Virus record (IMG/VR): IMGVR_UViG_3300025154_001007 | Location: 1-56,027 of that record | Source: a virus | DNA: 56,027 nucleotides | Reading direction: 5' to 3' (one strand) | Part shown: piece by piece, positions 1-56,027 of the stretch | Position numbering within the stretch: the stretch's first letter is position 1 | Layout: every line of letters begins with the position of its first letter | Notes under the pieces: generated by a model | What the model saw: only the letters and a program-made list of their open reading frames with translations | What the model was told of the DNA's origin: nothing | The model's database searches: none | Made by a program: the position numbers and the translations under genes

Positions 1-12
1 GACCTAAACCCC
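1..12. other. 12-base inverted fold-back at the contig end
   Basis: Bases 1-12 are the exact reverse complement of 154-165. Bases 1-8 do not match the corresponding bases before the right-hand repeat (55894-55901), which do keep the reading frame open. A short inverted copy joined through a CCCC microhomology looks like a chimeric read or an assembly-end error. It creates the false stop codon at 4-6. Confidence 0.75.
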
Positions 13-453
13 TGCAGCCGCTCCGAGCGCCGCGCCTGCACCTTCAAGTACCGGCCTGTAAAGCGGCGAAGTTGCCCGGAGTCCTTTTTTTGTGGCGTCT
101 TCGAGCTGCGCTGTATCTTCAAGTCCTATTCCGGCGTAGTTTTCGAGGTCTGCGGGGTTTAGGTCGGGTTCTGGCTTTTGCGGCATCTGCGGCGCTGGCT
201 GATCTTGCATGCCCTGGGGTTGCGCTGATTGCGGCATTTCGGGCTGTGGGGTAGGCGTAGGCGCTTGAGGCTCAACGTCAGGCTGCGCACTCCCATATTT
301 CTTCCTGATTCCAGCAACAGCCGTAGCTCTTTCGGTTTCAGGTAGAGCCGCAAAATCAGGATCGATTTTCATCAATACCTTGGTCATTTCAGCTTCAGGC
401 AGGGCGTGAAATTCAGGGTCTTTGACAACTTCAAAAACTGATGGGTAAGCCAT
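4..453 (-). CDS. N-terminal part of origin-spanning ejection-type virion protein
   Basis: The frame starts with ATG at 453 (MAYPSVF). It appears to stop at codon 150 only because the first eight bases of the window are aberrant. Replacing them with the sequence at 55894-55901 keeps the frame open into the 53428 gene, giving about 972 residues (445 + 2474 nt = 973 codons with stop). The N terminus is a short helical region followed by a Pro/Gln-rich linker (about residues 55-95). A Gly/Ala zipper-like segment then crosses the cut, a composition often seen in membrane-penetrating ejection proteins. It lies 4 bp downstream of the 458-1717 gene at the end of the late operon. The ejection role is inferred from position and composition. 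Confidence 0.85.
   Translation of the reverse strand: MAYPSVFEVVKDPEFHALPEAEMTKVLMKIDPDFAALPETERATAVAGIRKKYGSAQPDVEPQAPTPTPQPEMPQSAQPQGMQDQPAPQMPQKPEPDLNPADLENYAGIGLEDTAQLEDATKKGLRATSPLYRPVLEGAGAALGAAAGV
9..134. repeat. Left copy of 126-bp exact end repeat
   Basis: These 126 bases are identical to 55902-56027 in direct orientation. The repeat lies inside one continuous reading frame once the ends are joined, so it is best read as the overlap of a circular assembly. It is not evidence of a physical terminal repeat. Confidence 0.93.
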
Positions 454-457
454 TTAC

Positions 458-1717
458 TTAGTCCTCGAATTTTTGGAGGTAGCTGCTGGCGTCCGTTTTT
501 GGGATTGCTTGTGGGTTGTCTTGACCGGCTTCGCGCATACGCTTGCGGGTGTCTTCGAGTTGATCCTTGACGCTTTTGAGCCGCATATTACCTGCGTTCT
601 TTGTTTCCTCAAGGAGTTTAAGCATGTCTCCAAGGCTTAGATTCTTGTCGTGAATTTTGGCCCATCGCTCTTGAGCACCAACCGACAATTCGGCCACAGA
701 TCCGGTTGAGCCTGTTGCAAGCTTGCCGATTTCAGATTCGATTTCAGCCAAGTACATATCATATTTGGCTTGCTCTGCGCTTCCGGCGAGTCTACCGCGC
801 ACCATGCGAAGCGGCACGTTAAGAAGTCTCGTATCAAAGGCACTGAGTTCCTTGGATAACTCTTTGACCTTATCGACCTGCTGCGAAAGGTTGTTGACAA
901 AGCTACCCATAGAGCCGAGTTGTTTTTCTTGTTGGGCGATAGAGCCCTTGAGCCCTGCCATGGTCGCTTGGCCTTCAAGAACGGTCGCCGCGCCTTTTGC
1001 GCCGCCCAATTCCGCGGACTTTTTCAATATCTTCATTCTGAGAGGGCTTTTACCCATGCCGAGGGCTGGCATAACGCCCTTCAGGTTGTACATGTTGGCG
1101 TGGTAGGTTATTTCTTCGTCGGTCATTTCGTCTGCCGGGTCGCCTTCGCCAAATACCGATGGACGGGCGCCCTTGGGTTCTTCTGCTGTGGTTCCGTCTG
1201 AGTAATAAATTCTGACTTTATCGCCAAGATCGATTTGACTCTCCACTCTCTTACCGCGCTTTTCGGGACCACTCGCAATGAGTGTACCTGATGCGTCGAA
1301 GCGCTTTTGCCCCTCTCCGAGCGTAAAGCCTTCGCCCGCTACTTGCTGCCGCAATGAATTAAGCATTGCCTTACCCTGCGCCATGGCCTGTGGGTCGAAT
1401 CTTTCGGGGGTGCGCTGCACAATGGTCTGAAAAAACTTTCCCTGTCCCATCGGCGTCTGCGCGATATGCCCAAGGAAAGACCGATAGGCTTGATGGCTTT
1501 GCTCATCATTTACCGAGTCCAGCGCCCTCTCGATGGTTTCGGCCTGGATTCCGAGAAGTTTCATCTCGCTTGCTTGGCCTTCTCGGGCATCGTTTCTTTC
1601 GTAAAGCGCGTTCTGCCGGTCCATCTGCTGTTGGCGTTGCCTAAAGTCTGCCGCGTTAGATAATGCCTGCTGACCCTGATAAAAGCCGCCCCAAGGATTA
1701 ACAAAGCCATCTGTCAT
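458..1717 (-). CDS. Putative internal virion / DNA ejection protein
   Basis: A 419-residue protein starting at ATG 1717 (MTDGFVNPWGG). It is Gln-rich and largely helical, with coiled-coil-like stretches at about residues 18-60 and 260-300 and at the C-terminal end. It has no signal peptide or catalytic motif. It follows the radical SAM gene by 4 bp and precedes the 972-residue protein by 4 bp, in the position where P22-like phages carry gp7/gp20/gp16 ejection proteins. No family was recognised with certainty, so the function rests on location and architecture. Confidence 0.7.
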   Translation of the reverse strand: MTDGFVNPWGGFYQGQQALSNAADFRQRQQQMDRQNALYERNDAREGQASEMKLLGIQAETIERALDSVNDEQSHQAYRSFLGHIAQTPMGQGKFFQTIVQRTPERFDPQAMAQGKAMLNSLRQQVAGEGFTLGEGQKRFDASGTLIASGPEKRGKRVESQIDLGDKVRIYYSDGTTAEEPKGARPSVFGEGDPADEMTDEEITYHANMYNLKGVMPALGMGKSPLRMKILKKSAELGGAKGAATVLEGQATMAGLKGSIAQQEKQLGSMGSFVNNLSQQVDKVKELSKELSAFDTRLLNVPLRMVRGRLAGSAEQAKYDMYLAEIESEIGKLATGSTGSVAELSVGAQERWAKIHDKNLSLGDMLKLLEETKNAGNMRLKSVKDQLEDTRKRMREAGQDNPQAIPKTDASSYLQKFED

Positions 1718-1721
1718 GGTC

Positions 1722-2714
1722 TTACCCTTTCAGTTTTTCGCCGTCGATCCAGCCCTTCATAATGCCCTCATTTATAATATTGGCCGTAACGATATTTTCT
1801 ACCGCTCCGGTTTTGGCCTTGTAGAAGGGCGGGCAAGCAATATCGAATAAGTCTACGTTGTAAACATCGTACCAACTGACCAGCATGTAATAGATTCCAC
1901 CGAGTTGCATGTTGAAAAAGCTCGTCTTATTGGGCCGCCACCAGATAGGCTTTGCACCGTGCTTTTCGAGGCGCTTGACCATATCGGATGTGAATATCTT
2001 TGACTTGGCTTTGTTCTCTGCCCATAGGTTAGTGGCGGCCTTGATCCTTACTGACTCGATGGCGTCTTTGTTGGCTTCACAATAGGCAAGGATGCCATCA
2101 ATTTGTGAAAGGTCGTCTATCACAAAGAGCAGGGATTCGAGTTTGATTCCGTTTTGTTTGAAGGCTTCGACTACATTATAGTCTGCTCCGTTCGATTCTG
2201 GGTGCATTGAAAGGTTGATGGAAATCGTTCTGTGATCGTTTCCAAGAAGCGGTATCAAATCTTCGAGGTGATCGACAAGCTTTGTTCCGTTGGTCAAAAG
2301 CTCAACCGGAGCAATCGCTTTGACAGCCTTGACGATTTCAACAAGATCGCTCCGAAGTGTAGGCTCTCCTCCGGTCAAGATGATCGGTCCCATTGGCGCA
2401 TGAACAGTTGCTTCTGAAATGATTGACTCAAGCGTTCGATCTTTGCTTTGCTGGTCAACACCGTAATAGCAGTAGGCGCATTTCAGGTTGCATCTTTTTG
2501 TTACGTCCAGAAAATACCCTGGATAGAAGAAGGGCGCTCTGGCATTGAGGCATTGGAGATAAAACCCGACATCGCTTTCAACCGATTCGGCAAAGTGGCC
2601 GTGTATGTCGCATCTCTTTTCCATAACCACAACGCCGTTTAGAATCCCCACCTCTGCCGGTATTCTCTTGTAACAAGTCGGACAAAACGAGACTGTTTTC
2701 CTAATTACTTGCAT
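1722..2714 (-). CDS. Radical SAM enzyme with N-terminal CxxC/CxxH zinc site
   Basis: A 330-residue radical SAM protein. The [4Fe-4S]-binding CxxxCxxC motif is at residues 75-82 (C75, C79, C82), followed by the GGEPT SAM-binding motif at 115-119. A CxxC (C11, C14) plus CxxH (C35, H38) pair at the N terminus resembles the metal site in front of the radical SAM core of MoaA/Tes-like proteins. The barrel appears short and no SPASM cysteine cluster is obvious at the C terminus. Its start overlaps the GNAT gene by 10 nt, which in turn overlaps the ejection-protein gene, so all three are translationally linked. The substrate is unknown; the setting suggests a virion protein or a host surface molecule, which is inference. 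Confidence 0.9.
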   Translation of the reverse strand: MQVIRKTVSFCPTCYKRIPAEVGILNGVVVMEKRCDIHGHFAESVESDVGFYLQCLNARAPFFYPGYFLDVTKRCNLKCAYCYYGVDQQSKDRTLESIISEATVHAPMGPIILTGGEPTLRSDLVEIVKAVKAIAPVELLTNGTKLVDHLEDLIPLLGNDHRTISINLSMHPESNGADYNVVEAFKQNGIKLESLLFVIDDLSQIDGILAYCEANKDAIESVRIKAATNLWAENKAKSKIFTSDMVKRLEKHGAKPIWWRPNKTSFFNMQLGGIYYMLVSWYDVYNVDLFDIACPPFYKAKTGAVENIVTANIINEGIMKGWIDGEKLKG

Positions 2715-3184
2715 GTCCCCCCCTTAATGAAAAACTGCTCAAAATGTTCAAACCCTCGCTTCTTATACAACCTGTCAACCCCTTCCTTGATAGGCGTATT
2801 GATTGATATCATTACTACCTTATTTGCACCTTTTTTAAAAGACTCCTTTTCGAATTTATCTATCAGCCTGATACTGTTCATCCCCCTGTATTCTTCGTCC
2901 ACCCAATAGAAAAGTTCAATCATCAGCTTGATGCTGCGGTTATATCCCCAAGTACTGAGTCTTCCAGCAATCCCGCCCCGGACTTTGCCGCAAGGATCGT
3001 CTTTCAGCAAAATGACCAGCCCGGCTTCGTCCAGAATATAACCGGACAAAACCATATCCTTGAAGTCTTCACGGTTTAAGGGCATGCCTTGAGATTCATA
3101 GTCGGCATAGCTGAAAAACCTTTCGGCGCAATCCGCTATGCCTTCTATGTCAAATCTTGTGGCCGGAACGATTATCATCCCCAT
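2705..3184 (-). CDS. GNAT-family N-acetyltransferase
   Basis: A 159-residue protein with GNAT layout: an N-terminal strand and helix, then a motif A region around residues 95-120 (VDEEYRGMNS, with only a degenerate pyrophosphate loop), and a C-terminal LYKKRGFEHFEQ segment typical of motif B. GNATs of this kind occur among virion genes of many tailed phages, mostly with unknown targets. ATG 3184 lies inside the end of the upstream ejection gene, and the gene's own end overlaps the radical SAM start. The two enzymes therefore look co-translated. Acceptor unknown. Confidence 0.82.
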   Translation of the reverse strand: MGMIIVPATRFDIEGIADCAERFFSYADYESQGMPLNREDFKDMVLSGYILDEAGLVILLKDDPCGKVRGGIAGRLSTWGYNRSIKLMIELFYWVDEEYRGMNSIRLIDKFEKESFKKGANKVVMISINTPIKEGVDRLYKKRGFEHFEQFFIKGGTCK

Positions 3185-4773
3185 GCCCCCGGTGTGTAGC
3201 TGCTTGACATGCCCTGGCCCATGCCGCCCATAAAACTTCCACCGCCGTACCCGGTTGATCCACCGTAGAACCCACCAGAACCGCCACCGTAATATGATTG
3301 TTGCTGTGGGGCAAATTGCATGTAATTAGCCGCCATATTTCCGCTGACCCCGCCGAGCCCTGACCACATCGCGGCATTTGCTTGTCCGGCCTGCATCGCA
3401 GCATTGGCCTGTGCGTTTCCGGCATAAAGGGCATTTTGGCCCATTTGCTGCCCGGTTGCCATTGAGTTCTGGCCAGCCGAACCAGCGGCCCCTGTCCCGA
3501 TCTTTGAAAGGTCAAGATTCTGATTATAAACTTGACCGTACAAGGCATTTCCCAATCCGTAAGCTGCTCCCAGGCGGCTAAGTGCCGTGTCCTGATTCCC
3601 CTGTAACCCGCTATAAAGCGAGTTCTGCTGATTCAAAAGACGATTGTAGAGCGTATCGCCTCTTTGGGCCTGCATCTGGTATTCACTCATGGCCTTTTGG
3701 GTCATGTAGTCGCGCTCGGCCACCTGGCGGGCATACTGCTTATCGATGTCTTCGGCCGCAACACCCATAGCCGTATCTGAAAGGGTGTTGACTCCTGCGC
3801 GACTGTCGAGCAACCCCTGTTTGGCCAAAGATGCTCTTGCGGCGTCCTGGGCCTGCTTCAGTTTGTATTGATAGATCGGATCGGACTCGTTCCAGTTGAA
3901 ATCAACTCTACCTTCAAGCGTCGGCGTCAGCGGCGATAACACGCCACCTTGGGTCAGGCTTGCGTTTTGCGTGGGCGTGTAATTGGCGCCACTCATGGAG
4001 TTAACATTCAAGGCATTCGGGCTCGCGCTGGCCGTTAGCACGTTTTGCATCGTCGTGTTGTTTGCGGTTCTCGTGTCTGCCGATAGCTTTTCCTTAACTG
4101 CTGTATCCCATTCGAGCCGATTTGCTGCTTGCTCGTCGGTTGTTTTCTGCTGAGTAGTTGCTTGAGTAGGGTTTCCCTGCAAGTACTGCAATATGGCGTT
4201 GTTGATATTGGCCTGGTTTCCGCTGGTGTTGCTTCCGGCATCGCTTGTAAATGCATTCTGCTGCATCTGGATCTGTGATTGAAGGTTCGCAAGTGACGTA
4301 TTGGTAGGCGCTGGAGAGGATGCCTGTTTGTAAAATTGGTTTTGAGTCGTTGCGCGTGGAGTTGTTGCCTGCGCCTGATAGTAGCTCGGAACTTGGTAGG
4401 TGCCTTTATTGACAGAGTAGAGCGCGTTAGAATCTCCCGGCGTGTAATCTCCACCGATCTGACCAGTTACAGGGTCAACCGTAAAAGCCCGGGGGTCGTA
4501 CTGCGCCACTCCAAGACCCTGCATATAGTTGTTATATGCTGGAATTACGGTTTCCTGAAGGTACTTTGGCATTTGCGTTTGAAGGCTCGAAATGCCCTGA
4601 TACCCTGCGTCAAGATAGGGTGCCCAATCTTTTTGAGACTGTTCCCACATCTTCAACATAGCATCGGTTGAAATTTGCGCGGCCTGCACTTGGGCATTGG
4701 CCCCTGTTTTTGCGGCATCTTTTTGCGCATCGCTTCCAACTATCGCCCCAACAACACCGGATACAGCACTCAT
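3175..4773 (-). CDS. Putative ejection / internal virion protein, Gln/Ala/Gly-rich
   Basis: A 532-residue protein (MSAVSGVVGAIVGSDAQK). It begins with an Ala/Gly-rich amphipathic stretch, continues as long Gln/Asn/Ala-rich helices (about residues 180-470) and ends in a Gly/Tyr/Ser-rich low-complexity tail (about 490-532). This composition and its place just after the gp10-like gene match P22-type DNA transfer proteins, which are carried in the capsid and expelled into the cell envelope. The start is ATG 4773, 9 nt after the small 4782-4976 gene. No enzymatic motif is visible. Confidence 0.72.
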   Translation of the reverse strand: MSAVSGVVGAIVGSDAQKDAAKTGANAQVQAAQISTDAMLKMWEQSQKDWAPYLDAGYQGISSLQTQMPKYLQETVIPAYNNYMQGLGVAQYDPRAFTVDPVTGQIGGDYTPGDSNALYSVNKGTYQVPSYYQAQATTPRATTQNQFYKQASSPAPTNTSLANLQSQIQMQQNAFTSDAGSNTSGNQANINNAILQYLQGNPTQATTQQKTTDEQAANRLEWDTAVKEKLSADTRTANNTTMQNVLTASASPNALNVNSMSGANYTPTQNASLTQGGVLSPLTPTLEGRVDFNWNESDPIYQYKLKQAQDAARASLAKQGLLDSRAGVNTLSDTAMGVAAEDIDKQYARQVAERDYMTQKAMSEYQMQAQRGDTLYNRLLNQQNSLYSGLQGNQDTALSRLGAAYGLGNALYGQVYNQNLDLSKIGTGAAGSAGQNSMATGQQMGQNALYAGNAQANAAMQAGQANAAMWSGLGGVSGNMAANYMQFAPQQQSYYGGGSGGFYGGSTGYGGGSFMGGMGQGMSSSYTPGAWG

Positions 4774-4781
4774 GATTTACC

Positions 4782-4976
4782 TCACTTAGTCGTCAAGCCC
4801 CTGATTATGGCCAATAAAGCGTTGTAATCAGCAACAATTCCTGCGACATCAACGGCTGTGCTGTCAGCCGGGCAGTTACCTATGAGCTTGTTCCATAGGG
4901 CGGCGTTTTGCTTTGAGTATTCCCTGCGGCCTTGTTCTGTGTCGGCGTTGGGAGATAGTACCTTTTTCTCTGCCAT
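4782..4976 (-). CDS. Small unknown protein in the virion operon
   Basis: A 64-residue polar protein starting MAEKKVLSPN. Its ATG overlaps the stop codon of the gp10-like gene (TAATG), so translation is probably coupled. It contains a predicted C-terminal helix (about residues 40-60). It has no cysteines, signal or known motif. Constant spacing in the operon suggests a small structural or assembly factor, but this is not shown by the sequence. Confidence 0.7.
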   Translation of the reverse strand: MAEKKVLSPNADTEQGRREYSKQNAALWNKLIGNCPADSTAVDVAGIVADYNALLAIIRGLTTK

Positions 4977-6397
4977 TATGCGCCCCTCATGTCTTCTTGG
5001 ATGCTGACTAGGATTATGGGCGAATCATCGGTTATGGCCCATTCGTATTGACGGGTGTAGTATTGACCGCAAGGCCCGATCCTCTTTCGGTAGTCGGTTG
5101 AGCCGGTCGCTCCGAGCGTAATGGTTCTTTCGGTCTTCCAGCTTGTTCCTGGGTTGTCTCGCCACTTGAAGGTCAATGTGGCTATATCCGCAGATAGTTG
5201 GTTAGAGTCGCGTTTACAGTAGAACATATACCGAAGGGCGGTCTTTCGGATGTCCGGGGCTCCGTGGTGAACCATTGGGGTTCTGCCCATACTGCGCATG
5301 ATCTGGCCGTCATCCTGGTAGGTCGATGAGTCGAGCTTAAAGACCTTGCCAGAGGACCGATCCCCAGCGAGCGATAGGTTCCATTTGGTAGCTATGCAAA
5401 AATGCTGCCCCTTGAATCGGTTATATAGGGCTGTCACGGTATTCCATGAGCCGAGTTCAAACCAATAGGCCCCATTCAAATCAAGGCATAAGGTTTTGTC
5501 TTCGGTTGGGAAGCTCAAAATGTACTGAGGTCTGCCGTCAAAGTATGCGATCCCTCCGATGGCGTCGGATACCGAAGAAAAGCCTTGAATGTATTTGTTC
5601 GCTGTTAAGGCGATGGGCTCCACGCTTCGCCCGCCGCTGGACATTGCAACAATCTGGCGCTGATGGTCGAGCCATAACCATACCCCTCGGCCACTGAAAA
5701 ACACGGCTGAATGGGGCGCTGAGATCCCGCTTTCAACGGTGTATTGAGACTCTTTGACGAACGGGGTTACTCCGTCGTTTCTGTGGCCTTCTGTCGAGAC
5801 TTTACCGAAAAGCTCTATTTTATCCTGGGCAACCCCAAGGGCCGACAGCAGGTCGGGATAGGTCGAGGCCGATGCCCAATTCGATTGCCAATCTTCCGGG
5901 GCGTCCACTTGTGCCCACCAATATCTTTCTGATCCGGATTCAAGGGCCAAGAGATATTTATCGAGAACGGCGACATGGGAAACCGTCGTAGGGGCGTCGG
6001 CGTCCGCGATATATTCGGTGGTTCCAGAGGATTTAATTTCAACTATCCGGCCACCATTTGCGGCGTAAAGCGAGGTTCCGAAGTCGGCAAAATAGACTTT
6101 TTCGCCAACTTCGAAAGTATCCCCGGTAACATCTGAGAAAGTGCCGTTCTGGTCAGTGATTTTGTAGCAATTTCCGTTGCTGATTGCGATTACACACTCT
6201 TGCCGGTCCCACCAATAAAGGCCGTCGATTCCAGCGCCGGAGAGGGTATCGACCCACGCCAAAAGACCGGGCCGACGAACCACGTTGCCGTTAGAGTCAA
6301 GAAAGGCATCGACCAGGGCCGCTCCGTGAGTGGTCAGGCCGATTTCATCTATGTCTTTGTTTGCGCCTATATTTATTGGGAGTGCCTTGATTGTCAT
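4976..6397 (-). CDS. Packaged-DNA stabilization / tail hub protein, P22 gp10-like
   Basis: A 473-residue protein resembling the P22 gp10 family that closes the portal vertex and anchors tail components. Visible hallmarks are the N-terminal segment ending in RRPGLLAW, repeated beta strands typical of a propeller-like fold (about residues 40-330), and an aromatic-rich C-terminal jelly-roll-like part. Length is close to P22 gp10 (about 470). It lies between the tail-fibre and ejection genes, the gp10 position. The start is ATG 6397. It is divergent from the rightward gene at 6464 with only 66 bp between them, so an upstream promoter for its leftward transcription would have to lie beyond that inserted gene. 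Confidence 0.85.
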   Translation of the reverse strand: MTIKALPINIGANKDIDEIGLTTHGAALVDAFLDSNGNVVRRPGLLAWVDTLSGAGIDGLYWWDRQECVIAISNGNCYKITDQNGTFSDVTGDTFEVGEKVYFADFGTSLYAANGGRIVEIKSSGTTEYIADADAPTTVSHVAVLDKYLLALESGSERYWWAQVDAPEDWQSNWASASTYPDLLSALGVAQDKIELFGKVSTEGHRNDGVTPFVKESQYTVESGISAPHSAVFFSGRGVWLWLDHQRQIVAMSSGGRSVEPIALTANKYIQGFSSVSDAIGGIAYFDGRPQYILSFPTEDKTLCLDLNGAYWFELGSWNTVTALYNRFKGQHFCIATKWNLSLAGDRSSGKVFKLDSSTYQDDGQIMRSMGRTPMVHHGAPDIRKTALRYMFYCKRDSNQLSADIATLTFKWRDNPGTSWKTERTITLGATGSTDYRKRIGPCGQYYTRQYEWAITDDSPIILVSIQEDMRGA

Positions 6398-6406
6398 TTT
6401 TTTACC

Positions 6407-6442
6407 TTGACACGTATGCCTGATGTATGCCTATCATATGCC
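6407..6442 (+). promoter_or_regulatory. Promoter with three TATGCC repeats at 11-bp spacing
   Basis: A TTGACA box lies at 6407-6412. TATCAT at 6432-6437 is a possible -10 box, although the 19-bp gap is long. TATGCC occurs at 6415, 6426 and 6437, exactly 11 bp apart, so all three face the same side of the helix. The next gene starts with a ribbon-helix-helix domain, a class that binds tandem direct repeats and represses its own promoter, so autoregulation is likely. Confidence 0.65.
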
Positions 6443-6463
6443 CAACCAACACAGGAGGTCCGT

Positions 6464-7084
6464 ATGAAACGAATCAGTGTTTTTTTGCCGGAACCGTTTA
6501 TCGTTGCCCTGGAAAAGCTTGCCGCAAAGAAGGGATCGAACGTGTCTCAGTTGATCCGTGACGCTATTCATGCGTTTTTGAAGGCTGCCGGGGCGCTGTA
6601 TGTTCTGCTTGTGATCGGGTGCGCACAGAGTCCATCCGAAAGCGAAGAGTATTCTGAAAGAATCCGCGAATGGCAGACAAGGGAACAGGCGAGCCCGGAG
6701 ATTGTTACGCAGTGTCCCGAAGCTATAGATATCGTCGCAGATATCGGTAGCGTGCTCAACGAAGCTGCCTTTGGCTTTAGATACCGCACAGAAAAAGGGA
6801 ATTACTGGAAGACATCTTTTGAGGCGATAAGAGATGGTTTTGGCGACTGCGAAGACTCCGCCGCCATAGCATATAGAGTTATAAGCGATTCTTGCCTTGT
6901 AGCGAGATATGGGCTTGATGTCAGAATGAGGGCGGTCGATATTGAAGACTCTGACGATAACCACGTTATAGCCATAGCTTATACAGATTCCGGCGAGTTT
7001 GTAGAAATAAGTAATTTGTTTGCAAAAATCGGAGAAAGCGATAGACGCGTTATCGCAGAATTTACTGAATCTGAAATTTATTAG
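6464..7084 (+). CDS. RHH domain plus lipoprotein signal plus transglutaminase-like domain
   Basis: A 206-residue frame starting at ATG 6464 behind AGGAGG (6453-6458). Residues 1-42 form a CopG/Arc-like ribbon-helix-helix (MKRISVFLPE). Directly after comes a hydrophobic run ending in VIGC (C53), a lipobox. Residues 75-206 carry Cys-His-Asn/Asp spacing of a transglutaminase-like cysteine peptidase (GDCED, C129; H167; EISN about 184). A DNA-binding domain and an export signal on one chain conflict in location. TTG codon 39 (6578) would instead start a textbook lipoprotein (MKAAGALYVLL after initiation), so the frame may encode two products. It lies alone on the plus strand between leftward tail genes, like a moron. 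Whether this is one fused protein or two is unresolved. Confidence 0.75.
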   Translation: MKRISVFLPEPFIVALEKLAAKKGSNVSQLIRDAIHAFLKAAGALYVLLVIGCAQSPSESEEYSERIREWQTREQASPEIVTQCPEAIDIVADIGSVLNEAAFGFRYRTEKGNYWKTSFEAIRDGFGDCEDSAAIAYRVISDSCLVARYGLDVRMRAVDIEDSDDNHVIAIAYTDSGEFVEISNLFAKIGESDRRVIAEFTESEIY

Positions 7085-7121
7085 AACCATACCGCTATTC
7101 TATTGCTCTGCGTTTTGAGTT

Positions 7122-8750
7122 TTAATTTTTACCGTAGCTCACCAGCCTCATATGGGAATAATTGCTACCCGTGTACGATGATGTCCAATATGTATCGAAT
7201 CGACCCGAACTATCGAGTGGTATAGTTGCCTCAGATGAATTTGACGACACATTACCGCCAGCAGAATCAGTAAATGAATCTATATCAATTATGTCTGTGT
7301 AATTGTCGGCAGCACCAACTGTCCCTGTTTTTCTCGCATAGGCCTGGAAAGTCACGCTGGAAGATACCGGCCCGCCGTTTGCCACGGCCTTTACATAGAC
7401 CCTAATCCAACTAGACCCTGCGGGAACGCTATCAAGAGCTGTCCAGATATTGGCTGCCCCAGAACCTGTCGGGCCAACACTTTCCCACGCATTTTCTGCT
7501 ACCGAGGTTGTCAAGGTAAATAGCGCGGAACTGATGGCGGGATACCCACTGGCATGCGTTACTGCCGTTTCTCCACCTACATCTACGCCGCCGATCTGCA
7601 AGCCAACCGGAAAATTAGCTACGCCATCTGCGCCTAATTCAAGCGAAGACAGGCCAGTATTATGATCGAAAACAATATTTCTAGGGCTAGTGGCATGGTC
7701 TTTGCTGTAAATACGTATTCCGGCAGAGTCGCCTGATAAATCATATGGTCCAGCCCTGAGCCTAAGTTCGTCACGATCAACGTGATCGGTCCTTATTATC
7801 GCCACGTCTGTAACGCTGACGCTATTTCCCACCTCTAACTGGCCGCCAGTTACCGAAAGGCCATCCGTAAAGGTCTTGCCTGATAGATTCTCTGTACCGT
7901 CAAGCGTCACAAGGTTGTTTATGTCTGCTGCCGTTCTCGTGACGGCATGCAGCTTGGCAAAGTCGGCGGCAACAGCGCCTTGGTCGTGAAGTTGATTTAC
8001 TTCTGTTGCTGTGGTTGTCTGTAGTGTCCCGCCGATTGACAATGCGTCTACATCGGTAGCCGTGCTGTTGATTACAACCCGATCAACGCCAGCGGTCTTG
8101 ATCCGCACTTCGTCAACGTCTGCCGTGCGCTCAACCTCAATACCTGTGTCGCCATCTGAATCAAGCGTTGCAGACCTGATTCCGGCAATCCGAAGCGCTG
8201 TCCCGGAAGCATTGGGAACCACTTCAATGATTGTTCCAACTGAGGTAAACGCATAGTTCGCTGCGCCTTCAATGAGTTCTGCGCCAGAGGGATCAAGCGT
8301 AATGGCGTTAGCGCCTGATATGTGCATAATCTTTAAAGGGGAAACCCACGAAGAAACAGCCAGGAGATTGATTGTTACCGCGCCCGCCGTGGTATCGACT
8401 TCTAAAAAGTCGTCATCGCTGGTCTGCGAGGTCGTAGACGATACGGCCCGATTGTAATAATTTGGGTGCCGAACCTTTACGTTATCCCGCGGGAATCCAG
8501 AAACCTGCGCGCCGTCAACGTCGAGCACGTTGATTTTGTAAACGCCGTCGCCGTAGAGTTGGGCGGTTCCGATAGCCGAAAGCGTGTAGGACGTGAAAGG
8601 ATTGGTCTTTTCTTTTTCGGTCCATACGTTCTTTGGCGTGGTGGTTCCGGCTGAATAGAAATAGGCCGTGCCGCCGTTGACCAATTGCCCGGTTGAGGCG
8701 TCCCTGATTCCGGCCAAAAGTATTTCAATCTGGACTGCGCGAGTGCTCAT
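7122..8750 (-). CDS. Tail fibre / tailspike-like protein
   Basis: A 542-residue protein. The N terminus (MSTRAVQIEILLAGIRD) with its ASTGQLVNGGTAYFYSAGT segment resembles the virion-binding domains of phage fibres. Strand-rich repeats follow (about residues 130-400), with a recurrent pattern of short strands and Asp/Gly turns, and then a compact C-terminal beta domain likely to bind the receptor. It immediately follows the gp4-like gene (stop at 8751). No hydrolase residues were identified, so it is called a fibre rather than a depolymerase. Host receptor unknown. Confidence 0.75.
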   Translation of the reverse strand: MSTRAVQIEILLAGIRDASTGQLVNGGTAYFYSAGTTTPKNVWTEKEKTNPFTSYTLSAIGTAQLYGDGVYKINVLDVDGAQVSGFPRDNVKVRHPNYYNRAVSSTTSQTSDDDFLEVDTTAGAVTINLLAVSSWVSPLKIMHISGANAITLDPSGAELIEGAANYAFTSVGTIIEVVPNASGTALRIAGIRSATLDSDGDTGIEVERTADVDEVRIKTAGVDRVVINSTATDVDALSIGGTLQTTTATEVNQLHDQGAVAADFAKLHAVTRTAADINNLVTLDGTENLSGKTFTDGLSVTGGQLEVGNSVSVTDVAIIRTDHVDRDELRLRAGPYDLSGDSAGIRIYSKDHATSPRNIVFDHNTGLSSLELGADGVANFPVGLQIGGVDVGGETAVTHASGYPAISSALFTLTTSVAENAWESVGPTGSGAANIWTALDSVPAGSSWIRVYVKAVANGGPVSSSVTFQAYARKTGTVGAADNYTDIIDIDSFTDSAGGNVSSNSSEATIPLDSSGRFDTYWTSSYTGSNYSHMRLVSYGKN

Positions 8751-9458
8751 TTAGTCATCCGTTCCGCTGAAAAGCCAATCACTGTTTGATCCGGCAGAGA
8801 AGGGCAGGGAGTTAGCAACAGGAACGCGCATTGACATATTCCTTCGCGCTATCGTCTGCCATGCACTGTTTGCGTCGGCCCATAGGCTTTGTTCAACTTG
8901 GGTTCCGTGCATCCTTGCAAGTTTGGCGGCAAGAATCGTTACCAGAGCGTCTTCGTATTCTGCCGGTAGGCTAATGGTGGTCCCAATCAATAGGGTACTG
9001 TGCAGGTCTTTTTCACTTTCGAGAAAGACCGTATAAATGCCATTCGGAACAGGATCGAGGTAAATGACTCCGACCGGATAAACAGGGTCATAAAACAACG
9101 CATAGGGCTGACTCTGAAGCGCTTTGTCAGCTATCCCGTTGTAGTCTTTTTCTGAAATGATCTCTAATGGATAGTCTTGATTGCTGGAGTCCCGAACATA
9201 CGCGCTCTTGATTTTCTTTGCTCGCTCGGAGGACGCCGTTCCACCAGATCCCATGGTGTAAGAAACTTGGCCTGCGGTTGTAGAAAATGACTCGCTGGTT
9301 GAGTACGGCAGAATAATGTTCTGAGTTGAGAGCCGCGCAATGATCCGATTGAGGAACCGCAGGCCAAGCGTCGATTGATTTCCGTCTGGACCGTCTACAG
9401 GGTCAACGACTTGCGATTCTATGTAGGCGTCCGTTACAATGGTTTGGGCGGTAGCCAT
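8751..9458 (-). CDS. Head-tail connector / tail accessory factor, P22 gp4-like
   Basis: A 235-residue protein. The N-terminal helices carry a TLGLRFLNRIIARLSTQ segment, and a beta domain with YLDPVPNGIYTVFLE follows, both characteristic of the P22 gp4 family that docks onto the portal after packaging. The C terminus (about residues 165-235) is helical and then disordered. It starts at ATG 9458 and ends next to the fibre gene without a gap. Position between the coat region and gp10 fits the role. Confidence 0.8.
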   Translation of the reverse strand: MATAQTIVTDAYIESQVVDPVDGPDGNQSTLGLRFLNRIIARLSTQNIILPYSTSESFSTTAGQVSYTMGSGGTASSERAKKIKSAYVRDSSNQDYPLEIISEKDYNGIADKALQSQPYALFYDPVYPVGVIYLDPVPNGIYTVFLESEKDLHSTLLIGTTISLPAEYEDALVTILAAKLARMHGTQVEQSLWADANSAWQTIARRNMSMRVPVANSLPFSAGSNSDWLFSGTDD

Positions 9459-9462
9459 GGCG

Positions 9463-9747
9463 TTAATCCTTGATGAACTTCAGTTGGACCTTTTTAATGG
9501 GGAAGGGCTCTTTGGCTTTTTTGGCCTTCTTGATGAACTCGCGCTCGGCGTAGTTGGGAGCGCCTACGGTGAAGAGGATTTCAGCGATACGGCTACGCTT
9601 ATCAATCTTGCTCTTGAATCGCTTCCTGGTAGCTTTGACCGTCAGTTTGGGACTGATATACTTCGTCGCCTTGACCGCGCCGTGATACAGAATGCACTCC
9701 GATAGTTCCTTAAAAACCATGCTTTGACCTAAAAAGTCTTGCGCCAT
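9463..9747 (-). CDS. Conserved small phage protein, paralogue of 22460-22750
   Basis: A basic 94-residue protein of unknown function. It shares the blocks GAVKATKYISPKL, KATRKR, VGAPNYAEREFIKKAKKAKE and PFP.K.VQ with the gene at 22460-22750, so the phage carries two diverged copies. This copy sits among head-tail genes. The strongly basic, strand-forming core could bind nucleic acid, but no known motif supports a function. Confidence 0.78.
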   Translation of the reverse strand: MAQDFLGQSMVFKELSECILYHGAVKATKYISPKLTVKATRKRFKSKIDKRSRIAEILFTVGAPNYAEREFIKKAKKAKEPFPIKKVQLKFIKD

Positions 9748-9749
9748 AA

Positions 9750-10085
9750 CTACCCCTCCTTGTTCGACTCGATAAACTCGTTGATTTTCAGGCGCATATC
9801 TTTGACGGTCATTGAGTCCGTAAACTCAAGACCGATGCCTTTGCCGAAGTCGATAAGCTCTGCGCTGTTCATGGTAGATGGATACTTTTTGGCCTTGGGC
9901 TTTACAGGCTCTGCTTTTTCAGTCCCGGTTCCATCGTCCAGGGCTTCCCACATTTTACTGGTCCGCGGATCGTCAAAGGCGGGAGAATCGTACCAGCCTT
10001 TGGTGATAACCTCTCCCTTCTCGAAAATCTTGGCCGCTTCGGTCTTGCTGTACATCCATCTCCGGTTATCGTTGTAAGCTGCCAT
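9750..10085 (-). CDS. Unknown virion-region protein with HeH/LEM-like C terminus
   Basis: A 111-residue protein. The N-terminal part (RRWMYSKTEAAKIFEKGE, then GWYDSP) matches a motif pattern seen in small proteins of podophage head modules. Residues about 75-108 (NSAELIDFGKGIGLEF..MTVKDMRLKINEFI) look like a helix-extension-helix SAP/LEM/HeH fold. A charged Pro/Lys linker separates the two. It abuts the 9463 gene and overlaps the radical SAM stop by one base. Function unknown. Confidence 0.72.
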   Translation of the reverse strand: MAAYNDNRRWMYSKTEAAKIFEKGEVITKGWYDSPAFDDPRTSKMWEALDDGTGTEKAEPVKPKAKKYPSTMNSAELIDFGKGIGLEFTDSMTVKDMRLKINEFIESNKEG

Positions 10086-11368
10086 TAAACCCCCTTATGT
10101 CGCTCCCGGTGCCCATTCATGAGCCTGTCAATGTATTTGTAGTTGACGCCCTTTATGGTAGGCCGAAAGCGGTTCGTGCGTTCGATTGTTCTAGTCTTGG
10201 TTTCTGGTAGGATCAGGTCCATGCTTTCGCAAAGGTCGTAAATGCCAGTTCCTGGAATTGGGGTAAAATAGAACGGGCTCGGATGCTCTGGGTTGATTTT
10301 CTCAATCATGTTAATGGTTGCAAGGGCCTCGTCTTCGGTTTCGGTCGGAAGGCCGAGCATGTAAGTCCCGAATACTTTTATGCCGTTGGCCTTGCAGATT
10401 CTTGCCGCCTCAATGTTCTGCTCTACGGTCGTACCTTTTTTGATGAGGTCCAGAATCCGCTGGCTTCCGCTTTCAAGGCCGATCACGAACCAGGTAACGC
10501 CGATGCTTGCCAAGCGCTCAATCATGCCAGGGTTGCGGCATATGATATCGGCTCGGCTACAAGCGACAATCGGGGTCCCGATCCTGGCCTTCTCGTACAG
10601 GTCGCAAAACTCCTCAATCCACTTTACTCTGAACGTGAAGGTATCGTCCCAAAAGGTAATACTCTTATAGTGAAACCTTCCTTTGAGGTAGGACAGCTCG
10701 GCCACTACGTTTTCTGGGCTTCGCAGTCGATACGGATTGCCGAAAACAGCGTTTTCTGCGGGCTGGCAATACGAGCAGGAAAACGGACAGCCACGGCCCG
10801 CCAGCATGGTAACCGACGGCAGGGCTTGATCCGGCGTGAAGTTGCAGGACAACTCCCGCTTGTAGTCAAATAGTTCACGGTCTACCCATGGGATAGCGCC
10901 AAGGTCCGGTTTGGCTCCACGGTATATTTTGGGAAGTTCTTGACCGGCCTCGATCATCTTTAACAGGTCAACGAAAGCTATTTCACCTTCGCCTTGAACT
11001 ACCGAGTCGATAGCGGCAAAGTCGTACTGGCCAGGGAAGATTGAAGGATGGATTCCACCGACTATGATCTTACAGTTCGGCACGGTTCTTTTCAGGACAA
11101 GCACGGCACGCATGCAGTGCCAATGGTCAACGGCTGATACCGATATGCCGTAAACATCGGCGGGATTGGCCTTGACCTTGGCTTCGAATTGCGACCAATC
11201 GGAAAGATGACGAAGGTCAATCAGGTCAACGTCATAGCCTGCGGCTTTGGCCGCTGCTCCTACCGAGGCGCATCCGTGGCCGATCCAAGAGCCTTCGCGG
11301 TCTCCATAGGGCCTGTCTGCGTTCATTCCAGCGACACCAACATGACAAAAAATCAGGGTTACTCGCAT
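10085..11368 (-). CDS. B12-binding-domain radical SAM enzyme
   Basis: A 427-residue protein with a Rossmann-like cobalamin-binding domain (about residues 1-145: VTLIFCHVGVAG, YGISVSA, KIIVGGIHPS, GEGEIAF) followed by a radical SAM barrel. From ATG 11368 the CxxxCxxC cysteines are about C194, C198 and C201. The architecture is that of class B methyltransferase/ring-forming enzymes such as BchE or HpnR. ATG 11368 overlaps the glycosyltransferase stop (TGATG), so the pair is coupled. Substrate unknown; a virion protein, glycan or lipid are all possible. Its place between coat and head-tail genes is unusual. Confidence 0.9.
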   Translation of the reverse strand: MRVTLIFCHVGVAGMNADRPYGDREGSWIGHGCASVGAAAKAAGYDVDLIDLRHLSDWSQFEAKVKANPADVYGISVSAVDHWHCMRAVLVLKRTVPNCKIIVGGIHPSIFPGQYDFAAIDSVVQGEGEIAFVDLLKMIEAGQELPKIYRGAKPDLGAIPWVDRELFDYKRELSCNFTPDQALPSVTMLAGRGCPFSCSYCQPAENAVFGNPYRLRSPENVVAELSYLKGRFHYKSITFWDDTFTFRVKWIEEFCDLYEKARIGTPIVACSRADIICRNPGMIERLASIGVTWFVIGLESGSQRILDLIKKGTTVEQNIEAARICKANGIKVFGTYMLGLPTETEDEALATINMIEKINPEHPSPFYFTPIPGTGIYDLCESMDLILPETKTRTIERTNRFRPTIKGVNYKYIDRLMNGHRERHKGV

Positions 11369-12282
11369 CAAGCCCCCTTCTCGAATTTGGCGTTGATGTC
11401 TTTCACTTTCTGAAGATTGTTCGACATTTCCGACAACATTCTTTCGGTGTCTTCTTCGGTTGCGCCTACACTGGCTTCGATTGCAGCCTTTGCAGATGCC
11501 GCCAAGAGGTGGTCCTGGAAGTTTCCTTTCCAGGCCTTGATTCCGTAGTGCTCGATTTCAATATTCGGCTCACACCAGATAGCGCCTCCCATCTCCTTAA
11601 AGCGCTGCTGGAAATACACATCTTCCCCGATGCGATTGCCGCCGACCTTTCCGCCAGACTGAAGCCTCATAACAAGGGCCACAAGTTCGTCATGGCTAAA
11701 GCCTTCTATTTTATCTTTAGGCATGTGCTTGTGTTCTGTTTCGATTGAACACTTGAACGCCTCAAGGATCTCTTCCTTTGATTGCGGGTCAACGTACGAA
11801 TCAAGATTTGGGCGCGTTCGCTCGAATGCTTCGCGGCTGTATATGACGAAACCGCCAGGGGCGACTTCCATTTCAATCAGGCGGCTACCATGGATTTCTT
11901 TGCCCATGACATACCCGTCTTCAGAGCGTTTTTCGATCCCTCCGAAAAAGTCCCACATGTTTTTGCACGGGTACAATCCACAGACCATTTCACAGCCTGG
12001 AATCATGGCGGCCTTGACGAGTCTGCCGAAGCCTGAAACGTCCCACGCTTCATCTGAATCTATAATCATTATGTGGGTATGGTTGCTTTTTAGGAACTCA
12101 TGGACCAATGCGTTTTTGGCGCGGTCAACGTATGAATCCCCGCTAATTTGCTGGTACGACCAATTCAACCCGGCCTGATTAAGCAGCCTGATAGAATTCA
12201 CAAGGCTTGTGACGTATGGGCTATACGCACGCACCTCATAAAATGCAGAACTGATCAGTATGCTGAACTTCTTCTTTTCCAT
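11368..12282 (-). CDS. Glycosyltransferase-like protein (GT-A type)
   Basis: A 304-residue protein; ATG 12282 is preferred over an in-frame TTG at 12291 because GGGAGGGG stands upstream. The N-terminal strand-helix units lead to IMIIDSDEAW (about residues 71-80), a DxD-like metal and nucleotide-sugar site of GT-A folds. Further typical elements are GLYPCKN and FGGIEKR. A charged helical tail ends the protein. Its stop overlaps the B12 radical SAM start, suggesting that the two act in one pathway. The target could be capsid protein or host surface; this is inference. Confidence 0.72.
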   Translation of the reverse strand: MEKKKFSILISSAFYEVRAYSPYVTSLVNSIRLLNQAGLNWSYQQISGDSYVDRAKNALVHEFLKSNHTHIMIIDSDEAWDVSGFGRLVKAAMIPGCEMVCGLYPCKNMWDFFGGIEKRSEDGYVMGKEIHGSRLIEMEVAPGGFVIYSREAFERTRPNLDSYVDPQSKEEILEAFKCSIETEHKHMPKDKIEGFSHDELVALVMRLQSGGKVGGNRIGEDVYFQQRFKEMGGAIWCEPNIEIEHYGIKAWKGNFQDHLLAASAKAAIEASVGATEEDTERMLSEMSNNLQKVKDINAKFEKGA

Positions 12283-12338
12283 TTTTACCAACCCCTCCCA
12301 GTATGTTGTTTAATGGGGGCCGGAGCCCCCATGTTGTA

Positions 12339-12593
12339 CTAAGCACCAAGCCCCAAATTTGCAGCCAGCTTCAGAAGTTCATCAACGGCGATGATTAGTT
12401 GGTTGGCCTGGGTGCTGGTAGAAAAGCCCCATTTTGTTGTGGTGGTGGAAATTGCAACGGTCGTTGCGATGGTGGTAACTGTGAGCGACTGTTGAACTGT
12501 GGGGGTGGCCCCGAAAAAAGCGATTTTCTCGCTTGAAGTAAGGCCGAGACACGCGCCGTCCGGCTGATTGGTGCCGATATATTCTACTGACAT
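12339..12593 (-). CDS. Small head-associated protein, unknown
   Basis: An 84-residue protein (MSVEYIGTNQPDGACLGL). The pattern CLGLTSSEKIAFFGATPTVQQ, then a Thr/Ile-rich strand region and a C-terminal helix (QLIIAVDELLKLAANLGL), recalls small proteins encoded next to phage coat genes, often considered head fibre or decoration proteins. It lies just downstream of the coat gene on the same strand, apart from the inserted rightward HNH gene. Function inferred only from context. Confidence 0.68.
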   Translation of the reverse strand: MSVEYIGTNQPDGACLGLTSSEKIAFFGATPTVQQSLTVTTIATTVAISTTTTKWGFSTSTQANQLIIAVDELLKLAANLGLGA

Positions 12594-12618
12594 GATTTTA
12601 TCTCCTTTTTAAACGTTA

Positions 12619-12647
12619 TTTACTTAACCCCGAACACATGATACTGT
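12619..12647 (+). promoter_or_regulatory. Possible promoter for rightward HNH gene
   Basis: TTTACT (12619-12624) and TACTGT (12642-12647) are separated by 17 bp, ahead of a TTTGGAG ribosome site and ATG 12688. The match is modest, but the next gene is opposite to all neighbours and needs its own promoter. Confidence 0.4.
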
Positions 12648-12687
12648 TTTCTTTAAAGTGAAATAAACCTAATTTGGAGATCGCAAA

Positions 12688-13338
12688 ATGAAACCAAAAA
12701 ATAACCTTGATAGATGGGAAACAGGACTTGTTAGTATTGGCGACAGGTACGGCAGGTACACCGTGCTGTCTACGTACCGACAAGCAGAAAAACCATATAG
12801 ATATATGGCGCTTTGCCGATGCGATTGCGGGAAAGACCCTTCTTTCGTTCGCGTAGACCATCTCAGAAGCGGGCACACACAAAGCTGTGGATGCTTTCAT
12901 ATAGAACAAATTACAACACATGGGGAATGGAGGAACCCGCTTTTTAATGTGTGGCGCGGCATAATGTCTCGTTGCTACAATCCTTTCGACAAAAGATTCT
13001 CCCGGTATGGCGGCAGGGGCATATCTGTTTGCAGTGAATGGCACAGCGTTAATGCCTTTATAGATGACATGGCCGAAGGATATTCCCCAGAACTCCAGAT
13101 AGACCGAACTAACAACGACGGAAATTATGAAAAAAGCAATTGCCGATGGGCTACGAGAAGCCAGCAGTCTATCAATAGGAGCGACAGAAAGCGCTACGAA
13201 TACAATGGAGAGTCGCTCACTCTCTCCGAATGGTCTAAGAAGGTCGGAATAGACACGAAAGTGCTTTGGGACCGCATAAACAGGGGGTGGAGCGCCGAAA
13301 AGGCGCTCGTTACCCCGCTTTTTAAAAAGGTTATTTAA
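12688..13338 (+). CDS. HNH-type homing endonuclease
   Basis: A 216-residue free-standing nuclease-like protein. The N-terminal zinc-binding region has CRCDCG and SCGC (about residues 48-74). The core reads YGGRGISVCSEW, then IDRTNNDGNYEKSNCRWAT (about residues 110-160), a layout typical of phage HNH/AP2-type homing endonucleases. A helix-turn-helix-like C terminus (EWSKKVGIDTKVLWDRINRG) probably contacts DNA. It lies on the plus strand between the coat and decoration genes, 16 bp from the coat stop, with all neighbours leftward, consistent with invasion of a conserved virion-gene junction. Confidence 0.88.
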   Translation: MKPKNNLDRWETGLVSIGDRYGRYTVLSTYRQAEKPYRYMALCRCDCGKDPSFVRVDHLRSGHTQSCGCFHIEQITTHGEWRNPLFNVWRGIMSRCYNPFDKRFSRYGGRGISVCSEWHSVNAFIDDMAEGYSPELQIDRTNNDGNYEKSNCRWATRSQQSINRSDRKRYEYNGESLTLSEWSKKVGIDTKVLWDRINRGWSAEKALVTPLFKKVI

Positions 13339-13354
13339 TGATTTCAACAACATA

Positions 13355-14566
13355 TCATCCCCAAAGTCTACACGCAAGTTCTGGCCGCTGGGCAAGGAAG
13401 CCGAAGAAAATGTCGATACGGCACGGATAATTGGCGTTGTTGATGTCGTACTGCCGCAAAATCCGCATGTTGATCCCGTCCACGGCCATCTGAGACTTGA
13501 AAGAAACGTCTGCTGGCATTTCCAGGTTCGCGGTGGCGAAAGTGAACGCCTCTGGATGGAAGACCATGTTCTGTGGATAGACCAGGGAGGCCGTACCGAT
13601 CACGGTGACAGTCGCTTCGCTGACCGGGAAGGCGTCGATGTTCTGAAGCGCTCCGGTGGTGTACATGGCAGGACTTACCGTTACATCGCCCTCTGAGCTG
13701 GCGGCTGCGAAAGCAGCGGTTACGACGAACTGCTGAAGGCTCCCGGTGCTCTGCTTGGTCTGGGGGTTGACAGCGTAGACCCCGGCGACCGTGAAGACAT
13801 CGCCAATGGTCAGGGTCTGGGTGGCAGCGCCGAAGCCGTCAAGGTGGATCGTGGTGGAGCCTTGAGTGGCGTTGGTGGCGCTATCGTCGTCAACCAGGAT
13901 CGTTCCGGAACGGGTGCCGCAGGTGTGGTTGGGCACGTTCTGGCTCATGAACCATTCGAACCCGAGGGCGTTGCCCATCTTGCCCTTGAGGTACTGTTTT
14001 TCGAGGGCAGAAGAGGCGTGGAACAGGGTTGACAAACCGGACACCGTGGAGGCTTGAGCAGCCGGGTTGATGACGGCTACGCGGTCGTCTTCGGGGGTGG
14101 CGGTTTCGTTGAGCTTCTGGCCGCCCTGGAGCCAGATGAGGGCCGTGTTGGGCGTGGTGCCGGCGGTGCCGGCGCTGTTGTAAACGGCCTTGTAAGCCTG
14201 CGAAAAGTTGTAGCTATCGACCTGGGATGCCAGCGTTTTGATGGCCGGAGAAATGAACCGCTTGGAAAATTCGTTGATGTCCAGGGCGAGGTCTGCGTCC
14301 GAAAAGTTCATGTCTACGCCGCGAATCTGGCCGATGACCAGAGACACGCTCTGCTCGTCTTGGTCTTGAGCATTGATCGCCCACGTCGAGCGAACGGTGT
14401 ACTGATTGGGAAGGCGCACACGCAGGGTAGACCCACGCTTCTGGCCGCCGAACTCGGTTTCTTTGTCGTGCTGTTTATCGATGTTTTTGGTGAAGGGGAG
14501 CGCGTTGTGCAGAACCCGTTGGGCTTCTGCCGTGATCGCACTAGGTTTTAAAAAACTTGATGCCAT
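13355..14566 (-). CDS. Major capsid protein, P22 coat family
   Basis: A 403-residue protein matching the P22 coat layout. It has an N-arm (MASSFLKPSAITAEAQRVL), an LRVRLPNQY segment in the HK97 E-loop region, VDMNFSDADLALDINEFSKRFI in the spine-helix region, and an inserted beta-rich domain (about residues 215-320). The YPQNMVFHPEAFTFATANLEMP motif near the C terminus is diagnostic of this family. It forms the procapsid with the scaffold encoded upstream. It is flanked by two rightward HNH genes, so both junctions of the coat gene are invaded. Confidence 0.92.
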   Translation of the reverse strand: MASSFLKPSAITAEAQRVLHNALPFTKNIDKQHDKETEFGGQKRGSTLRVRLPNQYTVRSTWAINAQDQDEQSVSLVIGQIRGVDMNFSDADLALDINEFSKRFISPAIKTLASQVDSYNFSQAYKAVYNSAGTAGTTPNTALIWLQGGQKLNETATPEDDRVAVINPAAQASTVSGLSTLFHASSALEKQYLKGKMGNALGFEWFMSQNVPNHTCGTRSGTILVDDDSATNATQGSTTIHLDGFGAATQTLTIGDVFTVAGVYAVNPQTKQSTGSLQQFVVTAAFAAASSEGDVTVSPAMYTTGALQNIDAFPVSEATVTVIGTASLVYPQNMVFHPEAFTFATANLEMPADVSFKSQMAVDGINMRILRQYDINNANYPCRIDIFFGFLAQRPELACRLWG

Positions 14567-14648
14567 GTTACATTTCCTTTCGTTTTACTCTTGACTTCCT
14601 ATACCGTTTGCGATTACTTCATCTAAACTCAAACGATTGGAAGGATTC

Positions 14649-15275
14649 ATGATTAGCTTCAAATTTGATGGTATCGATTATCGTTTTTACGACCACCTTT
14701 ACGCCGTCTCTGCGTCCGGCAAGTTTCTCAGAAACCTTAAACCATACGCTCCTACTATGCGCCCTGACGGGTATCTCTCTGTTGGTAGGGTAAGACTTGC
14801 GCACAGAGTGGTAGCTACGTGCTGGGTTGATAATCCGTGTGAAGCAAAGCACGTTCACCATAAAAACGGAGATAAAGCCGATAACCGCGCCGAAAACCTT
14901 GAGTGGATTACGCCTAAAGAACATTTCAGCGCAAAACACAAGTCTGCGTTGGGGCATAAGGTTCCCGACTGGCTTAAAGAAAAGCTGAGACAATTGCGCA
15001 CTGGTTCTAAGTTGAGCGAAGAAACCAAACGCAAGATGAGCGAAACACAAAAACGCATCGGGAACAGACCGCCCCCGAGAAAGAAGGGCGATAAGGCACC
15101 AGCAAGCGCAATCCTTAAGATGATTGAACGCAATCCAATGAACAGAGCTTGCGAGGTGTTTGGCGTTCGCTACCGATCCTTTGCCGAAGCCGGAAGGGCT
15201 TTGGGTGAAAGATCTCTTAGTTTGCGTAAGCGCTGCTTGTCTCATAATTTCCCAGACTACAAGCTGGTTGAATAG
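14649..15275 (+). CDS. HNH homing endonuclease with NUMOD3 motifs
   Basis: A 208-residue protein. ATG 14649 behind GGAAGG is preferred over TTG 14637. The HNH core is AHRVVATCW, then HHKNGDKADNRAENLEW (about residues 60-100). NUMOD3-like DNA-binding elements follow (SEETKRKMSETQKR) and a C-terminal helix-turn-helix-like segment (SFAEAGRALG). It ends one base before the scaffold stop codon on the opposite strand and fills the coat/scaffold junction, a typical position for a free-standing homing endonuclease. Confidence 0.9.
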   Translation: MISFKFDGIDYRFYDHLYAVSASGKFLRNLKPYAPTMRPDGYLSVGRVRLAHRVVATCWVDNPCEAKHVHHKNGDKADNRAENLEWITPKEHFSAKHKSALGHKVPDWLKEKLRQLRTGSKLSEETKRKMSETQKRIGNRPPPRKKGDKAPASAILKMIERNPMNRACEVFGVRYRSFAEAGRALGERSLSLRKRCLSHNFPDYKLVE

Positions 15276-16139
15276 TTATAGCTTGCCCGCATTCCGCGCA
15301 GCAATCCACGCCGTAGGGTCTTTCTCCGGGTCAATCTCAGGGATAACTTCAGACTTTCCAGGGTTGGGATTGATAGGCGGCGGGGCCTTTGTGGTTTTCT
15401 TTTCAGTGAGTTTTAGCCGTTCTTCAATTTTACCGATCTCGCGTGCCATGGCCCATGGATTGAGCTTAGAGATTCTTTCGGCTTCCTGGATGTTTTTCCC
15501 GAGATGGTAGATAACGTCTGAGCCGTTATCTGAGTCCACGATGACCGCTGCCATTTGGAAGGTCAGGATTTGACTAGGAATGGATTGAACCACCTCGTCA
15601 AAATCCTTGTACTTTCCCTTGCCGGTTTCGATTGTGGCCTTGCGTTTCTCGTCGAAGGTTTGCTGTTCCTTTTTAACATCGTTCGCCTTTTCGGCCTGCT
15701 TTTTGGCCTCTTCTTCTTGTTGGCGTTTGGCGAAGGCTTCAGCTTCCTTCTTTTCGAGCTTCCAATCGGTCAGGGCATCAACGTAGTCTTCGTAGGTCTG
15801 GAAATCACCGACAACGGGCTTGGGTTTGGAGAAGTTGACCGGAGGCAGTTCGGCCTGTTTCGGCTTGCGGACTTCTGCGAGCTCGGCTTCGAGTTTGGCG
15901 GCGCGTTCTTTTTCCGCTTCGATCTTGGCTTCGGCTTCGTACCGCTTGCGGGTGAGTTCGTCGAACCGCTTTTTGTACCAGGGCTTTTTCTCGGTTTGCT
16001 CTTGCTCTGCTCGTTCCTGGGCTTCGAGCTCCTCCTGATTAGGAGTGACGGCTTCTTGGCCGTTTTGTGCGGTGGACTGGTCCGCTGGTGTGGCGTCCGG
16101 TGCGGCTGCTGTTGCCTGATCGTGGGTTTCTTCTGACAT
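15276..16139 (-). CDS. Scaffolding protein
   Basis: A 287-residue protein from ATG 16139, chosen because AGGAGA stands 6 bases upstream; a TTG at 16202 would lie within the terminator spacer. It is highly charged: an acidic Gln/Glu/Ala-rich N terminus, a long Lys/Glu coiled coil (about residues 45-150), and a basic C-terminal region ending in AARNAGKL. This composition and its place directly upstream of the coat gene match podophage scaffolds that direct procapsid assembly and then exit. No protease gene was seen. Confidence 0.87.
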   Translation of the reverse strand: MSEETHDQATAAAPDATPADQSTAQNGQEAVTPNQEELEAQERAEQEQTEKKPWYKKRFDELTRKRYEAEAKIEAEKERAAKLEAELAEVRKPKQAELPPVNFSKPKPVVGDFQTYEDYVDALTDWKLEKKEAEAFAKRQQEEEAKKQAEKANDVKKEQQTFDEKRKATIETGKGKYKDFDEVVQSIPSQILTFQMAAVIVDSDNGSDVIYHLGKNIQEAERISKLNPWAMAREIGKIEERLKLTEKKTTKAPPPINPNPGKSEVIPEIDPEKDPTAWIAARNAGKL

Positions 16140-16194
16140 TTGATTCTCCTGCCCCGCTGTTGCGGTAAGTTCTGACCCGGTTTCCCGGTAAGTT

Positions 16195-16238
16195 GAAAAC
16201 AAAAAGGGCTGCCCCTGGATTTCTCCAGAAGCAGCCCC
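16195..16238 (-). terminator. Rho-independent terminator before the scaffold gene
   Basis: On the minus strand a GC-rich hairpin (GGGCTGC arms at 16231-16237 and 16206-16212, extended by TCCAG/CTGGA) is followed by TTTTTGTTTT. It lies between the 16275 gene and the scaffold start. It may set the ratio of terminase/portal to scaffold/coat transcripts. Confidence 0.8.
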
Positions 16239-16274
16239 TAAATGGTGGTCTTGCTATTTAAGCTATGTTAGTTG

Positions 16275-16625
16275 TTACCCAAAAATACTGTTGTATAGCC
16301 CCCCAAAATGGCTGTAGCCGTTTGCCTGTCCCATCTGCCCCGAAACATTTGACTGACGAGCGGCATCGTTATAAACCCTCATCTGCTTTTCATAAGCATC
16401 GTTAATGCCGTCTTTCGCCAACTTTGAAAGCGCGGCGGCATGCCCCGCCTTATACCCTTCCTGGTAAATCTTGTTGAACTGCTCGGTGCTGACGGTTTCG
16501 ACCTGAGGCAAGTTCTCATCGTTGCCTGATTGAATGCGCCTTACCATCTGAACAGCTTCGGCGTTAGAAAAGCCTCTGGCCTCTAACGCTTCGATTGTTT
16601 TTTCTATGATGGCTTTGTTTGACAT
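16275..16625 (-). CDS. Unknown helical protein in the head module
   Basis: A 116-residue protein from ATG 16625 (MSNKAIIEKTIE); a TTG at 16655 would add ten residues. The N-terminal half is helical (EALEARGFSNAEAVQMV), the middle charged, and the C terminus rich in Gly/Asn/Tyr (GYSHFGGLYNSIFG). It sits between portal and scaffold, where P22-like phages often carry small assembly factors. No recognisable family. Confidence 0.65.
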   Translation of the reverse strand: MSNKAIIEKTIEALEARGFSNAEAVQMVRRIQSGNDENLPQVETVSTEQFNKIYQEGYKAGHAAALSKLAKDGINDAYEKQMRVYNDAARQSNVSGQMGQANGYSHFGGLYNSIFG

Positions 16626-16626
16626 A

Positions 16627-16863
16627 CTACTTGGCTTGATATCTCCTGAAAACAATCTTATCCCCGCAAGGGGTAAGTTTCGTGAGGTCTTTCGGCACCA
16701 GCTTTGTTTTTCTCGGAACGCGAAACCTTAAAACATCAAACGTCTTGTCTTTCCAGCTCGTGCATACCTCATCGTAATACATGCTTACCAAAAGCGATGG
16801 TCTCGCCAATTCGAGTAGTAGTTTTGTTTTGGCTGCATTATGTATAGTTGAAAAACTACTCAT
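16627..16863 (-). CDS. Small unknown protein
   Basis: A 78-residue basic protein (MSSFSTIHNAAKTKLLLELA). It overlaps the upstream gene end by 4 nt (ATGA) and ends just before the next start. Alternating strands with the VLRFRVPRKTK segment suggest a small beta-rich fold. Function unknown. Confidence 0.68.
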   Translation of the reverse strand: MSSFSTIHNAAKTKLLLELARPSLLVSMYYDEVCTSWKDKTFDVLRFRVPRKTKLVPKDLTKLTPCGDKIVFRRYQAK

Positions 16864-17027
16864 TTCCGCACCTTAATTGAAACCTCGATCTTAATAAACT
16901 TCAATTCAGGTTCACACATACTTATCCTGTTATACCATATTCCCTTAGATTGCAAGAGTTTTTCCAACTCAGAAGCAATAGCTAACGCTTCGCATGGCTT
17001 CATGGCTCCGGTGATTTCATTCGCCAT
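16860..17027 (-). CDS. Small unknown protein
   Basis: A 55-residue protein from ATG 17027 (MANEITGAMKP), selected because GGAG lies 8 bases upstream. A longer frame from 17147 would overlap the separate 17017 gene almost completely. Helix then strands (LEKLLQSKGIWY; FIKIEVSIKVRK). The ATG overlaps the end of the preceding gene. Function unknown. Confidence 0.6.
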   Translation of the reverse strand: MANEITGAMKPCEALAIASELEKLLQSKGIWYNRISMCEPELKFIKIEVSIKVRK

Positions 17028-17175
17028 CGTTTCCACTCCGCTTGAGTTCAAACCGCTTCGGGTCTTTTCTGATTGAGTCCGCGAGTTGCTTTGATACCAA
17101 GGAGACAGCTTTGCGGTATCTATCCTTGGTTTCCCGGTCCCATCCATCGGTGTTTACTGTGAAGGTTACGAGCAT
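17017..17175 (-). CDS. Small unknown protein
   Basis: A 52-residue frame starting MLVTFTVNTDG and rich in Lys/Arg, with a helix near residues 18-40. It ends within the first codons of the next gene (ATGGCGAATGA overlap), the coupling seen elsewhere in this operon. It is preferred over the overlapping upstream extension of the 16860 frame. Function unknown. Confidence 0.55.
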   Translation of the reverse strand: MLVTFTVNTDGWDRETKDRYRKAVSLVSKQLADSIRKDPKRFELKRSGNDGE

Positions 17176-17194
17176 TAGCGGACCCCCCCATTAT

Positions 17195-17419
17195 TTATGC
17201 TACGGCGAAATGATTTTTCTCTTTAACCTCATAGATTCTAACGCCAAATATTTCGGCCTTTCCGGTTTTGTAATCTGTGATGCAATGGGTTTTCATCTCA
17301 TCGCTTGCTCGCAACTCCCCAAGCTCTTCATACCCGAGGTAGATAGCTTTCGGGCTTTCAAAGTCGTGGGCGTATTTGTACTCGTAAACGGCCTTGTAGA
17401 TTGACTGGTAAATTGTCAT
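17195..17419 (-). CDS. Small unknown protein next to portal
   Basis: A 74-residue protein (MTIYQSIYKAVYEYKYAHD). Tyr-rich helix followed by several strands (IYLGYEELGEL; AEIFGVRIYEVKEKNH). ATG 17419 overlaps the portal stop region by 4 nt, so it is translationally coupled to the portal gene. No family recognised. Confidence 0.7.
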   Translation of the reverse strand: MTIYQSIYKAVYEYKYAHDFESPKAIYLGYEELGELRASDEMKTHCITDYKTGKAEIFGVRIYEVKEKNHFAVA

Positions 17420-19476
17420 CGGCCACCCCCCATAGCCCTTAGAGTATCAACTACCACCTGCTGAATGATTGGTATCATCTGCGCCATATTTTGTTGGTTC
17501 TGCATTTGGGCCTGCATCTGTGTGGCTTGAATTGATTGGGCATCTTTGGCAAGGTCCAGTTTCTTGCCTTCAATGTCGAGCATGCCCTTGTCCAGGTCCT
17601 GTTGGCCCTTCTTTAAATCCTGCTCGCCCTTCATCATAGCTAACTGAATACGCGGGTCAGGAGGCGGTTGAGGGGGCGGTTGTGGCTGCATCAGAGCCTT
17701 GATCTCTTCTCCGATCTCTTGGGCTTCGGGCCAATCCTGAGCTTTTGCTATCCTGGGGATGAGGACCGGCATGACCTGGGGGGCGCCCTGGCCGAGCTGA
17801 ATCATGCCGTCAGCTGCTTCTTGGCGTTTGGTGAGATAGCCGGGGCCGGCGTCGCAGATTACGTCGAACTTGCCGGCTGAAAGGTTGTTGTATATCGTCT
17901 TTTTGCCGTTGGTCGGATCGATATAGGCGAAGTTGACATGCGCCCATGCTTCCGTGCCGTTGTCGTTCGGGTTGATGAGCGGCTTCCCATCCGGGCCCGG
18001 TTTGGCATTGGCGAAGGTCTTTTTCAGGTCGTCGCCCATCAGCCTTACAACCCTATCGCCGTCGTAGATGTTTTGGATGAGATCGACCAGGACTTTGCCG
18101 GTATATTTGATGGCCTTTATCTGGTTGTCTGGAAATTCAAAGGTTGCAATGTCGCCTTCGGCTGCTCTGGCACGAATAGCTTTGCCGCTGGTCTCGTTGC
18201 TTCTCGCCCCCAAGGAGGCGTCATAGACTCCGGTTGTGACCTTGATATCGTCGGCTGAGATTTGGGCAAGCTGAAGGGCTCCTTGATCACCTACAGAACC
18301 GCCGAGGCGTTGGGGCGCTGCCTGGCCCTCTTTGTGCTCGTAAAGCAGATACGGCATGGGTGTTGTGTAGGCTTTATCCCACAAGGCTTGATACTGCCCA
18401 ATCTGTTCAGCGGTCAAGATCCACGGCTGCTTAGGGGACAGGGCAAGGGTTTCCATGTTGTTCGACATGGCCCAATTGTAAATCTTCTGCGGCTCCATGG
18501 CGTCTTTTATCGCGCTGTTCAGAATCCGTTCGCCTTCGATCCACTTTTCCTCACCCAATTCAGGGATGATCGGTATGTATTTTCCGGCCCATTCTTGCGG
18601 GCCTTCCAAGATCTCCCTCCCAGAGATTTTGCACCACATGACTTTGTGGCTTTTGACGGAGCGGGTGCGGACGAAAGGAGTTTTAAAGCCGTTGGAGTCT
18701 TCGACCATATCAACTTCTTGTCCGGTTTCGTCTGTCTCTTTCGTGACCTTGGGCTTTTCGATCTCGATTACGTTTCCGTTCGGCAGTTCGTAGATGTGCT
18801 TGATAACGGGCTCTTTATACCAATATTCTGCGATTCTTACCGTGTCGGTGGCGAACCAATCTGACATGGATTCGCCTTCGCCTTTTTCAAATCCTCCGAA
18901 ATTTGACTTGGGGTAAAGTTCTTCGGCCTTTTTGCGCTTGATGTCTGAAATGATAAAACAAAAATCGGCATCGCTGTAATCTGCCTTGATCGCGGATTGA
19001 TCGTAGTAGACCGAGAAGGGGTTAACGATGCGCTCGATATAAATATCCTGGTCAAACGTGTTGTCGTCGGCGTACCGTGAGAGTGCCCGCCAATAACCAT
19101 AGGCTCCGCGTACTGAACAGCTTGCCCCGTTGTCATAGGCCGAATCGGCATCCGATACGTTTTCGATGTTGCGAATCAAGCCGGTCATAAGCTCGGCCAC
19201 CATTGGATCGGTGGATGAATCCTCTGGCAGGATCTTGATGCGCGGTCTATTCTGGCGCATGGAGTTGACGATCTTCTTGGACGTTCCCGAAACCCTGTTG
19301 ACTGTGCAGCATGGCCTTCCGAGGCGCTGCTGCTTCTCGGCCTCGGTCCATTGGTCGCCGTTCTCAAAGGCCATCGATGCCCGAGCCCGTTCACGGTTCG
19401 CCTGCTCTGCGGTCTTGGATTCCTCGAAGCGTTCAAGGGCTTTGGTTATGAAGGCTTGCTCTTTTTCTTTTTTCAT
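17416..19476 (-). CDS. Portal protein, P22-type
   Basis: A 686-residue protein that forms the dodecameric DNA entry channel. Family features include the N-terminal EQANRERARASMAFENGDQW region, RPCCTVNRVSGTSKKIVNSM, and the long helical C-terminal tail rich in Gln (about residues 580-686), which would form the barrel in P22-like portals. Length is near P22 gp1 (725). It starts at ATG 19476 after the GIY-YIG gene. The Pro/Gln tract at about 595-615 (QPQPPPQPPP) is low complexity. Confidence 0.92.
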   Translation of the reverse strand: MKKEKEQAFITKALERFEESKTAEQANRERARASMAFENGDQWTEAEKQQRLGRPCCTVNRVSGTSKKIVNSMRQNRPRIKILPEDSSTDPMVAELMTGLIRNIENVSDADSAYDNGASCSVRGAYGYWRALSRYADDNTFDQDIYIERIVNPFSVYYDQSAIKADYSDADFCFIISDIKRKKAEELYPKSNFGGFEKGEGESMSDWFATDTVRIAEYWYKEPVIKHIYELPNGNVIEIEKPKVTKETDETGQEVDMVEDSNGFKTPFVRTRSVKSHKVMWCKISGREILEGPQEWAGKYIPIIPELGEEKWIEGERILNSAIKDAMEPQKIYNWAMSNNMETLALSPKQPWILTAEQIGQYQALWDKAYTTPMPYLLYEHKEGQAAPQRLGGSVGDQGALQLAQISADDIKVTTGVYDASLGARSNETSGKAIRARAAEGDIATFEFPDNQIKAIKYTGKVLVDLIQNIYDGDRVVRLMGDDLKKTFANAKPGPDGKPLINPNDNGTEAWAHVNFAYIDPTNGKKTIYNNLSAGKFDVICDAGPGYLTKRQEAADGMIQLGQGAPQVMPVLIPRIAKAQDWPEAQEIGEEIKALMQPQPPPQPPPDPRIQLAMMKGEQDLKKGQQDLDKGMLDIEGKKLDLAKDAQSIQATQMQAQMQNQQNMAQMIPIIQQVVVDTLRAMGGGR

Positions 19477-19528
19477 TGTCCATCCAGCGTTATTAGTAAC
19501 GGTTTTTGCTATTTTTGCAACATACTGT

Positions 19529-20071
19529 TTAGTCGAAGGTTTTAAACTCTGACACCCTCAGTACGAGCGCAAGATATTCTTCCTGGTTCATTACTGATTT
19601 GTTGTAATTCGGCTTGTAAGCCATGATATTGACGGCCTCGACCGCCGTTACGTCCTCCTTGGAAACCGGGAATATCGACACCGAATCAAAAACTTTTCCG
19701 TCGCTTATGTGATTTCCGAGCCTCCATAGTAAATTACTTGTCTGACCGATGTAGACCAAGAGATTACCGTCCCATAGAAAATAAACAGCGTGTCCGCTCA
19801 TGATGGGCACGCTTTTGCTTTTACAGTTCGCGGCAACCTCAAGATCGAAAACCCTATCCTTCAGTCTCCTGTCCACGGACATTATTTCTGCGTGCGCCTC
19901 GCTGGACACAAAATATATCCCGTTGGCGTAGTGCATGATCTTGTTGATATTCTTATTGCTTGCGGCCAGCAGCAGCTTGTGAGCCTGATGCTCGGTTACG
20001 CCAAATGCCTCTGCAATAGAGCAGACCACCACCGTTTCGCCATACTCAGAATCTATTGCCGTTTCTCCCAT
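19529..20071 (-). CDS. GIY-YIG homing-type endonuclease
   Basis: A 180-residue protein. Residues 1-50 form a helix-turn-helix-like region (SIAEAFGVTEHQAHKLLLAA). The nuclease core begins at about residue 94: VYFLWDG, VYIGQTSNLLWRLGNH (the YIG strand and catalytic Arg), a downstream acidic residue (about E144), and KPNYN. It lies between the terminase and portal genes on their strand, likely a mobile free-standing endonuclease. GAGG precedes ATG 20071. Confidence 0.85.
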   Translation of the reverse strand: MGETAIDSEYGETVVVCSIAEAFGVTEHQAHKLLLAASNKNINKIMHYANGIYFVSSEAHAEIMSVDRRLKDRVFDLEVAANCKSKSVPIMSGHAVYFLWDGNLLVYIGQTSNLLWRLGNHISDGKVFDSVSIFPVSKEDVTAVEAVNIMAYKPNYNKSVMNQEEYLALVLRVSEFKTFD

Positions 20072-20178
20072 TCAGTCCTCTTTAAATTGCTGTTCAGGAA
20101 TACCGTTGCCTAAAAAGGCGACTCTTGGCACACCTAAATCGCGTTTTTGCGATACGGTGGCCAAGCGCTCACGGGCGG

Positions 20179-20206
20179 GAGACACTTGTTTTTGTGTCTC
20201 GTTTTT
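20179..20206. other. Hairpin after terminase large subunit
   Basis: GAGACAC (20179-20185) and GTGTCTC (20194-20200) pair across an 8-base loop and are followed on the plus strand by GTTTTT. The minus strand, which carries the genes, has no T run. The rest of the 20072-20204 gap shows nothing clear. Function uncertain; it could block antisense transcription. Confidence 0.45.
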
Positions 20207-21491
20207 ACAGGGCATACGCGCTAACCCTTGGCATTGAAAACGGCTTAACTGGAGCGCCCTGTTCTGCGTTTCTCATTTTATCGACGTTGACCATAAACCC
20301 GCGCAGCATGTCAGCGGCGTGAGAGTGCTCGTCGTGCAGGGGTGTGCTTTCTGCTCCGGTCTTTGAGTTTAGATGCCGCCTGTACCTCTTGATGTGCTCA
20401 ACGAACTCACTGCACCTGCCTTGATCGATCCTAAGTTGCGGGAATTTCATGCGCGTTATTCTGATACCCTCCTCAATTGAGGGGCTCGATATTTCTTCCC
20501 TTGCCGGAACATCCCAGCCAAGCTTTTTAAGAATGTCGGCTGAGCTCAACCCCTTTGATTCCATGCGCTTTGCATAGCCGTCATGCGGCAGGTATAGCTT
20601 TCCCCAATTGTACCGCCTGGCCTTCAGTTCGTCAGAGTACCAATTCCAATCCTGCTTATCTTTACCGGCGATAAAATCAATCATCCTATATTCCGAACCA
20701 AGCACTTGAAACATCCCAATAGGGTTGAAATCGTTCCTGCCAATATCAACTACCAGGTGAACCTTTAGCATTGGGTCATAGGGAACATAGGCAACGCGAC
20801 CTTGTGATTCTGCCTCCTGGATCTGTTTAAAATAGATCGCGCCTTCGACTGCTGGACGGCACTTACCCTCCCATATATTGTCGTAATTGTCTGGATCGGT
20901 AGCCTTGCAGTGGAGTCGTTCTTTATTGAGGACTTCGTTAAACCATGGATTGTCTCTCCAGTTGATTTCCCTGCTGATGCAGTCCGGTGGTGGGTTTTTA
21001 ACAAAGCGCTGGTACGTTTCATCGGATTCAAGGTCTGGGTTAAGAGATACCCATATTTCCGAATGGTCTTTTCGGATCGTTGGGATGAGAATATCCCAAG
21101 ATCTCTTGGTGATAGTCTGCCCTTCTTCCACCCAACACCGATCAACGCCCTCAAAGGATTTGATGGTATCAACGGTCAGGTTTGAAAGGCCTGTGAATAG
21201 GAACTCTGTGCCGTTCCTGCCTCTTATTTCGGTTTCGTATGGGGTGTAAAACGACGATAGGCCCATGCCGGCTATTTGATCGCACAGGAGTTTATGAACG
21301 GATTGCTTGATGGAGTTCTGAACTTCGCGGGCACACAGGTTGCGCTCTTTTTTATACATCCCAAGGGCGAGAAGGGATCTCGCATACGACCACGACTTTG
21401 CAGATCCACGACCGCCATAAGCTACCTTGTACCGGGCAGGCGATGCCAGGAACTCAAGTTTTTCAGGTAGCATCATGTCGAGCACCGGCAC
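20205..21491 (-). CDS. terL: Terminase large subunit (Terminase_3 type)
   Basis: A 428-residue packaging ATPase/nuclease. Walker A is GGRGSAKS (residues 27-34), the Walker B-like region RCWVEE (about 118-123), and the motif III region WVSLNPD (about 147-153). The C-terminal RNase H-like nuclease domain starts with LVVDIGRND (about 247-255) and includes YLPHDG and DEHSHAADMLRG near the end. The first codon is GTG 21491; ATG 21476 is an alternative. It follows the small subunit gene by 3 bp. The packaging mode (headful or cos) cannot be read from the window. Confidence 0.94.
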   Translation of the reverse strand: MPVLDMMLPEKLEFLASPARYKVAYGGRGSAKSWSYARSLLALGMYKKERNLCAREVQNSIKQSVHKLLCDQIAGMGLSSFYTPYETEIRGRNGTEFLFTGLSNLTVDTIKSFEGVDRCWVEEGQTITKRSWDILIPTIRKDHSEIWVSLNPDLESDETYQRFVKNPPPDCISREINWRDNPWFNEVLNKERLHCKATDPDNYDNIWEGKCRPAVEGAIYFKQIQEAESQGRVAYVPYDPMLKVHLVVDIGRNDFNPIGMFQVLGSEYRMIDFIAGKDKQDWNWYSDELKARRYNWGKLYLPHDGYAKRMESKGLSSADILKKLGWDVPAREEISSPSIEEGIRITRMKFPQLRIDQGRCSEFVEHIKRYRRHLNSKTGAESTPLHDEHSHAADMLRGFMVNVDKMRNAEQGAPVKPFSMPRVSAYAL

Positions 21492-21494
21492 CGG

Positions 21495-22163
21495 CTAATC
21501 CTCTGTGTGATTGGCGCGAACGTAGGTTATTTTAATTCCCGTTATGCCGTCTTCGCCTTGTGGCCCTGAATTTTCGTCGATGTTGAAGGCCTGGCGCTCA
21601 AGTCCGATGAGGTTTTTAAGTGCAGTGGATAGATCTCGGATAGTGCCGGCGTGCGCTGGGATTGAAACAGCTTTCAGGAGCGCACCGCGTCGTTTGGTGT
21701 CTATCTTTCCATCTTCGCCGGTGGTGTCTGCCTCTATCATCTCGACCAGGCGCCCCCGGCAATTTGCGGCATCCAGCAGTTGAGAGGACAGCAGGGCAAC
21801 GATTTGCCGACCGTTCCTTATGTCGGTTCGGTGGATCTTGATTACGGCGGTTTGCTCACTCGCTGCGGCCTCCACTATTTGTTCTTCGGTAGGCGGTTCG
21901 GTAGGTTTTGTTGCTGGTTGCACGTTCGGATCTGCAACTGCAACTTCGATGGTTGCAGCCGCTTCAACCAACTTTTGTTTCGTCCGGTTCTGAACCTTCT
22001 TCGTTAGGTCGCGTTTCCAGCCTTTATCCTTGGCCTTCTTGTAAACGGCCTGATGGGTAATGCCATCGCCGTGGCGCTTGGCTATTTCTGGGATGGAAAG
22101 GACGCCGGCCCGGTAATCCGCTTCAATCTTTTCCCAATCCGGTGCTGGCTTCTTGTCAGCCAT
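21495..22163 (-). CDS. terS: Terminase small subunit
   Basis: A 222-residue protein from ATG 22163 (MADKKPAPDW), chosen over an upstream in-frame start inside the preceding gene. An N-terminal helix-turn-helix (SIPEIAKRHGDGITHQAVYKKAKDKGW, about residues 20-45) would recognise the packaging site. A central helical region probably drives oligomerisation. The C-terminal helix and strand segment (GITGIKITYVRANH) may contact TerL. It precedes terL by 3 bp. Confidence 0.85.
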   Translation of the reverse strand: MADKKPAPDWEKIEADYRAGVLSIPEIAKRHGDGITHQAVYKKAKDKGWKRDLTKKVQNRTKQKLVEAAATIEVAVADPNVQPATKPTEPPTEEQIVEAAASEQTAVIKIHRTDIRNGRQIVALLSSQLLDAANCRGRLVEMIEADTTGEDGKIDTKRRGALLKAVSIPAHAGTIRDLSTALKNLIGLERQAFNIDENSGPQGEDGITGIKITYVRANHTED

Positions 22164-22386
22164 CAACCAACCCCCTGAGTGCCATGGTTCCGTAGTCCTT
22201 GGCATCTCGCCTGGTACTTTCGTGGTGCAGCAGCCTGATATCACTTTCTATGTCCGCTTGGGTTTGTTCCAACTCCCCTATGGACGAAACACCTATAGCT
22301 GCCATGAGGGATATGGCCGAACCGATGCAATCCTGGGCGACCTCAAGTTTATTAATCGCAACCTCAAAGTGTTTCGGTGGCATCAT
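22156..22386 (-). CDS. Small unknown helical protein before terS
   Basis: A 76-residue protein from ATG 22386, which overlaps the stop of the tiny upstream membrane ORF (ATGA) and has GGTGGAG directly before it; GTG 22392 is also in frame. Helix-rich (FEVAINKLEVAQDCIGSAI; ELEQTQADIESDIRLLH). It overlaps the terS start by 8 nt. Function unknown. Confidence 0.65.
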   Translation of the reverse strand: MMPPKHFEVAINKLEVAQDCIGSAISLMAAIGVSSIGELEQTQADIESDIRLLHHESTRRDAKDYGTMALRGLVDG

Positions 22387-22460
22387 CTCCACCGATTAAC
22401 AGCCCGTTCCAAAAAAACGGCGACTAAAAAGATTGTGGCTATGTAGATAACGTAGATCAT
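22383..22460 (-). CDS. Tiny membrane peptide (25 residues)
   Basis: A short frame from ATG 22460: about 17 hydrophobic residues (IYVIYIATIFLVAVFL) followed by a basic tail (ERAVNRWR). Both ends are joined to neighbours by ATGA overlaps: the upstream gene's stop at 22460 and the downstream start at 22386. Such exact coupling on both sides argues for translation. It could be a small membrane regulator; the role is unknown. Confidence 0.55.
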   Translation of the reverse strand: MIYVIYIATIFLVAVFLERAVNRWR

Positions 22461-22750
22461 CAGTACCCCTTCTGGAACCGCATCTGAACGTGTTTCACAG
22501 GGAACGCTTCTTTCGCTTTCTTGGCCGCTTTGATGAACTCGCGCTCGGCAAAGTTCGGGGCGCCCACGGTGAATACGATCTGGGCAACACTGCCTTTTCG
22601 ATTATCGATTTTACCCTTAAGCCTCTTGCGCGTGGCCTTGATGACAAGTTTGGGACTCAGGTATTTGGTGGCCTTTACAGCACCATCCATGTCAAGCGCT
22701 GAAGCAAGTTCTCCGAATACACGCCAATGCTCAGTAAAAGATGTGTTCAT
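22460..22750 (-). CDS. Conserved small phage protein, paralogue of 9463-9747
   Basis: A 96-residue basic protein sharing MDGAVKATKYLSPKL, KATRKRLKGKID, VGAPNFAEREFIKAAKKAKE and PFPVKHVQ with the copy in the head-tail module. It precedes the terminase cluster and follows a strong hairpin. The N-terminal 18 residues differ most between copies. Function unknown. Confidence 0.78.
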   Translation of the reverse strand: MNTSFTEHWRVFGELASALDMDGAVKATKYLSPKLVIKATRKRLKGKIDNRKGSVAQIVFTVGAPNFAEREFIKAAKKAKEAFPVKHVQMRFQKGY

Positions 22751-22779
22751 AGCGACCTCCGCTGATGGGTGGGCTTATT

Positions 22780-22832
22780 CATAAAAGTGGGGGGCCTCCG
22801 GCAAGTCCCGGGAACATCTGCCGGAGGCCCCC
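22780..22832 (-). terminator. Strong hairpin, probable terminator
   Basis: Thirteen perfect base pairs (22791-22803 with 22819-22831) enclose a 15-base loop, followed on the minus strand by CACTTTTAT. It lies between the 22862 and 22460 genes. The T run is short, so termination may be partial. The remaining bases of the 22751-22861 gap show nothing else. Confidence 0.6.
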
Positions 22833-22861
22833 TTCCTGTGGGGTATCTTGGTTGGTGGGGG

Positions 22862-23071
22862 TCATTCTTTAGGATCCCAATGGGTCCCGCCCAAACCGCA
22901 CAGGGCTTGGTTGCTGCGAACGTCCGAGCAACACGCCTCTTCACCTTTCACGGTGTTAATCGCTATACTGCAAAAGTGGCCCCATTCGTATTCTTGGTAG
23001 CAGTGGCGGCACTCGGTGCATAGCCGAATCGGTTCGCTGTTCTGCAGCTTCATACGGATTGGTTCAGTCAT
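22862..23071 (-). CDS. Small Cys-rich zinc-binding protein
   Basis: A 69-residue protein with CTECRHC (residues 18-24) and further cysteines in FCSI, ACCSD and LCGLGG, a spacing typical of small metal-binding phage proteins ending in a THWDPK-like tail. It overlaps the next start by 4 nt. The function of this class is unknown; zinc binding is inferred from the cysteines. Confidence 0.75.
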   Translation of the reverse strand: MTEPIRMKLQNSEPIRLCTECRHCYQEYEWGHFCSIAINTVKGEEACCSDVRSNQALCGLGGTHWDPKE

Positions 23072-23418
23072 ACCTCCAGCCTTTCAATGATGCTTTCAAG
23101 GCGCTCGGTAAGCAAGCCGACCATGCCGAAGTCAGCGCGAAGGTCGCGGAACAGCGGCGGTATATCTCTCAGCGCCTCGTCTTTCTCAATGGGCGAAGGA
23201 TCGGAATCGCGCATGACGGTGGCCAGCTTGTTTTCAAGCAGCACCACGGCCTTTTCGAGTTGTGCCACCTTGTTGGTGGCCATCTCGCAAACCTCGAAAG
23301 CGGCGGTTACTCTGACAGCTTCCGGGCGGGTTTGGCGCCCTACGGCTATTACACCGACATTGCCAGGTGGGCAACTTACGATTCCTGCCTGAAACTGTGC
23401 TTGTTTTGAATACTTCAT
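23068..23418 (-). CDS. Unknown helical protein
   Basis: A 116-residue protein from ATG 23418 (MKYSKQAQFQAGI) behind GGAGGG. The N-terminal third has strands; the remainder is coiled-coil-like (KVAQLEKAVVLLENKLATVM; GLLTERLESIIERLEV). It ends overlapping the 22862 gene by 4 nt. No family recognised. Confidence 0.7.
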   Translation of the reverse strand: MKYSKQAQFQAGIVSCPPGNVGVIAVGRQTRPEAVRVTAAFEVCEMATNKVAQLEKAVVLLENKLATVMRDSDPSPIEKDEALRDIPPLFRDLRADFGMVGLLTERLESIIERLEV

Positions 23419-23441
23419 CCCTTGTTCCCTCCGGTTCGTTT

Positions 23442-23651
23442 TTATTTCGGCGCAACCACGCAACCCGCATTTTGATTCACCACCGCCCAGCACTCCCCGT
23501 TTTCCTGAATTACCCGACACGCCCGACCAGGGCGGCGATTGATCCTATTTGCCTCTTTGTGCAGCCAATCCAAATAGGGCATTTCTCCGTTGATGGTTTG
23601 GATGGGTTCGCTTGGTGATCCTGGGAGGTACAGGGTGATCTCTTTGCTCAT
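23442..23651 (-). CDS. Small unknown protein
   Basis: A 69-residue protein from ATG 23651 (MSKEITLYLPGSP), overlapping the stop of the preceding gene by 4 nt. It contains C48 and two other cysteines in the C-terminal half (ACRVIQENGECWAVVNQNAGC). Strand-rich. Function unknown. Confidence 0.68.
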   Translation of the reverse strand: MSKEITLYLPGSPSEPIQTINGEMPYLDWLHKEANRINRRPGRACRVIQENGECWAVVNQNAGCVVAPK

Positions 23652-24004
23652 TTTCGGTTTGTCCCTTCCACGCCCCTGAGTTGCCGCTGTCGTGTCCGGT
23701 GTTCGAGCCAATGTATAGCTTCTTCGCACTTGGTCAGAGCCAGAGCGTTTTCACGGCATGCGAAAGGGCCAGCCTGGAAACAGCGCAGCCGGTCGATCAC
23801 GATGGCCAGTAGGTCTTCCTGGTGGCATCCGTTGACGCCGTGTTCTTTGACGGGGCCGTTTTGGAACGCCACATCTGCAAACGGAAGGACTCCGCTGTCC
23901 GAGGGTTGTGGGAACACCACATAAACGTGGTTCGCTCCACCCTGGCCAGGTTCATCAACTGCCAAAATTCTCGAATTGGGGTTTCCGCTGGCGATCTCTC
24001 TCAT
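23648..24004 (-). CDS. Small phage protein with C-terminal helical hairpin
   Basis: A 118-residue protein from ATG 24004 (AAGGTGG upstream), the first gene behind the leftward promoter at 24125-24153. The second half forms two antiparallel helices: NGCHQEDLLAIVIDRLRCFQ, the PFACREN turn, then ALALTKCEEAIHWLEHRT. This conserved hairpin family is widespread in phages. The shape loosely recalls the small helical-hairpin proteins Acb2/Tad1 that sequester cyclic-nucleotide immune signals, but the resemblance is weak and the nucleotide-binding residues were not confirmed. Confidence 0.72.
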   Translation of the reverse strand: MREIASGNPNSRILAVDEPGQGGANHVYVVFPQPSDSGVLPFADVAFQNGPVKEHGVNGCHQEDLLAIVIDRLRCFQAGPFACRENALALTKCEEAIHWLEHRTRQRQLRGVEGTNRK

Positions 24005-24062
24005 AAACCACCTTTCTGTTGCCGGTATTAAGGACTGCTCCGCTCCCTCACTTACAAGGGGA

Positions 24063-24097
24063 GGTCCAGCCCCCGGGAGAAGTCAGGGGGCTGGACC
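24063..24097 (-). other. 12-bp perfect hairpin in the leftward leader
   Basis: GGTCCAGCCCCC (24063-24074) and its perfect complement (24086-24097) flank an 11-base loop. It lies between the leftward promoter and the first gene at 24004, in the 5' untranslated RNA, and has no T run on either side. It may protect or regulate the late transcript. Confidence 0.6.
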
Positions 24098-24124
24098 GAT
24101 GGAAAGGAGTGTGCGTCGATGAAC

Positions 24125-24153
24125 TCTATATCAAGTACTAGCTTATAATGCAA
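24125..24153 (-). promoter_or_regulatory. Leftward sigma-70-like promoter
   Basis: On the minus strand TTGCAT (24153-24148), a 17-bp spacer and TATAGA (24130-24125). It would drive the leftward genes from 24004 onward, probably including the terminase and head operon. Confidence 0.65.
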
Positions 24154-24194
24154 GGGGTTTATCGTGCATTTTAAGTGGTAGGTGAAAACTATCA

Positions 24195-24223
24195 TTGTAT
24201 TTGTTACGGCGTAAGCATATAGT
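24195..24223 (+). promoter_or_regulatory. Rightward sigma-70-like promoter
   Basis: TTGTAT (24195-24200), a 17-bp spacer and TATAGT (24218-24223), about 30 bp before ATG 24253. It is divergent from the promoter at 24125-24153, so both directions are controlled from one 240-bp region. Confidence 0.65.
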
Positions 24224-24252
24224 GAGATTAACAATCAAACAAGGAGGACACC

Positions 24253-24530
24253 ATGATGGACCGCAACGAACAAATCACAATCGACCAACTCATCAACGAG
24301 AGCGCTCCGTCAACAAAATTGCTCATGCCGACCTTGAGTCCGACAGGATCGACGATGTAATTGGCTATATCTATGAATCGTATGATGGGGCCGTGGACCA
24401 TGTGAAGAATGGCGATGTATTGGAGGTTTGGGGCCGGACCGAGGAACAGGAGGAACAGGACGATGGGGAAATGGATTTCCGTATTCATTTCGACATTATT
24501 GAATTTTCGGAGGTCCCTCCCCGCGATTAA
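24253..24530 (+). pseudogene. Frameshifted small acidic protein gene
   Basis: ATG 24253 has a strong AAGGAGG site but its frame stops at 24360 after 35 codons. A different frame then continues to 24530 with convincing protein (KIAHADLESDRIDDVIGYIY, then an acidic Glu/Asp region) and no start codon nearby. Reading MMDRNEQITIDQLINE and shifting -1 at about 24300, within CGAGAGCG, restores a single protein of about 90 residues. No slippery heptamer is visible, so a one-base indel (mutation or sequencing error) is more likely than programmed frameshifting. Product unknown. Confidence 0.65.
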
Positions 24531-24565
24531 TGGCTAACGGCCCTCGGGCCAGAAAGGATCGAACA

Positions 24566-24685
24566 ATGGGCGTATCAATCGACAGATACTTGTTCCATAC
24601 AAGGCTATTCGACAAAACTTACGGAACCAAGGTGTCTATTTGGGACTATGAAGATTTGTGTAAATTCTATCACATGTGGAACTAA
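24566..24685 (+). CDS. Small unknown protein
   Basis: A 39-residue frame (MGVSIDRYLFHTRLFDK) with AGAAAGG upstream of ATG 24566. It sits in the rightward operon between the frameshifted gene and the 24732 gene. It is rich in aromatic residues and ends KFYHMWN. Too short to classify. Confidence 0.5.
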   Translation: MGVSIDRYLFHTRLFDKTYGTKVSIWDYEDLCKFYHMWN

Positions 24686-24731
24686 CCAAAACCTACTATC
24701 GGCACTACCTGGGCCAGACAAGGAGGATTCC

Positions 24732-24926
24732 ATGAACATCGAATACCGCTACGCAAATAACGAATCGGTTCAAATCAGGGTTGACCTCGAACGCTCAGAG
24801 GCGACTATTCAGTACCGTCTCATGGATGTTGAGGATGATGAGTGGAAAGGCACGCCGTTTCAGCGGGCCGATGTTGCGAACGAGGACGAGGCCTTGGCTC
24901 TGGTTGATGCTTGGCTGGAGGGATAA
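24732..24926 (+). CDS. Small acidic unknown protein
   Basis: A 64-residue acidic protein (MNIEYRYANNESVQ) from ATG 24732 with AGGAGG at 24721-24726. Strands then a C-terminal helix (NEDEALALVDAWLEG). It ends just before the HTH gene. Function unknown. Confidence 0.7.
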   Translation: MNIEYRYANNESVQIRVDLERSEATIQYRLMDVEDDEWKGTPFQRADVANEDEALALVDAWLEG

Positions 24927-24927
24927 C

Positions 24928-25122
24928 ATGAAACGCAACCCCATGGAGAAATACCTCTCCACCATGCAGGCCGCCAAACAGGCCGGTATCTCCGATGCGA
25001 GAATCCGGCAGATGATCAACTCCGATAAGGTTCCAGCCATCAAGATCGGATCGTCCTGGATGATCCATATCGATGATGTGGACGGTATCGTAAACCGGAA
25101 GGATGGGAGGAGGAAGCCATGA
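24928..25122 (+). CDS. MerR/excisionase-like HTH protein
   Basis: A 64-residue protein starting at ATG 24928 (GGAGG upstream). It reads as a winged helix-turn-helix of the HTH_17/excisionase type: LSTMQAAKQAGISDARIRQMI, then DKVPAIKIGSSWMI as the wing, and VDGIV. It lacks other domains. No integrase was found, so it is more likely a regulator of this small operon than a true excisionase. Confidence 0.78.
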   Translation: MKRNPMEKYLSTMQAAKQAGISDARIRQMINSDKVPAIKIGSSWMIHIDDVDGIVNRKDGRRKP

Positions 25123-25358
25123 AAACCCCGCAAGAAAAATTCGAGAACGATCCAGAATACAGGTATCTCGTTCAAATGTTCGAGGCCTTGATCCATGAGG
25201 CACGGTTCACCCCATCAGAGATCCGTCAAGCTGCCTTATTCGCTTGCTGCCGATATGAGTTGTACCAATTGCCACGGAGAGTTTTTATTCCGAAGGAAGT
25301 TGATACCGCTATCGCTGTTCTGCGCCGGTTCAGGGAGCAAGCGGATACCTACGAATAA
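25119..25358 (+). CDS. Small conserved phage protein
   Basis: A 79-residue helical protein whose ATG overlaps the HTH gene stop (ATGA). The central part (DPEYRYLVQMFEALIHEARFTPSEIRQAALFACCRYE) matches a small protein class seen near phage regulators; function unknown. It is the last gene of the rightward operon and is followed by a hairpin. Confidence 0.72.
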   Translation: MKTPQEKFENDPEYRYLVQMFEALIHEARFTPSEIRQAALFACCRYELYQLPRRVFIPKEVDTAIAVLRRFREQADTYE

Positions 25359-25369
25359 GGCCCCCTTGA

Positions 25370-25433
25370 AACCGAAACGCCCCACCGATAGCACGGTGGG
25401 GCCTTGCATTTAAAGTCCTGGGGTGTTTCGGTT
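25370..25433. terminator. Hairpin between convergent operons
   Basis: CCCCACCG (25380-25387) and CGGTGGGG (25394-25401) form a stem. An outer inverted repeat AACCGAAAC/GTTTCGGTT (25370-25378, 25425-25433) encloses it. It separates the rightward operon ending at 25358 from the leftward gene ending at 25432 and could terminate both. The T run is weak (GCATTT). Confidence 0.6.
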
Positions 25434-26496
25434 AGACGCGCATGGTGGGCCTCCTTTCTGGTCCCTGCGGCACCAACGCCCGCTGTAAAATCATCATAGC
25501 CTGAGCCTGCACAGTCCGAAACTCAGCGGCGGCCAGATTCGACAATCCGGCCAGCAACTCCTGGTGCCCCTCGAAATTCAGGTGCAGCACCGTTACCCTG
25601 TTCTCCCGGCGCAGTCCGCTTTCCTGGCGAGCCCTGCAACATACCCGGCAGATGTGCATGCGGCCGTCCTTGCTAGTGTTGCTGGGCGCAAAATCCTCGA
25701 TCTTTTTTATTTCCATACAGGTGTTGCACTGCTTGGTTTCTGGTGTGACGATATACGGCTTCACAACTCCCCTCCTTTTCTGGTCGTAATCTTTTTGGCG
25801 TTTGAGCACACATGGCTTGCAGTAGGCGGCTTTTCCGTCTGCCGTGGCCTTGTTGTTGTGGAAATTCCCGAGCGGTTGCGGCGCGCCTTTGGCCTCGCAA
25901 CCAGAATCATGGCACACCTTCGTCGGCTTTGATTCCGCGGCGTGGGCGTGCTGCTCCTGGGCAATGCCGGCCGCCCGGTCCAGTCGTTCGCGCAGGCTTG
26001 CCTTTGCCCCGGCAAGTTTGTCTTTGCGGATCTCGGCCATTTCACGCTGGCAATCTTTGCAATATCCGTTTTTGCCACCGGCCCCGCTGCCCTTGTGGAA
26101 ATTATCCAGCGGTTGAGGCTTACAGCCGTGCTTGCACTCTTTGCGGCTGCAAACCTTCCCGATGGGCTCCGGTGATGGCTCAAGGATCTGCCAGGGCTTC
26201 GCCATGGCTTTCTTGTCCCATTTCCTATTCCCGCCCACGCGCATCTGGTATGCCTTGACCGCGCCGGGTGATACCTCGGAGGCGATCTGTTTGCCCTGGG
26301 CGCAATCCCGGCATCCGGTATCCTGGGCCCCTGGTTTATTGGGCGATGAACTGGAGCCAGCCACCCAGCCGGTGATCGCGTTGCGGCGTCGGATGACACA
26401 GGCGGCCTTTTCCATGCGGCAGCCGCCCTTGAGTGCGCAGGTAAAGAAGGAATCGCCGTTGAGCATGGCCTCGATTGCTGTTTCAGTTTGAGACAT
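25432..26496 (-). CDS. Multi-zinc-finger protein with three treble-clef-like repeats
   Basis: A 354-residue protein. Three similar modules have a Cys pair, a LDNF/LGNF/IEDF strand and a second Cys pair: C116/C121/C146/C149, C195/C200/C226/C229 and C257/C260/C283/C286. Further cysteines near the N terminus (C20, C26, C33, C62, C65) may bind another metal. Such modules often precede HNH nuclease cores in phage proteins, but no HNH residues are present here. The C terminus is helical (QAQAMMILQRALV). DNA or RNA binding is likely; the role is unknown. Confidence 0.78.
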   Translation of the reverse strand: MSQTETAIEAMLNGDSFFTCALKGGCRMEKAACVIRRRNAITGWVAGSSSSPNKPGAQDTGCRDCAQGKQIASEVSPGAVKAYQMRVGGNRKWDKKAMAKPWQILEPSPEPIGKVCSRKECKHGCKPQPLDNFHKGSGAGGKNGYCKDCQREMAEIRKDKLAGAKASLRERLDRAAGIAQEQHAHAAESKPTKVCHDSGCEAKGAPQPLGNFHNNKATADGKAAYCKPCVLKRQKDYDQKRRGVVKPYIVTPETKQCNTCMEIKKIEDFAPSNTSKDGRMHICRVCCRARQESGLRRENRVTVLHLNFEGHQELLAGLSNLAAAEFRTVQAQAMMILQRALVPQGPERRPTMRV

Positions 26497-26753
26497 CAGT
26501 TCACCCCCCTAATTTCATCAGCAAGAGCCGTGAGGCGGTCCAGGACCGTTTTTCCCGCTACCCCCCTTGCCAGTGCCTTGATGCGGTCAAGATATCGCTC
26601 CAGCGGGGCTACCGCTTCTTCGAGATCCTCATGCGTCACCTTCGTGAATTCACATACCGGATTATGACACACCCTCACCCTGCGGGTCATGGTTGGGGTG
26701 GTGTCTGCTGAGTGGATTATGTAAAGCCTTGAGCCGCATTTGGGGCATTTCAT
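26496..26753 (-). CDS. Zinc-ribbon protein, Ogr/NrdR-like N terminus
   Basis: An 85-residue protein from ATG 26753 (GGAG upstream). Residues 1-40 read MKCPKCGSRLYI, then VRVCHNPVCEFTKVTHE, the spacing of NrdR-like or P2 Ogr-like zinc ribbons. A helical C-terminal part follows. In Ogr-type proteins this finger activates late transcription. Here a regulatory role is possible but not demonstrated. Confidence 0.7.
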   Translation of the reverse strand: MKCPKCGSRLYIIHSADTTPTMTRRVRVCHNPVCEFTKVTHEDLEEAVAPLERYLDRIKALARGVAGKTVLDRLTALADEIRGVN

Positions 26754-26755
26754 TG

Positions 26756-27181
26756 TCAGTCTCCGTAGAGAATCTTTATGATTGCAATAGCTGCGTCCGA
26801 CCCTTTGCACACCGACGTGAACCATCCGTGCTTTGATAGCTTTTCAAGCCACTCCCCTTGTTCTTCGGAAAGCTGCCCGCCTGCACGGCGCTTTAATTCG
26901 ATGGCAGTACCGACAAAACGGCCACCAGGCGGCGGGGTGACAATGATAATATCAGGAACCCCTCTCTTGCATCCTTGTGCCTTCAGCTTGCCGCCTTCTG
27001 CCGCGTGGCGGGCGCCTCCGTTCGGAGGGTGGAACCAATCGATGTCCCGGCGCATGTCGAGGTATTGAGCCACGGCGCGTTGTTCGTCTTCTTCTGTCCT
27101 GCATGTCGGTGCGGCGCGTTTCTTTTTGCGGCCAGATGGTAAACTTTCAATCGCGTCAAGTGCGTCGGTGAGTCGGATCAT
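26756..27181 (-). CDS. VRR-NUC domain nuclease
   Basis: A 141-residue protein of the VRR-NUC family (PD-D/ExK fold; branched-DNA or Holliday-junction nucleases). Visible motifs are the early acidic helix (EDEQRAVAQYL, about residues 31-41), FHPPNGG, KRGVPDIII (catalytic Asp, about residue 77) and IELKRR (ExK, about 93-98), followed by LSEEQGEWL. It starts at ATG 27181. It may resolve recombination or replication intermediates before packaging. Confidence 0.88.
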   Translation of the reverse strand: MIRLTDALDAIESLPSGRKKKRAAPTCRTEEDEQRAVAQYLDMRRDIDWFHPPNGGARHAAEGGKLKAQGCKRGVPDIIIVTPPPGGRFVGTAIELKRRAGGQLSEEQGEWLEKLSKHGWFTSVCKGSDAAIAIIKILYGD

Positions 27182-27257
27182 GGGGGCTTTCCTTTTTGGG
27201 GTCGGTTTTGGGGTCTCCGCGGCCCCCGGCGAACCAGGGGCGGCACGGTTTAGTCTA

Positions 27258-27683
27258 CTATGCGCTGATCTTGTACCGTTCGATGCTTGCGATGACCTGA
27301 TCTTGATCTTTTTTTAGAGTGTTGATAGCGTCTTGCAGTTCTGATGCCATGCGTAGTTTGCCGGCTGTGTCTTCGGTGTCCAGGTAAAGGTTCGCTGCCC
27401 TTTCTTTTCCGCGATTGCCATTGGCGTCCACCGTCCACGCCTCATTATCGTCGGCATGCGAGGTTACCTCCGCCTTGACCAGACTTCTACCATAACGATC
27501 TGACTTAATGACCGCTACACGCCTAAAATCTTTGCGTTCGATCCCATCGATTTTTTTGCACATCTTATCGAGCGTGTCGGACTTGATTGTTGATTCGCCA
27601 ACCTTGGCCGAATACCAACTACTGAACTCTGGATTATGCTCGATCTCATACCCCTTGTAAGTTCCTTTAAGCGTCGGTGTCAT
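27258..27683 (-). CDS. Unknown protein
   Basis: A 141-residue protein from ATG 27683 (GGGAGG upstream; MTPTLKGTYKGYEIEHNP). A strand-rich N-terminal half and a C-terminal coiled-coil helix (SELQDAINTLKKDQDQVIASI). No cysteines, signal or catalytic motif. The 27182-27257 gap after it holds only a GC-rich TTCG-loop hairpin (about 27221-27245). Confidence 0.7.
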   Translation of the reverse strand: MTPTLKGTYKGYEIEHNPEFSSWYSAKVGESTIKSDTLDKMCKKIDGIERKDFRRVAVIKSDRYGRSLVKAEVTSHADDNEAWTVDANGNRGKERAANLYLDTEDTAGKLRMASELQDAINTLKKDQDQVIASIERYKISA

Positions 27684-27727
27684 TGGTTCCCTCCCTGTTA
27701 TCATCTCACTTTGTATGGCCGACTCAC

Positions 27728-27910
27728 TTAATCCAGCATCCTCTCAGTCTTGAACCCCGGGCAGCACCGCGCATATTCCGGCCAGCACAGGAACGCGCTC
27801 GGGGCGTGGCAGGAAAAATCCTCGGGGAACCTGGGCTTCTTTCTGGGCCGGTCAAGGTTCAGGATCTGCTGTTTCGTTTGGCACTGGCGGCAGTCTTGTT
27901 TTTCTGGCAT
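27728..27910 (-). CDS. Small Cys-rich protein
   Basis: A 60-residue protein from ATG 27910 with GGAGG upstream. Cysteines in CRQCQ (residues 7-10) and later in SCHAPSAFLCW and RCCPGF suggest metal binding. It overlaps the 3' end of the next upstream gene in another frame by 52 nt. Function unknown. Confidence 0.55.
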   Translation of the reverse strand: MPEKQDCRQCQTKQQILNLDRPRKKPRFPEDFSCHAPSAFLCWPEYARCCPGFKTERMLD

Positions 27911-28053
27911 TGGGGCCTCCTTGTGCGACTGTTTAGCATGAACCGAAGTCTCACGTTTTCAACCGCAACTTCGGCAAGCAGCGCTATGATGTCGGCCTTT
28001 TTCATCTGTGTGATTTCCTTTTTCCAATCGTCTCCGAACGGTTCGTAGTCCAT
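27859..28053 (-). CDS. Small basic unknown protein
   Basis: A 64-residue protein from ATG 28053 behind AGGAGG. A helical N-terminal part (KKADIIALLAEVAVENVRLRFML) leads to a very basic tail that overlaps the 27728 gene. Both genes have strong ribosome sites, so both are kept. Function unknown. Confidence 0.62.
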   Translation of the reverse strand: MDYEPFGDDWKKEITQMKKADIIALLAEVAVENVRLRFMLNSRTRRPQCQKNKTAASAKRNSRS

Positions 28054-28071
28054 TGTGCCTCCTATTCGTCG

Positions 28072-28311
28072 CTAACAAACCCCAACCGACCCCGGCTGGA
28101 TGTATGCACGGTAAACTCCTCCGCCCATTTCTGCGAAGTTGACTGTCTGAATGGTTCCATTCAGGATCATTTTGCCCTGGTCGCTTCCAACCATGAAGTC
28201 CCTGCGTACCCTGGAAGATACCAGTACACCGCGATGCTGCGCCTCTTTTACAGCTCTTAGGTCCATGAAAAATTGCTTTAGTTGATCGGCTGATTTGATT
28301 AGTTGCTCCAT
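28072..28311 (-). CDS. Small unknown protein
   Basis: A 79-residue protein from ATG 28311 with GGGAGG upstream. A helical start (IKSADQLKQFFMDLRAV) is followed by strands and a Gly-rich end (GGGVYRAYIQPG). It lies 10 bp after the replication gene. Function unknown. Confidence 0.68.
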   Translation of the reverse strand: MEQLIKSADQLKQFFMDLRAVKEAQHRGVLVSSRVRRDFMVGSDQGKMILNGTIQTVNFAEMGGGVYRAYIQPGSVGVC

Positions 28312-28321
28312 GTTGACCTCC

Positions 28322-29107
28322 CTATTCCGCCATAGGTATTTCGTTCAGGTAATTTTCGAAGTTTTCCTCAGAAAAAAGGGTTTTTGGCCGAAGGTAGATC
28401 GCCATATCCCTTCCATCTGACGCTTTTTTATCAATCCATTGTCTGGTTTTATGTTCAATCACACACTTGAAATCTTCGAGCGTATAACCCTGGTTCCATC
28501 TGCCAGAAATATGTTTTTGATGCGTCTTTGAAGTCCACCTGAAATCTTTATTCGCGACCTCATTGAGGTGGCCGATGATCTCCTTGAAGGGGATGTTTTT
28601 CGCCCCATCAACTTTTGAAGGTATGTTTAGTTTAGGAGAAGGAGAAGGAGAAGGAGAAGGGGCATTGCGGTCTTGATGCGCCTCCGATGCGGGCGCATAT
28701 GCGTCAGCAATGCGTCCGCATTTTTCATTGTCCTTACTGACGTTTAGCTTCTTGTCCCATCGTGAAAACGCGGCCTTTTTAGCGGCTTCTGACCTTGATT
28801 TTGCCCCACATGCCCACCCTTGATGCTCATCCCAATCGTGCAACTTGTACGTTCCTTCATCCATCAAATCAAGAAATCCACACTGGCGCAATGCGTCCGC
28901 ATATGCGTCCGCATTGCCCTCGCATCCTGATGCTATAGCAATGTCAGTTGCATCCCACCCGGTCAACACTCCATCCGGCCTGTCTTGGGCTACGGTGAGC
29001 CACAAATCGATAAGATAATCCGTTGAACCAGGGCCGAGTATCATCTTAAGCCTTTTGCGCTTTCGATGCCCTTTGAAGGATACAAGAAGCCGAATGTCGG
29101 TGTTCAT
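28322..29107 (-). CDS. Replisome organizer / initiator with Phg_2220_C domain
   Basis: A 261-residue protein. The N-terminal winged-helix-like part (LLVSFKGHRKRKRLKMILG, YLIDLWLTVAQDRPDG) resembles phage replisome organizers. After a Ser-Pro repeat linker (about residues 150-158) comes the conserved phage C-terminal domain TIGR02220/PF09524: IIGHLNEVANKDFRWT, then YLRPKTLFSEENFENYLNE. Such proteins load the DnaB-type helicase at the origin; the phage helicase gene lies just upstream. Repeated 12-mers inside the gene may be its binding sites, as in lambda O. The start is ATG 29107, overlapping the RHH stop. Confidence 0.8.
   Translation of the reverse strand: MNTDIRLLVSFKGHRKRKRLKMILGPGSTDYLIDLWLTVAQDRPDGVLTGWDATDIAIASGCEGNADAYADALRQCGFLDLMDEGTYKLHDWDEHQGWACGAKSRSEAAKKAAFSRWDKKLNVSKDNEKCGRIADAYAPASEAHQDRNAPSPSPSPSPKLNIPSKVDGAKNIPFKEIIGHLNEVANKDFRWTSKTHQKHISGRWNQGYTLEDFKCVIEHKTRQWIDKKASDGRDMAIYLRPKTLFSEENFENYLNEIPMAE
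28635..28658. repeat. (GGAGAA)4 tandem hexanucleotide
   Basis: Four perfect GGAGAA units inside the replisome organizer gene. They encode the Ser-Pro linker on the minus strand. Changes in copy number would stay in frame and only alter linker length. Confidence 0.9.
28694..28914. repeat. Iteron-like 12-mers inside the replication gene
   Basis: ATGCGTCCGCAT occurs three times: 28710-28721, and in tandem at 28891-28902 and 28903-28914. Partial copies flank them (GCGCATATGCG at 28694). Both clusters encode similar ADAYA peptides, so coding constraint may explain part of the similarity. Origin iterons within an initiator gene are known from lambda O. Confidence 0.5.
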
Positions 29108-29301
29108 CTTTTCGTGTGCCTTCTGTGGTTGCTCTGGTTTGCTGGCGGTCCTGGCTCAAGTCCATTCTCAACCATCGGTAAATAGTGATCTATGGCCCAC
29201 CTAACCAACATCGACATAGGAATGCCTGTCTTTTGGCTTAATTCTTTGAGCCGACGCTTCTTGCTTGGATGGATTTTTAACAAGTATGTTTCGTATTTCA
29301 T
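29104..29301 (-). CDS. Ribbon-helix-helix DNA-binding protein
   Basis: A 65-residue protein (MKYETYLLKIHPSKK). An N-terminal strand is followed by two helices (RRLKELSQKTGIP, SMLVRWAIDHYLPMV), the Arc/CopG RHH fold. A polar tail follows. It is the first gene behind the TTGACA promoter at 29334-29363 and overlaps the replisome organizer start by 4 nt. It probably regulates this promoter. Confidence 0.8.
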   Translation of the reverse strand: MKYETYLLKIHPSKKRRLKELSQKTGIPMSMLVRWAIDHYLPMVENGLEPGPPANQSNHRRHTKR

Positions 29302-29333
29302 ACCTAATTAACTCCTTTAACGTGTATATATTC

Positions 29334-29363
29334 CGTATATCTTTTATATATACTCGATGTCAA
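29334..29363 (-). promoter_or_regulatory. Leftward promoter TTGACA-N18-TATACG
   Basis: TTGACA at 29363-29358 overlaps the helicase stop codon, with TATACG at 29339-29334 and a TATATA-rich spacer. TTTAAAGGAG precedes the RHH start. It gives the replication organizer genes a promoter separate from the helicase. Confidence 0.7.
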
Positions 29364-30709
29364 GGGGTATCGTCGGCTTTTCTGCGCCTTCTTACCGGAG
29401 GCTGAACAGGGTTATATTCCGTTGCGTTTGGCCCAATGAAAAAGCAGCTCGGATCAAGTTCAAGAACCCACTTTGAACCGGGTGCTCCCTTCCGGTTTTT
29501 GAGGATCTTTGCGATCAGGTTGTCATCCTCTTTCCAGAGCCCAAGCATGAAGTCGGCGGCCTCTTCAATGGCACCAGACCCGCGGCCCATTTGGATATTG
29601 ACCTCGACCGATCCGTCTTCACCCGAACGATTGATCTGAGACAAAACGACAACCGGGATATTCAAAAATTTAGCAAGGTCTTTGCTTCCCCTAGCGATCT
29701 CTGAAACCTTGTCATACTCTGATTTCCCGGCTTGGCTGACAAGGCCCATATAGTCCACTCCGATCAGCCCAATATGGACCTTGTAGCGATCTTCGATGAG
29801 ACGGACATATCTTTCCATGTCCGAAAGGCTGCATTTGGTAGGGACCACATAGAAGCGTTTGAGTTGCTGCTTGAACTTTGTCTCTATGGGGTCGATGCAC
29901 TCTGTCAGATTGTGGGAATAAAAGTCCTCGATTTCTTTCCCGCTGGCCCTGTCGAAGTTTTGCAAAAAGCGTTCTGCGATGTTGGGAACCGGCATTTCAA
30001 GTGAAAAAAATACAGCGCCCCATGACGAGGCGTTGACATAATTGCGCATGAGGTTTTGGAGTAGGGCGGTTTTGTAGGCGCCGGCCCTGGCGATGATAAA
30101 CAGCGTTTCACCGCCCCCTACCCCACGGATGCGCTTATCGATTTCATGGATGCCTGTCAAAAAGCGGTTGTTCTTCATGCCGGCTACATAGGCCCGGTAT
30201 TCCTCAAGCATCTTGTCGGCTGGGTAGACGTTGGAGATATCGACTGCCCTTTTCCGGTCGATTGCCGGCAGGTCGGAAGCGGTCACGATCTGCTTTGATC
30301 TCTCGTAAATGTCTCCTATTTCCTCGTCCTGATAACAGGAAATAGCAAGCTCCGCGCACCGCTGAATCATTCGACGCTTTGCCGATTTGTCCTTGAGCAC
30401 CTTGCAATAGTGGTCAAGGTTAATAGCCATCGGTACGTTATTCATGATTCCGGCGATGTACGAGGCCCCACCGCAAGCGTCGAGATCGTTGGTCGATCTC
30501 AGAACATCCACGACGCTCAGAACGTCAACCGGGGCCATGCGCTTGGAAAGTGATTCTATGGCCTGATAAATCTTTTGATGGCTCGTTGTGTAGAAATCCG
30601 ATGGCGATAGGATGCCGACAACTGACGTTGATTCACCTTGTAGGCAAGCCGATAAAACTTCTTGCTCGATCTCGGTTGAGTGTGGCGGGATTCGGTTTTG
30701 TGGCTGCAT
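29360..30709 (-). CDS. dnaB: Replicative DNA helicase, DnaB family
   Basis: A 449-residue helicase that unwinds DNA ahead of the phage fork. The N-terminal primase-interacting domain spans about residues 1-110 (PPHSTEIEQEVL; PVDVLSVVDVL). The RecA-like domain has a Walker A in an unusual form, ARAGAYKT (207-214), SLEMP (236-240), Walker B LIGVDYMGL (D319) and SQINRSG (about 360). A basic tail ends the protein. Length matches DnaB (about 450-470). It follows the 44-residue gene at 30713-30847 by 3 bp. No primase gene was recognised, so the host enzyme may serve. Confidence 0.93.
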   Translation of the reverse strand: MQPQNRIPPHSTEIEQEVLSACLQGESTSVVGILSPSDFYTTSHQKIYQAIESLSKRMAPVDVLSVVDVLRSTNDLDACGGASYIAGIMNNVPMAINLDHYCKVLKDKSAKRRMIQRCAELAISCYQDEEIGDIYERSKQIVTASDLPAIDRKRAVDISNVYPADKMLEEYRAYVAGMKNNRFLTGIHEIDKRIRGVGGGETLFIIARAGAYKTALLQNLMRNYVNASSWGAVFFSLEMPVPNIAERFLQNFDRASGKEIEDFYSHNLTECIDPIETKFKQQLKRFYVVPTKCSLSDMERYVRLIEDRYKVHIGLIGVDYMGLVSQAGKSEYDKVSEIARGSKDLAKFLNIPVVVLSQINRSGEDGSVEVNIQMGRGSGAIEEAADFMLGLWKEDDNLIAKILKNRKGAPGSKWVLELDPSCFFIGPNATEYNPVQPPVRRRRKADDTP

Positions 30710-30712
30710 GGC

Positions 30713-30847
30713 TCAATACCCTATCCGGTCGCAAAGAGCGCGGATTGCGGCCTCGTATTCTCGCGGGGTAAAGCCGATGTTTTGCAGTTTATTTTTTTCT
30801 GATTCGTAAAGCGCCCATTTCTCGCGTTCTGTGAGTTTCTTGCCCAT
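30713..30847 (-). CDS. Small unknown protein before the helicase
   Basis: A 44-residue frame (MGKKLTEREKWALYESEKNK, then FTPREYEAAIRAL) with GAGGTG upstream of ATG 30847. Helical and charged; it ends 3 bp before the helicase start. The pattern resembles small replication-operon proteins, but no family is assigned. Confidence 0.65.
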   Translation of the reverse strand: MGKKLTEREKWALYESEKNKLQNIGFTPREYEAAIRALCDRIGY

Positions 30848-30861
30848 TATAGACACCTCAT

Positions 30862-30943
30862 AAAAAAAGAAATCGCCCGACTGTACGCGCTGCTACGGCA
30901 CGATCCAGAGGAAAAGGAGGGTGACACGCATACAATCGGGCGA
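30862..30943 (-). ncRNA. Long-stem structured RNA, terminator or attenuator
   Basis: On the minus strand, 30943-30927 pairs with 30889-30873 over 17 bp. Two positions that mismatch on the plus strand become G-U pairs in the minus-strand RNA, so the leftward RNA is the structured form. The loop of 37 bases contains CCCTCC, complementary to a ribosome site. A TTTCTTTTTTT tract follows (30872-30862) and then the GAGGTG site of the 30713 gene. It may be an intrinsic terminator with a large apical loop or a regulated attenuator. Confidence 0.65.
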
Positions 30944-31032
30944 AAATTGGCATTAGAATTTCCTCTACATCAGTACCGCAGCACCTCAACTATCGCACGC
31001 AATGAACTTAAAGTCAATAGTTTGCCGCACGA

Positions 31033-31203
31033 TTAAACTCTCCCCACGATCTCCAAGGCCCGCCGCCTCAATGCCCCCTGGACCTCGTTATAGATTGCCC
31101 GGTACTCTTCGCTGTTACGGTATTTTCTCCGTAGCCTACGGGATTCTTTGCTTAGTCTTTGGAGGCGCTTTTTGGTTTCAAATTCAATCACATTTGCGCT
31201 CAT
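31033..31203 (-). CDS. Small basic unknown protein
   Basis: A 56-residue frame (MSANVIEFETKKRLQRLSKE) dominated by Arg/Lys helices (SRRLRRKYRNSEEYRAIYNE). Its start overlaps the MazG-like gene end by 20 nt in another frame. The composition suggests nucleic-acid binding. The gap down to 30943 holds no gene. Confidence 0.62.
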   Translation of the reverse strand: MSANVIEFETKKRLQRLSKESRRLRRKYRNSEEYRAIYNEVQGALRRRALEIVGRV

Positions 31204-31441
31204 ATTTTCCTATCCCCATCAACACCCTGACGGCCATTGCTCCGGCTTGGGCGGCTTCTTTTTCGATTTCATCCTGGTTGCCACCTGACCAATAAAACTC
31301 ATTGATTGCCTTGACTGTCTCGCCTGCTTCTTCTGCGAATACCGATCCGGCATGAACTGGGTCGGTCCCCCATGTCGGAAACTTTGATTCTGCATTGTCA
31401 AGGGCATCTATAATTAGGGCTATCGCTTGGTATCTATCCAT
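31184..31441 (-). CDS. MazG-like nucleotide pyrophosphohydrolase
   Basis: An 85-residue all-helical protein. The sequence VFAEEAGETVKAINEFYW (about residues 34-51) carries the ExxE metal-binding signature of MazG-like enzymes, and EKEAAQAGAMAVRVLMGIG (about 58-77) carries the second acidic helix. Such enzymes hydrolyse NTPs or dNTPs to monophosphates and often accompany phage DNA metabolism. It follows the modification fusion gene by 10 bp. Confidence 0.78.
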   Translation of the reverse strand: MDRYQAIALIIDALDNAESKFPTWGTDPVHAGSVFAEEAGETVKAINEFYWSGGNQDEIEKEAAQAGAMAVRVLMGIGKYERKCD

Positions 31442-31451
31442 TAAACACCTC

Positions 31452-33650
31452 TTAAAGCCTACCTATGGGCGGGTAAAGTTCTCTGATTTTGCCCATATCT
31501 CCCTTGTATGCCACGATGATTTTTTGCTCTCTCTTCGGAAATTTTCGATAGTTAAGTGTAACCTTTGCATGAGATAAGCGGGTAAACTCGCACTCAAGAT
31601 AAACAATCTTGTTGTAGATATGTAACCCCTCGCCCTTGATGAAAAGCTCGTGCTCTGCTTCGCAACCGTAATAAGCCCCGTTTTTGTCTCTTGAGTCGCC
31701 TGTCATGACAACGAAGAAGCAGTTTTCATTAAGGGCGCTGATAGCTTTTCTGTACCCCGTAAAAAGCGTATCCCTGAACTGCTCGTATGTAGGTAGAGAA
31801 TTTATTTCACCCTCTGGCGGGTTCCCGTCGTAATCAACGTACTTTTCAACCCGATAGTAGGGCGGGCATGTAAATATTAAATCAAAGTTTCCATCTGGAG
31901 TGTACCGTGAGCTATCACTTCTAACCCAGGTAGCTTTTCCAGACAATCCATCGCACAGTGCATTGTTTGCATCGCATTGGTTTTGTCGTATCTCGCTTGC
32001 GATGTATTCATAACCATAACTCGCAGTTATGAAACCGAACTGAACGCCACCACCGAAAGGGTTGTAAACCCGCTTACCATTGGTTGGCATGAAAAACCTA
32101 AGAACAACTTCACAGGCTACCGGGTCTAAAACAGAAGCGTTAGCGTTGAAAGATTTGCCTTTTTTGTGCTTAACTTCTCCGTCTTCGATAACTTGTTTTG
32201 CAAGGACCACGTTTGACATTCCATTGGTGCCTTGCCAGCAGCCACCTCTTGAGGCGCACTTAGGGTTTTTAATATTGTGTCTTTCTCCCGCTGCCTCTAT
32301 CTTTTCGTTCCATTCTCGCTTCATTTTAAGCCAGTCTGAGCGAGTTGTTGTCCAGGCGTTGGTCATAGTGGCATGGGCAAGGCGCTTCATCCTAATTTGC
32401 TCCTGGGTGCCATAAACCATGTATTCAAATCCGCTAAGGGTGAGGTATGTGAAAAACCCCAAAGCCTTATAAACTGACGGACATTCAAGATCGTGTTTGG
32501 TACTGACGGTCATTATCATGGGGTAGCCAAAGGTGTTTTGCTTTATGATCTCCTTAACCATATTACCATATATAGCCTTGTCTTTCTTGTCCAAACTCAT
32601 GGCCGATTGAAGCAGGCAAAACTCATTAGCCTCATGGTTCAATTGATAAGTAAAGAATCCAGAAAAAACGCCATCTATTTTCAAAATAATAGCTGAATGT
32701 ATTTGCATATTCTTTCTTGCGGCCCGGTACGCCACACCGTCAAGAATAGCCAACTCAGCAACGTCTTTTTCATACCCTGACCCCATGACTGAATCGACTT
32801 GAACGAATTCTATTTTTTGTTCAAACACACTGAGTTGTTGAGGCATTTTTCTTAATCTCCCGTTTTGTTTTATTGCGTATCCCCACGGTACCCCGCACTG
32901 GTCTGGACAGTGCTTACACTCCCCCAGGAAAACATTATCGCTATGGATTGAAACAATCTGATTTCCAATTATGTTATCAACTGTTTTTGTTATCCCGATA
33001 TGGCCGTTTGTAAATAATGGCCCGTTAAGCCGTGGCCGTAAGGGGTTGTCTATTATTTTGAACGGCAAACTTAACAGGTAGCTTTGAAAATTGGCGCATT
33101 GCTTTGCGTATTCAGTGGTTAAAAAATTACACGTAACTATCCTTAGGACGCTTTTAATTCCCACCTTTTTAATTCTATCGGACTGCTCAAGCCGTTCTTC
33201 TATTTCTTCTTCGGTGTCAAGCGGGCTTACTGATGTGTTTATAACTGCATTGACTTTTTTAAGTCTTTCGGCCTGCCCATCTGACATTTTAAACCAGTGC
33301 TTGGTTACTATAACCGGAACCTTTAGGGTGTCCTCTAATTGCTCGCAAACCGTTACAGTGTGCTCCCAATCGTGCGATGGATCTCCGCTTACGCCTACCC
33401 TGTACCACGACAATTTGTGGCCCTTAACGGTCTTAAAAACATCTCCAAACGTGTCCTTGCCTATTTTCCGCGTAACGCTTTTTGAGAAGTCAAACCCACG
33501 CGCTTTTGCTATCTTGAAAGCGTAGCACTCTCCATAACAGCCACCGTTGGGATACCTTGAAACGCCGCAAGCACACCCCTTAACGGTATCGACGTCAAGG
33601 ACGCCCTTTAGGTTTTCTGATGCTGTCAAAATTGGTAGGTATTCAGGCAT
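31452..33650 (-). CDS. Radical-SAM-like / GNAT (Mom-like) / DNA methyltransferase fusion
   Basis: A 732-residue three-part protein. Residues 1-265 resemble a radical SAM TIM barrel with variant cysteine spacing (C26/C28, C38, C42 in GGCYGECYAF; a second cluster C245, C248, C252), related in layout to DUF5131-type proteins. Residues about 285-425 look like a GNAT fold (IHSAIILKIDGVFSGFFTY; CPSVYKALGFF), the fold of phage Mu Mom. Residues about 465-732 are a DNA methyltransferase: NPFGGG (540-545, SAM site) and TCPPYY (604-609, catalytic). Together these suggest a DNA base hypermodification enzyme, possibly for restriction evasion. Chemistry and specificity are inferred. Its gene directly follows 33651-33833 behind a strong promoter. 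Confidence 0.82.
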   Translation of the reverse strand: MPEYLPILTASENLKGVLDVDTVKGCACGVSRYPNGGCYGECYAFKIAKARGFDFSKSVTRKIGKDTFGDVFKTVKGHKLSWYRVGVSGDPSHDWEHTVTVCEQLEDTLKVPVIVTKHWFKMSDGQAERLKKVNAVINTSVSPLDTEEEIEERLEQSDRIKKVGIKSVLRIVTCNFLTTEYAKQCANFQSYLLSLPFKIIDNPLRPRLNGPLFTNGHIGITKTVDNIIGNQIVSIHSDNVFLGECKHCPDQCGVPWGYAIKQNGRLRKMPQQLSVFEQKIEFVQVDSVMGSGYEKDVAELAILDGVAYRAARKNMQIHSAIILKIDGVFSGFFTYQLNHEANEFCLLQSAMSLDKKDKAIYGNMVKEIIKQNTFGYPMIMTVSTKHDLECPSVYKALGFFTYLTLSGFEYMVYGTQEQIRMKRLAHATMTNAWTTTRSDWLKMKREWNEKIEAAGERHNIKNPKCASRGGCWQGTNGMSNVVLAKQVIEDGEVKHKKGKSFNANASVLDPVACEVVLRFFMPTNGKRVYNPFGGGVQFGFITASYGYEYIASEIRQNQCDANNALCDGLSGKATWVRSDSSRYTPDGNFDLIFTCPPYYRVEKYVDYDGNPPEGEINSLPTYEQFRDTLFTGYRKAISALNENCFFVVMTGDSRDKNGAYYGCEAEHELFIKGEGLHIYNKIVYLECEFTRLSHAKVTLNYRKFPKREQKIIVAYKGDMGKIRELYPPIGRL

Positions 33651-33833
33651 CTACTTTTCCGTTAATTTGCGGCACACCTGGTATCCCATAGCGCAAACAT
33701 GGCTATCGGCGTGGGCTATGTACTTGTAATCTGACATTTCGTCGCACATTAAAAAGCGTGCTGGTGTCCAGTATTCTTCGTCTATGTCGCGCACCTGCAC
33801 TCGGTCGCCTAATTTAAATTCGCACATATTCAC
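33651..33833 (-). CDS. Small protein, paralogue of 34274-34648
   Basis: A 60-residue protein (MNMCEFKLGDRVQVRD). It shares the pattern F.xGDRVxVRD, WxxAxF, YKYI, and CAxGxxxCR with the N-terminal half of the 34274 gene, so it is a shorter duplicate. Small-beta-barrel-like. It ends immediately before the fusion gene and follows the structured leader at 33848-33994. GGGGG precedes the start; the second ATG is also possible. Confidence 0.7.
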   Translation of the reverse strand: MNMCEFKLGDRVQVRDIDEEYWTPARFLMCDEMSDYKYIAHADSHVCAMGYQVCRKLTEK

Positions 33834-33847
33834 CCCCTGAAAGAACT

Positions 33848-33921
33848 GAGCGGCCCCGGGTCAGCGTCCGGTCCAGGGAAAACCGGAAACACTCCAGGCA
33901 CTAAATGCCTGGTGGCCGCTC
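33848..33921 (-). ncRNA. Candidate three-way-junction leader RNA
   Basis: An 8-bp closing stem (GAGCGGCC 33848-33855 with GGCCGCTC 33914-33921) encloses two hairpins: CCAGGCA/TGCCTGG (33894-33900, 33906-33912) and CCGGT/ACCGG (33868-33872, 33882-33886... inner copy at 33882). It lies in the 5' leader between the promoter at 33998-34027 and the 33651 gene. No known riboswitch class was recognised. It may control the modification operon. Confidence 0.6.
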
Positions 33922-33965
33922 AAGATTAAAATTGATTGATTCATTGGATTTCCCTGTTAAGAAGT

Positions 33966-33994
33966 GGCGGTCAAGGTTCCCAACCTCAACCGCC
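33966..33994 (-). other. Hairpin near the leader start
   Basis: GGCGGT/ACCGCC (33966-33971, 33989-33994) with inner AGGTT/AACCT (33974-33978, 33982-33986) forms a stem with a symmetric internal loop. It overlaps the expected transcription start of the 33998-34027 promoter, so only part may be in the RNA. As DNA it could be an operator. Confidence 0.5.
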
Positions 33995-33997
33995 TTA

Positions 33998-34027
33998 ACC
34001 ATATCTAAAGCGTTGCGGGAATGTCAA
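33998..34027 (-). promoter_or_regulatory. Leftward promoter TTGACA-N18-TATGGT
   Basis: TTGACA at 34027-34022 and TATGGT at 34003-33998 are separated by 18 bp. It gives the modification operon (33651, 31452, 31184 genes) its own transcription start, with a leader of about 155 nt. Confidence 0.72.
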
Positions 34028-34042
34028 CACATAAATTTAAAA

Positions 34043-34258
34043 TCAAGTTCCCATGCAAAATTTTTTCACGGCCCGCTCCTGGTGATCGGCCCGCACAGTC
34101 TCAGATTCAAGCGGGTGATCGGCGTCCAAGCGCTCGGTGATCTTCCGGGCGCAGGATACCGAACCAGTCGCGGCACATTCCAGCTCCCGCGAACGATACA
34201 GGTAAACACAGGTGTACGGGGTCCGCGATCCGCAGAACACTTTCCGATGGAATGACAT
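34043..34258 (-). CDS. Small Cys-containing protein
   Basis: A 71-residue basic protein (MSFHRKVFCGSRTPYTCVYL) with AGGA upstream of ATG 34258. Cysteines at 9, 17, 28 and 36 could bind metal. It is followed by the promoter of the modification operon. An overlapping frame 34066-34287 was not chosen because it lacks a good ribosome site. Function unknown. Confidence 0.58.
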   Translation of the reverse strand: MSFHRKVFCGSRTPYTCVYLYRSRELECAATGSVSCARKITERLDADHPLESETVRADHQERAVKKFCMGT

Positions 34259-34273
34259 GGCCGGTTCCTTTCG

Positions 34274-34648
34274 CTAAAATTGCTCAACGGGGGCTGAATA
34301 GTCGTAGTTTTTTAGCAGGGCGTAGCCACTCCAGCAAGACACATGAAGGCTCTCAAGACACCCACTATCGAAACAACCACATAGGCCGTCTTCGGTCCAA
34401 TAACTGAAAATTCTGATACGCTTATCACTCATAACATCGGTCACCGTCCACACCACGATAGGCTGCCCAGGCTTCATGTCTGGGCGGGCGTGGCGGCAAT
34501 ACTTGTGTCCTACCGCGCATTCAGAATCAACGTAGCGCGTAATATATTTATACTTCGTGTTGTCATGAACAATAAATATTGCCTGAATCCATCCAACGTC
34601 GTCGCGGTCACGTACTTCCACCCGATCCCCATACTTGAACTCTTCCAT
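34274..34648 (-). CDS. Unknown protein, longer paralogue of 33651-33833
   Basis: A 124-residue protein (MEEFKYGDRVEVRDRDDVGW) behind GGGGAGG. The first 50 residues match the 33651 gene (GDRVxVRD, YKYI, CAVGHKYCR). The second half adds strands (IVVWTVTDVMSDKRIRIFSYW) and four cysteines. A small barrel-like fold is likely. Function unknown; linkage to the modification locus is by position only. Confidence 0.72.
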   Translation of the reverse strand: MEEFKYGDRVEVRDRDDVGWIQAIFIVHDNTKYKYITRYVDSECAVGHKYCRHARPDMKPGQPIVVWTVTDVMSDKRIRIFSYWTEDGLCGCFDSGCLESLHVSCWSGYALLKNYDYSAPVEQF

Positions 34649-34670
34649 GACAACCTCCCCTTATTTCCGT

Positions 34671-35076
34671 TTATTTTTTAGACCACATGTTAACGCTTGT
34701 TAGCGAAATATGTTTCCACGCCAGGCCACGCCTGATTTTGCCAACCATTTCTGGTGTTATGCCGTACTTTTGGGCTATGTGAGAATGCGGAGAAGTTGAC
34801 CTTAGAATCTCTATAACCTGGTGTTCTTTGAGCTTACTGTTGTACATTTTTTCTCCGCATGGTTGAGTACCTGTTATCTTTTTATCTCTTTGGTTCTCAA
34901 GCCTTGTTGCTATTTTTATATTACAGGCCCACATTGTAGGCTTTAGCTTCCTGCCTCGATGAAAACGCTCTCCTTTTTCACAGGCTATAAATCTATCACT
35001 GCTCAACACGTTTCCTCTGCTTGATATTTTGTAAATGCCTTCAAAGCCAATCACGTCGGCGCCATTCTTCGAACAT
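34671..35076 (-). pseudogene. Decayed NUMOD4/HNH homing endonuclease
   Basis: ATG 35076 begins MFEEWR, but an extra base near 35058-35061 shifts the frame. The neighbouring frame continues with the NUMOD4 motif DVIGFEGIYKISSRGNVLSS. After KLKPT, where intact members carry the HNH catalytic core, the sequence jumps directly to the C-terminal DNA-binding part (NSKLKEHQVIEIL, AQKYGITPEMVGKIRRG). So the nuclease core is missing and the start is frameshifted. This looks like a degenerating mobile gene; reuse as a DNA-binding protein is possible if a TTG at 35102 is used. Confidence 0.7.
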
Positions 35077-35088
35077 TTAAAATCCCTT

Positions 35089-35505
35089 TCATGAAAAATC
35101 AATAATCCTCAAAAGTTCTTCTTCTTTTATCCTATCTCCCCAAACAGAAAGGAACGCGTCTATACAATCTTTGAACATACTCCTGAATGTTTCCTCGTCC
35201 ATCTTGTCAAAGGCTATCGAATCCGCATCGAATATCTGGTATCCATTAGGGGCGGTTATGATATTGAAGTGGCCAGACTTCATGATGATCCATTTGCGAT
35301 AGTGCTTTGCGTTATCAAAATGGTCCTGAATATCGAAAGTGGTTTCTATAAAGGCAAAAAATCTTTTATGGTTCTCGTAGTTGCGGGGAAAGCTATACTT
35401 GACCCTGATGACCTGACCGTGCCGCATCTTTGAAATGATCTCAATAGCGGCTTCATCGGCAGGTGCGAGAATGCCGTTAATTTTTTTTAGATGTATTTCG
35501 CTCAT
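35089..35505 (-). CDS. DUF1367-family phage protein
   Basis: A 138-residue protein. It matches the DUF1367 pattern of phage recombination/Nin-region proteins: ILAPADEAAIEII near the start, FPRNYENHKRFFAFIETTFD (about residues 39-58), HYRKWIIMKSGHFN, and the C-terminal SIAFDKMDEETFRSMFKDCIDAFL. The molecular role is unknown; neighbours in other phages suggest DNA metabolism. The start is ATG 35505, within the overlapping end of the 35477 gene. Confidence 0.78.
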   Translation of the reverse strand: MSEIHLKKINGILAPADEAAIEIISKMRHGQVIRVKYSFPRNYENHKRFFAFIETTFDIQDHFDNAKHYRKWIIMKSGHFNIITAPNGYQIFDADSIAFDKMDEETFRSMFKDCIDAFLSVWGDRIKEEELLRIIDFS

Positions 35506-35626
35506 CTTTTGCGGTATCCCACCATGCAGATTTGCAATTTGGGCAAATCCTAACTTCTGTTTTACGCGGGTTCCAGGTATGCCCGCATCGTTTACATTTA
35601 AGCTGCATTTTAATCTTTATTTTCAT
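35477..35626 (-). CDS. Small zinc-ribbon protein (MKIKIK family), copy 1
   Basis: A 49-residue protein with CKRCGHTW and ICPNCKS (C11, C14, C29, C32), a minimal zinc ribbon. It shares the start MKIKIK and the ribbon with the gene at 40269-40391. It overlaps the DUF1367 gene start by 29 nt. Probable nucleic-acid or protein-binding module; function unknown. Confidence 0.75.
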   Translation of the reverse strand: MKIKIKMQLKCKRCGHTWNPRKTEVRICPNCKSAWWDTAKDERNTSKKN

Positions 35627-35676
35627 GGTATGATATTACCTTATAGGTTTACTTATGTCAATAAGTTTGTACACGT

Positions 35677-35865
35677 TCATTCTGCCCTCATATTACAAGC
35701 CTCTATCGCGTTTTGCTCGGTTTGGTAGTCAATGAACACGGCTTCAAGCATCGGGCAGTTGTCGGCGTGATCGCCTAATAGGCTGAATGTTGTTCTGTAT
35801 TTCAACTCGTTCGGCATTATTACCATTTTACACCCGCAATAGGCGCATGGCTTTAACTCTGGCAT
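35677..35865 (-). CDS. Lar-like zinc-ribbon protein
   Basis: A 62-residue protein: MPELKPCAYCGC at the start, a second Cys in NCPML, and the NAIEACNMRAE end, a pattern close to phage Lar family (restriction alleviation) proteins whose ends read EAWNRR. The canonical Trp is replaced by Cys-Asn. Lar proteins modulate type I restriction; only the fold is suggested here. Confidence 0.62.
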   Translation of the reverse strand: MPELKPCAYCGCKMVIMPNELKYRTTFSLLGDHADNCPMLEAVFIDYQTEQNAIEACNMRAE

Positions 35866-36051
35866 TTATCCTCCTTATTTTTCTCTCTCATCCTTTTTGC
35901 GACGGTCAAGACGCGCTCCCAGCACCGTGGCCCCATCTGCCGTGTAACGCTCTGGTGATCTCGTAACGGCCGGCCTCATAGGGCGCACAGGGTCGGCTTG
36001 CAGGGGCTTTCGTGGAAGATTGGGAGTTGGTTCATGGGGTTGCTTTCCATG
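35866..36051 (-). other. 186-bp gap, possible very short ORF
   Basis: It contains the ribosome site of the 35865 gene (GGAGG). A frame ending near 35875 reads MRPAVTRSPERYTADGATVL from ATG 35977 or so but has no ribosome site; the upstream part of that frame lacks a start. No hairpin or promoter was seen. Confidence 0.35.
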
Positions 36052-36237
36052 TCATTCCGTGGCTTTCCAAATTTCAAAATGAGTTTTGATCTTTGGGTGC
36101 TTTTCCAGAATCCTATCCACGGATGAGGCGGCCTGATTTGCAATCAACATGGACGAGTCTCTACCTGTAGCTTTTTCTGATGCCTCTATGATTTTATACA
36201 ACTCCCACGCTATGTCGCTGGCTTCTTTTGTGTTCAC
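36052..36237 (-). CDS. Small helical unknown protein
   Basis: A 61-residue protein (MNTKEASDIAWELYKIIEAS) with three short helices and no cysteines. ATG 36237 follows GAATGGAGAAG. Function unknown. Confidence 0.68.
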   Translation of the reverse strand: MNTKEASDIAWELYKIIEASEKATGRDSSMLIANQAASSVDRILEKHPKIKTHFEIWKATE

Positions 36238-36253
36238 GATGCTTCTCCATTCG

Positions 36254-36736
36254 TTACGGGCCTATCTTGTTTTCCAAATAAAGCTGGTGGCTACCCTTCG
36301 CGTAACCGTTGCGTGCGTTTTCGGCTACCACTCGTTTCCACTCCTTCGGGTCCGTGATTCCTGGACCGAATCTTTCAGCCCGATAATTGAGCCACAACCA
36401 CCAATAGGGAGCCTCAAGCCACGATCTTTTATCGGGCACATATAGCGCTGAACGCGGATATCCAGTGCCTTTGGAATGCCCGGCAACCATCAAAAACCCC
36501 TTTAAACCGAAAAGCTTGCCAGCAATGCGTGCCCCAAGAATCCAGTGGCCCGCTTTTTGTTTTGGGTCACTTAGGTATTGCTTGCCGATATGCCCTATGT
36601 CGTGGAGAAAGATGCAGACCAACTCCCAAAATTTAGGCCAGCGCCGATATTCTTTGTGCCATGCGACAAGCACGCATAGGGGATGAATCAAAAAACTGTG
36701 ACACCCAATCAGGTATGAAATGGTTCCTTCGGTCAT
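36254..36736 (-). CDS. HD-domain phosphohydrolase-like protein
   Basis: A 160-residue protein from ATG 36736 (GGGAG upstream). The metal-binding pattern has H in GCHSF, then a central FLHDIGHIG (about residues 49-57, the HD pair) and AGHSKG (about 88-93). Such HD enzymes hydrolyse nucleotides or cyclic nucleotides. Aromatic-rich helices (PYWWLWLNY) follow. With the MazG-like and Nmad1-like genes it suggests nucleotide pool adjustment. Substrate unknown. Confidence 0.72.
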   Translation of the reverse strand: MTEGTISYLIGCHSFLIHPLCVLVAWHKEYRRWPKFWELVCIFLHDIGHIGKQYLSDPKQKAGHWILGARIAGKLFGLKGFLMVAGHSKGTGYPRSALYVPDKRSWLEAPYWWLWLNYRAERFGPGITDPKEWKRVVAENARNGYAKGSHQLYLENKIGP

Positions 36737-36765
36737 AGCCACGCACTCCCTATCGTTCAATGTCG

Positions 36766-37077
36766 TTACGGTGCCTTGTTGAGCAACGCCGAAAAGGTCT
36801 TGGCTCGCTCGTTGTTGCAATGCTCGATGTTTTTATTTATGTCCTCGAAGTTGACTTTCTTGCGTGATTTTTGAAGCGTGTATCCGTGCCGCGCCATGAA
36901 CCATAAAAACATATCTATCGTGTAAATATGAGCATCTACCCATGATAGACGTTCGGTGATTTCATGTTCTGTCAGATTGTGGACGGCCTTAAATAAATCT
37001 TTTTGATCGTGAAAATCGCGCATGAAGGTCGGCAGGTGTTCGCCCTTTTTGCGCCATTCTTTTAATTCGCCGTCCAT
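36766..37077 (-). CDS. Conserved phage protein of unknown function
   Basis: A 103-residue protein from ATG 37077 (GGGAG upstream). The segments LPTFMRDFHDQKDLFKAVHN and WVDAHIYTIDMFLWFMARHGYTLQKSR form a recognisable conserved phage family found among early genes; no function is known. All helical. It precedes the HD gene by about 30 bp. Confidence 0.75.
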   Translation of the reverse strand: MDGELKEWRKKGEHLPTFMRDFHDQKDLFKAVHNLTEHEITERLSWVDAHIYTIDMFLWFMARHGYTLQKSRKKVNFEDINKNIEHCNNERAKTFSALLNKAP

Positions 37078-37103
37078 GTCCCTTCTCCCTATCGTTAAGT
37101 TGT

Positions 37104-37559
37104 TCAAATCTCCAAAGCCTCGAAAACCACCGCCGCCCGATACCCATCCGGTTCCGAATACTCGCAAGCCGGATCGAAGCAGACCATTAGGTTTTCGGTT
37201 TCGTGTAACAGCCTTTCAAAGGCCGCTTGCTTCCGTCCGGGCTTCATATAGGCGAGTTGGTCAACTATTAAGCAAATGAGCATCGAAAGCGGTTCCTCTG
37301 CCGTGAACTCTCCACCAGGAAAGCACCGATCATGGAACAGGTCTATCGCCGTCTTGATACGCTCTATGTCCTTTTGGGATAGTCTGCCATTAGGCTCGGC
37401 CCTGAGTAGCGCCACGGCCTCGTCACAGGCTTTGATTGCGTCGGTTCGCAGGGCTTGGAACATGTCGCTTTTGTCGGCTCCTTGATCGGACATCATATTA
37501 AGGAAACCCTCTAACAAGGCACAGATGGTTGATTGGCGTCTTATTGATTGGCTGGCCAT
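37104..37559 (-). CDS. Unknown helical protein
   Basis: A 151-residue protein from ATG 37559 (GGGAG upstream). Helices throughout (ICALLEGFLNMM; DAIKACDEAVALLRAEP; LSMLICLIVDQLAYM). Three cysteines near the middle and C terminus. No family recognised. Confidence 0.7.
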   Translation of the reverse strand: MASQSIRRQSTICALLEGFLNMMSDQGADKSDMFQALRTDAIKACDEAVALLRAEPNGRLSQKDIERIKTAIDLFHDRCFPGGEFTAEEPLSMLICLIVDQLAYMKPGRKQAAFERLLHETENLMVCFDPACEYSEPDGYRAAVVFEALEI

Positions 37560-37607
37560 GGCTACTCCCACATATGCCGAAAGTCAGAAAAGAAGCTATT
37601 TCTCATT

Positions 37608-37808
37608 TTAAATGAGAGCCAAAAATAATCGATTTGCAGTGATTCGCCCAATGATATGTAATACATGCTTCGTCCTCCCAGGCCCGCCCCGCGATGAGCC
37701 ACGGCGGGCCGTTATGGTTTGCAGGTCGTACTGCCGCACTACGGCCTTTCGGCGGTTCGCGGTGTCAGGCGTACCGGGTCCAAGTCTATTCCAAATCAGC
37801 CCGGACAA
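37608..37808 (-). CDS. Doubtful small basic protein
   Basis: A 66-residue Arg-rich frame with TTG start at 37808 overlapping the stop of the upstream gene (TTGTCCGGGCTGA). The composition is compatible with a short DNA-binding protein, but there is no ribosome site. A GGCCCGCC/GGCGGGCC hairpin lies inside (37681-37688, 37703-37710). It may be noncoding. Confidence 0.35.
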   Translation of the reverse strand: MSGLIWNRLGPGTPDTANRRKAVVRQYDLQTITARRGSSRGGPGRTKHVLHIIGRITANRLFLALI

Positions 37809-38143
37809 CCCTGTACCGTGCGCCGCGCCACGCGATCCTTCAGCATCCCCTCAAGGAGAATGAGATACGCGATATTATCGCCAACCTTTTCATCAATTAT
37901 CTCGTCAGTGAGCTTTTCCGGGCAGTTCTCGGCCCAATCGATCATGTCGGCCACGGATACCTCATGCTTCAGCATCATGCCCTTGAGCGCCCTCTCGGGC
38001 GTCGTGTTGGCGATCCTGGCGGCTACGTGAAAGTTATGGAAGCGGTCGTTATCCGTTGCGTACTCCCCGGCCTTCTTGGTGAGGATTCTTTTGATTTCGT
38101 GGCATCGATTGTTCACTACATTGTTGAATTGATCCGCGTTCAT
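37796..38143 (-). CDS. Nmad1/DUF1599-like protein
   Basis: A 115-residue helical protein from ATG 38143 (GAGG upstream). The sequence CHEIKRILTKKAGEYATDNDRFHNFHVAARI and the C-terminal DEKVGDNIAYLILLEGML follow the pattern of nucleotide-modification-associated domain 1 (PF07659), a MazG-like helical family linked by comparative genomics to modified-nucleotide metabolism in phages. Assignment is by motif memory, not search. Confidence 0.6.
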   Translation of the reverse strand: MNADQFNNVVNNRCHEIKRILTKKAGEYATDNDRFHNFHVAARIANTTPERALKGMMLKHEVSVADMIDWAENCPEKLTDEIIDEKVGDNIAYLILLEGMLKDRVARRTVQGCPG

Positions 38144-38270
38144 CCTCGATTCCTTTCTGATAGTTGGTTGCAATCCTCTTTTCACACTCTGGGCAAAGCC
38201 ATTGCTCGGTTTCTCGTTTTTCTTGATATGATCCTCGGCAGCGTAGGCACCAAATCCATCGGTCGGTCAT
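38049..38270 (-). CDS. Small zinc-ribbon protein
   Basis: A 73-residue protein from ATG 38270 (GAGGTG upstream): MTDRWIWCLRCRG (C8, C11) and WLCPECEKRI (C26, C29) make one ribbon. The last 95 nt overlap the Nmad1-like gene in another frame, so the true end may be a trimmed or dispensable tail. Function unknown. Confidence 0.62.
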   Translation of the reverse strand: MTDRWIWCLRCRGSYQEKRETEQWLCPECEKRIATNYQKGIEDERGSIQQCSEQSMPRNQKNPHQEGRGVRNG

Positions 38271-38572
38271 GTCCACCTCGGGGCGTGTTCTCCACCGTTG
38301 TCGATATGACACCGGGGGCACTTCCAGGTGGAGTTCTCAAGGCTATCCGGGCCCCCACGGCCTTTGCCCTTGATGTGGGCCCGGTGGCCGCAGGCAAAAA
38401 CATCGAAGCTCCCGTCCTGGTCATACAGCGGCGCGAACGTCCCGCAGCCGGAGCATATGCCGTTGGCCTGCTCGTAGACCTGGCGGCGCAGTTCTGTTTC
38501 TGCTTTGCCGGTCAACCGGATGGGTGCGGACTTGGGCACCGCTGCGTATGACCAATCGATCTTGGGCTTCAT
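38267..38572 (-). CDS. HNH endonuclease
   Basis: A 101-residue protein from ATG 38572. A CSGCG pair (about residues 36-40), FACGHRAHIKGKGRGGPDSLENSTWKC core (about 56-82) and CPRCH near the end make a compact HNH/zinc nuclease. It lacks the NUMOD or HTH parts of homing endonucleases, so it may be a phage housekeeping nuclease. It overlaps neighbours by ATGA on both sides. Confidence 0.82.
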   Translation of the reverse strand: MKPKIDWSYAAVPKSAPIRLTGKAETELRRQVYEQANGICSGCGTFAPLYDQDGSFDVFACGHRAHIKGKGRGGPDSLENSTWKCPRCHIDNGGEHAPRWT

Positions 38573-38820
38573 GGCTTGAACACCTTCCCGCAATGCGGGC
38601 ACTTCACGCGGTCTTCATCGTCCGTGCTGGCCGTTTCGAAGTGGCAGCCGGTCCGCTCGCGCTCGTTGTACTCTCGATCGGCACATAGGCAGATTGAACG
38701 CTCTCCCTTGTCCTCATCGTCGATGTTTTCGGCCAGCCACTTGAGATAGGAAGAGGGCAGGGCGTCGATCTCTTGGCCCTTGAATTTTCCAAATGGTAGT
38801 TGCACGGGCGCTCCTTTCAT
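38569..38820 (-). CDS. DUF3820-like protein with zinc finger
   Basis: An 83-residue protein. LPFGKFKGQEIDALPSSYL (about residues 8-26) is the DUF3820 signature; a C-terminal CPHCG pairs with earlier cysteines (ICLCAD). DUF3820 proteins accompany exonucleases and recombination genes in phages. ATG 38820 overlaps the upstream gene by 4 nt. Confidence 0.75.
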   Translation of the reverse strand: MKGAPVQLPFGKFKGQEIDALPSSYLKWLAENIDDEDKGERSICLCADREYNERERTGCHFETASTDDEDRVKCPHCGKVFKP

Positions 38821-39173
38821 CCAACCATGAATTGCGACGGCAGTTCATACTCCTGACCATGCCGGCGCCACATGTGCAAAGCGGTTTTGCAGCGGTTTAC
38901 GTACTGGCTTTCCTTGGGGTGGTACTGAATAACGGTTTCCTCGGGATCGAAGAACAGCCGCTTGATGAAATTCATCTCATCCCAATTCGGGCAGCGGTTC
39001 TTCAGGGACACGCTCACATGGTCCCAACCTTCCTGATCGGAGATGATGACCATCAGTTCGTTGGTGGTGTATGGGATTACGAAGGCACCGTTCATGCCGA
39101 ACGAGCGATCGGATCGCATCGGGCCGGTGGTGATGCGGAACCTTTCTATGTTGGGGGGAACCTGGGGCTTCAT
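38817..39173 (-). CDS. Conserved phage protein (DUF7694-like)
   Basis: A 118-residue protein from ATG 39173. The blocks NGAFVIPY, VIISDQEGWDHVSVSLKNRCP, WDEMNFIKRLFFDPEETVIQYHP and the C-terminal LHMWRR are characteristic of a widespread phage early protein without known function. An upstream in-frame ATG (39200) lies within the hairpin region and is less likely. Confidence 0.75.
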   Translation of the reverse strand: MKPQVPPNIERFRITTGPMRSDRSFGMNGAFVIPYTTNELMVIISDQEGWDHVSVSLKNRCPNWDEMNFIKRLFFDPEETVIQYHPKESQYVNRCKTALHMWRRHGQEYELPSQFMVG

Positions 39174-39204
39174 TCTGTGAGGGTGCTCCTTTCTGGTCAT
39201 CTCC

Positions 39205-39250
39205 AACCCCAGGAAGGCGCGGGGCCGAACAGCACCCCGCGCTTGGGGTT
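39205..39250. other. GC-rich hairpin, possible terminator
   Basis: GCGCGGGG (39217-39224) and CCCCGCGC (39235-39242), extended by AACCCC/GGGGTT across a bulge, follow the stop of the 39254 gene. No T run on the minus strand. It may stabilise or end the upstream message. Confidence 0.45.
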
Positions 39251-39253
39251 GGG

Positions 39254-39577
39254 TTATTTCGACAACTTCAAAAGATACTCTTGTTCAACCTGGACAGCCC
39301 GGAACTTCTTCCACTCAGGCGTGGCCTCAACGACCTTGCCGGCAGCGTCTGCTTCTTTGCGTTGGACTTCGTAAGCGGCCCATTGAGGCGTTTTTTTGAC
39401 GGCTTCCAGGGCTTCCTTTGCCAGCGGTTCGAGCGCCTTGAGGCGGGCTTGAATTTTGTCGTGGGCGGATGCTTGATCGGTGGCATTGGCCTTTGCGGGT
39501 TGTGGTTCCTGAGCCTGCAAGGCGGCGCAGGCGATGAACATGGTGGCGATGAACAGTAGGGCGATGGTCTTTTTCAA
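39254..39577 (-). CDS. Secreted or periplasmic small protein
   Basis: A 107-residue protein with a TTG start at 39577, fixed by AGGAGG 8 bases upstream. Signal peptide MKKTIALLFIATMFIACAALQA; the FIAC could be a weak lipobox or cleavage may follow ALQA. The rest is charged and coiled-coil-like (IQARLKALEPLAKEALEAV). Export suggests an action on the host envelope, for example superinfection exclusion; this is speculative. Confidence 0.68.
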   Translation of the reverse strand: MKKTIALLFIATMFIACAALQAQEPQPAKANATDQASAHDKIQARLKALEPLAKEALEAVKKTPQWAAYEVQRKEADAAGKVVEATPEWKKFRAVQVEQEYLLKLSK

Positions 39578-39592
39578 TTTAAATCCTCCTTG

Positions 39593-40348
39593 TTAATATT
39601 GAATTTTGACGTTCCTAATAAGCCCCTTGGCAACCAGGGTTATAATCTGCTTAGACATTTCTTCGCTGATTCCGTTCGCCTTGAAATCTTCAAGGGCTTC
39701 GTTGTTGACTTTTTTCCGAGCGGAGCCAGTCTTCTGTGATTCGCTTTTACACTGCTTGTGGTAGATTGGTGATTTTCCGCTTGGCGGCATATACAGTAAA
39801 TCTGTAGGGCTGTAATGCCCGCATATTTGGCACTTTCTCCAATTGGCATTGCCGCAGGCCCTTAGCGCCCTTTCCCTTTGATGTAGAAGCCTGTGGTATG
39901 CATCGCTTTCGCACACAACAAGATTTGAATTGCTATCGTCAGATGTATTCCCGTTAACATGATGGACCACAGCTGTTTTTGGAATAGGCTTTCCAGTTGC
40001 TCGCTCAACCACTAAAAAATAGTTGGGAACGCATTTATTCGCGTTCGCCCTGGCGTGTTGGGGGGCGTATACCATCTTCCGACCCTCGTTATTTACTGTC
40101 ACTCCGCCCTTCCATAAACGCGATTTGTCGCCAATGGGCTGCATTCTTGCGTTGTGGCCAGCGATATATTTTACTGGTGCCCCTTTAATATGCCCGAACC
40201 TATTGGCGCTCTGTTTTGCCAACGGTGCCTTTTGCCCACACCCGCATTGGCAGTATCCGTGCGGGATATTATTTTTTTGGCTTGTCCCAGTAGTAGGATT
40301 TGCATTTTGGGCATCTTCGAACGTCGGCTGTTCTGGGGGTCCACTCAT
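39593..40348 (-). CDS. HNH homing endonuclease
   Basis: A 251-residue protein. An N-terminal CQCGCGQ zinc site, GDKSRLWKGGVTVNNEGRK, then the HNH core TAVVHHVNGNTSDDSNSNLVV (about residues 123-145) and a CQICGHYS/YHKQCKS pair. The C terminus is helix-turn-helix-like. The only good start, ATG 40348, lies inside the zinc-ribbon gene 40269-40391 in another frame, so the endonuclease gene overlaps its neighbour by 80 nt. Confidence 0.82.
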   Translation of the reverse strand: MSGPPEQPTFEDAQNANPTTGTSQKNNIPHGYCQCGCGQKAPLAKQSANRFGHIKGAPVKYIAGHNARMQPIGDKSRLWKGGVTVNNEGRKMVYAPQHARANANKCVPNYFLVVERATGKPIPKTAVVHHVNGNTSDDSNSNLVVCESDAYHRLLHQRERALRACGNANWRKCQICGHYSPTDLLYMPPSGKSPIYHKQCKSESQKTGSARKKVNNEALEDFKANGISEEMSKQIITLVAKGLIRNVKIQY

Positions 40349-40391
40349 GTCCGCACCTTTCGCATTTAAGTGTTTTGATTTTAATTTTCAT
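40269..40391 (-). CDS. Small zinc-ribbon protein (MKIKIK family), copy 2
   Basis: A 40-residue protein: MKIKIKTLKCERCGHEW, then RRCPKCKSYYW (C10, C13, C27, C30). It is a paralogue of the gene at 35477-35626. It is the first gene behind the TTGACA promoter at 40398-40427. Function unknown; the fold is a minimal zinc ribbon. Confidence 0.75.
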   Translation of the reverse strand: MKIKIKTLKCERCGHEWTPRTADVRRCPKCKSYYWDKPKK

Positions 40392-40397
40392 ATTCCT

Positions 40398-40427
40398 TAT
40401 GTAGACCCCCTATAGGTAAGTTGTCAA
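40398..40427 (-). promoter_or_regulatory. Leftward promoter TTGACA-N18-TACATA
   Basis: TTGACA at 40427-40422 and TACATA at 40403-40398 with an 18-bp spacer, directly after the exonuclease gene stop. It would start transcription of the zinc-ribbon and downstream genes. Confidence 0.6.
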
Positions 40428-40430
40428 GAC

Positions 40431-41051
40431 CTAAATACAGCTTTCGTCGCGGTGTTTTAAAACGTACTTGTCAAGGTCGAAGATGAACCGATCCACCAAT
40501 TCGGCGTATCGCTTGATGAAGGTTTCGTCCCGCTCAACGATAACGTCGATGGGCTTGATGCCCCTTGAGTACGACCGAAGCGCCCAGGCTTGACGGTTGC
40601 AGATCCACATTCCCGCTTGGCACTGGTGGTAGTGGTCTGCCTTCCAGTTCCATCCGTCTTCGAGTTGGTCAATCTGGACGCGGGCGTCTTTGTTCTTTGT
40701 CTCAAATCCCATTGACGGGTCGATAAGGCCATCAGGAGAGCACCCAACGCGGCGGTCTTCGTTCAGAAATACAAACCCGACTTGGAGAATTTCGACGCTA
40801 TGGATGAGGCAATAGTGATTGCGGCTGTCACATTCGCGCTCGTTGCCCTTCATCATGGATTCAGATTTGAATCCGTTGGCCGGTTCCCCTGAAAGGATCT
40901 CGCCTGCAAGGGTTCGCATGTAGGCTACGGCCTGCTTTGAAGGTTCGCCCTTGCTGGTGATTATCTTATCGGCGTTCGAGGCTGTGACCACACCGAGGCG
41001 CATTCGAATCCATTCAGGGGTTCCCTGTTCTACGTCGTTTATTTCAATCAT
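40431..41051 (-). CDS. YqaJ-like viral exonuclease
   Basis: A 206-residue lambda-exonuclease-like protein. Motifs are QGTPEWIRMRLGVVTAS (about residues 8-24), GCSPDGLI (about 103-110, catalytic Asp), ETKNKD (about 116-121, ExK) and HYHQCQAGMWI. It digests one strand of double-stranded ends to feed the annealing protein encoded just upstream, with which it overlaps by ATGA. Together they form a two-gene recombination system. Confidence 0.9.
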   Translation of the reverse strand: MIEINDVEQGTPEWIRMRLGVVTASNADKIITSKGEPSKQAVAYMRTLAGEILSGEPANGFKSESMMKGNERECDSRNHYCLIHSVEILQVGFVFLNEDRRVGCSPDGLIDPSMGFETKNKDARVQIDQLEDGWNWKADHYHQCQAGMWICNRQAWALRSYSRGIKPIDVIVERDETFIKRYAELVDRFIFDLDKYVLKHRDESCI

Positions 41052-41821
41052 TTCTTAGCCGCCTCCTTTTTGGCCTTGGCTGCGTTCAGGGCGCTGATTG
41101 CAACCTGATATTTTTCAGCCTGGATATCCTCTACTGCCTCTACCTTCATCCAGTTGAGCCAATCTGAAACGAACTTGGTCCCGGCTCCGTAGACTTCGTT
41201 CAGTAGGTCGGTAATCTGAACAGCTTGATCTGTGGTAATGCTCTTTTGTTCTTCTTTCTTTGGCGTTGCCGAATTGCCATCATCGTCCATGGTCGGAAGG
41301 TTCAAGACCATACACATGAGATACCGTCTGGCATATGATATTGACGATGCCTTGGCGTGGGTGGCCGTCATGTTCGCGTTGCCCTTCAGACCCTTTCCCT
41401 CCATCGGTGCGTCATAGTAATAGGTCTTGGTGTGGCCCCCGCTGTGCGAAACATCAGCGAACACGCGGATATGATCCTCCTTGGGACAATCGCCCTCATA
41501 GAAGGTTACGAAAAACCCTTCTGCTGAATATGCCGGCTTGGCGGTTTCTATGATAAGCCCTAGGTCTGCGTATTTGCTGCGAGTCTGTGAGTTATACAGC
41601 TTTTTTGCGATGGTGGGCATATTGGCGTGTACCCTTGCCATGGCAGAAGCGAACTCTTTTTTTGCCTCGTTCGCCTCATACTCCCGTTTGATGTCCAGAA
41701 ATTTTTCCAGCTTCTCCAGTGGTGCGCCTTGGCTGATAGCCAGTTCAAGGACGCGTTCGTGTATCGGCGCTTGCATGGTGGCCGGCGCGTTACATTGCGA
41801 TACTTGCACTTCGTTTTCCAT
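41048..41821 (-). CDS. erf: ERF-family single-strand annealing protein
   Basis: A 257-residue recombinase of the P22 Erf class. The conserved core runs from FASAMARVHANMPTIAKK through YADLGLIIETAKPAYSAEGF to SSISYARRYLMCMVLNL (about residues 50-175). The C terminus is a charged helical tail (Lys/Ala-rich). It anneals complementary strands in phage recombination. Coupled to the YqaJ exonuclease gene. Confidence 0.92.
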   Translation of the reverse strand: MENEVQVSQCNAPATMQAPIHERVLELAISQGAPLEKLEKFLDIKREYEANEAKKEFASAMARVHANMPTIAKKLYNSQTRSKYADLGLIIETAKPAYSAEGFFVTFYEGDCPKEDHIRVFADVSHSGGHTKTYYYDAPMEGKGLKGNANMTATHAKASSISYARRYLMCMVLNLPTMDDDGNSATPKKEEQKSITTDQAVQITDLLNEVYGAGTKFVSDWLNWMKVEAVEDIQAEKYQVAISALNAAKAKKEAAKK

Positions 41822-41832
41822 TTTCCCCTCCT

Positions 41833-42099
41833 CTATGCTTCAATGATCATAACTTGTTCGGAAAAATCATTGTCTTGAGCGTGCGCCCAGGCCTTCAGTT
41901 CTGCCCAGGATTTAAACTCCTTGCCAACGAGTGTCGGAGTGTGAACGTACACGCGCCAGTTGCTTCTGTGTGCTGGTTCGCTGTCTACGGTTTTGTAAAT
42001 CTGGTACGTGTGCACGTAATCGATTGATACGGTTACGCCGCAAAACATATCGGATAGGCACTCGGCCATGGCTTCCATATCCCTGTTGGTTACTTGCAT
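41833..42099 (-). CDS. Small unknown protein
   Basis: An 88-residue protein from ATG 42099 (GGGAG upstream). Strands in the middle (VTVSIDYVHTYQIYK; NWRVYVHTPTLV) and a helix near the end. One Cys pair (ECLSDMFC). No family recognised. Confidence 0.7.
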   Translation of the reverse strand: MQVTNRDMEAMAECLSDMFCGVTVSIDYVHTYQIYKTVDSEPAHRSNWRVYVHTPTLVGKEFKSWAELKAWAHAQDNDFSEQVMIIEA

Positions 42100-42129
42100 T
42101 TTGCGCACTCCCTTTCCTTTGGGCTCCGA

Positions 42130-42357
42130 TCATTCGCGGTGGTCTGAGCCCCGCTTCTTTGCGCTCAACTTCAGCGCCTTCCACAGATCGCCGTGGTCAA
42201 CCATCTTAACTTCATTGCGGAGCTCGTAGCGTTCTGCTCTCCCGTCAACCAGCACCAGGTAGGAGATGAGCAACCAGACTACCGATAATATGGAAAGCAC
42301 CGAGAAGATGGTCCTGGTGGGTTCGCTAAGGTCTGAAATGATTGTGATGAAGTCCAT
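42130..42357 (-). CDS. Single-pass membrane protein
   Basis: A 75-residue protein with one transmembrane segment (IFSVLSILSVVWLLISYLVLV, about residues 17-37) and a basic cytoplasmic-type tail. The ATG overlaps the stop of the interrupted upstream gene (TAATG), and GGGGG precedes it. It may be a small inner-membrane protein for host takeover; role unknown. Confidence 0.72.
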   Translation of the reverse strand: MDFITIISDLSEPTRTIFSVLSILSVVWLLISYLVLVDGRAERYELRNEVKMVDHGDLWKALKLSAKKRGSDHRE

Positions 42358-42638
42358 TATTCACCCCCGCTATTTTCTTCATTGCGACCGATGATCTGGA
42401 TGCCATTAAAGATTGCCTCGACCACTTTTTTATTTTTCTCAATAAGTTCGCTGGTCGCCTTCATTGCCGCCTTTGCCTCGGACGCAAAATCGTACCCCCT
42501 GCCGAGATCCACGACTTGGCCAACTTTCAATTTTGTGAGGCCGTTGTGGTAAAGTTTCAGGAACTTTTCGATTTAGCTGTGATCGATTTCCGCGATGTAC
42601 GTATCTCCATGGTAGCTTGCGATTCCTAATATTCTCAT
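42357..42638 (-). pseudogene. Conserved early gene interrupted by one TAA codon
   Basis: From ATG 42638 the frame reads MRILGIASYHGDTYIAEIDHS, then TAA (42573-42575), then continues in the same frame for 71 codons (IEKFLKLYHNGLTKLKVGQV, GRGYDFASEAKAAM) to TAA at 42357-42359. Both halves look like one conserved protein of 93 residues in which codon 22 was probably GAA. One G-to-T change explains it. TAA is used as a normal stop elsewhere here, so general recoding is unlikely. Confidence 0.75.
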
Positions 42639-42922
42639 GCCGCCCTCCTTCCCCTGATGGTTCTGATGGCGTGGGTTTCTTCCAATGCGTCCTGCGCGTT
42701 TTCGACAAGCAGGCGCATATCCGTATTGACCTCAAGGGCCTTCCCGAACAGCTTCGACAATTCAAAGCCGAGATCGGATGCGATAGCTCCCAGCTCCCGG
42801 TCGTAAAGGTCGGGCTCGTCGGTGCCCTGCCGAAGTTGCTTGGCGAGGGCGTTTACTTCGGCCAGCAGGACTTTGATGCCGCCGAGCTTTTGCTGGATTT
42901 GGGTGGTCGTTACCTGTGACAT
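42635..42922 (-). CDS. Small helical unknown protein
   Basis: A 95-residue protein (MSQVTTTQIQQKLGGIKVLL), nearly all helix with coiled-coil potential (ELSKLFGKALEVNTDMRLLVENAQ). It overlaps the interrupted gene start by 4 nt. No family recognised. Confidence 0.7.
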   Translation of the reverse strand: MSQVTTTQIQQKLGGIKVLLAEVNALAKQLRQGTDEPDLYDRELGAIASDLGFELSKLFGKALEVNTDMRLLVENAQDALEETHAIRTIRGRRAA

Positions 42923-42953
42923 TTGGTTCTCCTTTCTGGTCGTTACGGGCCAT

Positions 42954-43283
42954 TTAGTATTTTTCGCACTCTATGCACCGTAATCCCTTGCGGCTCACAG
43001 ATGAGTCGAATCCTGGCTGGCGGCCGCACCATGTGCAGTAACTATAGGTCTGCCTTGACGACCAACGTGCAAGGTAAAATAGCCTTTGTACCACAAGAGG
43101 CCCCCATATCTTGCGCCACTTAATACTCATTGCCTCTTTTACCCTGAAAGATAGCGGCAGTTTATACGTTTTTGGCTTGCAATCTCTGCACACCAAACCC
43201 ATTTCATCCATGCCGGTGTCTGGATGATTTTCGCGCCAATATGTATTCGTACTGCCGCATTTTTCGCACTTATTTAATTCCAT
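42954..43283 (-). CDS. Two-ribbon zinc protein
   Basis: A 109-residue protein from ATG 43283 (AGGGAG upstream). Two zinc ribbons: CEKCG with LVCRDC (about residues 6-36), and CTWCG with LRCIEC (about 85-107). A basic helix and aromatic segment lie between. Probably nucleic-acid binding; function unknown. Confidence 0.7.
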   Translation of the reverse strand: MELNKCEKCGSTNTYWRENHPDTGMDEMGLVCRDCKPKTYKLPLSFRVKEAMSIKWRKIWGPLVVQRLFYLARWSSRQTYSYCTWCGRQPGFDSSVSRKGLRCIECEKY

Positions 43284-43341
43284 AGTTCTTTCTCCCTGTC
43301 TTTGCGGCGCCAAAGCCTGCTCTTCTGGTCGTTACGGAAAA

Positions 43342-44496
43342 TTAATCCCATCGATCAATTTTGTATTCCATGCCATCCACGCGAACGCGGGCGCCGACTG
43401 CACACAGCCCGCAAGCCGATGCCTGTTCTTTTCCAGAAAGCGTTTTGCTCTGCGAAAATGCTTCAATAGTGGCACGGATACCGCGGAACTCTGACTTCAT
43501 AATCTCAGGAAACAGGCCCAAGGATTTATTGGCAGAATCAACCGCCCCTTCGATGATGAACATGGCATCGACGCCGTGATTCGAGAAGTCGCCGCCGAAC
43601 CATTTACCGGGGTGCAGGCACACGGCAGAAATTTTGGCCCACTCGCCGCCGGAAAGGCCCCACTGTCTGGCGCTCGACCCGTTATGATACCGATACCAAG
43701 AGACAGGGTTTCTCCGGTCTTCCTGGTCCCATTGGATGATCGGCGGCGCGTCCATGTTATCGGTAGATACCAACGCGATGAAATCACCGTGTTGTGGAAC
43801 GTGGACTTCAACCTTCTGGGTGGCTACCGTCTTCCAAACGATATTCGAGTGAAAGCGCTTCGGTGCGTTTTCGCGGGCGACATGCAGATCCTTGAGCCAT
43901 TGAGCGTGACCCATGACCTTCTCGCTGCGATACAGCGTGTCTGCCTTGAGAAGCCTCAACGCCTGATCGATAACGGCCGGTGGGAACTCGACAAGCGCCC
44001 TGATCACGTTCTTGTAGTCTTCCAGCTTTTCGGCCATGGCCTGCGAAGCGGTTTTGGTAAGCGCCTTGTGTCGTATGGACGGCACGGCATAAAAGTGTTT
44101 CCAGATCCCGGTCACAGGCTGGCCCAGCACCTTTTCAGATGTCAGGAAAACTCCGGTTATTTTCGCTTTCGATACGATCTCTTCCATGGCTTTGATGGCA
44201 TCGCGGTAGGCGTCTGGGGCGTCTTCCTGGTTCCATATGGCAGGCGTCGTTTTTCCGTCGTCACCGATGGTCACCAGCCCACCAAAGCGTTCAATGAAGT
44301 GTCGGCAGGCGTGGCAGTTGTGGTACTGGCGGTCGGCACCCCAAAAGGACTGAAGGTAGGCGTCGAACAGGTATTCGGCGTTGGTCGTGAACAGCGGGCC
44401 GGATGATACCGTCTTGAACCGTGTGCTGATCCGTTCCAAAAAAGCGTCATAGATCCTGTCTTCCTGATTTCCTATCGCTACACATTCGCTTTGCAT
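43342..44496 (-). CDS. Conserved phage protein of unknown function
   Basis: A 384-residue protein. The region YHNCHACRHFIERFGGLVTI (about residues 58-77) and AKITGVFLTSEKVLG identify a long family found in early regions of podo- and siphophages next to recombination genes. A Cys-x2-Cys and His cluster may bind metal. The C-terminal part is mixed helix/strand (YHNGSSARQWGLSGGEW). It is the first long gene behind the repressor promoter region. No enzymatic role can be assigned. Confidence 0.72.
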   Translation of the reverse strand: MQSECVAIGNQEDRIYDAFLERISTRFKTVSSGPLFTTNAEYLFDAYLQSFWGADRQYHNCHACRHFIERFGGLVTIGDDGKTTPAIWNQEDAPDAYRDAIKAMEEIVSKAKITGVFLTSEKVLGQPVTGIWKHFYAVPSIRHKALTKTASQAMAEKLEDYKNVIRALVEFPPAVIDQALRLLKADTLYRSEKVMGHAQWLKDLHVARENAPKRFHSNIVWKTVATQKVEVHVPQHGDFIALVSTDNMDAPPIIQWDQEDRRNPVSWYRYHNGSSARQWGLSGGEWAKISAVCLHPGKWFGGDFSNHGVDAMFIIEGAVDSANKSLGLFPEIMKSEFRGIRATIEAFSQSKTLSGKEQASACGLCAVGARVRVDGMEYKIDRWD

Positions 44497-44523
44497 AATC
44501 CCTCCAAATTAGTTAATTGACTT

Positions 44524-44739
44524 TCATTCCTTGTCGCCATAAAGTTGGTTGAAACGTAGCACCCTTTCTTCCTGAGTCAGCACGCTCAACCTCTTGATAC
44601 TCATCCTGAACGCTTTCGACAGTCTGATCGTTGATACGGACCACGGGTTTTTAATGTCATCAACGCCTTGCAGGAACCTGTTTAATGTTGCTGGATCAAG
44701 ACCATATTTCCGAGCTACCGATCTTTGACTTTGTGCCAT
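44524..44739 (-). CDS. Cro/C1-like HTH regulator
   Basis: A 71-residue protein. The helix-turn-helix SVARKYGLDPATLNRFLQG (about residues 7-25) and a second helical part (STIRLSKAFRMSIKRL) fit a small Cro-like repressor. It is transcribed leftward from a TTGACA-N17-TACAGT promoter whose -10 box lies within a palindrome, and diverges from the 44821 gene. It probably represses one or both promoters. Confidence 0.75.
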   Translation of the reverse strand: MAQSQRSVARKYGLDPATLNRFLQGVDDIKNPWSVSTIRLSKAFRMSIKRLSVLTQEERVLRFNQLYGDKE

Positions 44740-44760
44740 TTTCTGATCACCCCCTTTTCA

Positions 44761-44816
44761 AACACTGTAATTTAGTGTTGATGATATGTCAACAACAAAA
44801 TTGATGGAGTATCAAT
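44761..44816. promoter_or_regulatory. Switch region with three inverted repeats and a leftward promoter
   Basis: The leftward promoter has TTGACA at 44792-44787 and TACAGT at 44769-44764 (17-bp spacer). Inverted repeats are AACACT-N7-AGTGTT (44761-44779), GTTGA-N7-TCAAC (44777-44793) and ATTGAT-N5-ATCAAT (44800-44816). The last encloses GGAG before ATG 44821, so it may be an operator or a hairpin that hides the ribosome site. Confidence 0.72.
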
Positions 44817-44820
44817 AAAA

Positions 44821-45375
44821 ATGATGCCTGAAATAAATAGCCCGCACCGAAACGGGAAACGCAATTTTTTGACAGTGATCCGGTCGAACCTGGATCGCTA
44901 CACGAAAACCGTCAAAGACGAGGAGGTGGCAGAATATATAGGTGTGCATCCGGCCGCGTTCAGCCGCATGCTCAAAAGTGACGCCTACGCAGTCCAGCCC
45001 CCTGGCAAGCCGGCCAAAACAGATAGAGGCGTAGGTGGTGCCGCCTGGACCGTAGACCGCTGGTTCAAAGCTCTGGAGTTTTTGGGGATCGATCCCCATT
45101 CGGCCATAGACTCGGTATTCGGCAAATCATCCAAAGTTATTGCATCGGAAGGAGGCGATGAAGCAACGGCTCAAATCGTGTCAATGCTACACAAACTTGG
45201 TCCCGACGATTCGGTATTGGCTCTGTTAAGGATGGTGCGAGAGATCAAGGAACAGCGTGGGGATATTGGTTTGGTTCTCGACGCGGTTCGTGCGATCCAC
45301 AAAGCGGCGGTTCCCAAGCGGGTCAATAAAAAGACGACTTGCGAGGTATCGCAGTTGTTCGCGGGAAACGGGTAG
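44821..45375 (+). CDS. HTH-containing regulator, divergent partner
   Basis: A 184-residue protein. After a basic start, an HTH-like region (DEEVAEYIGVHPAAFSRML, about residues 38-56) is followed by a linker, WTVDRWFKALEFLG, and two long helical parts (TAQIVSMLHKLG; LVLDAVRAIHKAA). It lacks a LexA-type peptidase motif. It is the only rightward gene in this region and ends at a bidirectional terminator. It may be a repressor or activator balancing the 44524 gene. Starts ATGATG; either may be used. Confidence 0.7.
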   Translation: MMPEINSPHRNGKRNFLTVIRSNLDRYTKTVKDEEVAEYIGVHPAAFSRMLKSDAYAVQPPGKPAKTDRGVGGAAWTVDRWFKALEFLGIDPHSAIDSVFGKSSKVIASEGGDEATAQIVSMLHKLGPDDSVLALLRMVREIKEQRGDIGLVLDAVRAIHKAAVPKRVNKKTTCEVSQLFAGNG

Positions 45376-45392
45376 CTGTCAAATCAATGCAA

Positions 45393-45440
45393 TAAAAAAA
45401 ACGGCCTAGGGAGAATGACCCCCGGGCCGTTTCTGTTTTG
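45393..45440. terminator. Bidirectional terminator
   Basis: AACGGCC (45400-45406) pairs with GGCCGTT (45425-45431), with A-rich sequence on the left and TCTGTTTTG on the right. It can end both the rightward regulator gene and the leftward lysis operon, which stops at 45459. Confidence 0.78.
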
Positions 45441-45458
45441 TCATTATCGACTACTCGG

Positions 45459-46097
45459 TCACTTTAACATAAGCCCCTGCTTAAACCCCCTGGCCGCCGC
45501 CTGTAGCATCGGGATATTGACCATCTCAACGGACTCGATCACCCCGGAGGCGTCCAGGCCGAACCCCATGATCCTCGCAAGCTCCACCAAACGGTTAGCT
45601 ATTACAGGGTGCGTCATGGTTCGCAAGTACGACTCAGCCGCTTGTGCGCCGTCAAGGGTCACGGTTCCACTTTGGATGGCCTGATAGTAGGCCTCCATTT
45701 CATCGGTCCATTGTAGGCTGTCCTGGGCCTCATACCCGGCCATGAGCGCGGCCGATTCTATGGCGTAGGCTTGCACTTGGGGATCGGTCTTTCCGGTCGT
45801 GGCGCAGCCGTTGAGCATGGTGAACATGCCCCACATGGCAACGCCCCAAATGGCGATGGCGACCAGCATGGCCCGGCCGGAATTGCCGAGGATGGAGGGG
45901 GGCTCCTCTTTCGTCGGGAGTGGGGATTGCTTGAGGTACATCGCCCCCGATAAAATCGCCCCGACGCCGGCCATGGATGCCAGTTTGCCAAGGCCTTCTT
46001 GTAAGTTGAATGTTGCCGGCTCGATGATTGCCGCCGTGATCGAATTTGCCGCGCCGCCGATGATGGCGCTTAGAAGCCCTTTAAGCCAAGTGTTCAT
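45459..46097 (-). CDS. Holin-like protein fused to lipoprotein-like domain
   Basis: A 212-residue protein from ATG 46097. Residues 1-60 match small podophage holins (MNTWLKGLLSAIIGGAANS, then FNLQEG and YLKQSPLP at the usual holin end). Residues 77-98 form another hydrophobic segment ending in LNGC (C98), a lipobox, followed by a soluble domain (about 100-212). An in-frame ATG at 45869 (codon 77) could start a separate lipoprotein. Two genes normally separate may be fused here. The role in lysis is inferred from neighbours. Confidence 0.7.
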   Translation of the reverse strand: MNTWLKGLLSAIIGGAANSITAAIIEPATFNLQEGLGKLASMAGVGAILSGAMYLKQSPLPTKEEPPSILGNSGRAMLVAIAIWGVAMWGMFTMLNGCATTGKTDPQVQAYAIESAALMAGYEAQDSLQWTDEMEAYYQAIQSGTVTLDGAQAAESYLRTMTHPVIANRLVELARIMGFGLDASGVIESVEMVNIPMLQAAARGFKQGLMLK

Positions 46098-46107
46098 AAG
46101 ACCCCCT

Positions 46108-46686
46108 TCAATAGATTCTGATTCGTTCCTGTGCGTAAATTCCAAGCCGGTTCAATTCACCCGGCACAACGCCCTTGCCATCGTTCATGCTGGCCGGGAT
46201 TATACCGGCGTCAACTGCTGCCTGTTGGATCATTTCTGAGCAGTAAAGGAAAGACCCGTTGAGCGGCACCCTGGGACGGAACAGAAGACTGACCAGCGAC
46301 AGGTAGTCGTATCGGACCTTCTTTTGGCCTTCGCCGCCCTCGAAGCGCAAGGCAGCTTTCGCCAGCTTTAAGCGGTCTGCCGGGTCCGACAGGCAACGCA
46401 CGAGATAGACTTTGCCCTTGTACCCGTCCAGAACCGAAGAAAGAAACCTTGGCTCAACGCCGCCTTCAACCGCTTCGGAAATGCTGATGCGCGGTTCGGT
46501 GTCGCCGTCAAGAATGTATCGAAAGGCAAGCGACGAGTGGTTGACCGGCATACCTGTGCGCCACCGGATGGCATGAGCAACCGGGCTTGTTCCGGTCCAT
46601 TCGATGGAATCTCCTGTCTGGATGTGATATCGAAGCAGTTGGTAACGCATGTATCCGGTTATTTTTTCATCGATATATGGGATCAC
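46108..46686 (-). CDS. NlpC/P60-YiiX-like peptidase-fold protein
   Basis: A 192-residue protein with GTG start 46686 overlapping the muramidase stop (GTGA); ATG codon 13 is an alternative. GDSIEWTG, NHSSLAFRY (catalytic-like His), ISEAVEGGVEPRFLSS and YCSEMIQQAAVD fit the YiiX/DUF830 branch of papain-like NlpC/P60 folds. The usual catalytic Cys is not obvious at the N-terminal motif, so circular permutation with YCSE supplying Cys is likely. Placed in the lysis cassette. Confidence 0.7.
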   Translation of the reverse strand: MIPYIDEKITGYMRYQLLRYHIQTGDSIEWTGTSPVAHAIRWRTGMPVNHSSLAFRYILDGDTEPRISISEAVEGGVEPRFLSSVLDGYKGKVYLVRCLSDPADRLKLAKAALRFEGGEGQKKVRYDYLSLVSLLFRPRVPLNGSFLYCSEMIQQAAVDAGIIPASMNDGKGVVPGELNRLGIYAQERIRIY

Positions 46687-47111
46687 TTAACCCCCGCCGC
46701 GTTCAGCGCCCGGCAGATCCACCCGAGCAAAAACTTCTTTTGGCTCGGCTTCGCCTGACAGATACGAACATACCTCTTGATCCGCTTGACGGCCATTGCC
46801 ATTGCGAACGCATCGATTTTGAGCGTTTCCATCAAGAGTTCTTTGGCTGCACTGACGCCCATGTTGACCGCGATATCGAAAACGATCTCCGCGTGCCGCT
46901 GGTCGTTCATTCTGTCACAGCCGCACTTGTCCCAACAATCCCTTCTGTAAAGCGCCTTGGCGTCTTCCAGCGTGAGTTTGGAAATATCAAGGTCAGGGTA
47001 CGCCCGCTGACTTATCCCGTAGCGTGTGCGTCCTCCACGGTCGTCAGGGTCGTTTGAGTCGCCGCCTTCAAAGGCAACAGTTAGAAGAAAGGCTTTTTCA
47101 AAGTCTGGCAT
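46683..47111 (-). CDS. GH108 muramidase (endolysin)
   Basis: A 142-residue protein from ATG 47111 (AAGGAGG upstream). The catalytic motif TVAFEGGDSNDP (Glu15) and RGGRTRYGIS define glycosyl hydrolase family 108, with DCWDKCGCD and VNMGVSAA in the second half. It cleaves peptidoglycan glycan strands at lysis. The C terminus is shorter than in members with a peptidoglycan-binding domain. Confidence 0.9.
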   Translation of the reverse strand: MPDFEKAFLLTVAFEGGDSNDPDDRGGRTRYGISQRAYPDLDISKLTLEDAKALYRRDCWDKCGCDRMNDQRHAEIVFDIAVNMGVSAAKELLMETLKIDAFAMAMAVKRIKRYVRICQAKPSQKKFLLGWICRALNAAGVK

Positions 47112-47266
47112 TATGCCTCCTTGGGCTTGAGGTATTCGAGAACCTTTTGAAGTATACCCGGCACTTTCTTTTCGATCCCGCACAGCGCTGTGCAGACCGG
47201 GCAGGTGTCGGCCTTGAATTTCATTTTGCGACCGCAACATTTACAGGTTGGTTTTATCCACAGCAT
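47111..47266 (-). CDS. Small zinc-ribbon protein in the lysis cassette
   Basis: A 51-residue protein (MLWIKPTCKCCGRK). CKCCG (C8, C10, C11) and CPVC with a later Cys (about residues 22-29) suggest a metal site. Its TAA overlaps the muramidase ATG (TAATG), so it is coupled to lysis gene translation. Function unknown. Confidence 0.65.
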   Translation of the reverse strand: MLWIKPTCKCCGRKMKFKADTCPVCTALCGIEKKVPGILQKVLEYLKPKEA

Positions 47267-47432
47267 GGACGTACTCCCCGAGATCACTCAGTTCGGTTTC
47301 GGCCACGACCTTTGCGGCCGGCATAAGGCATCCCTCATTGCAATACCATGTACTGGCGATGGGGCAGGCGTTGCACTTGGCTTCGATGTCGGCCAGCACT
47401 TTGCGAAGCGTTTTGATGCGGCCCAGGTCCAT
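47241..47432 (-). CDS. Small Cys-containing protein
   Basis: A 63-residue protein from ATG 47432 (MDLGRIKTLRKVLADIE). A helical first part is followed by CNACPIASTWYCNEGC (four Cys in 16 residues). It overlaps the next gene by 26 nt. Function unknown. Confidence 0.65.
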   Translation of the reverse strand: MDLGRIKTLRKVLADIEAKCNACPIASTWYCNEGCLMPAAKVVAETELSDLGEYVHAVDKTNL

Positions 47433-47434
47433 GG

Positions 47435-47707
47435 TCAATCACCCTTCTCGATCAGCCTGTCAAGCTTCGCTTCGATCCTTTTTAGCCAATCCGTGAGCCC
47501 GTCGCTTTGCTTTTCGACGGCGCCCAATCTCACGGACGTAGAGCATGAGTTCTGCAGCCGCTGGCACTCGGCCACTTCCCTTTTCGGCGGGCTGGCCTCC
47601 AAGGCTGTCACGCGCCTCTCTATGGCATGATTCACCCATTTGGCGATACCAAAAAAGGCCAGCAGGAGGCCGAGCAGCTTGCCGAGTGCTTCCACGAGAT
47701 CGGTCAT
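47435..47707 (-). CDS. Membrane protein with coiled-coil tail, holin/antiholin candidate
   Basis: A 90-residue protein with one N-terminal membrane helix (ALGKLLGLLLAFFGIAKWV) and a cytoplasmic or periplasmic coiled coil (RRVTALEAS; DWLKRIEAKLDRLIEKG). It heads the lysis cassette upstream of the muramidase. The topology resembles small holins or spanin-like proteins. Assignment is positional. Confidence 0.65.
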   Translation of the reverse strand: MTDLVEALGKLLGLLLAFFGIAKWVNHAIERRVTALEASPPKREVAECQRLQNSCSTSVRLGAVEKQSDGLTDWLKRIEAKLDRLIEKGD

Positions 47708-47765
47708 TTTTGAGCCTTTCTTTTCTGGTTCATCGCTTTAGGTGCGTTCACGTTCATTCCCTACC

Positions 47766-49598
47766 CTACGGCAGCAACCCAGGCTTTGCGCCCATGCTGC
47801 GGGTGGTTGTGCCTGCGCCTGCACCGTACAGAAAAGCTCCGATTTCATACGTCGCAGAAGCCCAAGGAATACCCCTGGCATCTTTGGTGACGATTGCTGA
47901 TACCGAACTTGATCCGTTGTCTATCGCTGGTGATCCGGCTTGAAGGGTAAAATCGTTTGATGCCGCATTTGTGAATGCCGGGTCTGTGGTCTGGTTGGAC
48001 GTGGACCAGGCCGGAACCGTATCGGCATTTCCGTACCAGAGGTTATTACTGCCAGAGCAGGTGATATTGCTACCGCACCCGGTTATAGAAAACCACGAAC
48101 CATTATTTACTACGATATTATTGCTAAGGTATAGAGCGGTTGGCAGAGTATCGGACCCGCGAACCAGCATCGCGTATCCGCCGTCCATGTCATAAATGGT
48201 GTTATTATATAGATAGAAATTGCCACCATCCCCACCGCGAAGGGCGCCAGGGTCGCCTATGGCTATTGGCGTGCTTGCTGAATCAGATACGACGTTATTG
48301 TAGAAGTACTCGTTTGTTACGAATCCATAATCAGGCGTGTCATCTCCAGTACCCAGAACGCACGCACTCATTGATGTGTGGTGGAACCAGTTGTCGTGGA
48401 TGAATAGATTGTCAACGGAATCTCCGGACTGATGCCCGTAAATATAAAACGCATGGCCTTTTGGAATGTAGCTTACCTCGTTCCAACCAATATACATGTG
48501 GTCATGCCCGGTTCCGGTTGGGTAAGAGCCGGAAACCGAAAACCCATAACCATCCTGCACCGGAGTTGTATCCCCTCTATTATCAACTCCAGGATCGTGA
48601 ATGTAACATCCGAGTAGGTAAATATAGGTTTGGGTTTTACCGGAGATAAATGTTATTACAGTCTTACCCTCATCCCCAGGCGTGCCGCCGTGAGTAGTCG
48701 CATCAAGGCCGATAAAGCGGCAATGGCTCGATTGTTGTGCATAGTATGCTTTTGTAAAATTGATCGCGTTGGAGTGCCCGTTGACAGTCAAGTTTGAGAA
48801 TGTCCAATAATGGACATGGTTTGTTGCCTCTGTTGACCCGTTAGTTCCTATTGCTGATAAGTCATCGACAGACGATGTTCCAAGCTGAACTGCTGCGGCA
48901 GGGTAGGCTTTAAAGGTAATCGACAGACCTTCTGTGCCGTCTGCATGGTTTGTATTGTAGAAATCCAGCACGTATTTTCCGGCGTATCCACCTGGATCAG
49001 GGGTATCCCACACTCCCGCGCCAAGGTAGGCGACATCACCCGCAACAAGAATATCCCTCAGTTCAGCAACGCTGGCCTTCGGGCCGGAGGTGCCTGATTG
49101 AAAAGTCGCATAAAGCCCGGAATATGTATCGCTGGCACTCGTTTTTGAAATGAAATATATCTTGTTGGAGCCTATCGCTCGGCAGTGAAACGGGATAGAT
49201 AAGCTTGTGCCTTCTGATGTCGTGACGGTGATGGTTGAGTTTGAATATGATCCTGTTACGCCCATTGAAGAGTTGAGAAAAAAAGTCACGCGCTGAAGCT
49301 GGTCAATGCCGTTAAAAGTCGGCGTGATTGGGTCGGTGGTCGCGCCCCACTCGGCATAGTCTCCAGCAGCCGTGATATCAACCGAAGTTGCGGCGGTAGC
49401 GTTGGCAACTGTGACGTATGATGTCCCACGGCTTGAGCCAAAATTGATGCCGTAGATGGTCACGGCAGCGCCCTTAGTTGCACTACCCTCCCACCCCGTA
49501 ACTGGGCCATCGGTCATGTCGGAGAAAAACACGACCGGAGCGGTAGCGTTTGCAACTCCCGAGAATAGCAATAAGATTAAGGCTATTCTTGCGATCAT
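47766..49598 (-). CDS. Exported beta-helix protein (adhesin/depolymerase-like)
   Basis: A 610-residue protein. Signal peptide MIARIALILLLFSGVANA (cleavage about residue 18). An IPT/TIG-like strand-rich domain (about 20-135) is followed by parallel beta-helix repeats with N/D-rich turns (about 250-530: YWTFSNLTVNG, IHDNWFHH, YLYNNTIYD, YLSNNIVVNN) and a choice-of-anchor-like end (GSPAIDNG). This is the fold of phage tailspikes and polysaccharide lyases, yet phage virion proteins do not normally carry a Sec signal. The start overlaps the upstream gene by ATGA. Enzymatic activity is not evident. Confidence 0.72.
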   Translation of the reverse strand: MIARIALILLLFSGVANATAPVVFFSDMTDGPVTGWEGSATKGAAVTIYGINFGSSRGTSYVTVANATAATSVDITAAGDYAEWGATTDPITPTFNGIDQLQRVTFFLNSSMGVTGSYSNSTITVTTSEGTSLSIPFHCRAIGSNKIYFISKTSASDTYSGLYATFQSGTSGPKASVAELRDILVAGDVAYLGAGVWDTPDPGGYAGKYVLDFYNTNHADGTEGLSITFKAYPAAAVQLGTSSVDDLSAIGTNGSTEATNHVHYWTFSNLTVNGHSNAINFTKAYYAQQSSHCRFIGLDATTHGGTPGDEGKTVITFISGKTQTYIYLLGCYIHDPGVDNRGDTTPVQDGYGFSVSGSYPTGTGHDHMYIGWNEVSYIPKGHAFYIYGHQSGDSVDNLFIHDNWFHHTSMSACVLGTGDDTPDYGFVTNEYFYNNVVSDSASTPIAIGDPGALRGGDGGNFYLYNNTIYDMDGGYAMLVRGSDTLPTALYLSNNIVVNNGSWFSITGCGSNITCSGSNNLWYGNADTVPAWSTSNQTTDPAFTNAASNDFTLQAGSPAIDNGSSSVSAIVTKDARGIPWASATYEIGAFLYGAGAGTTTRSMGAKPGLLP

Positions 49599-50317
49599 TG
49601 CGGGTTGTCTCCTATCTGAACGTCATCGCCGCGTAGCTTGTCAAAGATTCCTGAAATCCCTGTGGTTGAAAGCAAAGACACAAGCGCAACGCGAGATATT
49701 GTAGCCTCATTTGAGCCAGATGAGGATATCGCATAGTTGTCACCGCTGGTCGGTCTTACTCCATCGGTTGAGAAACCAACCTCTATTACACCATCAACAG
49801 CACTCGCGGCGCTCTCAGCTTTATGATGCACCCAAACTTTATAGGTCGTGCCTGTTGACATCGCTCCGACTGTTCGTGCAGTGCCTGATCCTTGAGTTAT
49901 GTATAGTGTTCCGTCTGAACCAATTTGTACGTTTGATACAGCCACCGTTCCATTATACAGCGAAAAAAATGTTCTATCCCCACCGGCCAGAGCTACCGGG
50001 CGATAGAGGAAATAAACCCATATCTCACCTATCGCTGTGATCGCTGTATAAACGCGTGAGCTTGTAACTGTTCCATCGAGAAAAAAACTCTGCGCCCCTT
50101 CGAGGATGGTCGTGGTGTAGTCATAATCCGGTGTGCCGGTGACAGTTACCCAAGTTAGGTCGGTGCCGGTAGGGTCAAACGACTCTTCAAAAAGATAGGT
50201 GGGGGCTGGAGCAGCGCTCGGCACCGACCCCGCCATCTGCCCCGCCCCCATCCAGGCGTAGGACGCGGACCCGGCGAGGAGCAGAATCAAGGCTATGGGG
50301 AGAAAGTATTTTCTCAT
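49595..50317 (-). CDS. Exported lectin-like protein
   Basis: A 240-residue protein. Signal peptide MRKYFLPIALILLLAGSASYA. The remainder is strand-rich with the layout of a concanavalin-like/laminin-G sandwich: FEESFDP, TTTILEGAQSFFLDG, EIWVYFLYRP, FFSLYNG, YKVWVHHKA. Such domains bind glycans. It is coupled to the beta-helix gene by ATGA and follows the 50327 gene by 9 bp. Localisation to virion or host surface is unknown. Confidence 0.7.
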   Translation of the reverse strand: MRKYFLPIALILLLAGSASYAWMGAGQMAGSVPSAAPAPTYLFEESFDPTGTDLTWVTVTGTPDYDYTTTILEGAQSFFLDGTVTSSRVYTAITAIGEIWVYFLYRPVALAGGDRTFFSLYNGTVAVSNVQIGSDGTLYITQGSGTARTVGAMSTGTTYKVWVHHKAESAASAVDGVIEVGFSTDGVRPTSGDNYAISSSGSNEATISRVALVSLLSTTGISGIFDKLRGDDVQIGDNPQ

Positions 50318-50326
50318 AGATCACCT

Positions 50327-52315
50327 TTAGTTTGTGTCTGTCCAAGTCCCGGTTCGGCTCGTCATACGAAGGTTTGTTGCGTCCTGAGCGATGAAGCATA
50401 TTTGCGCCCCGGCAGTAGAATCGGACGTAACCGAATCACCCGCCGATAAAGTCGCTCCGTTTAGCCAAATTACATCAGCGTCATCAGGGTTGATAACTAC
50501 CGCTGCCGCCGTGGTAGAGTGAACACAGAACGAATCCCCAGCAGTAATGGCAGCAAGGTTGATCGTTCCCGCTCCGGTCGCCCAATGAATGTAGCCTTTT
50601 TGCATCGCTGAGGTTAACGTTTGGCCGTCTGCGTCGGTAGTCGAAGCGACTAAGCCTCCAATGGTTCCCGAAACAACCAGGTCGGTATTGATCCGAACCG
50701 CTGTCGCAGCTTCAATGTCAACATAGCCGTCGTTCAGCGAAGCAATGTATTCGGTGGAGTCCCTAAGCTGAAGCTGCATGGCACCATTTAGCAGAATGCC
50801 CGTATCAGGTACGTGAGTCAGTGTTACGTCTTGATCGGCACCGAAGTTGATTACGCTCGCGTCAGCCAAGAACAGGTCCGACCATTCAAGTGTAGCAGAG
50901 CCAAGAGCCGCGCCGTCAGCGGCATCAGGATTAAGGTTGGTGCCTCCGGTGAGGCCCATAACACGCCCTACTTTGGTGCCGTTCTCGTACATGTAGAGAA
51001 GCGTTTCAAACGAATAGAACCCGCTCTCGCCCGCTGTGAGCAATGGTTCGTTGCCGGTCGTGTTGTTCGGTAGGGTGGAATATCGTGCTCCGTCTACAGC
51101 GCTGGAAGCAAAGCTCGGTGCTGTGATCGTTCCGGTAGTCGTAAACGCGCCATCAGCCCCAATAGACCACTTCAGGTCTACACCGGCGTTATCATATCCC
51201 CTCAAGAAATACCCGTTGGCGTCCGCATCGTCGGTTAGTTTCAGGTCGATAAAGGAAACGTCAGCGGTAAGGTCGGCGGTTGTATTCGTAAAGGTCCATA
51301 TTGAACCGGCAGTGTTCAGGGTGGAGGTCAGAGTGAGTTTGTAACCGGCTTGGGCTATTGTACCATCTGCAACCGGATCACCGATAGCATCCAGCGTAGC
51401 GGAGCCGGCGGTAGCGTTGAGCGTGATGTAATCCCCATTGTCGTCAATGGAGACATTTGTTCCAGCCCTGATTGCACCGACCCCGCCATCGTATAGATAA
51501 TCGGCGGTTGCGGCAGCGTCCACCTTGACCGTGAAAGCATCGCTGCCGGCTGTTGCACTCAAGGTGCTGGACGCCTGGTCAAAGGAAAGGCCGGTGCCAA
51601 TCGTGAAAGGCTTGTAGGTATTTGTAGTATTGTCGAAACCGAAAAGCACGTGGGCCGCGGGATCAGCGGGCAGCAAGAGCAAGTCGCCAGGATCAACGCC
51701 TTGGTAACTCCAAGTTCCTGTCCCGGTGGTGCCAACTGTAAAAAGCCCACCGTTTTCGGTCGGGTAGCCGGTCTGCCAGCGGATGCCCCAATTTTGTGTA
51801 AAATCAGACGAGAAAAGGTCAAAGCGATAGACGTTCGCCGCTACATTGGTATACCACCGCGCCGTGCCGAGTGTCGTTCCGGCGACGCCAAGGACGAGGC
51901 CCACTGCGCCGGTCAGCGTCAGATCAGCAATGGACAAGCTGGAGTCTGCGATAGAGCCGTCTCCATCAGGATCGATGGTCGCCATGAGGTAGTCGATCAG
52001 GGCATTCTGGGAAACTCCGTGAGCCACGTCTCCGTCCATGTTTGCAGCAGTCACAGCCTCGTCTACGACTTCAGCAGCAGCACCGGAAAACTGAGTGGCA
52101 AGGATTGTGGGGCTCCACACGCGAGACTTTGTTTCGGTGCCTGCGGTAAGCTCTGCTGCTGTACCTGGAGGGGGAACGGGAGCTGCGGGAGGCCCCTTGA
52201 TGTTGCTAAGACCAACGCATCCACAAAAGAGAAAGGCGACCAGAATAACGGTCAGCGAAAATCCACTTCCGACAAAGCCGAAGCGTCCCAATCTGTCAAT
52301 GTTCCGTAGTTCCAT
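50327..52315 (-). CDS. Fibre-like lipoprotein
   Basis: A 662-residue protein from ATG 52315 (AGGA upstream). The hydrophobic segment SLTVILVAFLFCGC at about residues 20-33 ends in a lipobox-like Cys. The rest is fibre-like: Ala/Thr/Gly-rich strands, and repeats such as LEWSDLFLADASVINFG and VTLTHVPDTGILLNG found in tail-fibre trunks. The C-terminal part has IHWATGAGTINLAAI and STTAAAVVINP. With the next two genes it forms a set of three exported structural-type proteins. Confidence 0.7.
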   Translation of the reverse strand: MELRNIDRLGRFGFVGSGFSLTVILVAFLFCGCVGLSNIKGPPAAPVPPPGTAAELTAGTETKSRVWSPTILATQFSGAAAEVVDEAVTAANMDGDVAHGVSQNALIDYLMATIDPDGDGSIADSSLSIADLTLTGAVGLVLGVAGTTLGTARWYTNVAANVYRFDLFSSDFTQNWGIRWQTGYPTENGGLFTVGTTGTGTWSYQGVDPGDLLLLPADPAAHVLFGFDNTTNTYKPFTIGTGLSFDQASSTLSATAGSDAFTVKVDAAATADYLYDGGVGAIRAGTNVSIDDNGDYITLNATAGSATLDAIGDPVADGTIAQAGYKLTLTSTLNTAGSIWTFTNTTADLTADVSFIDLKLTDDADANGYFLRGYDNAGVDLKWSIGADGAFTTTGTITAPSFASSAVDGARYSTLPNNTTGNEPLLTAGESGFYSFETLLYMYENGTKVGRVMGLTGGTNLNPDAADGAALGSATLEWSDLFLADASVINFGADQDVTLTHVPDTGILLNGAMQLQLRDSTEYIASLNDGYVDIEAATAVRINTDLVVSGTIGGLVASTTDADGQTLTSAMQKGYIHWATGAGTINLAAITAGDSFCVHSTTAAAVVINPDDADVIWLNGATLSAGDSVTSDSTAGAQICFIAQDATNLRMTSRTGTWTDTN

Positions 52316-52686
52316 ATTTTTATTCCTTCTTCGCAAACTCCGACGTTAACGGCGTGCTCTGGCAGTATCCCGAACCCGAAGGCTATAGCCGGGTAACCTT
52401 GCTGGCCTTTGTGTTTGAGCATCCACTCTCTTAGGATTTCGGCCCAGATGATGGTCGCCAAAGTATCGCAATCGCCCATATCTTCGGCGTAATCGTCCGG
52501 TGAAAGACCTTCGGAAGCGAGCTTCCCCATGGCGCAAGTAACAATCGTGTCCATCTCAGATACGGTGAAAATGGCGTACTGCTCATCGAAGAGTCTGATG
52601 CCGCGACCAAAAAGACCACCGGCACGAGAGGCGCGGATGATCTTTTTCAGTTCATCGGAGGTTACGGTTTTCAAATCTCTTCCCAC
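52252..52686 (-). CDS. Transglutaminase-like cysteine peptidase-fold protein
   Basis: A 144-residue protein, GTG start 52686 overlapping the stop of the upstream gene. EDMGDCDTLATIIWAE (C73), PEHAVNVGV (H111) and GIKIWN (N126) give a Cys-His-Asn/Asp series as in transglutaminase-like peptidases. The C terminus overlaps the fibre-like lipoprotein start by 64 nt. It resembles the soluble domain of the 6464 gene in motif order. Function unknown. Confidence 0.65.
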   Translation of the reverse strand: MGRDLKTVTSDELKKIIRASRAGGLFGRGIRLFDEQYAIFTVSEMDTIVTCAMGKLASEGLSPDDYAEDMGDCDTLATIIWAEILREWMLKHKGQQGYPAIAFGFGILPEHAVNVGVCEEGIKIWNYGTLTDWDASALSEVDFR

Positions 52687-53069
52687 ATATATAAAACGAT
52701 ATGGATTTCCGTAGCGTTCCCGGCGTTAGAAATAACCGGCTCAAGTATCATGTGGTTAAGAAGCCCGAAGCCGGTTGATAGCGCCTTGTTTCCGCCGTTG
52801 GTTGATTCGGAAAGATTCGCACCGTCACCGCTGAGAATGTCGGCCCATTCTATGGTAGTTCCATCAGGCTTGCGGTATTTGGCTTTTAACACCAAATCCC
52901 AAGCTGCGGTCACTCCCGCGCCTGGAACAAAAGCGAAGGCGTAAAGCTCGCCGCCCTGAACCTCAAACGGGATGCCGCTCATGTCTCCGCTGGCGTCAAC
53001 CGTGCATTTGCAGACCACCGACCGTTTGCGCCCGAAGTATTCTTGATTGATTGTCATCGATCCTGGCAT
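52671..53069 (-). CDS. Unknown structural-type protein
   Basis: A 132-residue beta-rich protein from ATG 53069 (AAGGA upstream): VVCKCTVDASGDMSGIPF, YAFAFVPGAGVTAAWDLVLK, and TEIHIVLYMWEEI at the end. The pattern resembles small phage fibre-base or assembly proteins, but no family was recognised. It is the first gene after the late terminator at 53086. Confidence 0.62.
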   Translation of the reverse strand: MPGSMTINQEYFGRKRSVVCKCTVDASGDMSGIPFEVQGGELYAFAFVPGAGVTAAWDLVLKAKYRKPDGTTIEWADILSGDGANLSESTNGGNKALSTGFGLLNHMILEPVISNAGNATEIHIVLYMWEEI

Positions 53070-53085
53070 GTTCGTTCCTTTCAGA

Positions 53086-53123
53086 AAAAGAAAGGCCGTA
53101 CTCGGTTTTACCGGGTACGGCCC
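53086..53123 (-). terminator. Rho-independent terminator of the late operon
   Basis: On the minus strand a 13-bp stem with one mismatch (53123-53111 with 53107-53095), loop of three, followed by TTTCTTTTT (53094-53086). It lies downstream of the origin-spanning gene and just before the 53069 gene, separating late virion genes from the exported-protein operon. Confidence 0.82.
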
Positions 53124-53197
53124 CTGTTGGTGGTCCTGCTGTTATGTTGGAATTACTTTACTTTTATTTACCTAAAATATCAAGTGTTAATTTGGAT

Positions 53198-53246
53198 GCT
53201 TTCCCCGGCGTCAACCTGGGAGGGGGCAAGTTGCGCCGGGGAAAGC
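53198..53246. other. Long hairpin in the 53.1-53.3 kb gap
   Basis: GCTTTCCCCGGCG (53198-53210) and its perfect complement (53234-53246), extended inward by CAAC/GTTG, flank a 14-base loop. There is no T run on either side. It sits between the late terminator and a rightward promoter, in a gap without a leftward gene. It might be a structured RNA, a protein-binding site or part of an origin. Confidence 0.5.
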
Positions 53247-53272
53247 TGCCTTACCTGCGGGGAGGCGCAGGC

Positions 53273-53302
53273 TTGACAATTGAATACTTTTTGAATTATT
53301 GT
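53273..53302 (+). promoter_or_regulatory. Rightward promoter TTGACA-N18-TATTGT
   Basis: TTGACA at 53273-53278 and TATTGT at 53297-53302. The expected transcription start coincides with ATG 53308, so the message would be leaderless. It has the same box spacing as several leftward promoters here. Confidence 0.5.
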
Positions 53303-53307
53303 TTGCG

Positions 53308-53439
53308 ATGGAACCTACCCTTTTAATAGGCGTATTGTTGGCATACGCGGTATATTCGTATTTTGGGATATTGGGCGTTGCTATCGTTTCGCTTGCTTGC
53401 TGCATAATCTTGGCCGTTTCTAAAAAGCTATTCCCCTGA
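53308..53439 (+). CDS. Small rightward membrane protein
   Basis: A 43-residue frame (MEPTLLIGVLLAYAVYSYFG, then ILGVAIVSLACCIILAV) made of one or two hydrophobic helices with a KK near the end. No ribosome site, but a promoter places the transcript start at the ATG. Its last 12 nt are antisense to the end of the 53428 gene. An alternative leftward frame (53211-53453) has no such features. Real but uncertain. Confidence 0.45.
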   Translation: MEPTLLIGVLLAYAVYSYFGILGVAIVSLACCIILAVSKKLFP

Positions 53440-56027
53440 GTTCTCTGCCGCAACCGTCCCGACTACCGCCGCCGCCCTTGAAACGCCTGTTTTGGCCTGC
53501 TTGTACGCATCAAGGCTTATAATTTTGTCCTTAAGCTGTGCGCTTAGTTTGGCGGGCTGGATCTTTCCGTTTGCCGCCCTTATCAGAAAGTCAGCATATT
53601 CAGGATCGAACATGGCCCGCGTTACGAGTTTATCGATTTCCTTTGTGCTGTGCTTATTGAGAACCGTTGCGAGCCCTTTAACGACTGATGCCGTGCGTGA
53701 CATATGGGTTAGGGTAGAAAGCCGCCCAAGGACGTTCTCTGCCGTGTCCGAGCCACCGCCTATGGCGCTCCGTGTGTTCCTCGTTGAAATCTCATAGGCC
53801 CGTTGCATGGTTTTTAGGGCGTTGAGCTTTTCCGGTGTGCTCTTATACAAAACATCCATTGCCGGTTCATACTTTTTCATGATCCTTGAGAAAGCCGCGT
53901 TGGATACCGTGGGATTGTTGGCAATATCCTTGGCTGTCGTTTCTACCATTCGCATGATATGATCGGCAAAGGCGTTCTGAAGTCCTGCGGTAGCCGCTTT
54001 GTCGCCCTTAACCATATTCAAAAGGTCCATAGCCGCCTTGGTCGTGTTGTTGCCTTTAATGGCGTTGGCTATGGCCTTTTCTGTATCGGAATTAAGGATT
54101 CTGGAGGCCGCCGACTTTTCAAATTCTGCCGCTGCTTTGGCTGCACCGTCCGCTATGTTTTGCGCTCCTTCAACGTCGCTGAAATCAAGGCCGTATTTTT
54201 CAAGTGATTGCTTGTTTCTGTTGAGCCACGAGGTCAATTTTGAAGTGACTATATCGCCGTTCTGGTTTGTCGCGGATTTCAGTAGGTCGTAGGCGTAATG
54301 GCCTTTCATGATCCCGCTGGCTTTTTCTTGACCTACGGCCCTGATTAGATCCTCTGCGCCTGAGACTGTGGTAAATAGGCTTGGGATGTCTTCGGTTCTG
54401 GTAGCCGCGCCGGTCGCCTCTTTGCCTTTGGTGAGAGCTTTTCTAACCGCGCCCTTGTCAAACTTTCCGAAGTATTCAGAAGAGGCGAAGTCGTTAAAAG
54501 CTTTCATGGAGCTGGCAACGTCCTTACCGGGTTCAACGGCGTTTAGGATTTCCCTCAATTCCAAAATTCTCTTGTCGGTTTCGCCAGCGGCACCCAGGCC
54601 GGTATTTTTCATGAGCGGGTCTTTGCCAAAAATCCTTTTGTAGTCCCTGGACAACCGGGCCGCAAAACTAGTGTCGTCTTCTCCATATTGCCGCATCATG
54701 GTAAAGCCGTTTTTGTCCTTGATGGCCTTTACCATGCCTTCAATGTCGGGGGCTTGGCTGGCTTTTAGTTGCGCCGATCTTACGGTAGCTTTTTCGAGTT
54801 CATCGGCTAAAACGTCTGTGTTGACGGGTTTGCCTTTGTATTCTCCGATCTTGCCGCTTCTTGCCATATTTGATAATTCGGCAAGGTCTTTTTCGAGTGC
54901 GTCCCTTACTCCTGTCAGCGCTTCGCCAACTGATTTGTTTCCACCAGGTGCGAACGCCTTGGATATTTCATCGTTGAGCGTTCGCCGGATGCCCATGGCC
55001 GTGAAGGTGGTTTTGCCGCGGTCGTCAAGAATCCTTTCGATCTTGTTTTCGGTTTTGAATATTGCCGACACTTGGTCATCGGAAAGCTTCTTGTTGGCCC
55101 TGGCCTCGCTGATGGACTTGCGAACATTGCCGAAGGTCATGGGGTAATCAGGGATTGAGGATTCAAGTTCATTCAGAGTGGCCTGCACCGGCTTTTTTGC
55201 AGAGCGGATAGCGTCAACGGCTTCTTCTCCCACCGCTTGAGGTGGAGCCGGGCCCATGCTATTGACCATCGGCCTAACTGCGCCTCTTTTGGTTGAAGCT
55301 TCTCTGTCGATGGCCGTTTTTTTGCCGCCGAGCGAACTGATTAAATCGTCAATATTTCCCTGCCCACCAAAGTTCTTGTCGTAGTGCGCCCGTAAAGCTT
55401 CGTTGTTGGCTGCAATCTGTTCGGCGTTTTGGGTGGCCGCATCGGTTGCCCTGATTTGTGAGCGCTCAAGCTTAATCATGGCTGGGTCGCCGGTTCTTTG
55501 CCCAAGGGTGAATTTCAGGCCCTGGATTTCTTTTTCAATACGTGCGGCTTCTTCGGCGTTTCGAGCGTAGATAGTGCCTTCCGATGTATTGGCCCTGAGA
55601 ATGTTACCAGCTTGCTTTTCAAACTCTTTTTTGGAGACAAGGCCGGATAGACCGCCAGTTGCCTTCTTGAAGATCGTCTTCCCGCCACGTAGTACAGGGA
55701 CAAGGGCCGCGCCTATCGCTGCACCTCCAACCTCAAGGGCCGCGCCTGTGGCAAGATCCTTCCCGGCCTCAGTGAACGATTCGACCGGGCCAGAATATTT
55801 TTCTTTAACCCCTGCGTACATATCCAGGGTATCGGCAAGGCCCTTGCCAGAGGCATAGCCAACCGCTCCACCGGCTACGGAACCAACCGGGCCGCCTGGG
55901 GCCCCTGCAGCCGCTCCGAGCGCCGCGCCTGCACCTTCAAGTACCGGCCTGTAAAGCGGCGAAGTTGCCCGGAGTCCTTTTTTTGTGGCGTCTTCGAGCT
56001 GCGCTGTATCTTCAAGTCCTATTCCGG
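53428..56027 (-). CDS. Main part of origin-spanning ejection-type virion protein (972 residues)
   Basis: In the window this frame lacks its start; it continues from 9-453 through the circular junction, and the N terminus lies there. The segment includes a Gly/Ala zipper (GGPVGSVAGGAVGYASGKG) followed by long charged helices and coiled coils through most of its length, with an Ala/Lys-rich end. This is the composition of P22 gp16-like or other large ejection proteins that enter the host membrane. A Met at 55821 could be mistaken for the start. It ends the late operon, followed by the terminator at 53086-53123. Confidence 0.85.
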   Translation of the reverse strand, partial: GIGLEDTAQLEDATKKGLRATSPLYRPVLEGAGAALGAAAGAPGGPVGSVAGGAVGYASGKGLADTLDMYAGVKEKYSGPVESFTEAGKDLATGAALEVGGAAIGAALVPVLRGGKTIFKKATGGLSGLVSKKEFEKQAGNILRANTSEGTIYARNAEEAARIEKEIQGLKFTLGQRTGDPAMIKLERSQIRATDAATQNAEQIAANNEALRAHYDKNFGGQGNIDDLISSLGGKKTAIDREASTKRGAVRPMVNSMGPAPPQAVGEEAVDAIRSAKKPVQATLNELESSIPDYPMTFGNVRKSISEARANKKLSDDQVSAIFKTENKIERILDDRGKTTFTAMGIRRTLNDEISKAFAPGGNKSVGEALTGVRDALEKDLAELSNMARSGKIGEYKGKPVNTDVLADELEKATVRSAQLKASQAPDIEGMVKAIKDKNGFTMMRQYGEDDTSFAARLSRDYKRIFGKDPLMKNTGLGAAGETDKRILELREILNAVEPGKDVASSMKAFNDFASSEYFGKFDKGAVRKALTKGKEATGAATRTEDIPSLFTTVSGAEDLIRAVGQEKASGIMKGHYAYDLLKSATNQNGDIVTSKLTSWLNRNKQSLEKYGLDFSDVEGAQNIADGAAKAAAEFEKSAASRILNSDTEKAIANAIKGNNTTKAAMDLLNMVKGDKAATAGLQNAFADHIMRMVETTAKDIANNPTVSNAAFSRIMKKYEPAMDVLYKSTPEKLNALKTMQRAYEISTRNTRSAIGGGSDTAENVLGRLSTLTHMSRTASVVKGLATVLNKHSTKEIDKLVTRAMFDPEYADFLIRAANGKIQPAKLSAQLKDKIISLDAYKQAKTGVSRAAAVVGTVAAENSGE
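55902..56027. repeat. Right copy of 126-bp exact end repeat
   Basis: Identical to 9-134 in direct orientation. The reading frame through this copy continues directly into the left end, so the two copies represent one locus of a circle of 55,893 bp. Confidence 0.93.

Follow-up and report, generated by a model that had tools for sequence, protein, structure and literature searches.

Among the closest described relatives of the locus studied here is the ejection cassette of phage P22 (genes 10-26-14-7-20-16). The record for P22 gp10 is named head closure Hc3, and gp7 matches phrog_598 (DNA ejection). A small GNAT-like protein encoded by gene 14 (DUF2824; phrog_651) sits between the needle gene 26 and gene 7, and the cassette contains no radical SAM enzyme (rSAM). 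Ejection proteins have to pass through the portal in an unfolded state and then fold again across the cell envelope. An excerpt of PMC10883804 describes genes 16 and 20 of P22-like phages, which encode ejection proteins, as mosaic and highly variable. Another relative is Pseudanabaena phage Pam1, whose acetyltransferase (Pam1_11) belongs to phrog_1249 and is encoded downstream of the needle-head gene in the same operon. No rSAM is annotated near Pam1_11 (this is from annotation only, as Pam1 lay outside our PF04055 search).

We analyzed a virus record from IMG/VR (IMGVR_UViG_3300025154_001007), and we call this whole stretch of 56,027 nucleotides the window. It is an environmental, 56 kb P22-like podophage with a circular map, because bases 11-134 are identical to 55904-56027 (124 nt shared by the contig ends) and because the frame of the third ejection gene (EJ3), which is cut by the contig ends, reads open through the join to give 972 amino acids. 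The first 10 bases of the window resemble an assembly edge. On the minus strand, the head and tail genes run in the order terminase, portal, scaffold, major capsid, adaptor, and head closure, followed by the ejection cassette. Within the cassette, the order is head closure (gp10-like), a small ORF, EJ1, GNAT, rSAM, EJ2, and EJ3:

4976..6397, minus strand: head closure or packaged-DNA stabilization protein (P22 gp10-like, HC3); matches phrog_578, head closure Hc3, E 7e-42
4782..4976, minus strand: small ORF of 64 amino acids; conserved, with 100% identity in L001 and about 61% in L009 and L011
3175..4773, minus strand: EJ1, ejection protein 1 (P22 gp7 family); residues 1-82 match phrog_598, DNA ejection, E 7.8e-10
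2705..3184, minus strand: GNAT-fold protein, from PF00583, phrog_1249, and a structural model; the likely start is 3178
1722..2714, minus strand: rSAM enzyme with an N-terminal rubredoxin/HMPTM-type site, from PF04055, PF23545, kinship to Tes, and a motif scan
458..1717, minus strand: EJ2, at the position of P22 gp20, from position and mosaic alignment; no confident family match
4..453, minus strand: 5' part of EJ3, at the position of P22 gp16; runs on across the contig ends
53428..55821, minus strand: 3' part of EJ3, from the joined frame; shares 92.6% identity with the L001 protein over residues 288-1084 of the latter

(L001 and similar labels denote related viral records.) In L001, EJ3 is a single gene encoding 1084 amino acids. 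Neither EJ2 nor EJ3 had a confident family match that names a function, and we assigned their ejection role from position only. If a P22-type cassette is taken to be an Hc3 gene and a gp7-family gene followed by two more virion genes, then the window contains one: the Hc3 and gp7 families are shared with P22, and in both cassettes Hc3, gp7, and two further genes follow one another in this order. The cassettes differ in that P22's GNAT-like gene precedes gene 7, while the window's GNAT follows its gp7-like gene and belongs to a different family (phrog_1249 instead of phrog_651), and the window has an added rSAM. The first-pass annotation had placed GNAT and rSAM inside an ejection-protein operon, and the coordinates, the gene order, and the match of EJ1 to phrog_598 all confirm this. 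We found no tRNA genes in the window, and promoter and terminator scans of positions 1-12500 found sites no more numerous than in shuffled DNA.

The rSAM matches PF04055 (55.3 bits, cut-off 29.5) and the N-terminal ribbon of HMPTM enzymes (PF23545; 50 bits, cut-off 27). Among solved structures, the one closest to it in sequence is 7TOL (E 1.6e-23), a structure of the tetraether lipid synthase Tes, also known as GDGT-MAS (MJ0619, PDB 7TOL/7TOM). In an excerpt of PMC9433317, the rubredoxin site of GDGT-MAS is given as C9X2C12X20C33X2H36. A motif scan found C11, C14, C35, and H38 (CX2CX20CX2H) in 4/4 phage proteins, so the N-terminal CxxC/CxxH site pointed out in the first-pass annotation is real, and its spacing is exactly that of Tes. 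The RS core is also shared with Tes: C75, C79, and C82 (CX3CX2C) are present in all four phage lineages, and the catalytic cysteines and the TGGEPT motif are kept in each. The enzyme is predicted to hold one mononuclear metal site and one [4Fe-4S] cluster. The best fold match of the rSAM model is again 7TOL/7TOM (Foldseek E 1.6e-11; VIA Z 14.5 against Tes, rmsd 8.8, 263 residues aligned, with VIA restricted to the families on its list). The model is weak (pLDDT 62, below 50 at the C-terminus), so we used the fold matches only beside the sequence matches. The next-best structural matches are MoaA and the peptide-modifying enzymes PqqE and SuiB, and viperin-like enzymes are also near the top.

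The phage rSAM is a reduced relative of the Tes/HMPTM enzymes and not a Tes, because the auxiliary motif is absent and because its C-terminal region has only one invariant cysteine. The auxiliary CX3CX2C that lies before the RS motif in Tes is found in 0/4 phage proteins, versus 9/9 of the cellular PF23545 proteins that we examined (9 of 11 matches; the two cellular matches L056 and L057 were below the cut-off and were left out). These cellular proteins come from a search of 245 genomes of the Nitrospirae phylum, of which 9 have a match. Most of the cysteines of the C-terminal auxiliary cluster of Tes are missing as well, although ligands other than cysteine are conceivable for a cluster there. 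The phage protein has 330 amino acids versus 526 in Tes (7TOL). The score against the NCBIfam equivalog for Tes (NF045702) was 81.9 of the 450 bits needed, and together with the absent auxiliary motif this rules out orthology to Tes. Elp3 has an rSAM domain and then a GNAT domain within one polypeptide; a split Elp3 is ruled out, as the phage genes are separate and in the reverse order (GNAT first). As to a cellular source of the rSAM, one scan of genome contigs gave only an rSAM of an unrelated type, from a Nitrospirae MAG.

The GNAT matches PF00583 (23.6 bits, cut-off 20.7) and phrog_1249 (E 4.8e-15). Its model is confident (pLDDT 91), and the top PDB matches are acetyltransferases. The canonical pyrophosphate loop for acetyl-CoA is RxxGxG/A, and none of the loops in this clade fits it: they read RGMNSI in the window, RGINSI in L009, RGVSSL in L011, and RGKVSI in L016. 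Because this loop is degenerate in the clade, we consider catalysis by the GNAT to be putative. The phrog_1249 family is present in 11 of 35 related records. Among cultured or deposited phages, the GNAT matches Pam1 (about 30% identity to Pam1_11, which has the same placement after the needle-head gene), and matches to the rSAM are partial and weak (6 records, none with over 80% coverage). Since P22 gene 14 and the Pam1 acetyltransferase occupy the same operon, a GNAT-type protein is an ordinary component of this operon, and the rSAM is the unusual member.

The first-pass annotation had described two overlaps of 10 nt, and one of them stands. In the window, GNAT shares 10 nt with rSAM (ATGCAAGTAA), and AAGGGGGGG lies upstream of the ATG of rSAM. 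The EJ1/GNAT overlap is 10 nt only if GNAT starts at 3184. The codon equivalent to this ATG is TTG in L001, and a start two codons downstream is shared with L009, so the conserved overlap is probably the 4 nt of ATGA, with GNAT starting at 3178. In the relatives, the overlap of GNAT with rSAM is 10 nt (L001), 14 nt (L009), or 4 nt (L011), and a gap of 3 nt (L009) or 4 nt (L011) lies between EJ1 and GNAT. A purine-rich sequence precedes GNAT and rSAM separately. Between the window and L001, dN/dS is 0.08 for rSAM and 0.06 for GNAT. Both genes are under purifying selection, and their layout is one of translational coupling. With such low dN/dS, and with the same order in every one of the six records that extend to the site, the arrangement is beyond chance, and conservation and dN/dS rule out chance ORFs.

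To find relatives, we scanned viral contigs with rSAM, GNAT, and their alignments (giving L001-L006 and L009-L011, some of which are the same contigs); these scans rely on short exact peptide patterns, and distant homologs may escape them. A scan with the head-closure alignment gave 33 loci, and we surveyed PF04055 in these plus L010 and the window, or 35 records (tblastn with HC3 matched 35 phage records). GNAT and rSAM were at the same position in each of the six records that extend as far as the rSAM site, a clade with at least 70% identity in head closure, within which identity of the rSAM falls to 47%. This count leaves out L003, L015, L018, and L019, which end before the rSAM position, and L016, which ends within EJ1. 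The full order (HC3, small ORF, EJ1, GNAT, rSAM, EJ2, EJ3) is seen in the window, L001/L013, L009, L010, L011 (truncated within EJ3), and L006 (truncated within rSAM, and with an extra ORF before EJ1). The trio thus recurs in other phages in the same order, as the first-pass annotation had suggested checking. That annotation had also considered that relatives might carry the pair mostly outside virion operons, which we did not find in the scans of viral contigs. Its view that rSAM genes are uncommon in virion operons agrees with our survey: 7 of 35 records have any PF04055 match (six from this rSAM family, and one a SPASM protein in L022), and only this clade has an rSAM within the ejection gap. 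We conclude from these comparisons that the GNAT and the cluster-stripped Tes/HMPTM-type rSAM are fixed members of this P22-like ejection cassette. The extra ORF in L006 (2584-3441, between head closure and EJ1) encodes 285 amino acids; it is not in L009, and L015 holds its start.

The sister phages L009, L010, L006, and L011 give another link between the enzymes and the ejection proteins. L009 and L010 have just 7 differences in the 2214 nt that span the tail of EJ1, GNAT, rSAM, and the N-terminal half of EJ2, versus 177/1254 (14%) in the body of EJ1 and 138/275 (50%) in the C-terminal part of EJ2. L006 and L009 have no differences in 1073 nt (the EJ1 tail, GNAT, and the part of rSAM held by L006), versus 3% in the EJ1 body. 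Conversely, L009 and L011 are similar upstream of the block (HC3 is 93% identical and the EJ1 body is 88% identical) and diverge within it (EJ1 tail 50%, GNAT 59%, rSAM 55%, and 61% and 50% for the N- and C-terminal parts of EJ2), and identity recovers to 73% over the first 300 nt of EJ3. For this pair, the best segment is 3977-6515 (chi2 of 727, versus at most 17 in 20 shuffles). The breakpoint at 3977 of L009 is near codon 461 of the 513 codons of EJ1, so the block starts with the last 50 or so codons; this C-terminal tail (about 50 amino acids) is rich in glycine and tyrosine. In the mosaic alignment, EJ2 from L010 has an L009-type N-terminal half and an L011-type C-terminal half. Between the window and L001, EJ2 is 92-74% identical beside rSAM and then 50-60% in its C-terminal part, the start of EJ3 is 93% identical, and rSAM also remains similar.

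These alignments indicate that the EJ1 tail, GNAT, rSAM, and the N-terminal half of EJ2 move between sister phages as a single allelic unit whose flanks remain related. Because the traveling unit includes parts of EJ1 and EJ2, the enzymes are tied to the ejection proteins, and we consider this link to be stronger than that from gene overlap. The linkage to EJ2 is imperfect: across all of EJ2, L009 is closer to L011 (47% identity) than either is to the window (29-33%), but for GNAT and rSAM it is L011 that stands apart. Also, the block junctions lie near 3980 and 6200 of L009, and because the junctions coincide with exact matches of 47-57 nt, assembly chimeras are possible. Ordinary recombination at conserved islands of homology could yield the same pattern, given that the excerpt of PMC10883804 describes the ejection genes of P22-like phages as variable and mosaic.

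We propose, with a little less than even confidence, that the GNAT/rSAM pair modifies or matures the ejection proteins late in infection; the block exchange makes modification of virion proteins, which the first-pass annotation had suggested, plausible. The most likely targets would be the EJ1 tail, the N-terminal half of EJ2, or both. In this scheme, reductive cleavage of SAM by the rSAM would lead to a radical change of the protein in a single step, and the GNAT might acylate, chaperone, or recruit the target. Enzyme and substrate alleles would then have to match, which would explain why the enzymes and the ejection segments travel together. A fuller version is more tentative: a dedicated rSAM of the Tes type but free of auxiliary clusters, with its GNAT partner, would install a radical-derived change on the DNA-ejection proteins, with enzyme and substrate segments co-evolving and being swapped as a matched cassette. 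We did not recognize a RiPP-type precursor motif in EJ1 or EJ2 by eye, and the EJ1 tail and the EJ2 N-terminal half are mere candidates for a role as precursor or substrate.

These phages and their relatives also contain other enzyme genes. At 10085-12291 (minus strand) of the window, after the major capsid gene, a gene for a B12-binding rSAM overlaps a GT2-like gene by 4 nt. These two genes are also in L013 (at 85% and 56-57%), and with them the virion operon has a second block of enzymes. In L022 (36% identical in head closure), genes for NeuB, a class IV aminotransferase, the SPASM rSAM, and a cytidylyltransferase (5934-9361) lie directly before the head-closure gene, and this run of sugar genes suggests decoration of the virion with sugar. 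L017 has a sulfotransferase-like gene (4838-5488) amid its head genes. The window also encodes a 732-amino-acid protein (31452-33650, minus strand) with a cysteine-rich N-terminus and a C-terminal part that resembles DNA methyltransferases (phrog_498).

The main alternative to modification of the ejection proteins, which we think is rather unlikely, is that GNAT and rSAM are an auxiliary pair (for metabolism, host takeover, or counter-defense) that is merely expressed from the late operon and acts on a host molecule or a nucleotide. rSAMs with host metabolites as substrates are more common, MoaA and viperin-like enzymes are among the next-best structural matches, and the same phages carry the second enzyme block in the head region. 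But in each of the six records that cover the site, we see allelic replacement and never presence versus absence, and the boundaries of exchange are inside EJ1 and EJ2 instead of at the ends of the pair.

It is improbable that the GNAT, the rSAM, or both are non-catalytic assembly factors or scaffolds. P22 gp14, which is encoded in nearly the same place, is annotated as a head-morphogenesis protein, and the loops of the GNAT depart from RxxGxG/A. L017 (a 36-kb record that is 45% identical in head closure and covers the gap) has no rSAM, and in place of the GNAT it encodes a DUF2824 protein that weakly resembles acyl-CoA N-acyltransferases in the phrog comparison. A scaffold would need neither the catalytic cysteines nor TGGEPT, yet the rSAM retains both in 4/4 lineages.

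Least probable of all is that the rSAM acts on a lipid or an envelope molecule and in this way helps the ejection channel to insert: its closest solved relative does couple lipids, and in the excerpt of PMC9433317 the C-terminal auxiliary cluster of Tes adjoins the lipid pocket, but the auxiliary clusters are missing or reduced in the phage enzyme, which is also far shorter than 7TOL and far below the Tes equivalog score.

The phage proteins define a minimal Tes-like rSAM architecture without the N-terminal auxiliary cluster. If the ejection proteins are the substrates, then this would be a modification of the phage injection machinery that is made by a radical SAM enzyme, and a limited literature search found no paper on such a modification. 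A covalent change on the ejection proteins would bear directly on the function of the channel. The cassette exchange predicts that a phage would be impaired if its enzyme allele were swapped and the matching ejection-protein segments were not.

Follow-up and report, generated by a model that had tools for sequence, protein, structure and literature searches.

Fusions of a ribbon-helix-helix (RHH) domain to an enzyme that repress their own genes, as in PutA, and lipoprotein morons of phages, as in T5 and T1, were known before this work. PutA is an RHH-enzyme fusion and an autogenous repressor that switches between a DNA-bound and a membrane-bound state (PMC5293562). In phage T5, the lipoprotein Llp is encoded beside the receptor-binding gene (PMC9586334). 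Within the LapG/BTLCP family of exported proteins, LapG acts in adhesin cleavage and Caulobacter HvyA in capsule control and phage sensitivity (PMC4241560). Remnants of lipoprotein signal peptides can become active peptides through signal peptidase II (SPII) and then RseP/Eep, as in the enterococcal pheromones (PMC10202637). Searches of the literature and of databases returned no report or entry of an RHH domain ahead of a lipobox, and within the library searched the literature contained neither an RHH-lipoprotein fusion nor a phage LapG.

The DNA analyzed here, referred to as the window, is the whole 56,027-nt stretch of virus record IMGVR_UViG_3300025154_001007, a podophage-type genome. One of its genes encodes, in a single frame, an RHH domain, a predicted lipoprotein signal, and a LapG/BTLCP-like domain, which we call the cargo (Table 1). 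The gene stands alone on the + strand, flanked by two virion genes on the minus strand; an earlier, sequence-only reading of this DNA had likewise set it opposite to the tail genes. That reading let the gene region begin at 6407, which belongs to the putative −35 element, the gene itself starting at the ATG at 6464. Within the tentative model developed below, the fused gene is best explained as a moron-type insertion between virion genes, divergently transcribed from its own promoter.

Table 1. Features of the fused gene, its control region and its neighbors, in window coordinates
Feature	Position	Strand	Basis
Neighbor: P22 gp10-like head-closure Hc3 / DNA stabilization protein	4976..6397	-	phrog_578, E=7e-42
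Putative promoter of the fused gene, -35 element TTGACA	6407..6412	+	read from sequence; identical in L002/L003
Candidate operator, three TATGCC, period 11 bp	6415..6442	+	same three repeats in L002/L003
Candidate -10 element, TATCAT (TATCGT in L002)	6432..6437	+	predicted from sequence
Shine-Dalgarno AGGAGG	6453..6458	+	-11.0 kcal/mol to anti-SD; stronger than 10 other starts tested in the same phage
Fused gene P0001, RHH + lipobox + LapG/BTLCP-like domain, 206 aa	6464..7084	+	ATG 6464, stop 7082-7084; homolog in L002/L003
RHH domain, residues 1-43 (Pfam 3-39)	6464..6592	+	RHH_1 profile, model alignments, selection
Junction and predicted lipoprotein signal, F38 to C53	6575..6622	+	conservation against L002; lipobox
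TTG codon 39, proposed internal start, not supported	6578..6580	+	SD pairing energy
LapG/BTLCP-like, putatively periplasmic domain; C129, H167, S183/N184	6623..7081	+	profiles below cut-off, motif, models
Neighbor: tail protein, C-terminus hypervariable past VGLQIGGV	7122..8750	-	sequence comparison among relatives

Each of the systems named above resembles this gene in part. Like trifunctional (type C) PutA, the window protein has an N-terminal RHH domain (~50 residues in PutA) fused to an enzyme-type domain. It differs from PutA in that its cargo is a cysteine-peptidase-like putative lipoprotein, in being phage-borne and only 206 aa long, and in having no flavin switch, its membrane link being the lipobox signal. 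A Pfam search of the window protein found no PRODH or P5CDH domain, and the likeness to PutA is one of logic only. T5 Llp and Cor are also phage lipoproteins coded beside a tail gene (PMC9586334), but they are small receptor-jamming proteins without a DNA-binding domain. In the enterococcal pheromones, as in our model, a functional peptide lies within a lipoprotein signal peptide, whereas the window leader would be a folded DNA-binding domain. Phage repressors of the Arc/CopG type (phrog_876, phrog_2639, phrog_582, and phrog_7325) have the RHH domain in common with the window protein; they are annotated as regulators, and none was found with a lipobox.

The gp10-like neighbor gene served as a handle for locating the same locus in relatives. 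A related phage, recovered in two metagenomes as contigs L002 and L003, carries the same fusion with 40% identity over 172 residues; the three repeats and the lipobox are kept, and gp10 is 99% identical. This sequence comparison confirms that the RHH-lipoprotein fusion is genuine, although the fused sequences number only two independent ones, both from one phage group. A sequencing error or a chance join of two genes is ruled out by the independent fused homolog. The sequence-only reading had joined RHH and lipoprotein in one frame and held that a conserved fusion lacking signal properties would count against it; the homolog is fused and retains its lipobox. Inspection of homologs for separate RHH and lipoprotein genes found none, the natural alternative being absence of the RHH domain. 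Contig L005 encodes the cargo at the same locus (52% identity over 135 aa), where it is a plain lipoprotein with the signal MKKFLVILLFVVGC, behind another promoter and with neither an RHH domain nor TATGCC repeats. Because L005 carries the same cargo behind a normal signal, the cargo probably belongs outside the cytoplasm. Where gp10 has diverged further (57% identity or less), the locus showed no gene similar to the fused one and gave no hit to the other lipoproteins found at this position in the relatives. Single-sequence and profile-pattern searches of viral contigs and genome contigs gave no further relatives, and tblastn against phages and plasmids gave no fused homolog.

Several other features of the window were recorded. 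An exact 126-bp repeat lies near both ends (9-134 and 55902-56027), and the record may represent a complete or circularly permuted genome. A 185-bp stretch occurs twice, at 9500-9681 and 22500-22684, with 71% identity, and has a match in L002 too. Radical SAM and acetyltransferase genes, a possible modification pair, adjoin the DNA-ejection gene at 1722-3184 (−). A second RHH-like ORF, standalone and 65 aa long, is located directly beside replication genes at 29104-29301 (−); its RHH score of 15.1 bits is below the cut-off, and it is RelB-like with E=2.5e-4. Viral contigs unrelated to this phage (L012, L023, L024, and others) also contain TATGCC triples with an 11-bp period, which may be arm-type integrase sites there.

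The first domain of the fused protein, taken in the sequence-only reading for a likely DNA-binding RHH, scores above the gathering cut-off of 20.5 bits for RHH_1/CopG (PF01402; E=3.1e-6, 27.4 bits; 31.1 bits for the first 49 aa). The L002 counterpart scored 21.2 bits in one search and 18.3 bits for the whole protein against the same cut-off. In the model of the window protein, helices span residues 10-23 and 27-42, and strand residues 1-6 have pLDDT <50. Residues 1-46 of this model align with CopASO (Z 6.1, rmsd 2.1, 45 aa) and with the RHH domain of PutA (Z 5.9, rmsd 2.1, 44 aa). Between the window and L002, the domain is 58% identical in nucleotides and 49% identical in amino acids, against a drift expectation of 29% (P=0.0005), so that purifying selection acts on the RHH part. 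The first residues, MKRIS, belong to the beta-strand with which an RHH domain contacts DNA; they are identical in the two phages, and the operator has stayed the same. We infer from sequence that the RHH domain binds operator DNA.

Ahead of the gene, the three TATGCC copies (6415-6420, 6426-6431, and 6437-6442) have the exact 11-bp period first noticed in the sequence-only reading. They span the spacer of the putative promoter and its candidate −10 element, ending just past TATCAT. The −35 to −10 spacer of 19 nt lies outside the 16-18-nt range of a standard promoter scan, which therefore missed the putative promoter. The array pattern matched once in the window; when the 56-kb sequence was shuffled 100 times, a match with up to three mismatches arose in 3 of the shuffles. 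No other equally spaced triple of one 6-mer (period 8-13) exists in the 56 kb, where 0.05 are expected, and the probability of such a triple in the 66-bp intergenic gap is ~1e-4. Arc-type operators have phased subsites, and a spacing of one helical turn would let RHH dimers line up along a single face of the DNA, as Arc-type repressors do. The L002 operator is near-identical to that of the window, but this conservation is not independent evidence because the spacers are nearly identical too. The array is a candidate operator for the RHH domain; the repeat taken alone does not prove such a role, since similar triples flank integrases in some contigs.

Residues 38-53 of the fused protein, FLKAAGALYVLLVIGC, form a lipoprotein-type signal that ends in the lipobox V50-I-G-C53, in frame with the RHH domain as originally read; the lipobox is VVGC in L002 and L005. 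The pattern [LVI][ASTVI][GAS]C follows a hydrophobic stretch of only ~12 residues. In the fused forms, 43 RHH residues precede this stretch, so that the n-region is long, whereas that of L005 (MKKF) is short; a folded n-region of 43 residues is atypical for a Sec signal. From the signal and lipobox, the fused protein is predicted to be exported, lipidated, and cut by SPII at C53. Junction residues 38-45 (FLKAAGAL) are identical at 8 of 8 amino acids and 92% of nucleotides between the window and L002, compared with 58% and 48% nucleotide identity in the flanks. The synonymous-codon excess at the junction was not significant between these two phages (Fisher P=0.20).

The sequence-only reading had also proposed that TTG at codon 39 starts a clean lipoprotein, which would be MKAAGALYVLLVIGC. 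This proposal is not supported: there is no Shine–Dalgarno sequence at TTG39, where the anti-SD energy is +0.7 kcal/mol (−1.5 in L002), against −11.0 kcal/mol at the ATG (−10.3 in L002). For comparison, ten other starts in the phage average −4.8 kcal/mol and internal in-frame start codons −2.0 kcal/mol. With a very strong Shine–Dalgarno sequence at the ATG and none at TTG39, the full-length chain is expected to be the main product. In the +1 frame, the RHH/lipoprotein junction reads ATG CGT TTT TGA at 6570-6581, and L002 has ATG AGT TTT TGA there. A +1 slip at TTTTTGA, which would yield a 38-residue RHH protein ending at this TGA in both phages, was considered but is not claimed, as no stimulator was seen and the run has only five T.

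The cargo shares with LapG/BTLCP proteins (Peptidase_C93), HvyA included, predicted export, a catalytic Cys and His, and the catalytic-cysteine block dYWkt..EA..dGfGDCED, which is also present in solved LapG structures. It differs in scoring below the family cut-offs, in its predicted lipid anchor, in the replaced Asp of the fused forms, and in its fusion to an RHH domain. For Peptidase_C93/BTLCP (PF06035), the window scores 18-19.1 bits and L005 24.3 bits, below the cut-off of 27; for LapG (NF045674), the scores of 18.1 and 25.7 bits are below the equivalog cut-off of 320. On these profiles, the cargo is LapG-like rather than LapG. Models of the window protein and the L005 cargo, which are of low confidence (mean pLDDT 61 and 65), align with LapG at Z 6.0-6.9 (rmsd 3.5-4.5, 110-121 residues), modest values that other transglutaminase-fold chains match. 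The models thus speak more for the transglutaminase fold class than for assignment to LapG. By itself, Foldseek returned nothing with E <0.001, and the BFVD match to a Caulobacter phage transglutaminase was weak.

C129 and H167 are invariant in the three cargo relatives (window, L002, and L005). At the third catalytic position, L005 carries an Asp 15 residues after the His, spaced as in HvyA (H226/D241); in the window S183 is followed by N184, and in L002 Glu is followed by Asp. Of the Cys-His-Asn domain described in the sequence-only reading, Cys and His are therefore present and Asn184 is a possible third member, but the canonical Asp position is occupied by Ser183. A Cys-His-Asn triad is plausible in the window protein, given that HvyA still functions with the D241N change and that C/H/N occurs in some members of the family (PMC4241560). 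Catalysis is uncertain, since the C93 scores fall short of the cut-off and another residue stands in place of the canonical Asp in both fused forms, which may be catalytically altered. Two extra cysteines, C84 and C144, are invariant among the same three proteins and would fit an oxidizing compartment.

Five further contigs (L004 and L006-L009) combine, at the same locus, a plain front of the L005 type with an unrelated 124-aa cargo. In L004, this lipoprotein (531-902, −) has only the signal peptide and promoter in common with the LapG-like one. Profile searches placed its cargo in no confident family; only its signal peptide matches phrog_1119 Cor (E=0.015), and an Llp/Cor family search gave no match for the proteins of the window, L002, or L005. 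The window cargo is closer to that of L005 than to that of L002, yet the RHH domain is common to the window and L002. Because RHH and plain fronts and LapG-like and unrelated cargos combine differently among the relatives, sequence comparison identifies the locus as a mosaic insertion site at which fronts and cargos are swapped near the lipobox. The C-terminus of the adjacent tail protein is of type A in the window and L004, type B in L005, and type C in L002, the swap following the conserved VGLQIGGV (window 7122-7700, −). A match of cargo to tail tip, as superinfection exclusion might predict, was rejected because the LapG-like cargo occurs with types A, B, and C, in a comparison of only four phages and three tail types.

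We propose, with a probability of about 0.4, that the gene encodes one pre-lipoprotein whose n-region is an RHH autorepressor and that export or membrane insertion, or else signal-peptide processing, relieves the repression. A single chain would consist of a long cytoplasmic n-region serving as repressor, a Sec/lipoprotein signal, and the LapG-like cargo, which a lipid anchor would hold at the periplasmic face of the membrane in a Gram-negative host. Bound to the three phased subsites, RHH dimers would cover the promoter and turn the gene off, and membrane insertion of the same chain would draw the RHH domain off the operator. Alternatively, SPII cleavage would leave a 52-residue remnant of RHH domain and signal peptide, tethered or released. 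PutA offers a precedent for a repressor whose location decides its activity, and the active peptides made from signal-peptide remnants offer one for a functional leader. Unexported precursor would build up, restore repression, and halt expression, so that output would be tied to export of the product. The cargo would most likely trim or block a host surface protein or a capsule step, much as LapG or HvyA does, and the surface change would affect superinfection or progeny release. Rather doubtful is the bolder version, with a transcription factor as signal-peptide n-region: each exported molecule would pull its repressor off the DNA, or one RHH peptide that intramembrane proteolysis can free would stay behind, and the moron would gauge its export flux and adjust transcription. 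Operator binding, export, processing, enzyme activity, and a surface phenotype are predictions of this work.

Other explanations accommodate parts of these data. The promoter-operator-RHH segment might have replaced the MKKF front by recombination at the lipobox and be uncoupled from export, with simple autorepression by the cytoplasmic precursor, or none. The three combinations found (RHH with LapG-like cargo in the window and L002, plain front with LapG-like cargo in L005, and plain front with unrelated cargo in L004 and L006-L009) and the closeness of the window cargo to that of L005 agree with such a capture, but purifying selection on the RHH domain and an operator kept in both phages argue that the segment is not a relic; we regard this explanation as somewhat improbable. 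It is unlikely that one frame yields two products, a full-length or RHH-only repressor from the ATG and a clean lipoprotein from TTG39. In its favor, L002 has kept TTG39 but no other alternative start codon of the RHH region, no stretch is more conserved than FLKAAGAL, and MKAAGALYVLLVIGC would be a good lipoprotein signal of the same length as MKKFLVILLFVVGC. Against it, the pairing energies at TTG39 in both phages are weaker than at the average internal in-frame start, the ATG is far stronger, and the junction has no significant synonymous-codon excess.

The hydrophobic stretch could also remain uncleaved as a short anchor, making the RHH domain a membrane-tethered repressor with a periplasmic LapG-like sensor, like membrane-bound one-component regulators. 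An N-in hydrophobic segment does separate the DNA-binding domain from the putatively periplasmic one, and the degenerate third catalytic residue suits a sensor more than an enzyme. This arrangement is nevertheless very unlikely, as the stretch is short (~12 residues), the consensus lipobox at its end is retained by all three cargo relatives, and L005 lacks any DNA-binding domain. Least credible is that the TATGCC array consists of integrase arm-type sites and not of an operator for the window RHH. The exact triple occurs in 26 viral stretches, and of 10 flanking genes scanned, 3 encode tyrosine integrases; however, no tyrosine or serine recombinase was found in the window, the integrase of the L002 contig lies ~23 kb from the array, and the array lies within the putative promoter of an RHH gene.

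If export-linked autorepression is correct, a single gene makes up the whole circuit, and its product, by being exported or inserted into the membrane, controls the transcription of that gene. Such a circuit would give the phage a compact means of keeping an envelope-active moron within safe limits, and it would offer a simple test bed for whether folded DNA-binding domains can ride on signal peptides. Among the means by which phages may alter the surfaces of their hosts, LapG/HvyA-like domains become further candidates.

Follow-up and report, generated by a model that had tools for sequence, protein, structure and literature searches.

A viral protein joining radical-SAM, GNAT-like and DNA methyltransferase domains as a candidate DNA hypermodification enzyme

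What could a virus use a protein for that joins a radical-SAM (rSAM), a GNAT-like and a DNA methyltransferase (MTase) domain in one chain? A preliminary description of the window (the 56-kb virus record analysed here as a whole) had assigned such a fusion to one ORF and read it as a self-contained enzyme of DNA hypermodification. The exact coordinates of the ORF, its minus-strand orientation and its ATG start were confirmed; it is the single ORF of the named region, and all three domains (an rSAM barrel, a GNAT-like middle part and an MTase) are recognizable in the AlphaFold model of the 732-codon product (Table 1). Twenty-two full-length proteins could be aligned end to end, the relatives being 53–73% identical to the 732-aa protein, and a comparison of raw codon-position differences with four relatives revealed, in every domain, 2–8 times more differences at third than at second codon positions. 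Since the protein aligns over its full length and shows this codon-position pattern, we conclude that it is functional and conserved and not a chance ORF.

Relatives are encoded at 150 places in the viral contigs scanned, and those fetched mostly have the order rSAM-GNAT-MTase or encode these three parts in neighbouring genes. No full-length relative was found among the cultured phages or plasmids searched. The literature searched holds no description of the rSAM-GNAT-MTase architecture, a prior mention in a 2013 survey of complex DNA modifications (gkt573) being possible. Searches of Pfam, NCBIfam and PDB sequences returned no convincing direct match to the N-terminal or the middle domain; two PDB-sequence matches were rejected as resting on short repeated helical stretches.

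Table 1. Features of the fused protein and their positions in the window
Feature	Residues	Coordinates	Strand	Basis
Fused protein, rSAM - GNAT-like - DNA methyltransferase, 732 aa		31452..33650	(-)	ATG start
Divergent radical-SAM domain, partial beta/alpha barrel	1-262	32865..33650	(-)	AF2, Foldseek, hhalign
C26-x11-C38-x3-C42, presumed [4Fe-4S]/SAM cluster ligands		33525..33575	(-)	invariance in 54 sequences; secondary structure
C245-x2-C248-x3-C252, second invariant Cys group, end of rSAM domain		32895..32918	(-)	invariance in 54 sequences
Low-confidence linker	263-280	32811..32864	(-)	pLDDT drop at ~261-275; gene split point of relatives
GNAT-fold domain, acetyl-CoA loop non-canonical	280-430	32361..32813	(-)	BFVD matches, L022 paralogue
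RAARKNMQIH, signature of this GNAT group	309-318	32697..32726	(-)	invariant except residue 317, alignments A1 and A4
Amino-methyltransferase domain, phage ParB-MTase clade	436-732	31455..32345	(-)	PHROG matches, alignment
NPFGGG, SAM-binding motif I	530-535	32046..32063	(-)	invariant
CPPYY, catalytic motif IV of amino-methyltransferases	595-599	31854..31868	(-)	CPPY common to aligned ParB-MTase cousins

The C-terminal domain (METHYLTRANSFERASE) matches PHROG 12517 (3.7e-34) and PHROG 498 (3.9e-32) and aligns with phage ParB-MTases (Listeria phage B054 gp77, Enterococcus phage phiFL3A gp36 and Pseudomonas phage ZRG1; PHROG 498/12517), with which it shares motif I, CPPY, present in every cousin aligned, and the preceding tryptophan-containing segment. 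The two motifs on which the earlier assignment had relied are both present, motif I lying ahead of motif IV, and there is no room between them for a target-recognition domain. Its sequence places the domain among the amino-methyltransferases of the phage ParB-MTase clade. The ParB-MTases carry an N-terminal ParB_N domain; this domain is absent from the fused protein, where rSAM and GNAT stand in its place.

The middle domain had been described as both GNAT-like and Mom-like, and only the former held. It adopts a GNAT fold in the AlphaFold model, and a fold search with the full model retrieved viral GNAT proteins from BFVD (E ~6e-5, target TM 0.6–0.7); no family model matches the domain directly. 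At locus L022, a tandem second GNAT protein (L022:5254-5871), cut by the contig end, is encoded right after the GNAT-MTase gene. It is 33% identical to residues 280–451 of the 732-aa protein, finds its best match in EctA (diaminobutyrate acetyltransferase, 3.8e-9) and matches four Pfam acetyltransferase models, including Acetyltransf_1, below cut-off; no second copy of a tandem paralogue of this type was found. Since the paralogue bridges to GNAT families, the middle domain is a GNAT by descent. The acetyl-CoA loop (motif A, R/QxxGxG/A) is intact in the paralogue, which keeps KWKGNGLA, and is missing from the middle domain (SLDKKDKAIYGNM). Thus, model and sequence support a GNAT by fold and descent that has lost its own acetyl-CoA loop and may, because of this loss, be non-catalytic. 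In the codon-position comparison, the domain is conserved at least as well as the MTase domain. Membership of the Mom family was rejected: when the profile of the domain was set against 13 Mom proteins, the hhalign score (15.2) stayed under the highest score of the shuffled controls (18.1), and the HY, ELxR and D motifs of Mom are absent. Mom of phage Mu resembles the fused protein in its GNAT fold and in presumed DNA base modification, but it has no profile similarity to the middle domain, and only the fused protein joins an rSAM and an MTase domain.

The AF2 model of the N-terminal domain (rSAM-A; pLDDT 94.5, pTM 0.92) retrieved exclusively radical SAM enzymes at Foldseek PDB ranks 1–15, among them EpeE, biotin synthase BioB, HydE and TokK, with modest E values (8e-4 to 2e-2) and probabilities of 0.99–1.00. 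No rSAM Pfam model matches rSAM-A. Profile comparison by hhalign with a canonical rSAM family from relatives (rSAM-B, see below) yielded a score of 35.3 over 131 columns (shuffle maximum 20.3), and the rSAM-A model matches 11 rSAM-B proteins. The cysteines listed previously (26, 28, 38, 42, 245, 248 and 252) are all present; C28 is not conserved, and the other six occur without exception in 54 N-domains, fused or separate. In the predicted model, C26 comes immediately after the first strand (residues 23–25), a placement like that in the radical SAM superfamily, and the three conserved cysteines that follow this strand lie in a predicted partial rSAM barrel, in agreement with the barrel-like region proposed before. 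Their spacing is CX11CX3C instead of the canonical CX3CX2C. The second group, C245/C248/C252, may form an auxiliary cluster or a zinc site. Taken together, the fold search, the profile match and the replacement of the domain by rSAM-B in relatives support the assignment, already made in the preliminary description, of a divergent radical-SAM enzyme.

A comparison with DUF5131 (PF07505, phage Gp37/Gp68) had also been suggested. Members of this family have a GC...GC..CYA three-cysteine motif and strand motifs similar to those of the N-domain, and hhalign gave 32.0 (maximum of 40 shuffles, 19.6) in a match that covers the three-cysteine motif only, which weakly supports a distant kinship. Membership did not hold up: the spacing in DUF5131 is CX6CX2C, PF07505 does not match the 732-aa protein and it matches only 1 of 68 relatives, at E 0.001.

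Do the three parts work together? Many relatives have a GNAT-MTase gene of ~463 aa and a separate rSAM gene of ~270 aa, usually the next gene downstream; most of these split genes overlap by 4 or 1 bases. The best 80 of the 150 places were fetched. Out of 78 loci, 27 are fused, 36 are split with rSAM-A, 12 are split with rSAM-B and 3 are without a visible rSAM. An rSAM is fused or adjacent in 75 of these 78 loci, and the remaining three abut a contig end: the contig of L022 ends one gene past GNAT-MTase, L087 is labelled as a contig-end locus, and at L043 the contig opens with the GNAT-MTase gene, so that an upstream rSAM is possible. When a GNAT-MTase alone served as query, 71 of the 73 newly cut loci had an rSAM; many of the 73 belong to contigs already in the first set, and the two exceptions lie on the contigs of L022 and L043. 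Conversely, loci retrieved with rSAM-A contained GNAT-MTase, fused or separate, in 72 of 79 cases. The idea that GNAT-MTase also lives without an rSAM was rejected, as all 12 loci that lack rSAM-A carry rSAM-B. Fusion and fission, 1- or 4-base overlaps and near-obligate rSAM pairing argue for rSAM, GNAT and MTase being one functional unit, which bears out the earlier view of a self-contained set of three parts.

One relative, L003, has an rSAM-A frame (G001:C1:17502-18305) with three in-frame stops that looks decayed beside an intact GNAT-MTase, and the rSAM may on that account be dispensable.

The rSAM-B proteins that occupy the rSAM-A slot in 12 relatives have the canonical CX3CX2C spacing and score above the Pfam Radical_SAM cut-off (PF04055 2.4e-10). 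They match a PHROG annotated 'DNA repair photolyase' as well as PA0069 (4e-23), Rv2578c and spore photoproduct lyase (E values reaching 3e-7), the matches to these three families falling far short of the curated cut-offs. PA0069, Rv2578c and spore photoproduct lyase are thus linked to the N-domain through rSAM-B, which is itself related to it; the N-domain differs from such enzymes in its non-canonical cysteine spacing and its second, C-terminal cysteine group. On the GNAT-MTase tree, the label 'fused' requires 7 changes, at least 5 of them forced by well-supported branches, and the label 'rSAM-B' requires 10, at least 4 of them so forced. Among 65 rSAM-B loci that lack a complete GNAT-MTase, a ParB-domain gene is present in 39 (directly downstream in 24) and a C5-cytosine MTase in 9. 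The small ParB-domain proteins that recurrently adjoin rSAM-B in viral contigs (L378-L454) apparently form a separate rSAM-ParB cassette. In a gut phage contig (MT835521.1; L143:2309-3831), rSAM-B directly follows a Dcm-like, C5-methyltransferase-like gene.

The neighbours of the 732-aa ORF encode replication initiation, DnaB, Erf, VRR nuclease and DUF1367 proteins, and relatives likewise sit among phage replication and recombination genes (primase-helicase, RecT, SSB). Genome-bin contigs with the gene were binned with Desulfobacterales, Smithella, Spirochaetes and Massilibacteroides, though bins may hold stray viral contigs. These groups are largely anaerobic, which would fit oxygen-sensitive rSAM chemistry.

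Because its parts are fused, or kept as neighbours in relatives, the protein probably installs an unusual chemical group on phage DNA. The best reading is DNA hypermodification, backed by the ParB-clade MTase, by the pairing and exchange of rSAMs, by rSAM-B genes found with ParB and C5-MTase genes, and by the replication-region context. We lean slightly towards a self-contained phage enzyme that hypermodifies DNA bases, and give the same narrow preference to a modification made within the DNA polymer that goes beyond simple methylation. The C-terminal MTase would flip a base out of phage DNA, adding a SAM-derived carbon group to the exocyclic amine of that base. The rSAM domain (replaced in some relatives by a stand-alone rSAM of the spore-photoproduct-lyase kind) would activate the alkylated base by a 5'-deoxyadenosyl radical, and the GNAT-like domain would acylate or otherwise process the activated group, completing or positioning it. 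The modified base would shield phage DNA against host nucleases. DNA as the substrate, the order of the steps and all of the chemistry are what we infer; the order MTase, rSAM, GNAT is the least certain part and is itself rather doubtful. That one polypeptide alkylates a DNA base, activates it by rSAM chemistry and has it finished by a GNAT-fold domain, which would make a new class of hypermodification and yield a base modification not seen so far, is a serious candidate to which we give somewhat less than even weight. The non-canonical spacing of rSAM-A, the lost GNAT loop, the broken rSAM of L003 and the lack of a cultured phage with this architecture count against hypermodification, and the target of the rSAM could be protein or RNA instead of DNA.

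The thymidine hypermodification of phages such as ViI and M6 also involves a radical-SAM enzyme acting on bases already in DNA. Those pathways start from hydroxymethyluracil and kinases rather than from an MTase, and are encoded by separate genes. In the carboxymethylcytosine system CmoA/CmoX/CmoY, a phage enzyme of DNA-MTase fold and accessory enzymes produce a hypermodified base, ParB domains being common; CmoA and CmoX generate carboxy-SAM and pass its group on to DNA (PMC12783734). CmoX is a C5-cytosine MTase with SPPC, whereas the fused protein has the CPPYY motif of amino-MTases, and the places of CmoA and the ligase used by that system are taken by rSAM and GNAT.

Could the MTase be an ordinary one? 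It might make N6-methyladenine or N4-methylcytosine, with the rSAM and GNAT-like parts acting separately, for instance on host protein or RNA, and fused only for co-delivery. Phages do carry polyvalent fusion proteins (PMC5512222), which offer a precedent; the residues of MTase motifs I and IV are normal and the GNAT lacks its cofactor loop, as such an arrangement would allow. We nevertheless consider it unlikely, given that the rSAM pairing is near-obligate in fused and split forms alike, that one rSAM is exchanged for another beside the same GNAT-MTase, and that rSAM-B occurs elsewhere with ParB and C5-MTase genes.

The main alternative within the hypermodification reading overlaps our best explanation and changes its first step only: the MTase-fold domain would transfer another SAM-derived group (for example aminopropyl or aminocarboxypropyl) or use an rSAM-aided unusual SAM, and the GNAT would acylate the new amine. 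In the sister group of ZRG1-like ParB-MTases, a SAM decarboxylase is encoded in 54 of 82 loci (L088, OQ504961.1; L089, JQ867099.1; L145-L224) and lies within 300 bases in 53 of them, suggesting that this clade transfers a non-methyl group and hinting at aminopropyl transfer to DNA. Pseudomonas phage ZRG1 also encodes an Nmad5-family gene. In Mycobacterium phage Vincenzo (L136), the ParB-MTase gene overlaps a gene annotated as carboxylate deaminase, possibly another accessory enzyme for a SAM-derived group. The EctA match of the L022 paralogue and the carboxy-SAM precedent of CmoA/CmoX (PMC12783734) point the same way. However, no SAM decarboxylase was found in 30 virus contigs of the rSAM-GNAT-MTase group, and in the sister loci the enzyme may serve polyamine synthesis, so that we regard this variant as rather improbable. 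Finally, an rSAM that is a spore-photoproduct-lyase-like DNA-repair enzyme coupled to a DNA MTase, reversing a lesion and adding no group, would agree with the PA0069, spore photoproduct lyase and 'DNA repair photolyase' matches of rSAM-B, but is very improbable, since the lyase matches fall so far below curated cut-offs and there is no reason for a repair enzyme to be locked to GNAT-MTase.

To our knowledge, few radical SAM enzymes work on bases that are already part of DNA. Where an rSAM is fused to a DNA methyltransferase, the fusion itself is a direct pointer to the substrate, and since relatives have repeatedly swapped one rSAM for another next to the same GNAT-MTase, the hypermodification hypothesis can be tested with one gene or two. 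Seen alongside the SAM decarboxylases of the sister clade, this suggests that phage 'DNA methyltransferases' of a large and so far unstudied group install non-methyl groups.

Follow-up and report, generated by a model that had tools for sequence, protein, structure and literature searches.

Three adjacent genes on the minus strand of a P22-type phage genome encode fibre-type proteins, each of which opens with a predicted export signal. The signals are probably used, judging from their conservation and from the relatives of the proteins that carry them, and the comparisons suggest that in some phages fibre proteins go outside the cytoplasm, either without being built into virions or before that happens. 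Tail fibres are held to be cytoplasmic parts of the virion, and they are annotated and used accordingly. If a recurrent class of "tail fibre" is exported, receptor-binding modules serve a second time, on the infected cell or outside it (in receptor masking, debris clearance or spread), and host ranges predicted on the assumption that all fibres belong to the virion will be misleading. It would also become testable whether any part of a tailed virion is ever put together outside the cytoplasm, and a Bradyrhizobium phage with a named host makes such a test practical.

The cassette and its genomic setting

The sequence considered in this study, referred to as the window, is the whole stretch of 56,027 nucleotides (51% G+C) at positions 1 to 56,027 of IMG/VR virus record IMGVR_UViG_3300025154_001007. 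When its ends were compared, positions 9-134 proved identical to 55902-56027 over 126 bases, and because this overlap is exact the genome is probably circular, at about 55.9 kb. By its gene content the phage reads as a P22-type podovirus. The head and ejection genes all lie on the minus strand: TerL (20205-21491), the portal (17416-19476; about 36% identical to the nearest records), the major capsid protein (13355-14566), a scaffold among these P22-type head genes, a gp4-like adaptor (8751-9458), a gp10-like head closure protein (4976-6397) and a DNA-ejection protein (3175-4773). A fibre-type protein of 542 aa lacking any signal (7122-8750, minus strand) sits between the gp4-like and gp10-like genes.

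In the order of the minus strand, next after the ejection genes come a large internal or ejection-type protein (53428-56027, continuing over the presumed circular junction as 453-4), two small genes, the three-gene cassette, a small membrane protein resembling holins (47435-47707), a GH108 endolysin with which the lysis genes begin (46683-47240; Pfam PF05838, E 9e-22; PHROG endolysin, E 7e-37) and more genes of lysis type. The tailspike gene of P22 likewise comes after the ejection genes, and the cassette therefore occupies the tailspike position. Neither of the two small upstream neighbours (52671-53069 and 52252-52686) carries a signal, so it is not the whole block that is exported. Farther along, at 44524-45375, are divergent regulators judged by eye to be of the HTH type.

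The first-pass annotation had placed three tandem genes at 47766-52315 and described their products as neighbouring fibre-type proteins with export signals. The coordinates are right, and rule-based predictions confirm the description, with a lipobox on fibre 1 and SPI signals on proteins 2 and 3. Signals were called with a predictor of my own rather than SignalP; calibrated on genes of E. coli K-12, it recovered 11 of 15 known exported proteins and made three false calls in 86 others.

Fibre 1 (50327-52315, minus strand; 662 aa) starts at an ATG at 52315 with GAAGGA in front of it. Its N-terminus, MELRNIDRLGRFGFVGSG-FSLTVILVAFLFCG and then CVGLSN (in full, MELRNIDRLGRFGFVGSGFSLTVILVAFLFCG before CVGLSN), gives a predicted SPII signal at 52220-52315. 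The lipobox, LFCG ahead of the cysteine, follows a hydrophobic core as in bacterial lipoproteins and agrees with the PROSITE-type pattern in its broad form but departs from the strict L-[AS]-[GA]-C, and the +2 residue is Val. The raw label from the predictor was "TM", which comes from a hydrophobic stretch within the fibre; the lipobox was detected nonetheless. Behind the lipoprotein signal come a Pro-rich linker, a fibre-type repeat and a conserved central domain. Residues 326-512 match the tail fibre of Roseobacter phage CRP-902 (33%; E 2e-5), and so fibre 1 resembles tail fibres both in similarity to an annotated one and in the position of its gene after the ejection genes.

Protein 2 (49595-50317, minus strand; 240 aa) begins with MRKYFLPIALILLLAGSASYA (SPI at 50255-50317, score 8.5), followed by a conserved mature N-terminus, WMGAGQMAGSVP, and a variable C-terminal domain. 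Protein 3 (47766-49598, minus strand; 610 aa), whose gene shares 4 bases at its start with the stop end of the gene for protein 2, begins with MIARIALILLLFSGVANA and continues with TAPVVF (SPI at 49545-49598, score 7.4). As read by the same predictor, both have a positive n-region, a hydrophobic core and small residues at -3 and -1. The remainder of protein 3 comprises a TIG-like N-terminus, a beta-helix-like body and a DUF5123-like region, the TIG and DUF5123 matches falling under the curated cut-offs.

The earlier labels of lectin for protein 2 and beta-helix for protein 3 fared less well than the signal peptides assigned to both. Protein 2 of the window has no match in Pfam or PHROGs; a strong lectin match is seen in its relative in locus L008 (Laminin_G_3, E 2e-23). 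The beta-helix of protein 3 draws on the sub-threshold DUF5123 match (E 1.7e-5), on Asn-rich repeats and on a sub-threshold Beta_helix match in a beta-helix gene of the L005 cassette. AlphaFold models of the two proteins, built from two-sequence alignments, have a mean pLDDT of about 35, too low to show a fold. Similarity to the head-binding or beta-helix domain of the gp9 tailspike was sought in Pfam, PHROGs and PDB sequences, and none was found.

A run of three genes with signal peptides among about 74 genes would be expected about 0.0009 times, taking as background the 10 in 432 genes found upstream of lambda-J-like proteins (see below). The run is neither chance nor a local oddity.

Relatives of the cassette

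Eight loci came from a search of viral contigs in which fibre 1 and protein 2 were the queries; the fibre core, used in a further scan, brought in one more (L014). All eight fibres that were aligned (those of the window, L002-L005 and L007-L009) carry an export signal, either SPI or SPII: a lipobox in the window, L002 and L004, SPI instead in L003 and L008. In L002-L005 and L007 the core (residues about 133-264) shows 83-96% identity, against 55% in L009. The N-termini ahead of it are of several unrelated types, yet each opens with SPI or SPII. In L008 and L009 the signal peptide and N-terminal module of protein 2 are conserved at 79-82% identity, and what follows differs; in L008 it is behind this common module that the strong Laminin_G_3 domain lies. 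SPI is found too on a relative of protein 3 in L003, the two sharing 34% identity where they align.

In loci long enough to judge, consecutive genes with signal peptides number six in L005, nine or ten in L009, four in L008 and four in L014, and these runs have tail or ejection genes on one side and lysis or terminase genes on the other. The phages that carry them are diverse. L005 is a siphophage with a tape measure and J, L009 has genes of baseplate type, and the window, L002 and L004 have ejection genes of podovirus type. Comparison of the TerL proteins detected no similarity between that of L008 and those of the window or L014. The holin-like protein next to the window's cassette is 94% identical to its counterpart in the siphophage L005.

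Short DNA junctions (20-42 bases), identical or nearly so, occur at the ends of cassette genes, and some cross stop codons into the spacers. The one at 47749-47804 (minus strand) spans the 3' end of the gene for protein 3 and the spacer after it; 39 of its bases are 95% identical to L003 and 28 are 100% identical to L009, with the identity extending beyond the stop codon although the next genes differ. This junction is a module-exchange boundary, and the short junctions at gene ends, read together, mark exchange of modules among unrelated phages. L003, L009, L023 and the window have in common a C-terminal sequence (TTRSMGAKPGLLP / ATHRLRAKPLLP) that was weighed as a sorting tag; the idea was dropped, since the conservation is at the level of DNA and runs past the stop codon.

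When the cassette proteins were compared by tblastn with 50,697 phage records, the CRP-902 fibre was the sole match, and scans of genome contigs for cassette relatives, made to identify the host, gave no true ones. Matches in Bacteroidota consisted of generic signal peptides of 19-27 residues only and were dismissed as chance. In a terminase-based survey, cassettes of fibre-sized proteins with signal peptides were confined to near relatives of L008; in those farther off (about 57% identity) the fibre-like genes lack signals. No signal-less form of the small signal-peptide gene that opens the L003 and L007 cassettes was found in the window's 132-aa gene.

Probable use of the signals and their distribution after J

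The signals are under constraint. Over seven homologous pairs the codons of the signals give a pooled dN/dS of about 0.34, and 40 of the 41 replacements remain within the hydrophobic/small or the polar/charged class.

To place the cassette in a broader setting, 80 viral loci around lambda-J-like proteins were surveyed, 66 of them with genes downstream; the gene caller was crude and the figures depend upon it. Of the 222 genes that fill the four slots following J, 35 have predicted signals (some of the 35 being lysis proteins), as compared to 10 of 432 upstream (Fisher p 5e-10). Fibre-sized proteins with signal peptides follow J in about 10 of the 66 loci (L047/L048, L075, L076, L084, L088, L090, L101, L106, L109 and L116). 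Most proteins in the fibre slot have no signal, which supports the premise of the first-pass annotation that virion fibres normally lack Sec signals.

One surveyed locus, L040, corresponds to an isolate, Bradyrhizobium phage ppBdUSDA122-1 (OP596612), and L090 has the same pair of fibres. The isolate's two are 482 and 865 aa long. The second of the pair, preceded by another signal-bearing fibre after J, is annotated as "tail fiber protein"; it starts with MKLQRLLGAIGAVVMSVSTALA followed by AEQ, contains a Collar domain (E 3e-10) and has many matches to tail-fibre PHROGs. I found no report of tail fibres with signal peptides in the open literature, though subscription journals may hold one.

Two comparisons, both made on relatives and not on the window proteins, also speak for use of the signals. 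The 482-aa Bradyrhizobium protein aligns over its residues 38-212 with residues 10-180 of a fibre from L056 that has no signal (E 2e-15). In L075 the residues SQYDFGTIVP come right behind the signal, and in signal-less homologues right behind the start Met (M-SQYDFGTIVP). In fibres after J, then, the signal is an addition ahead of a full-length fibre. The second comparison concerns cysteine. The N-terminal domain that these fibres share contains two Cys in five of six copies with signal peptides, as opposed to none of 17 without (Fisher p 2e-4), the five coming from three loci and thus from few independent lineages. The position of the second Cys varies among the copies with signals, which suggests that the pair arose more than once. 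Overall Cys content is 0.98% in proteins with signal peptides and 0.64% in those without (p 2e-4). A signal ahead of a real tail fibre together with a Cys pair is what would be expected if such fibres fold in the oxidising periplasm. In the window itself, the mature parts contain two Cys (fibre 1), none (protein 2) and six (protein 3). The signals look functional, since they are kept across unrelated N-termini, are under purifying selection and are accompanied, in five exported fibres of three other loci, by Cys pairs that signal-less homologues lack.

Possible role of the cassette proteins

The reading I favor, to which I would give slightly less than an even chance, is that proteins of fibre, lectin and beta-helix type are deliberately exported so as to mask or trim host glycans or receptors in cis. 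The cassette genes would be expressed late, together with the tail genes, and their products would reach the periplasm, the outer membrane (fibre 1, by its lipid anchor) or the exterior, where they might bind or trim glycans and receptors on the surface of the host. Receptors on the producing cell and on debris would then no longer trap progeny or admit rivals. Proteins 2 and 3, for their part, have no visible means of crossing the outer membrane. Late expression is suggested by the adjacency of the cassette to lysis genes; a promoter scan of the region was uninformative, with 8 promoter-like sites compared to 6.4 expected. The first-pass annotation had proposed decoys, adhesins or superinfection blockers displayed on the infected cell. 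A decoy or adhesin function is plausible; the late-gene position argues against an early block to superinfection and for a role around the release of progeny.

The same late position beside lysis genes suits secreted proteins that loosen or bind the exopolysaccharide or biofilm surrounding a dying host cell and thereby let progeny disperse, with no masking of receptors. The folds found among cassette proteins (lectin of the Laminin_G_3 type, beta-helix, G8-like and TIG-like) are fitting for such a task, but no catalytic family is recognised among them and the lipid anchor of fibre 1 argues for attachment to the cell. I regard this alternative as unlikely, though the strongest of the rivals.

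Somewhat less probable is that these are virion fibres after all, exported via Sec, given their disulfides in the periplasm and joined to tails at or after lysis. The tailspike position of the cassette speaks for it, as do the relatives after J: in L040, L088 and L101 the protein behind the signal is a complete fibre, and its homologues without a signal begin at that point, L075 has its signal directly before the residues that follow the start Met in its homologues, and in the Bradyrhizobium group the signal-bearing fibres fill the slot after J with no signal-less fibre seen. We know of no tailed phage that assembles its fibres by export outside the cytoplasm, and the lipid anchor of fibre 1 is ill suited to a virion part. 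Moreover, separate signal-less fibres exist, at 7122-8750 in the window and at 8077-9057 in L005, and in L106, L109 and L116 they lie ahead of the signal-bearing ones. The window's own, free of Cys, matches at residues 257-391 the signal-less fibre after J of L005 (47% identity) and is a candidate virion fibre, one that can serve the virion. Such separate fibres make a virion role for the cassette proteins less likely than an accessory one exerted outside the cytoplasm.

It is improbable that the phage is temperate and the proteins are adhesins decorating the lysogen: the divergent HTH-type regulators seen by eye at 44524-45375 and the presence beside J of lambda Lom, for which a signal peptide is called, are in keeping with this, but no integrase was recognised among the ORFs scanned, the promoter scan gives no independent signal in the cassette region and the cassette is packed tightly with late genes. 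Finally, that the hydrophobic N-termini play no part in export, being there by chance or as a virion anchor, is very improbable, for although export is a matter of prediction, signal character is kept across unrelated N-termini, and the dN/dS and Cys pairs point the same way.

Masking or trimming by exported fibres may be compared with several known systems. The gp9 tailspike of P22 shares with the cassette its place after the ejection genes and, if the beta-helix-type body suspected in protein 3 is real, its architecture; however, it is a single protein with no signal peptide and no sequence similarity found, while the window has three genes. Bradyrhizobium phage ppBdUSDA122-1 is like the window in having SPI fibres in tandem (two, after J) and differs in the sequences of its fibres, in being a siphophage with J and in that no separate signal-less fibre was seen after J. 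The Lom and Bor morons of lambda are also exported phage proteins, and Lom adjoins J, but neither is a fibre: Lom resides in the outer membrane, and Bor is a small lipoprotein. Bacterial surface lipoproteins diversified by DGRs likewise combine ligand binding at the surface with lipoprotein signals; no diversity-generating element was noticed in the window, and phage DGR targets are reported without signal peptides (PMC6199706).

The nearest functional parallel is with lipoproteins of superinfection exclusion, Llp of T5 and Cor. Llp is encoded beside the gene for the receptor-binding protein and blocks the receptor (PMC9586334). Like the cassette, these systems set a phage lipoprotein beside a receptor-binding gene, with a proposed action on the receptor after infection. 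Llp, however, is a small protein that acts in the periplasm to jam FhuA, whereas the cassette consists of fibre, lectin and beta-helix type proteins in a row, of 240-662 aa, with a lipobox in one of the three. The analogy would extend to the job only, the mechanism being different: the cassette may do the job of Llp with receptor-binding fibre modules. Exported accessory proteins of phages are already known, and what is unusual here is the origin from tail-fibre modules; the distribution, too, is wider than the first-pass annotation could see.

DNA junctions and the N-terminus of protein 2

The cassettes of unrelated phages share, at the ends of their genes, short DNA junctions of 20-42 bases with complete or near-complete identity, some of which overrun the stop codon. 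One lies at 47749-47804 of the window. The junctions are likely recombination boundaries, the alternative being that the gene ends encode a C-terminal tag (AKPGLLP/RAKPLLP). In protein 2, the signal and mature N-terminus WMGAGQMAGSVP (50219-50317) is conserved, possibly as a docking peptide, and the remainder of the protein is swapped.

Other genes and longer rows

Within the ejection-protein operon are genes for a radical SAM protein and a GNAT acetyltransferase (1722-3184), 59-60% conserved and found in the same place in L002 and L004, two viral loci with relatives of cassette proteins. A signal-less protein of 144 aa (52252-52686) has a gene that shares 64 bases with the beginning of the fibre 1 gene; no family match was found for it, and its Cys/His pattern resembles, by eye, a cysteine protease or transglutaminase. 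The protein at 46108-46686 matches (E 4e-7) a PHROG whose annotation is enoyl-CoA hydratase, yet sits among lysis genes, and has a relative (35% identity) in L009, a third such locus. The L009 phage carries baseplate-type genes and a nearly unbroken row of nine or ten signal-peptide genes (L009:4846-12613).

Signal-peptide fibres after J

In L075, a locus around a lambda-J-like protein, a protein at 11681-12901 has its signal peptide exactly in front of the residue that comes directly after the start Met in signal-less fibre homologues (..APA|SQYDFGTIVP). In Bradyrhizobium phage ppBdUSDA122-1 (L040:5285-9366, OP596612.1), a tandem pair of tail fibres with signal peptides comes directly after J, and one of the two has a Collar domain. 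Both the signals and the Cys pairs are retained in the relatives from L088.
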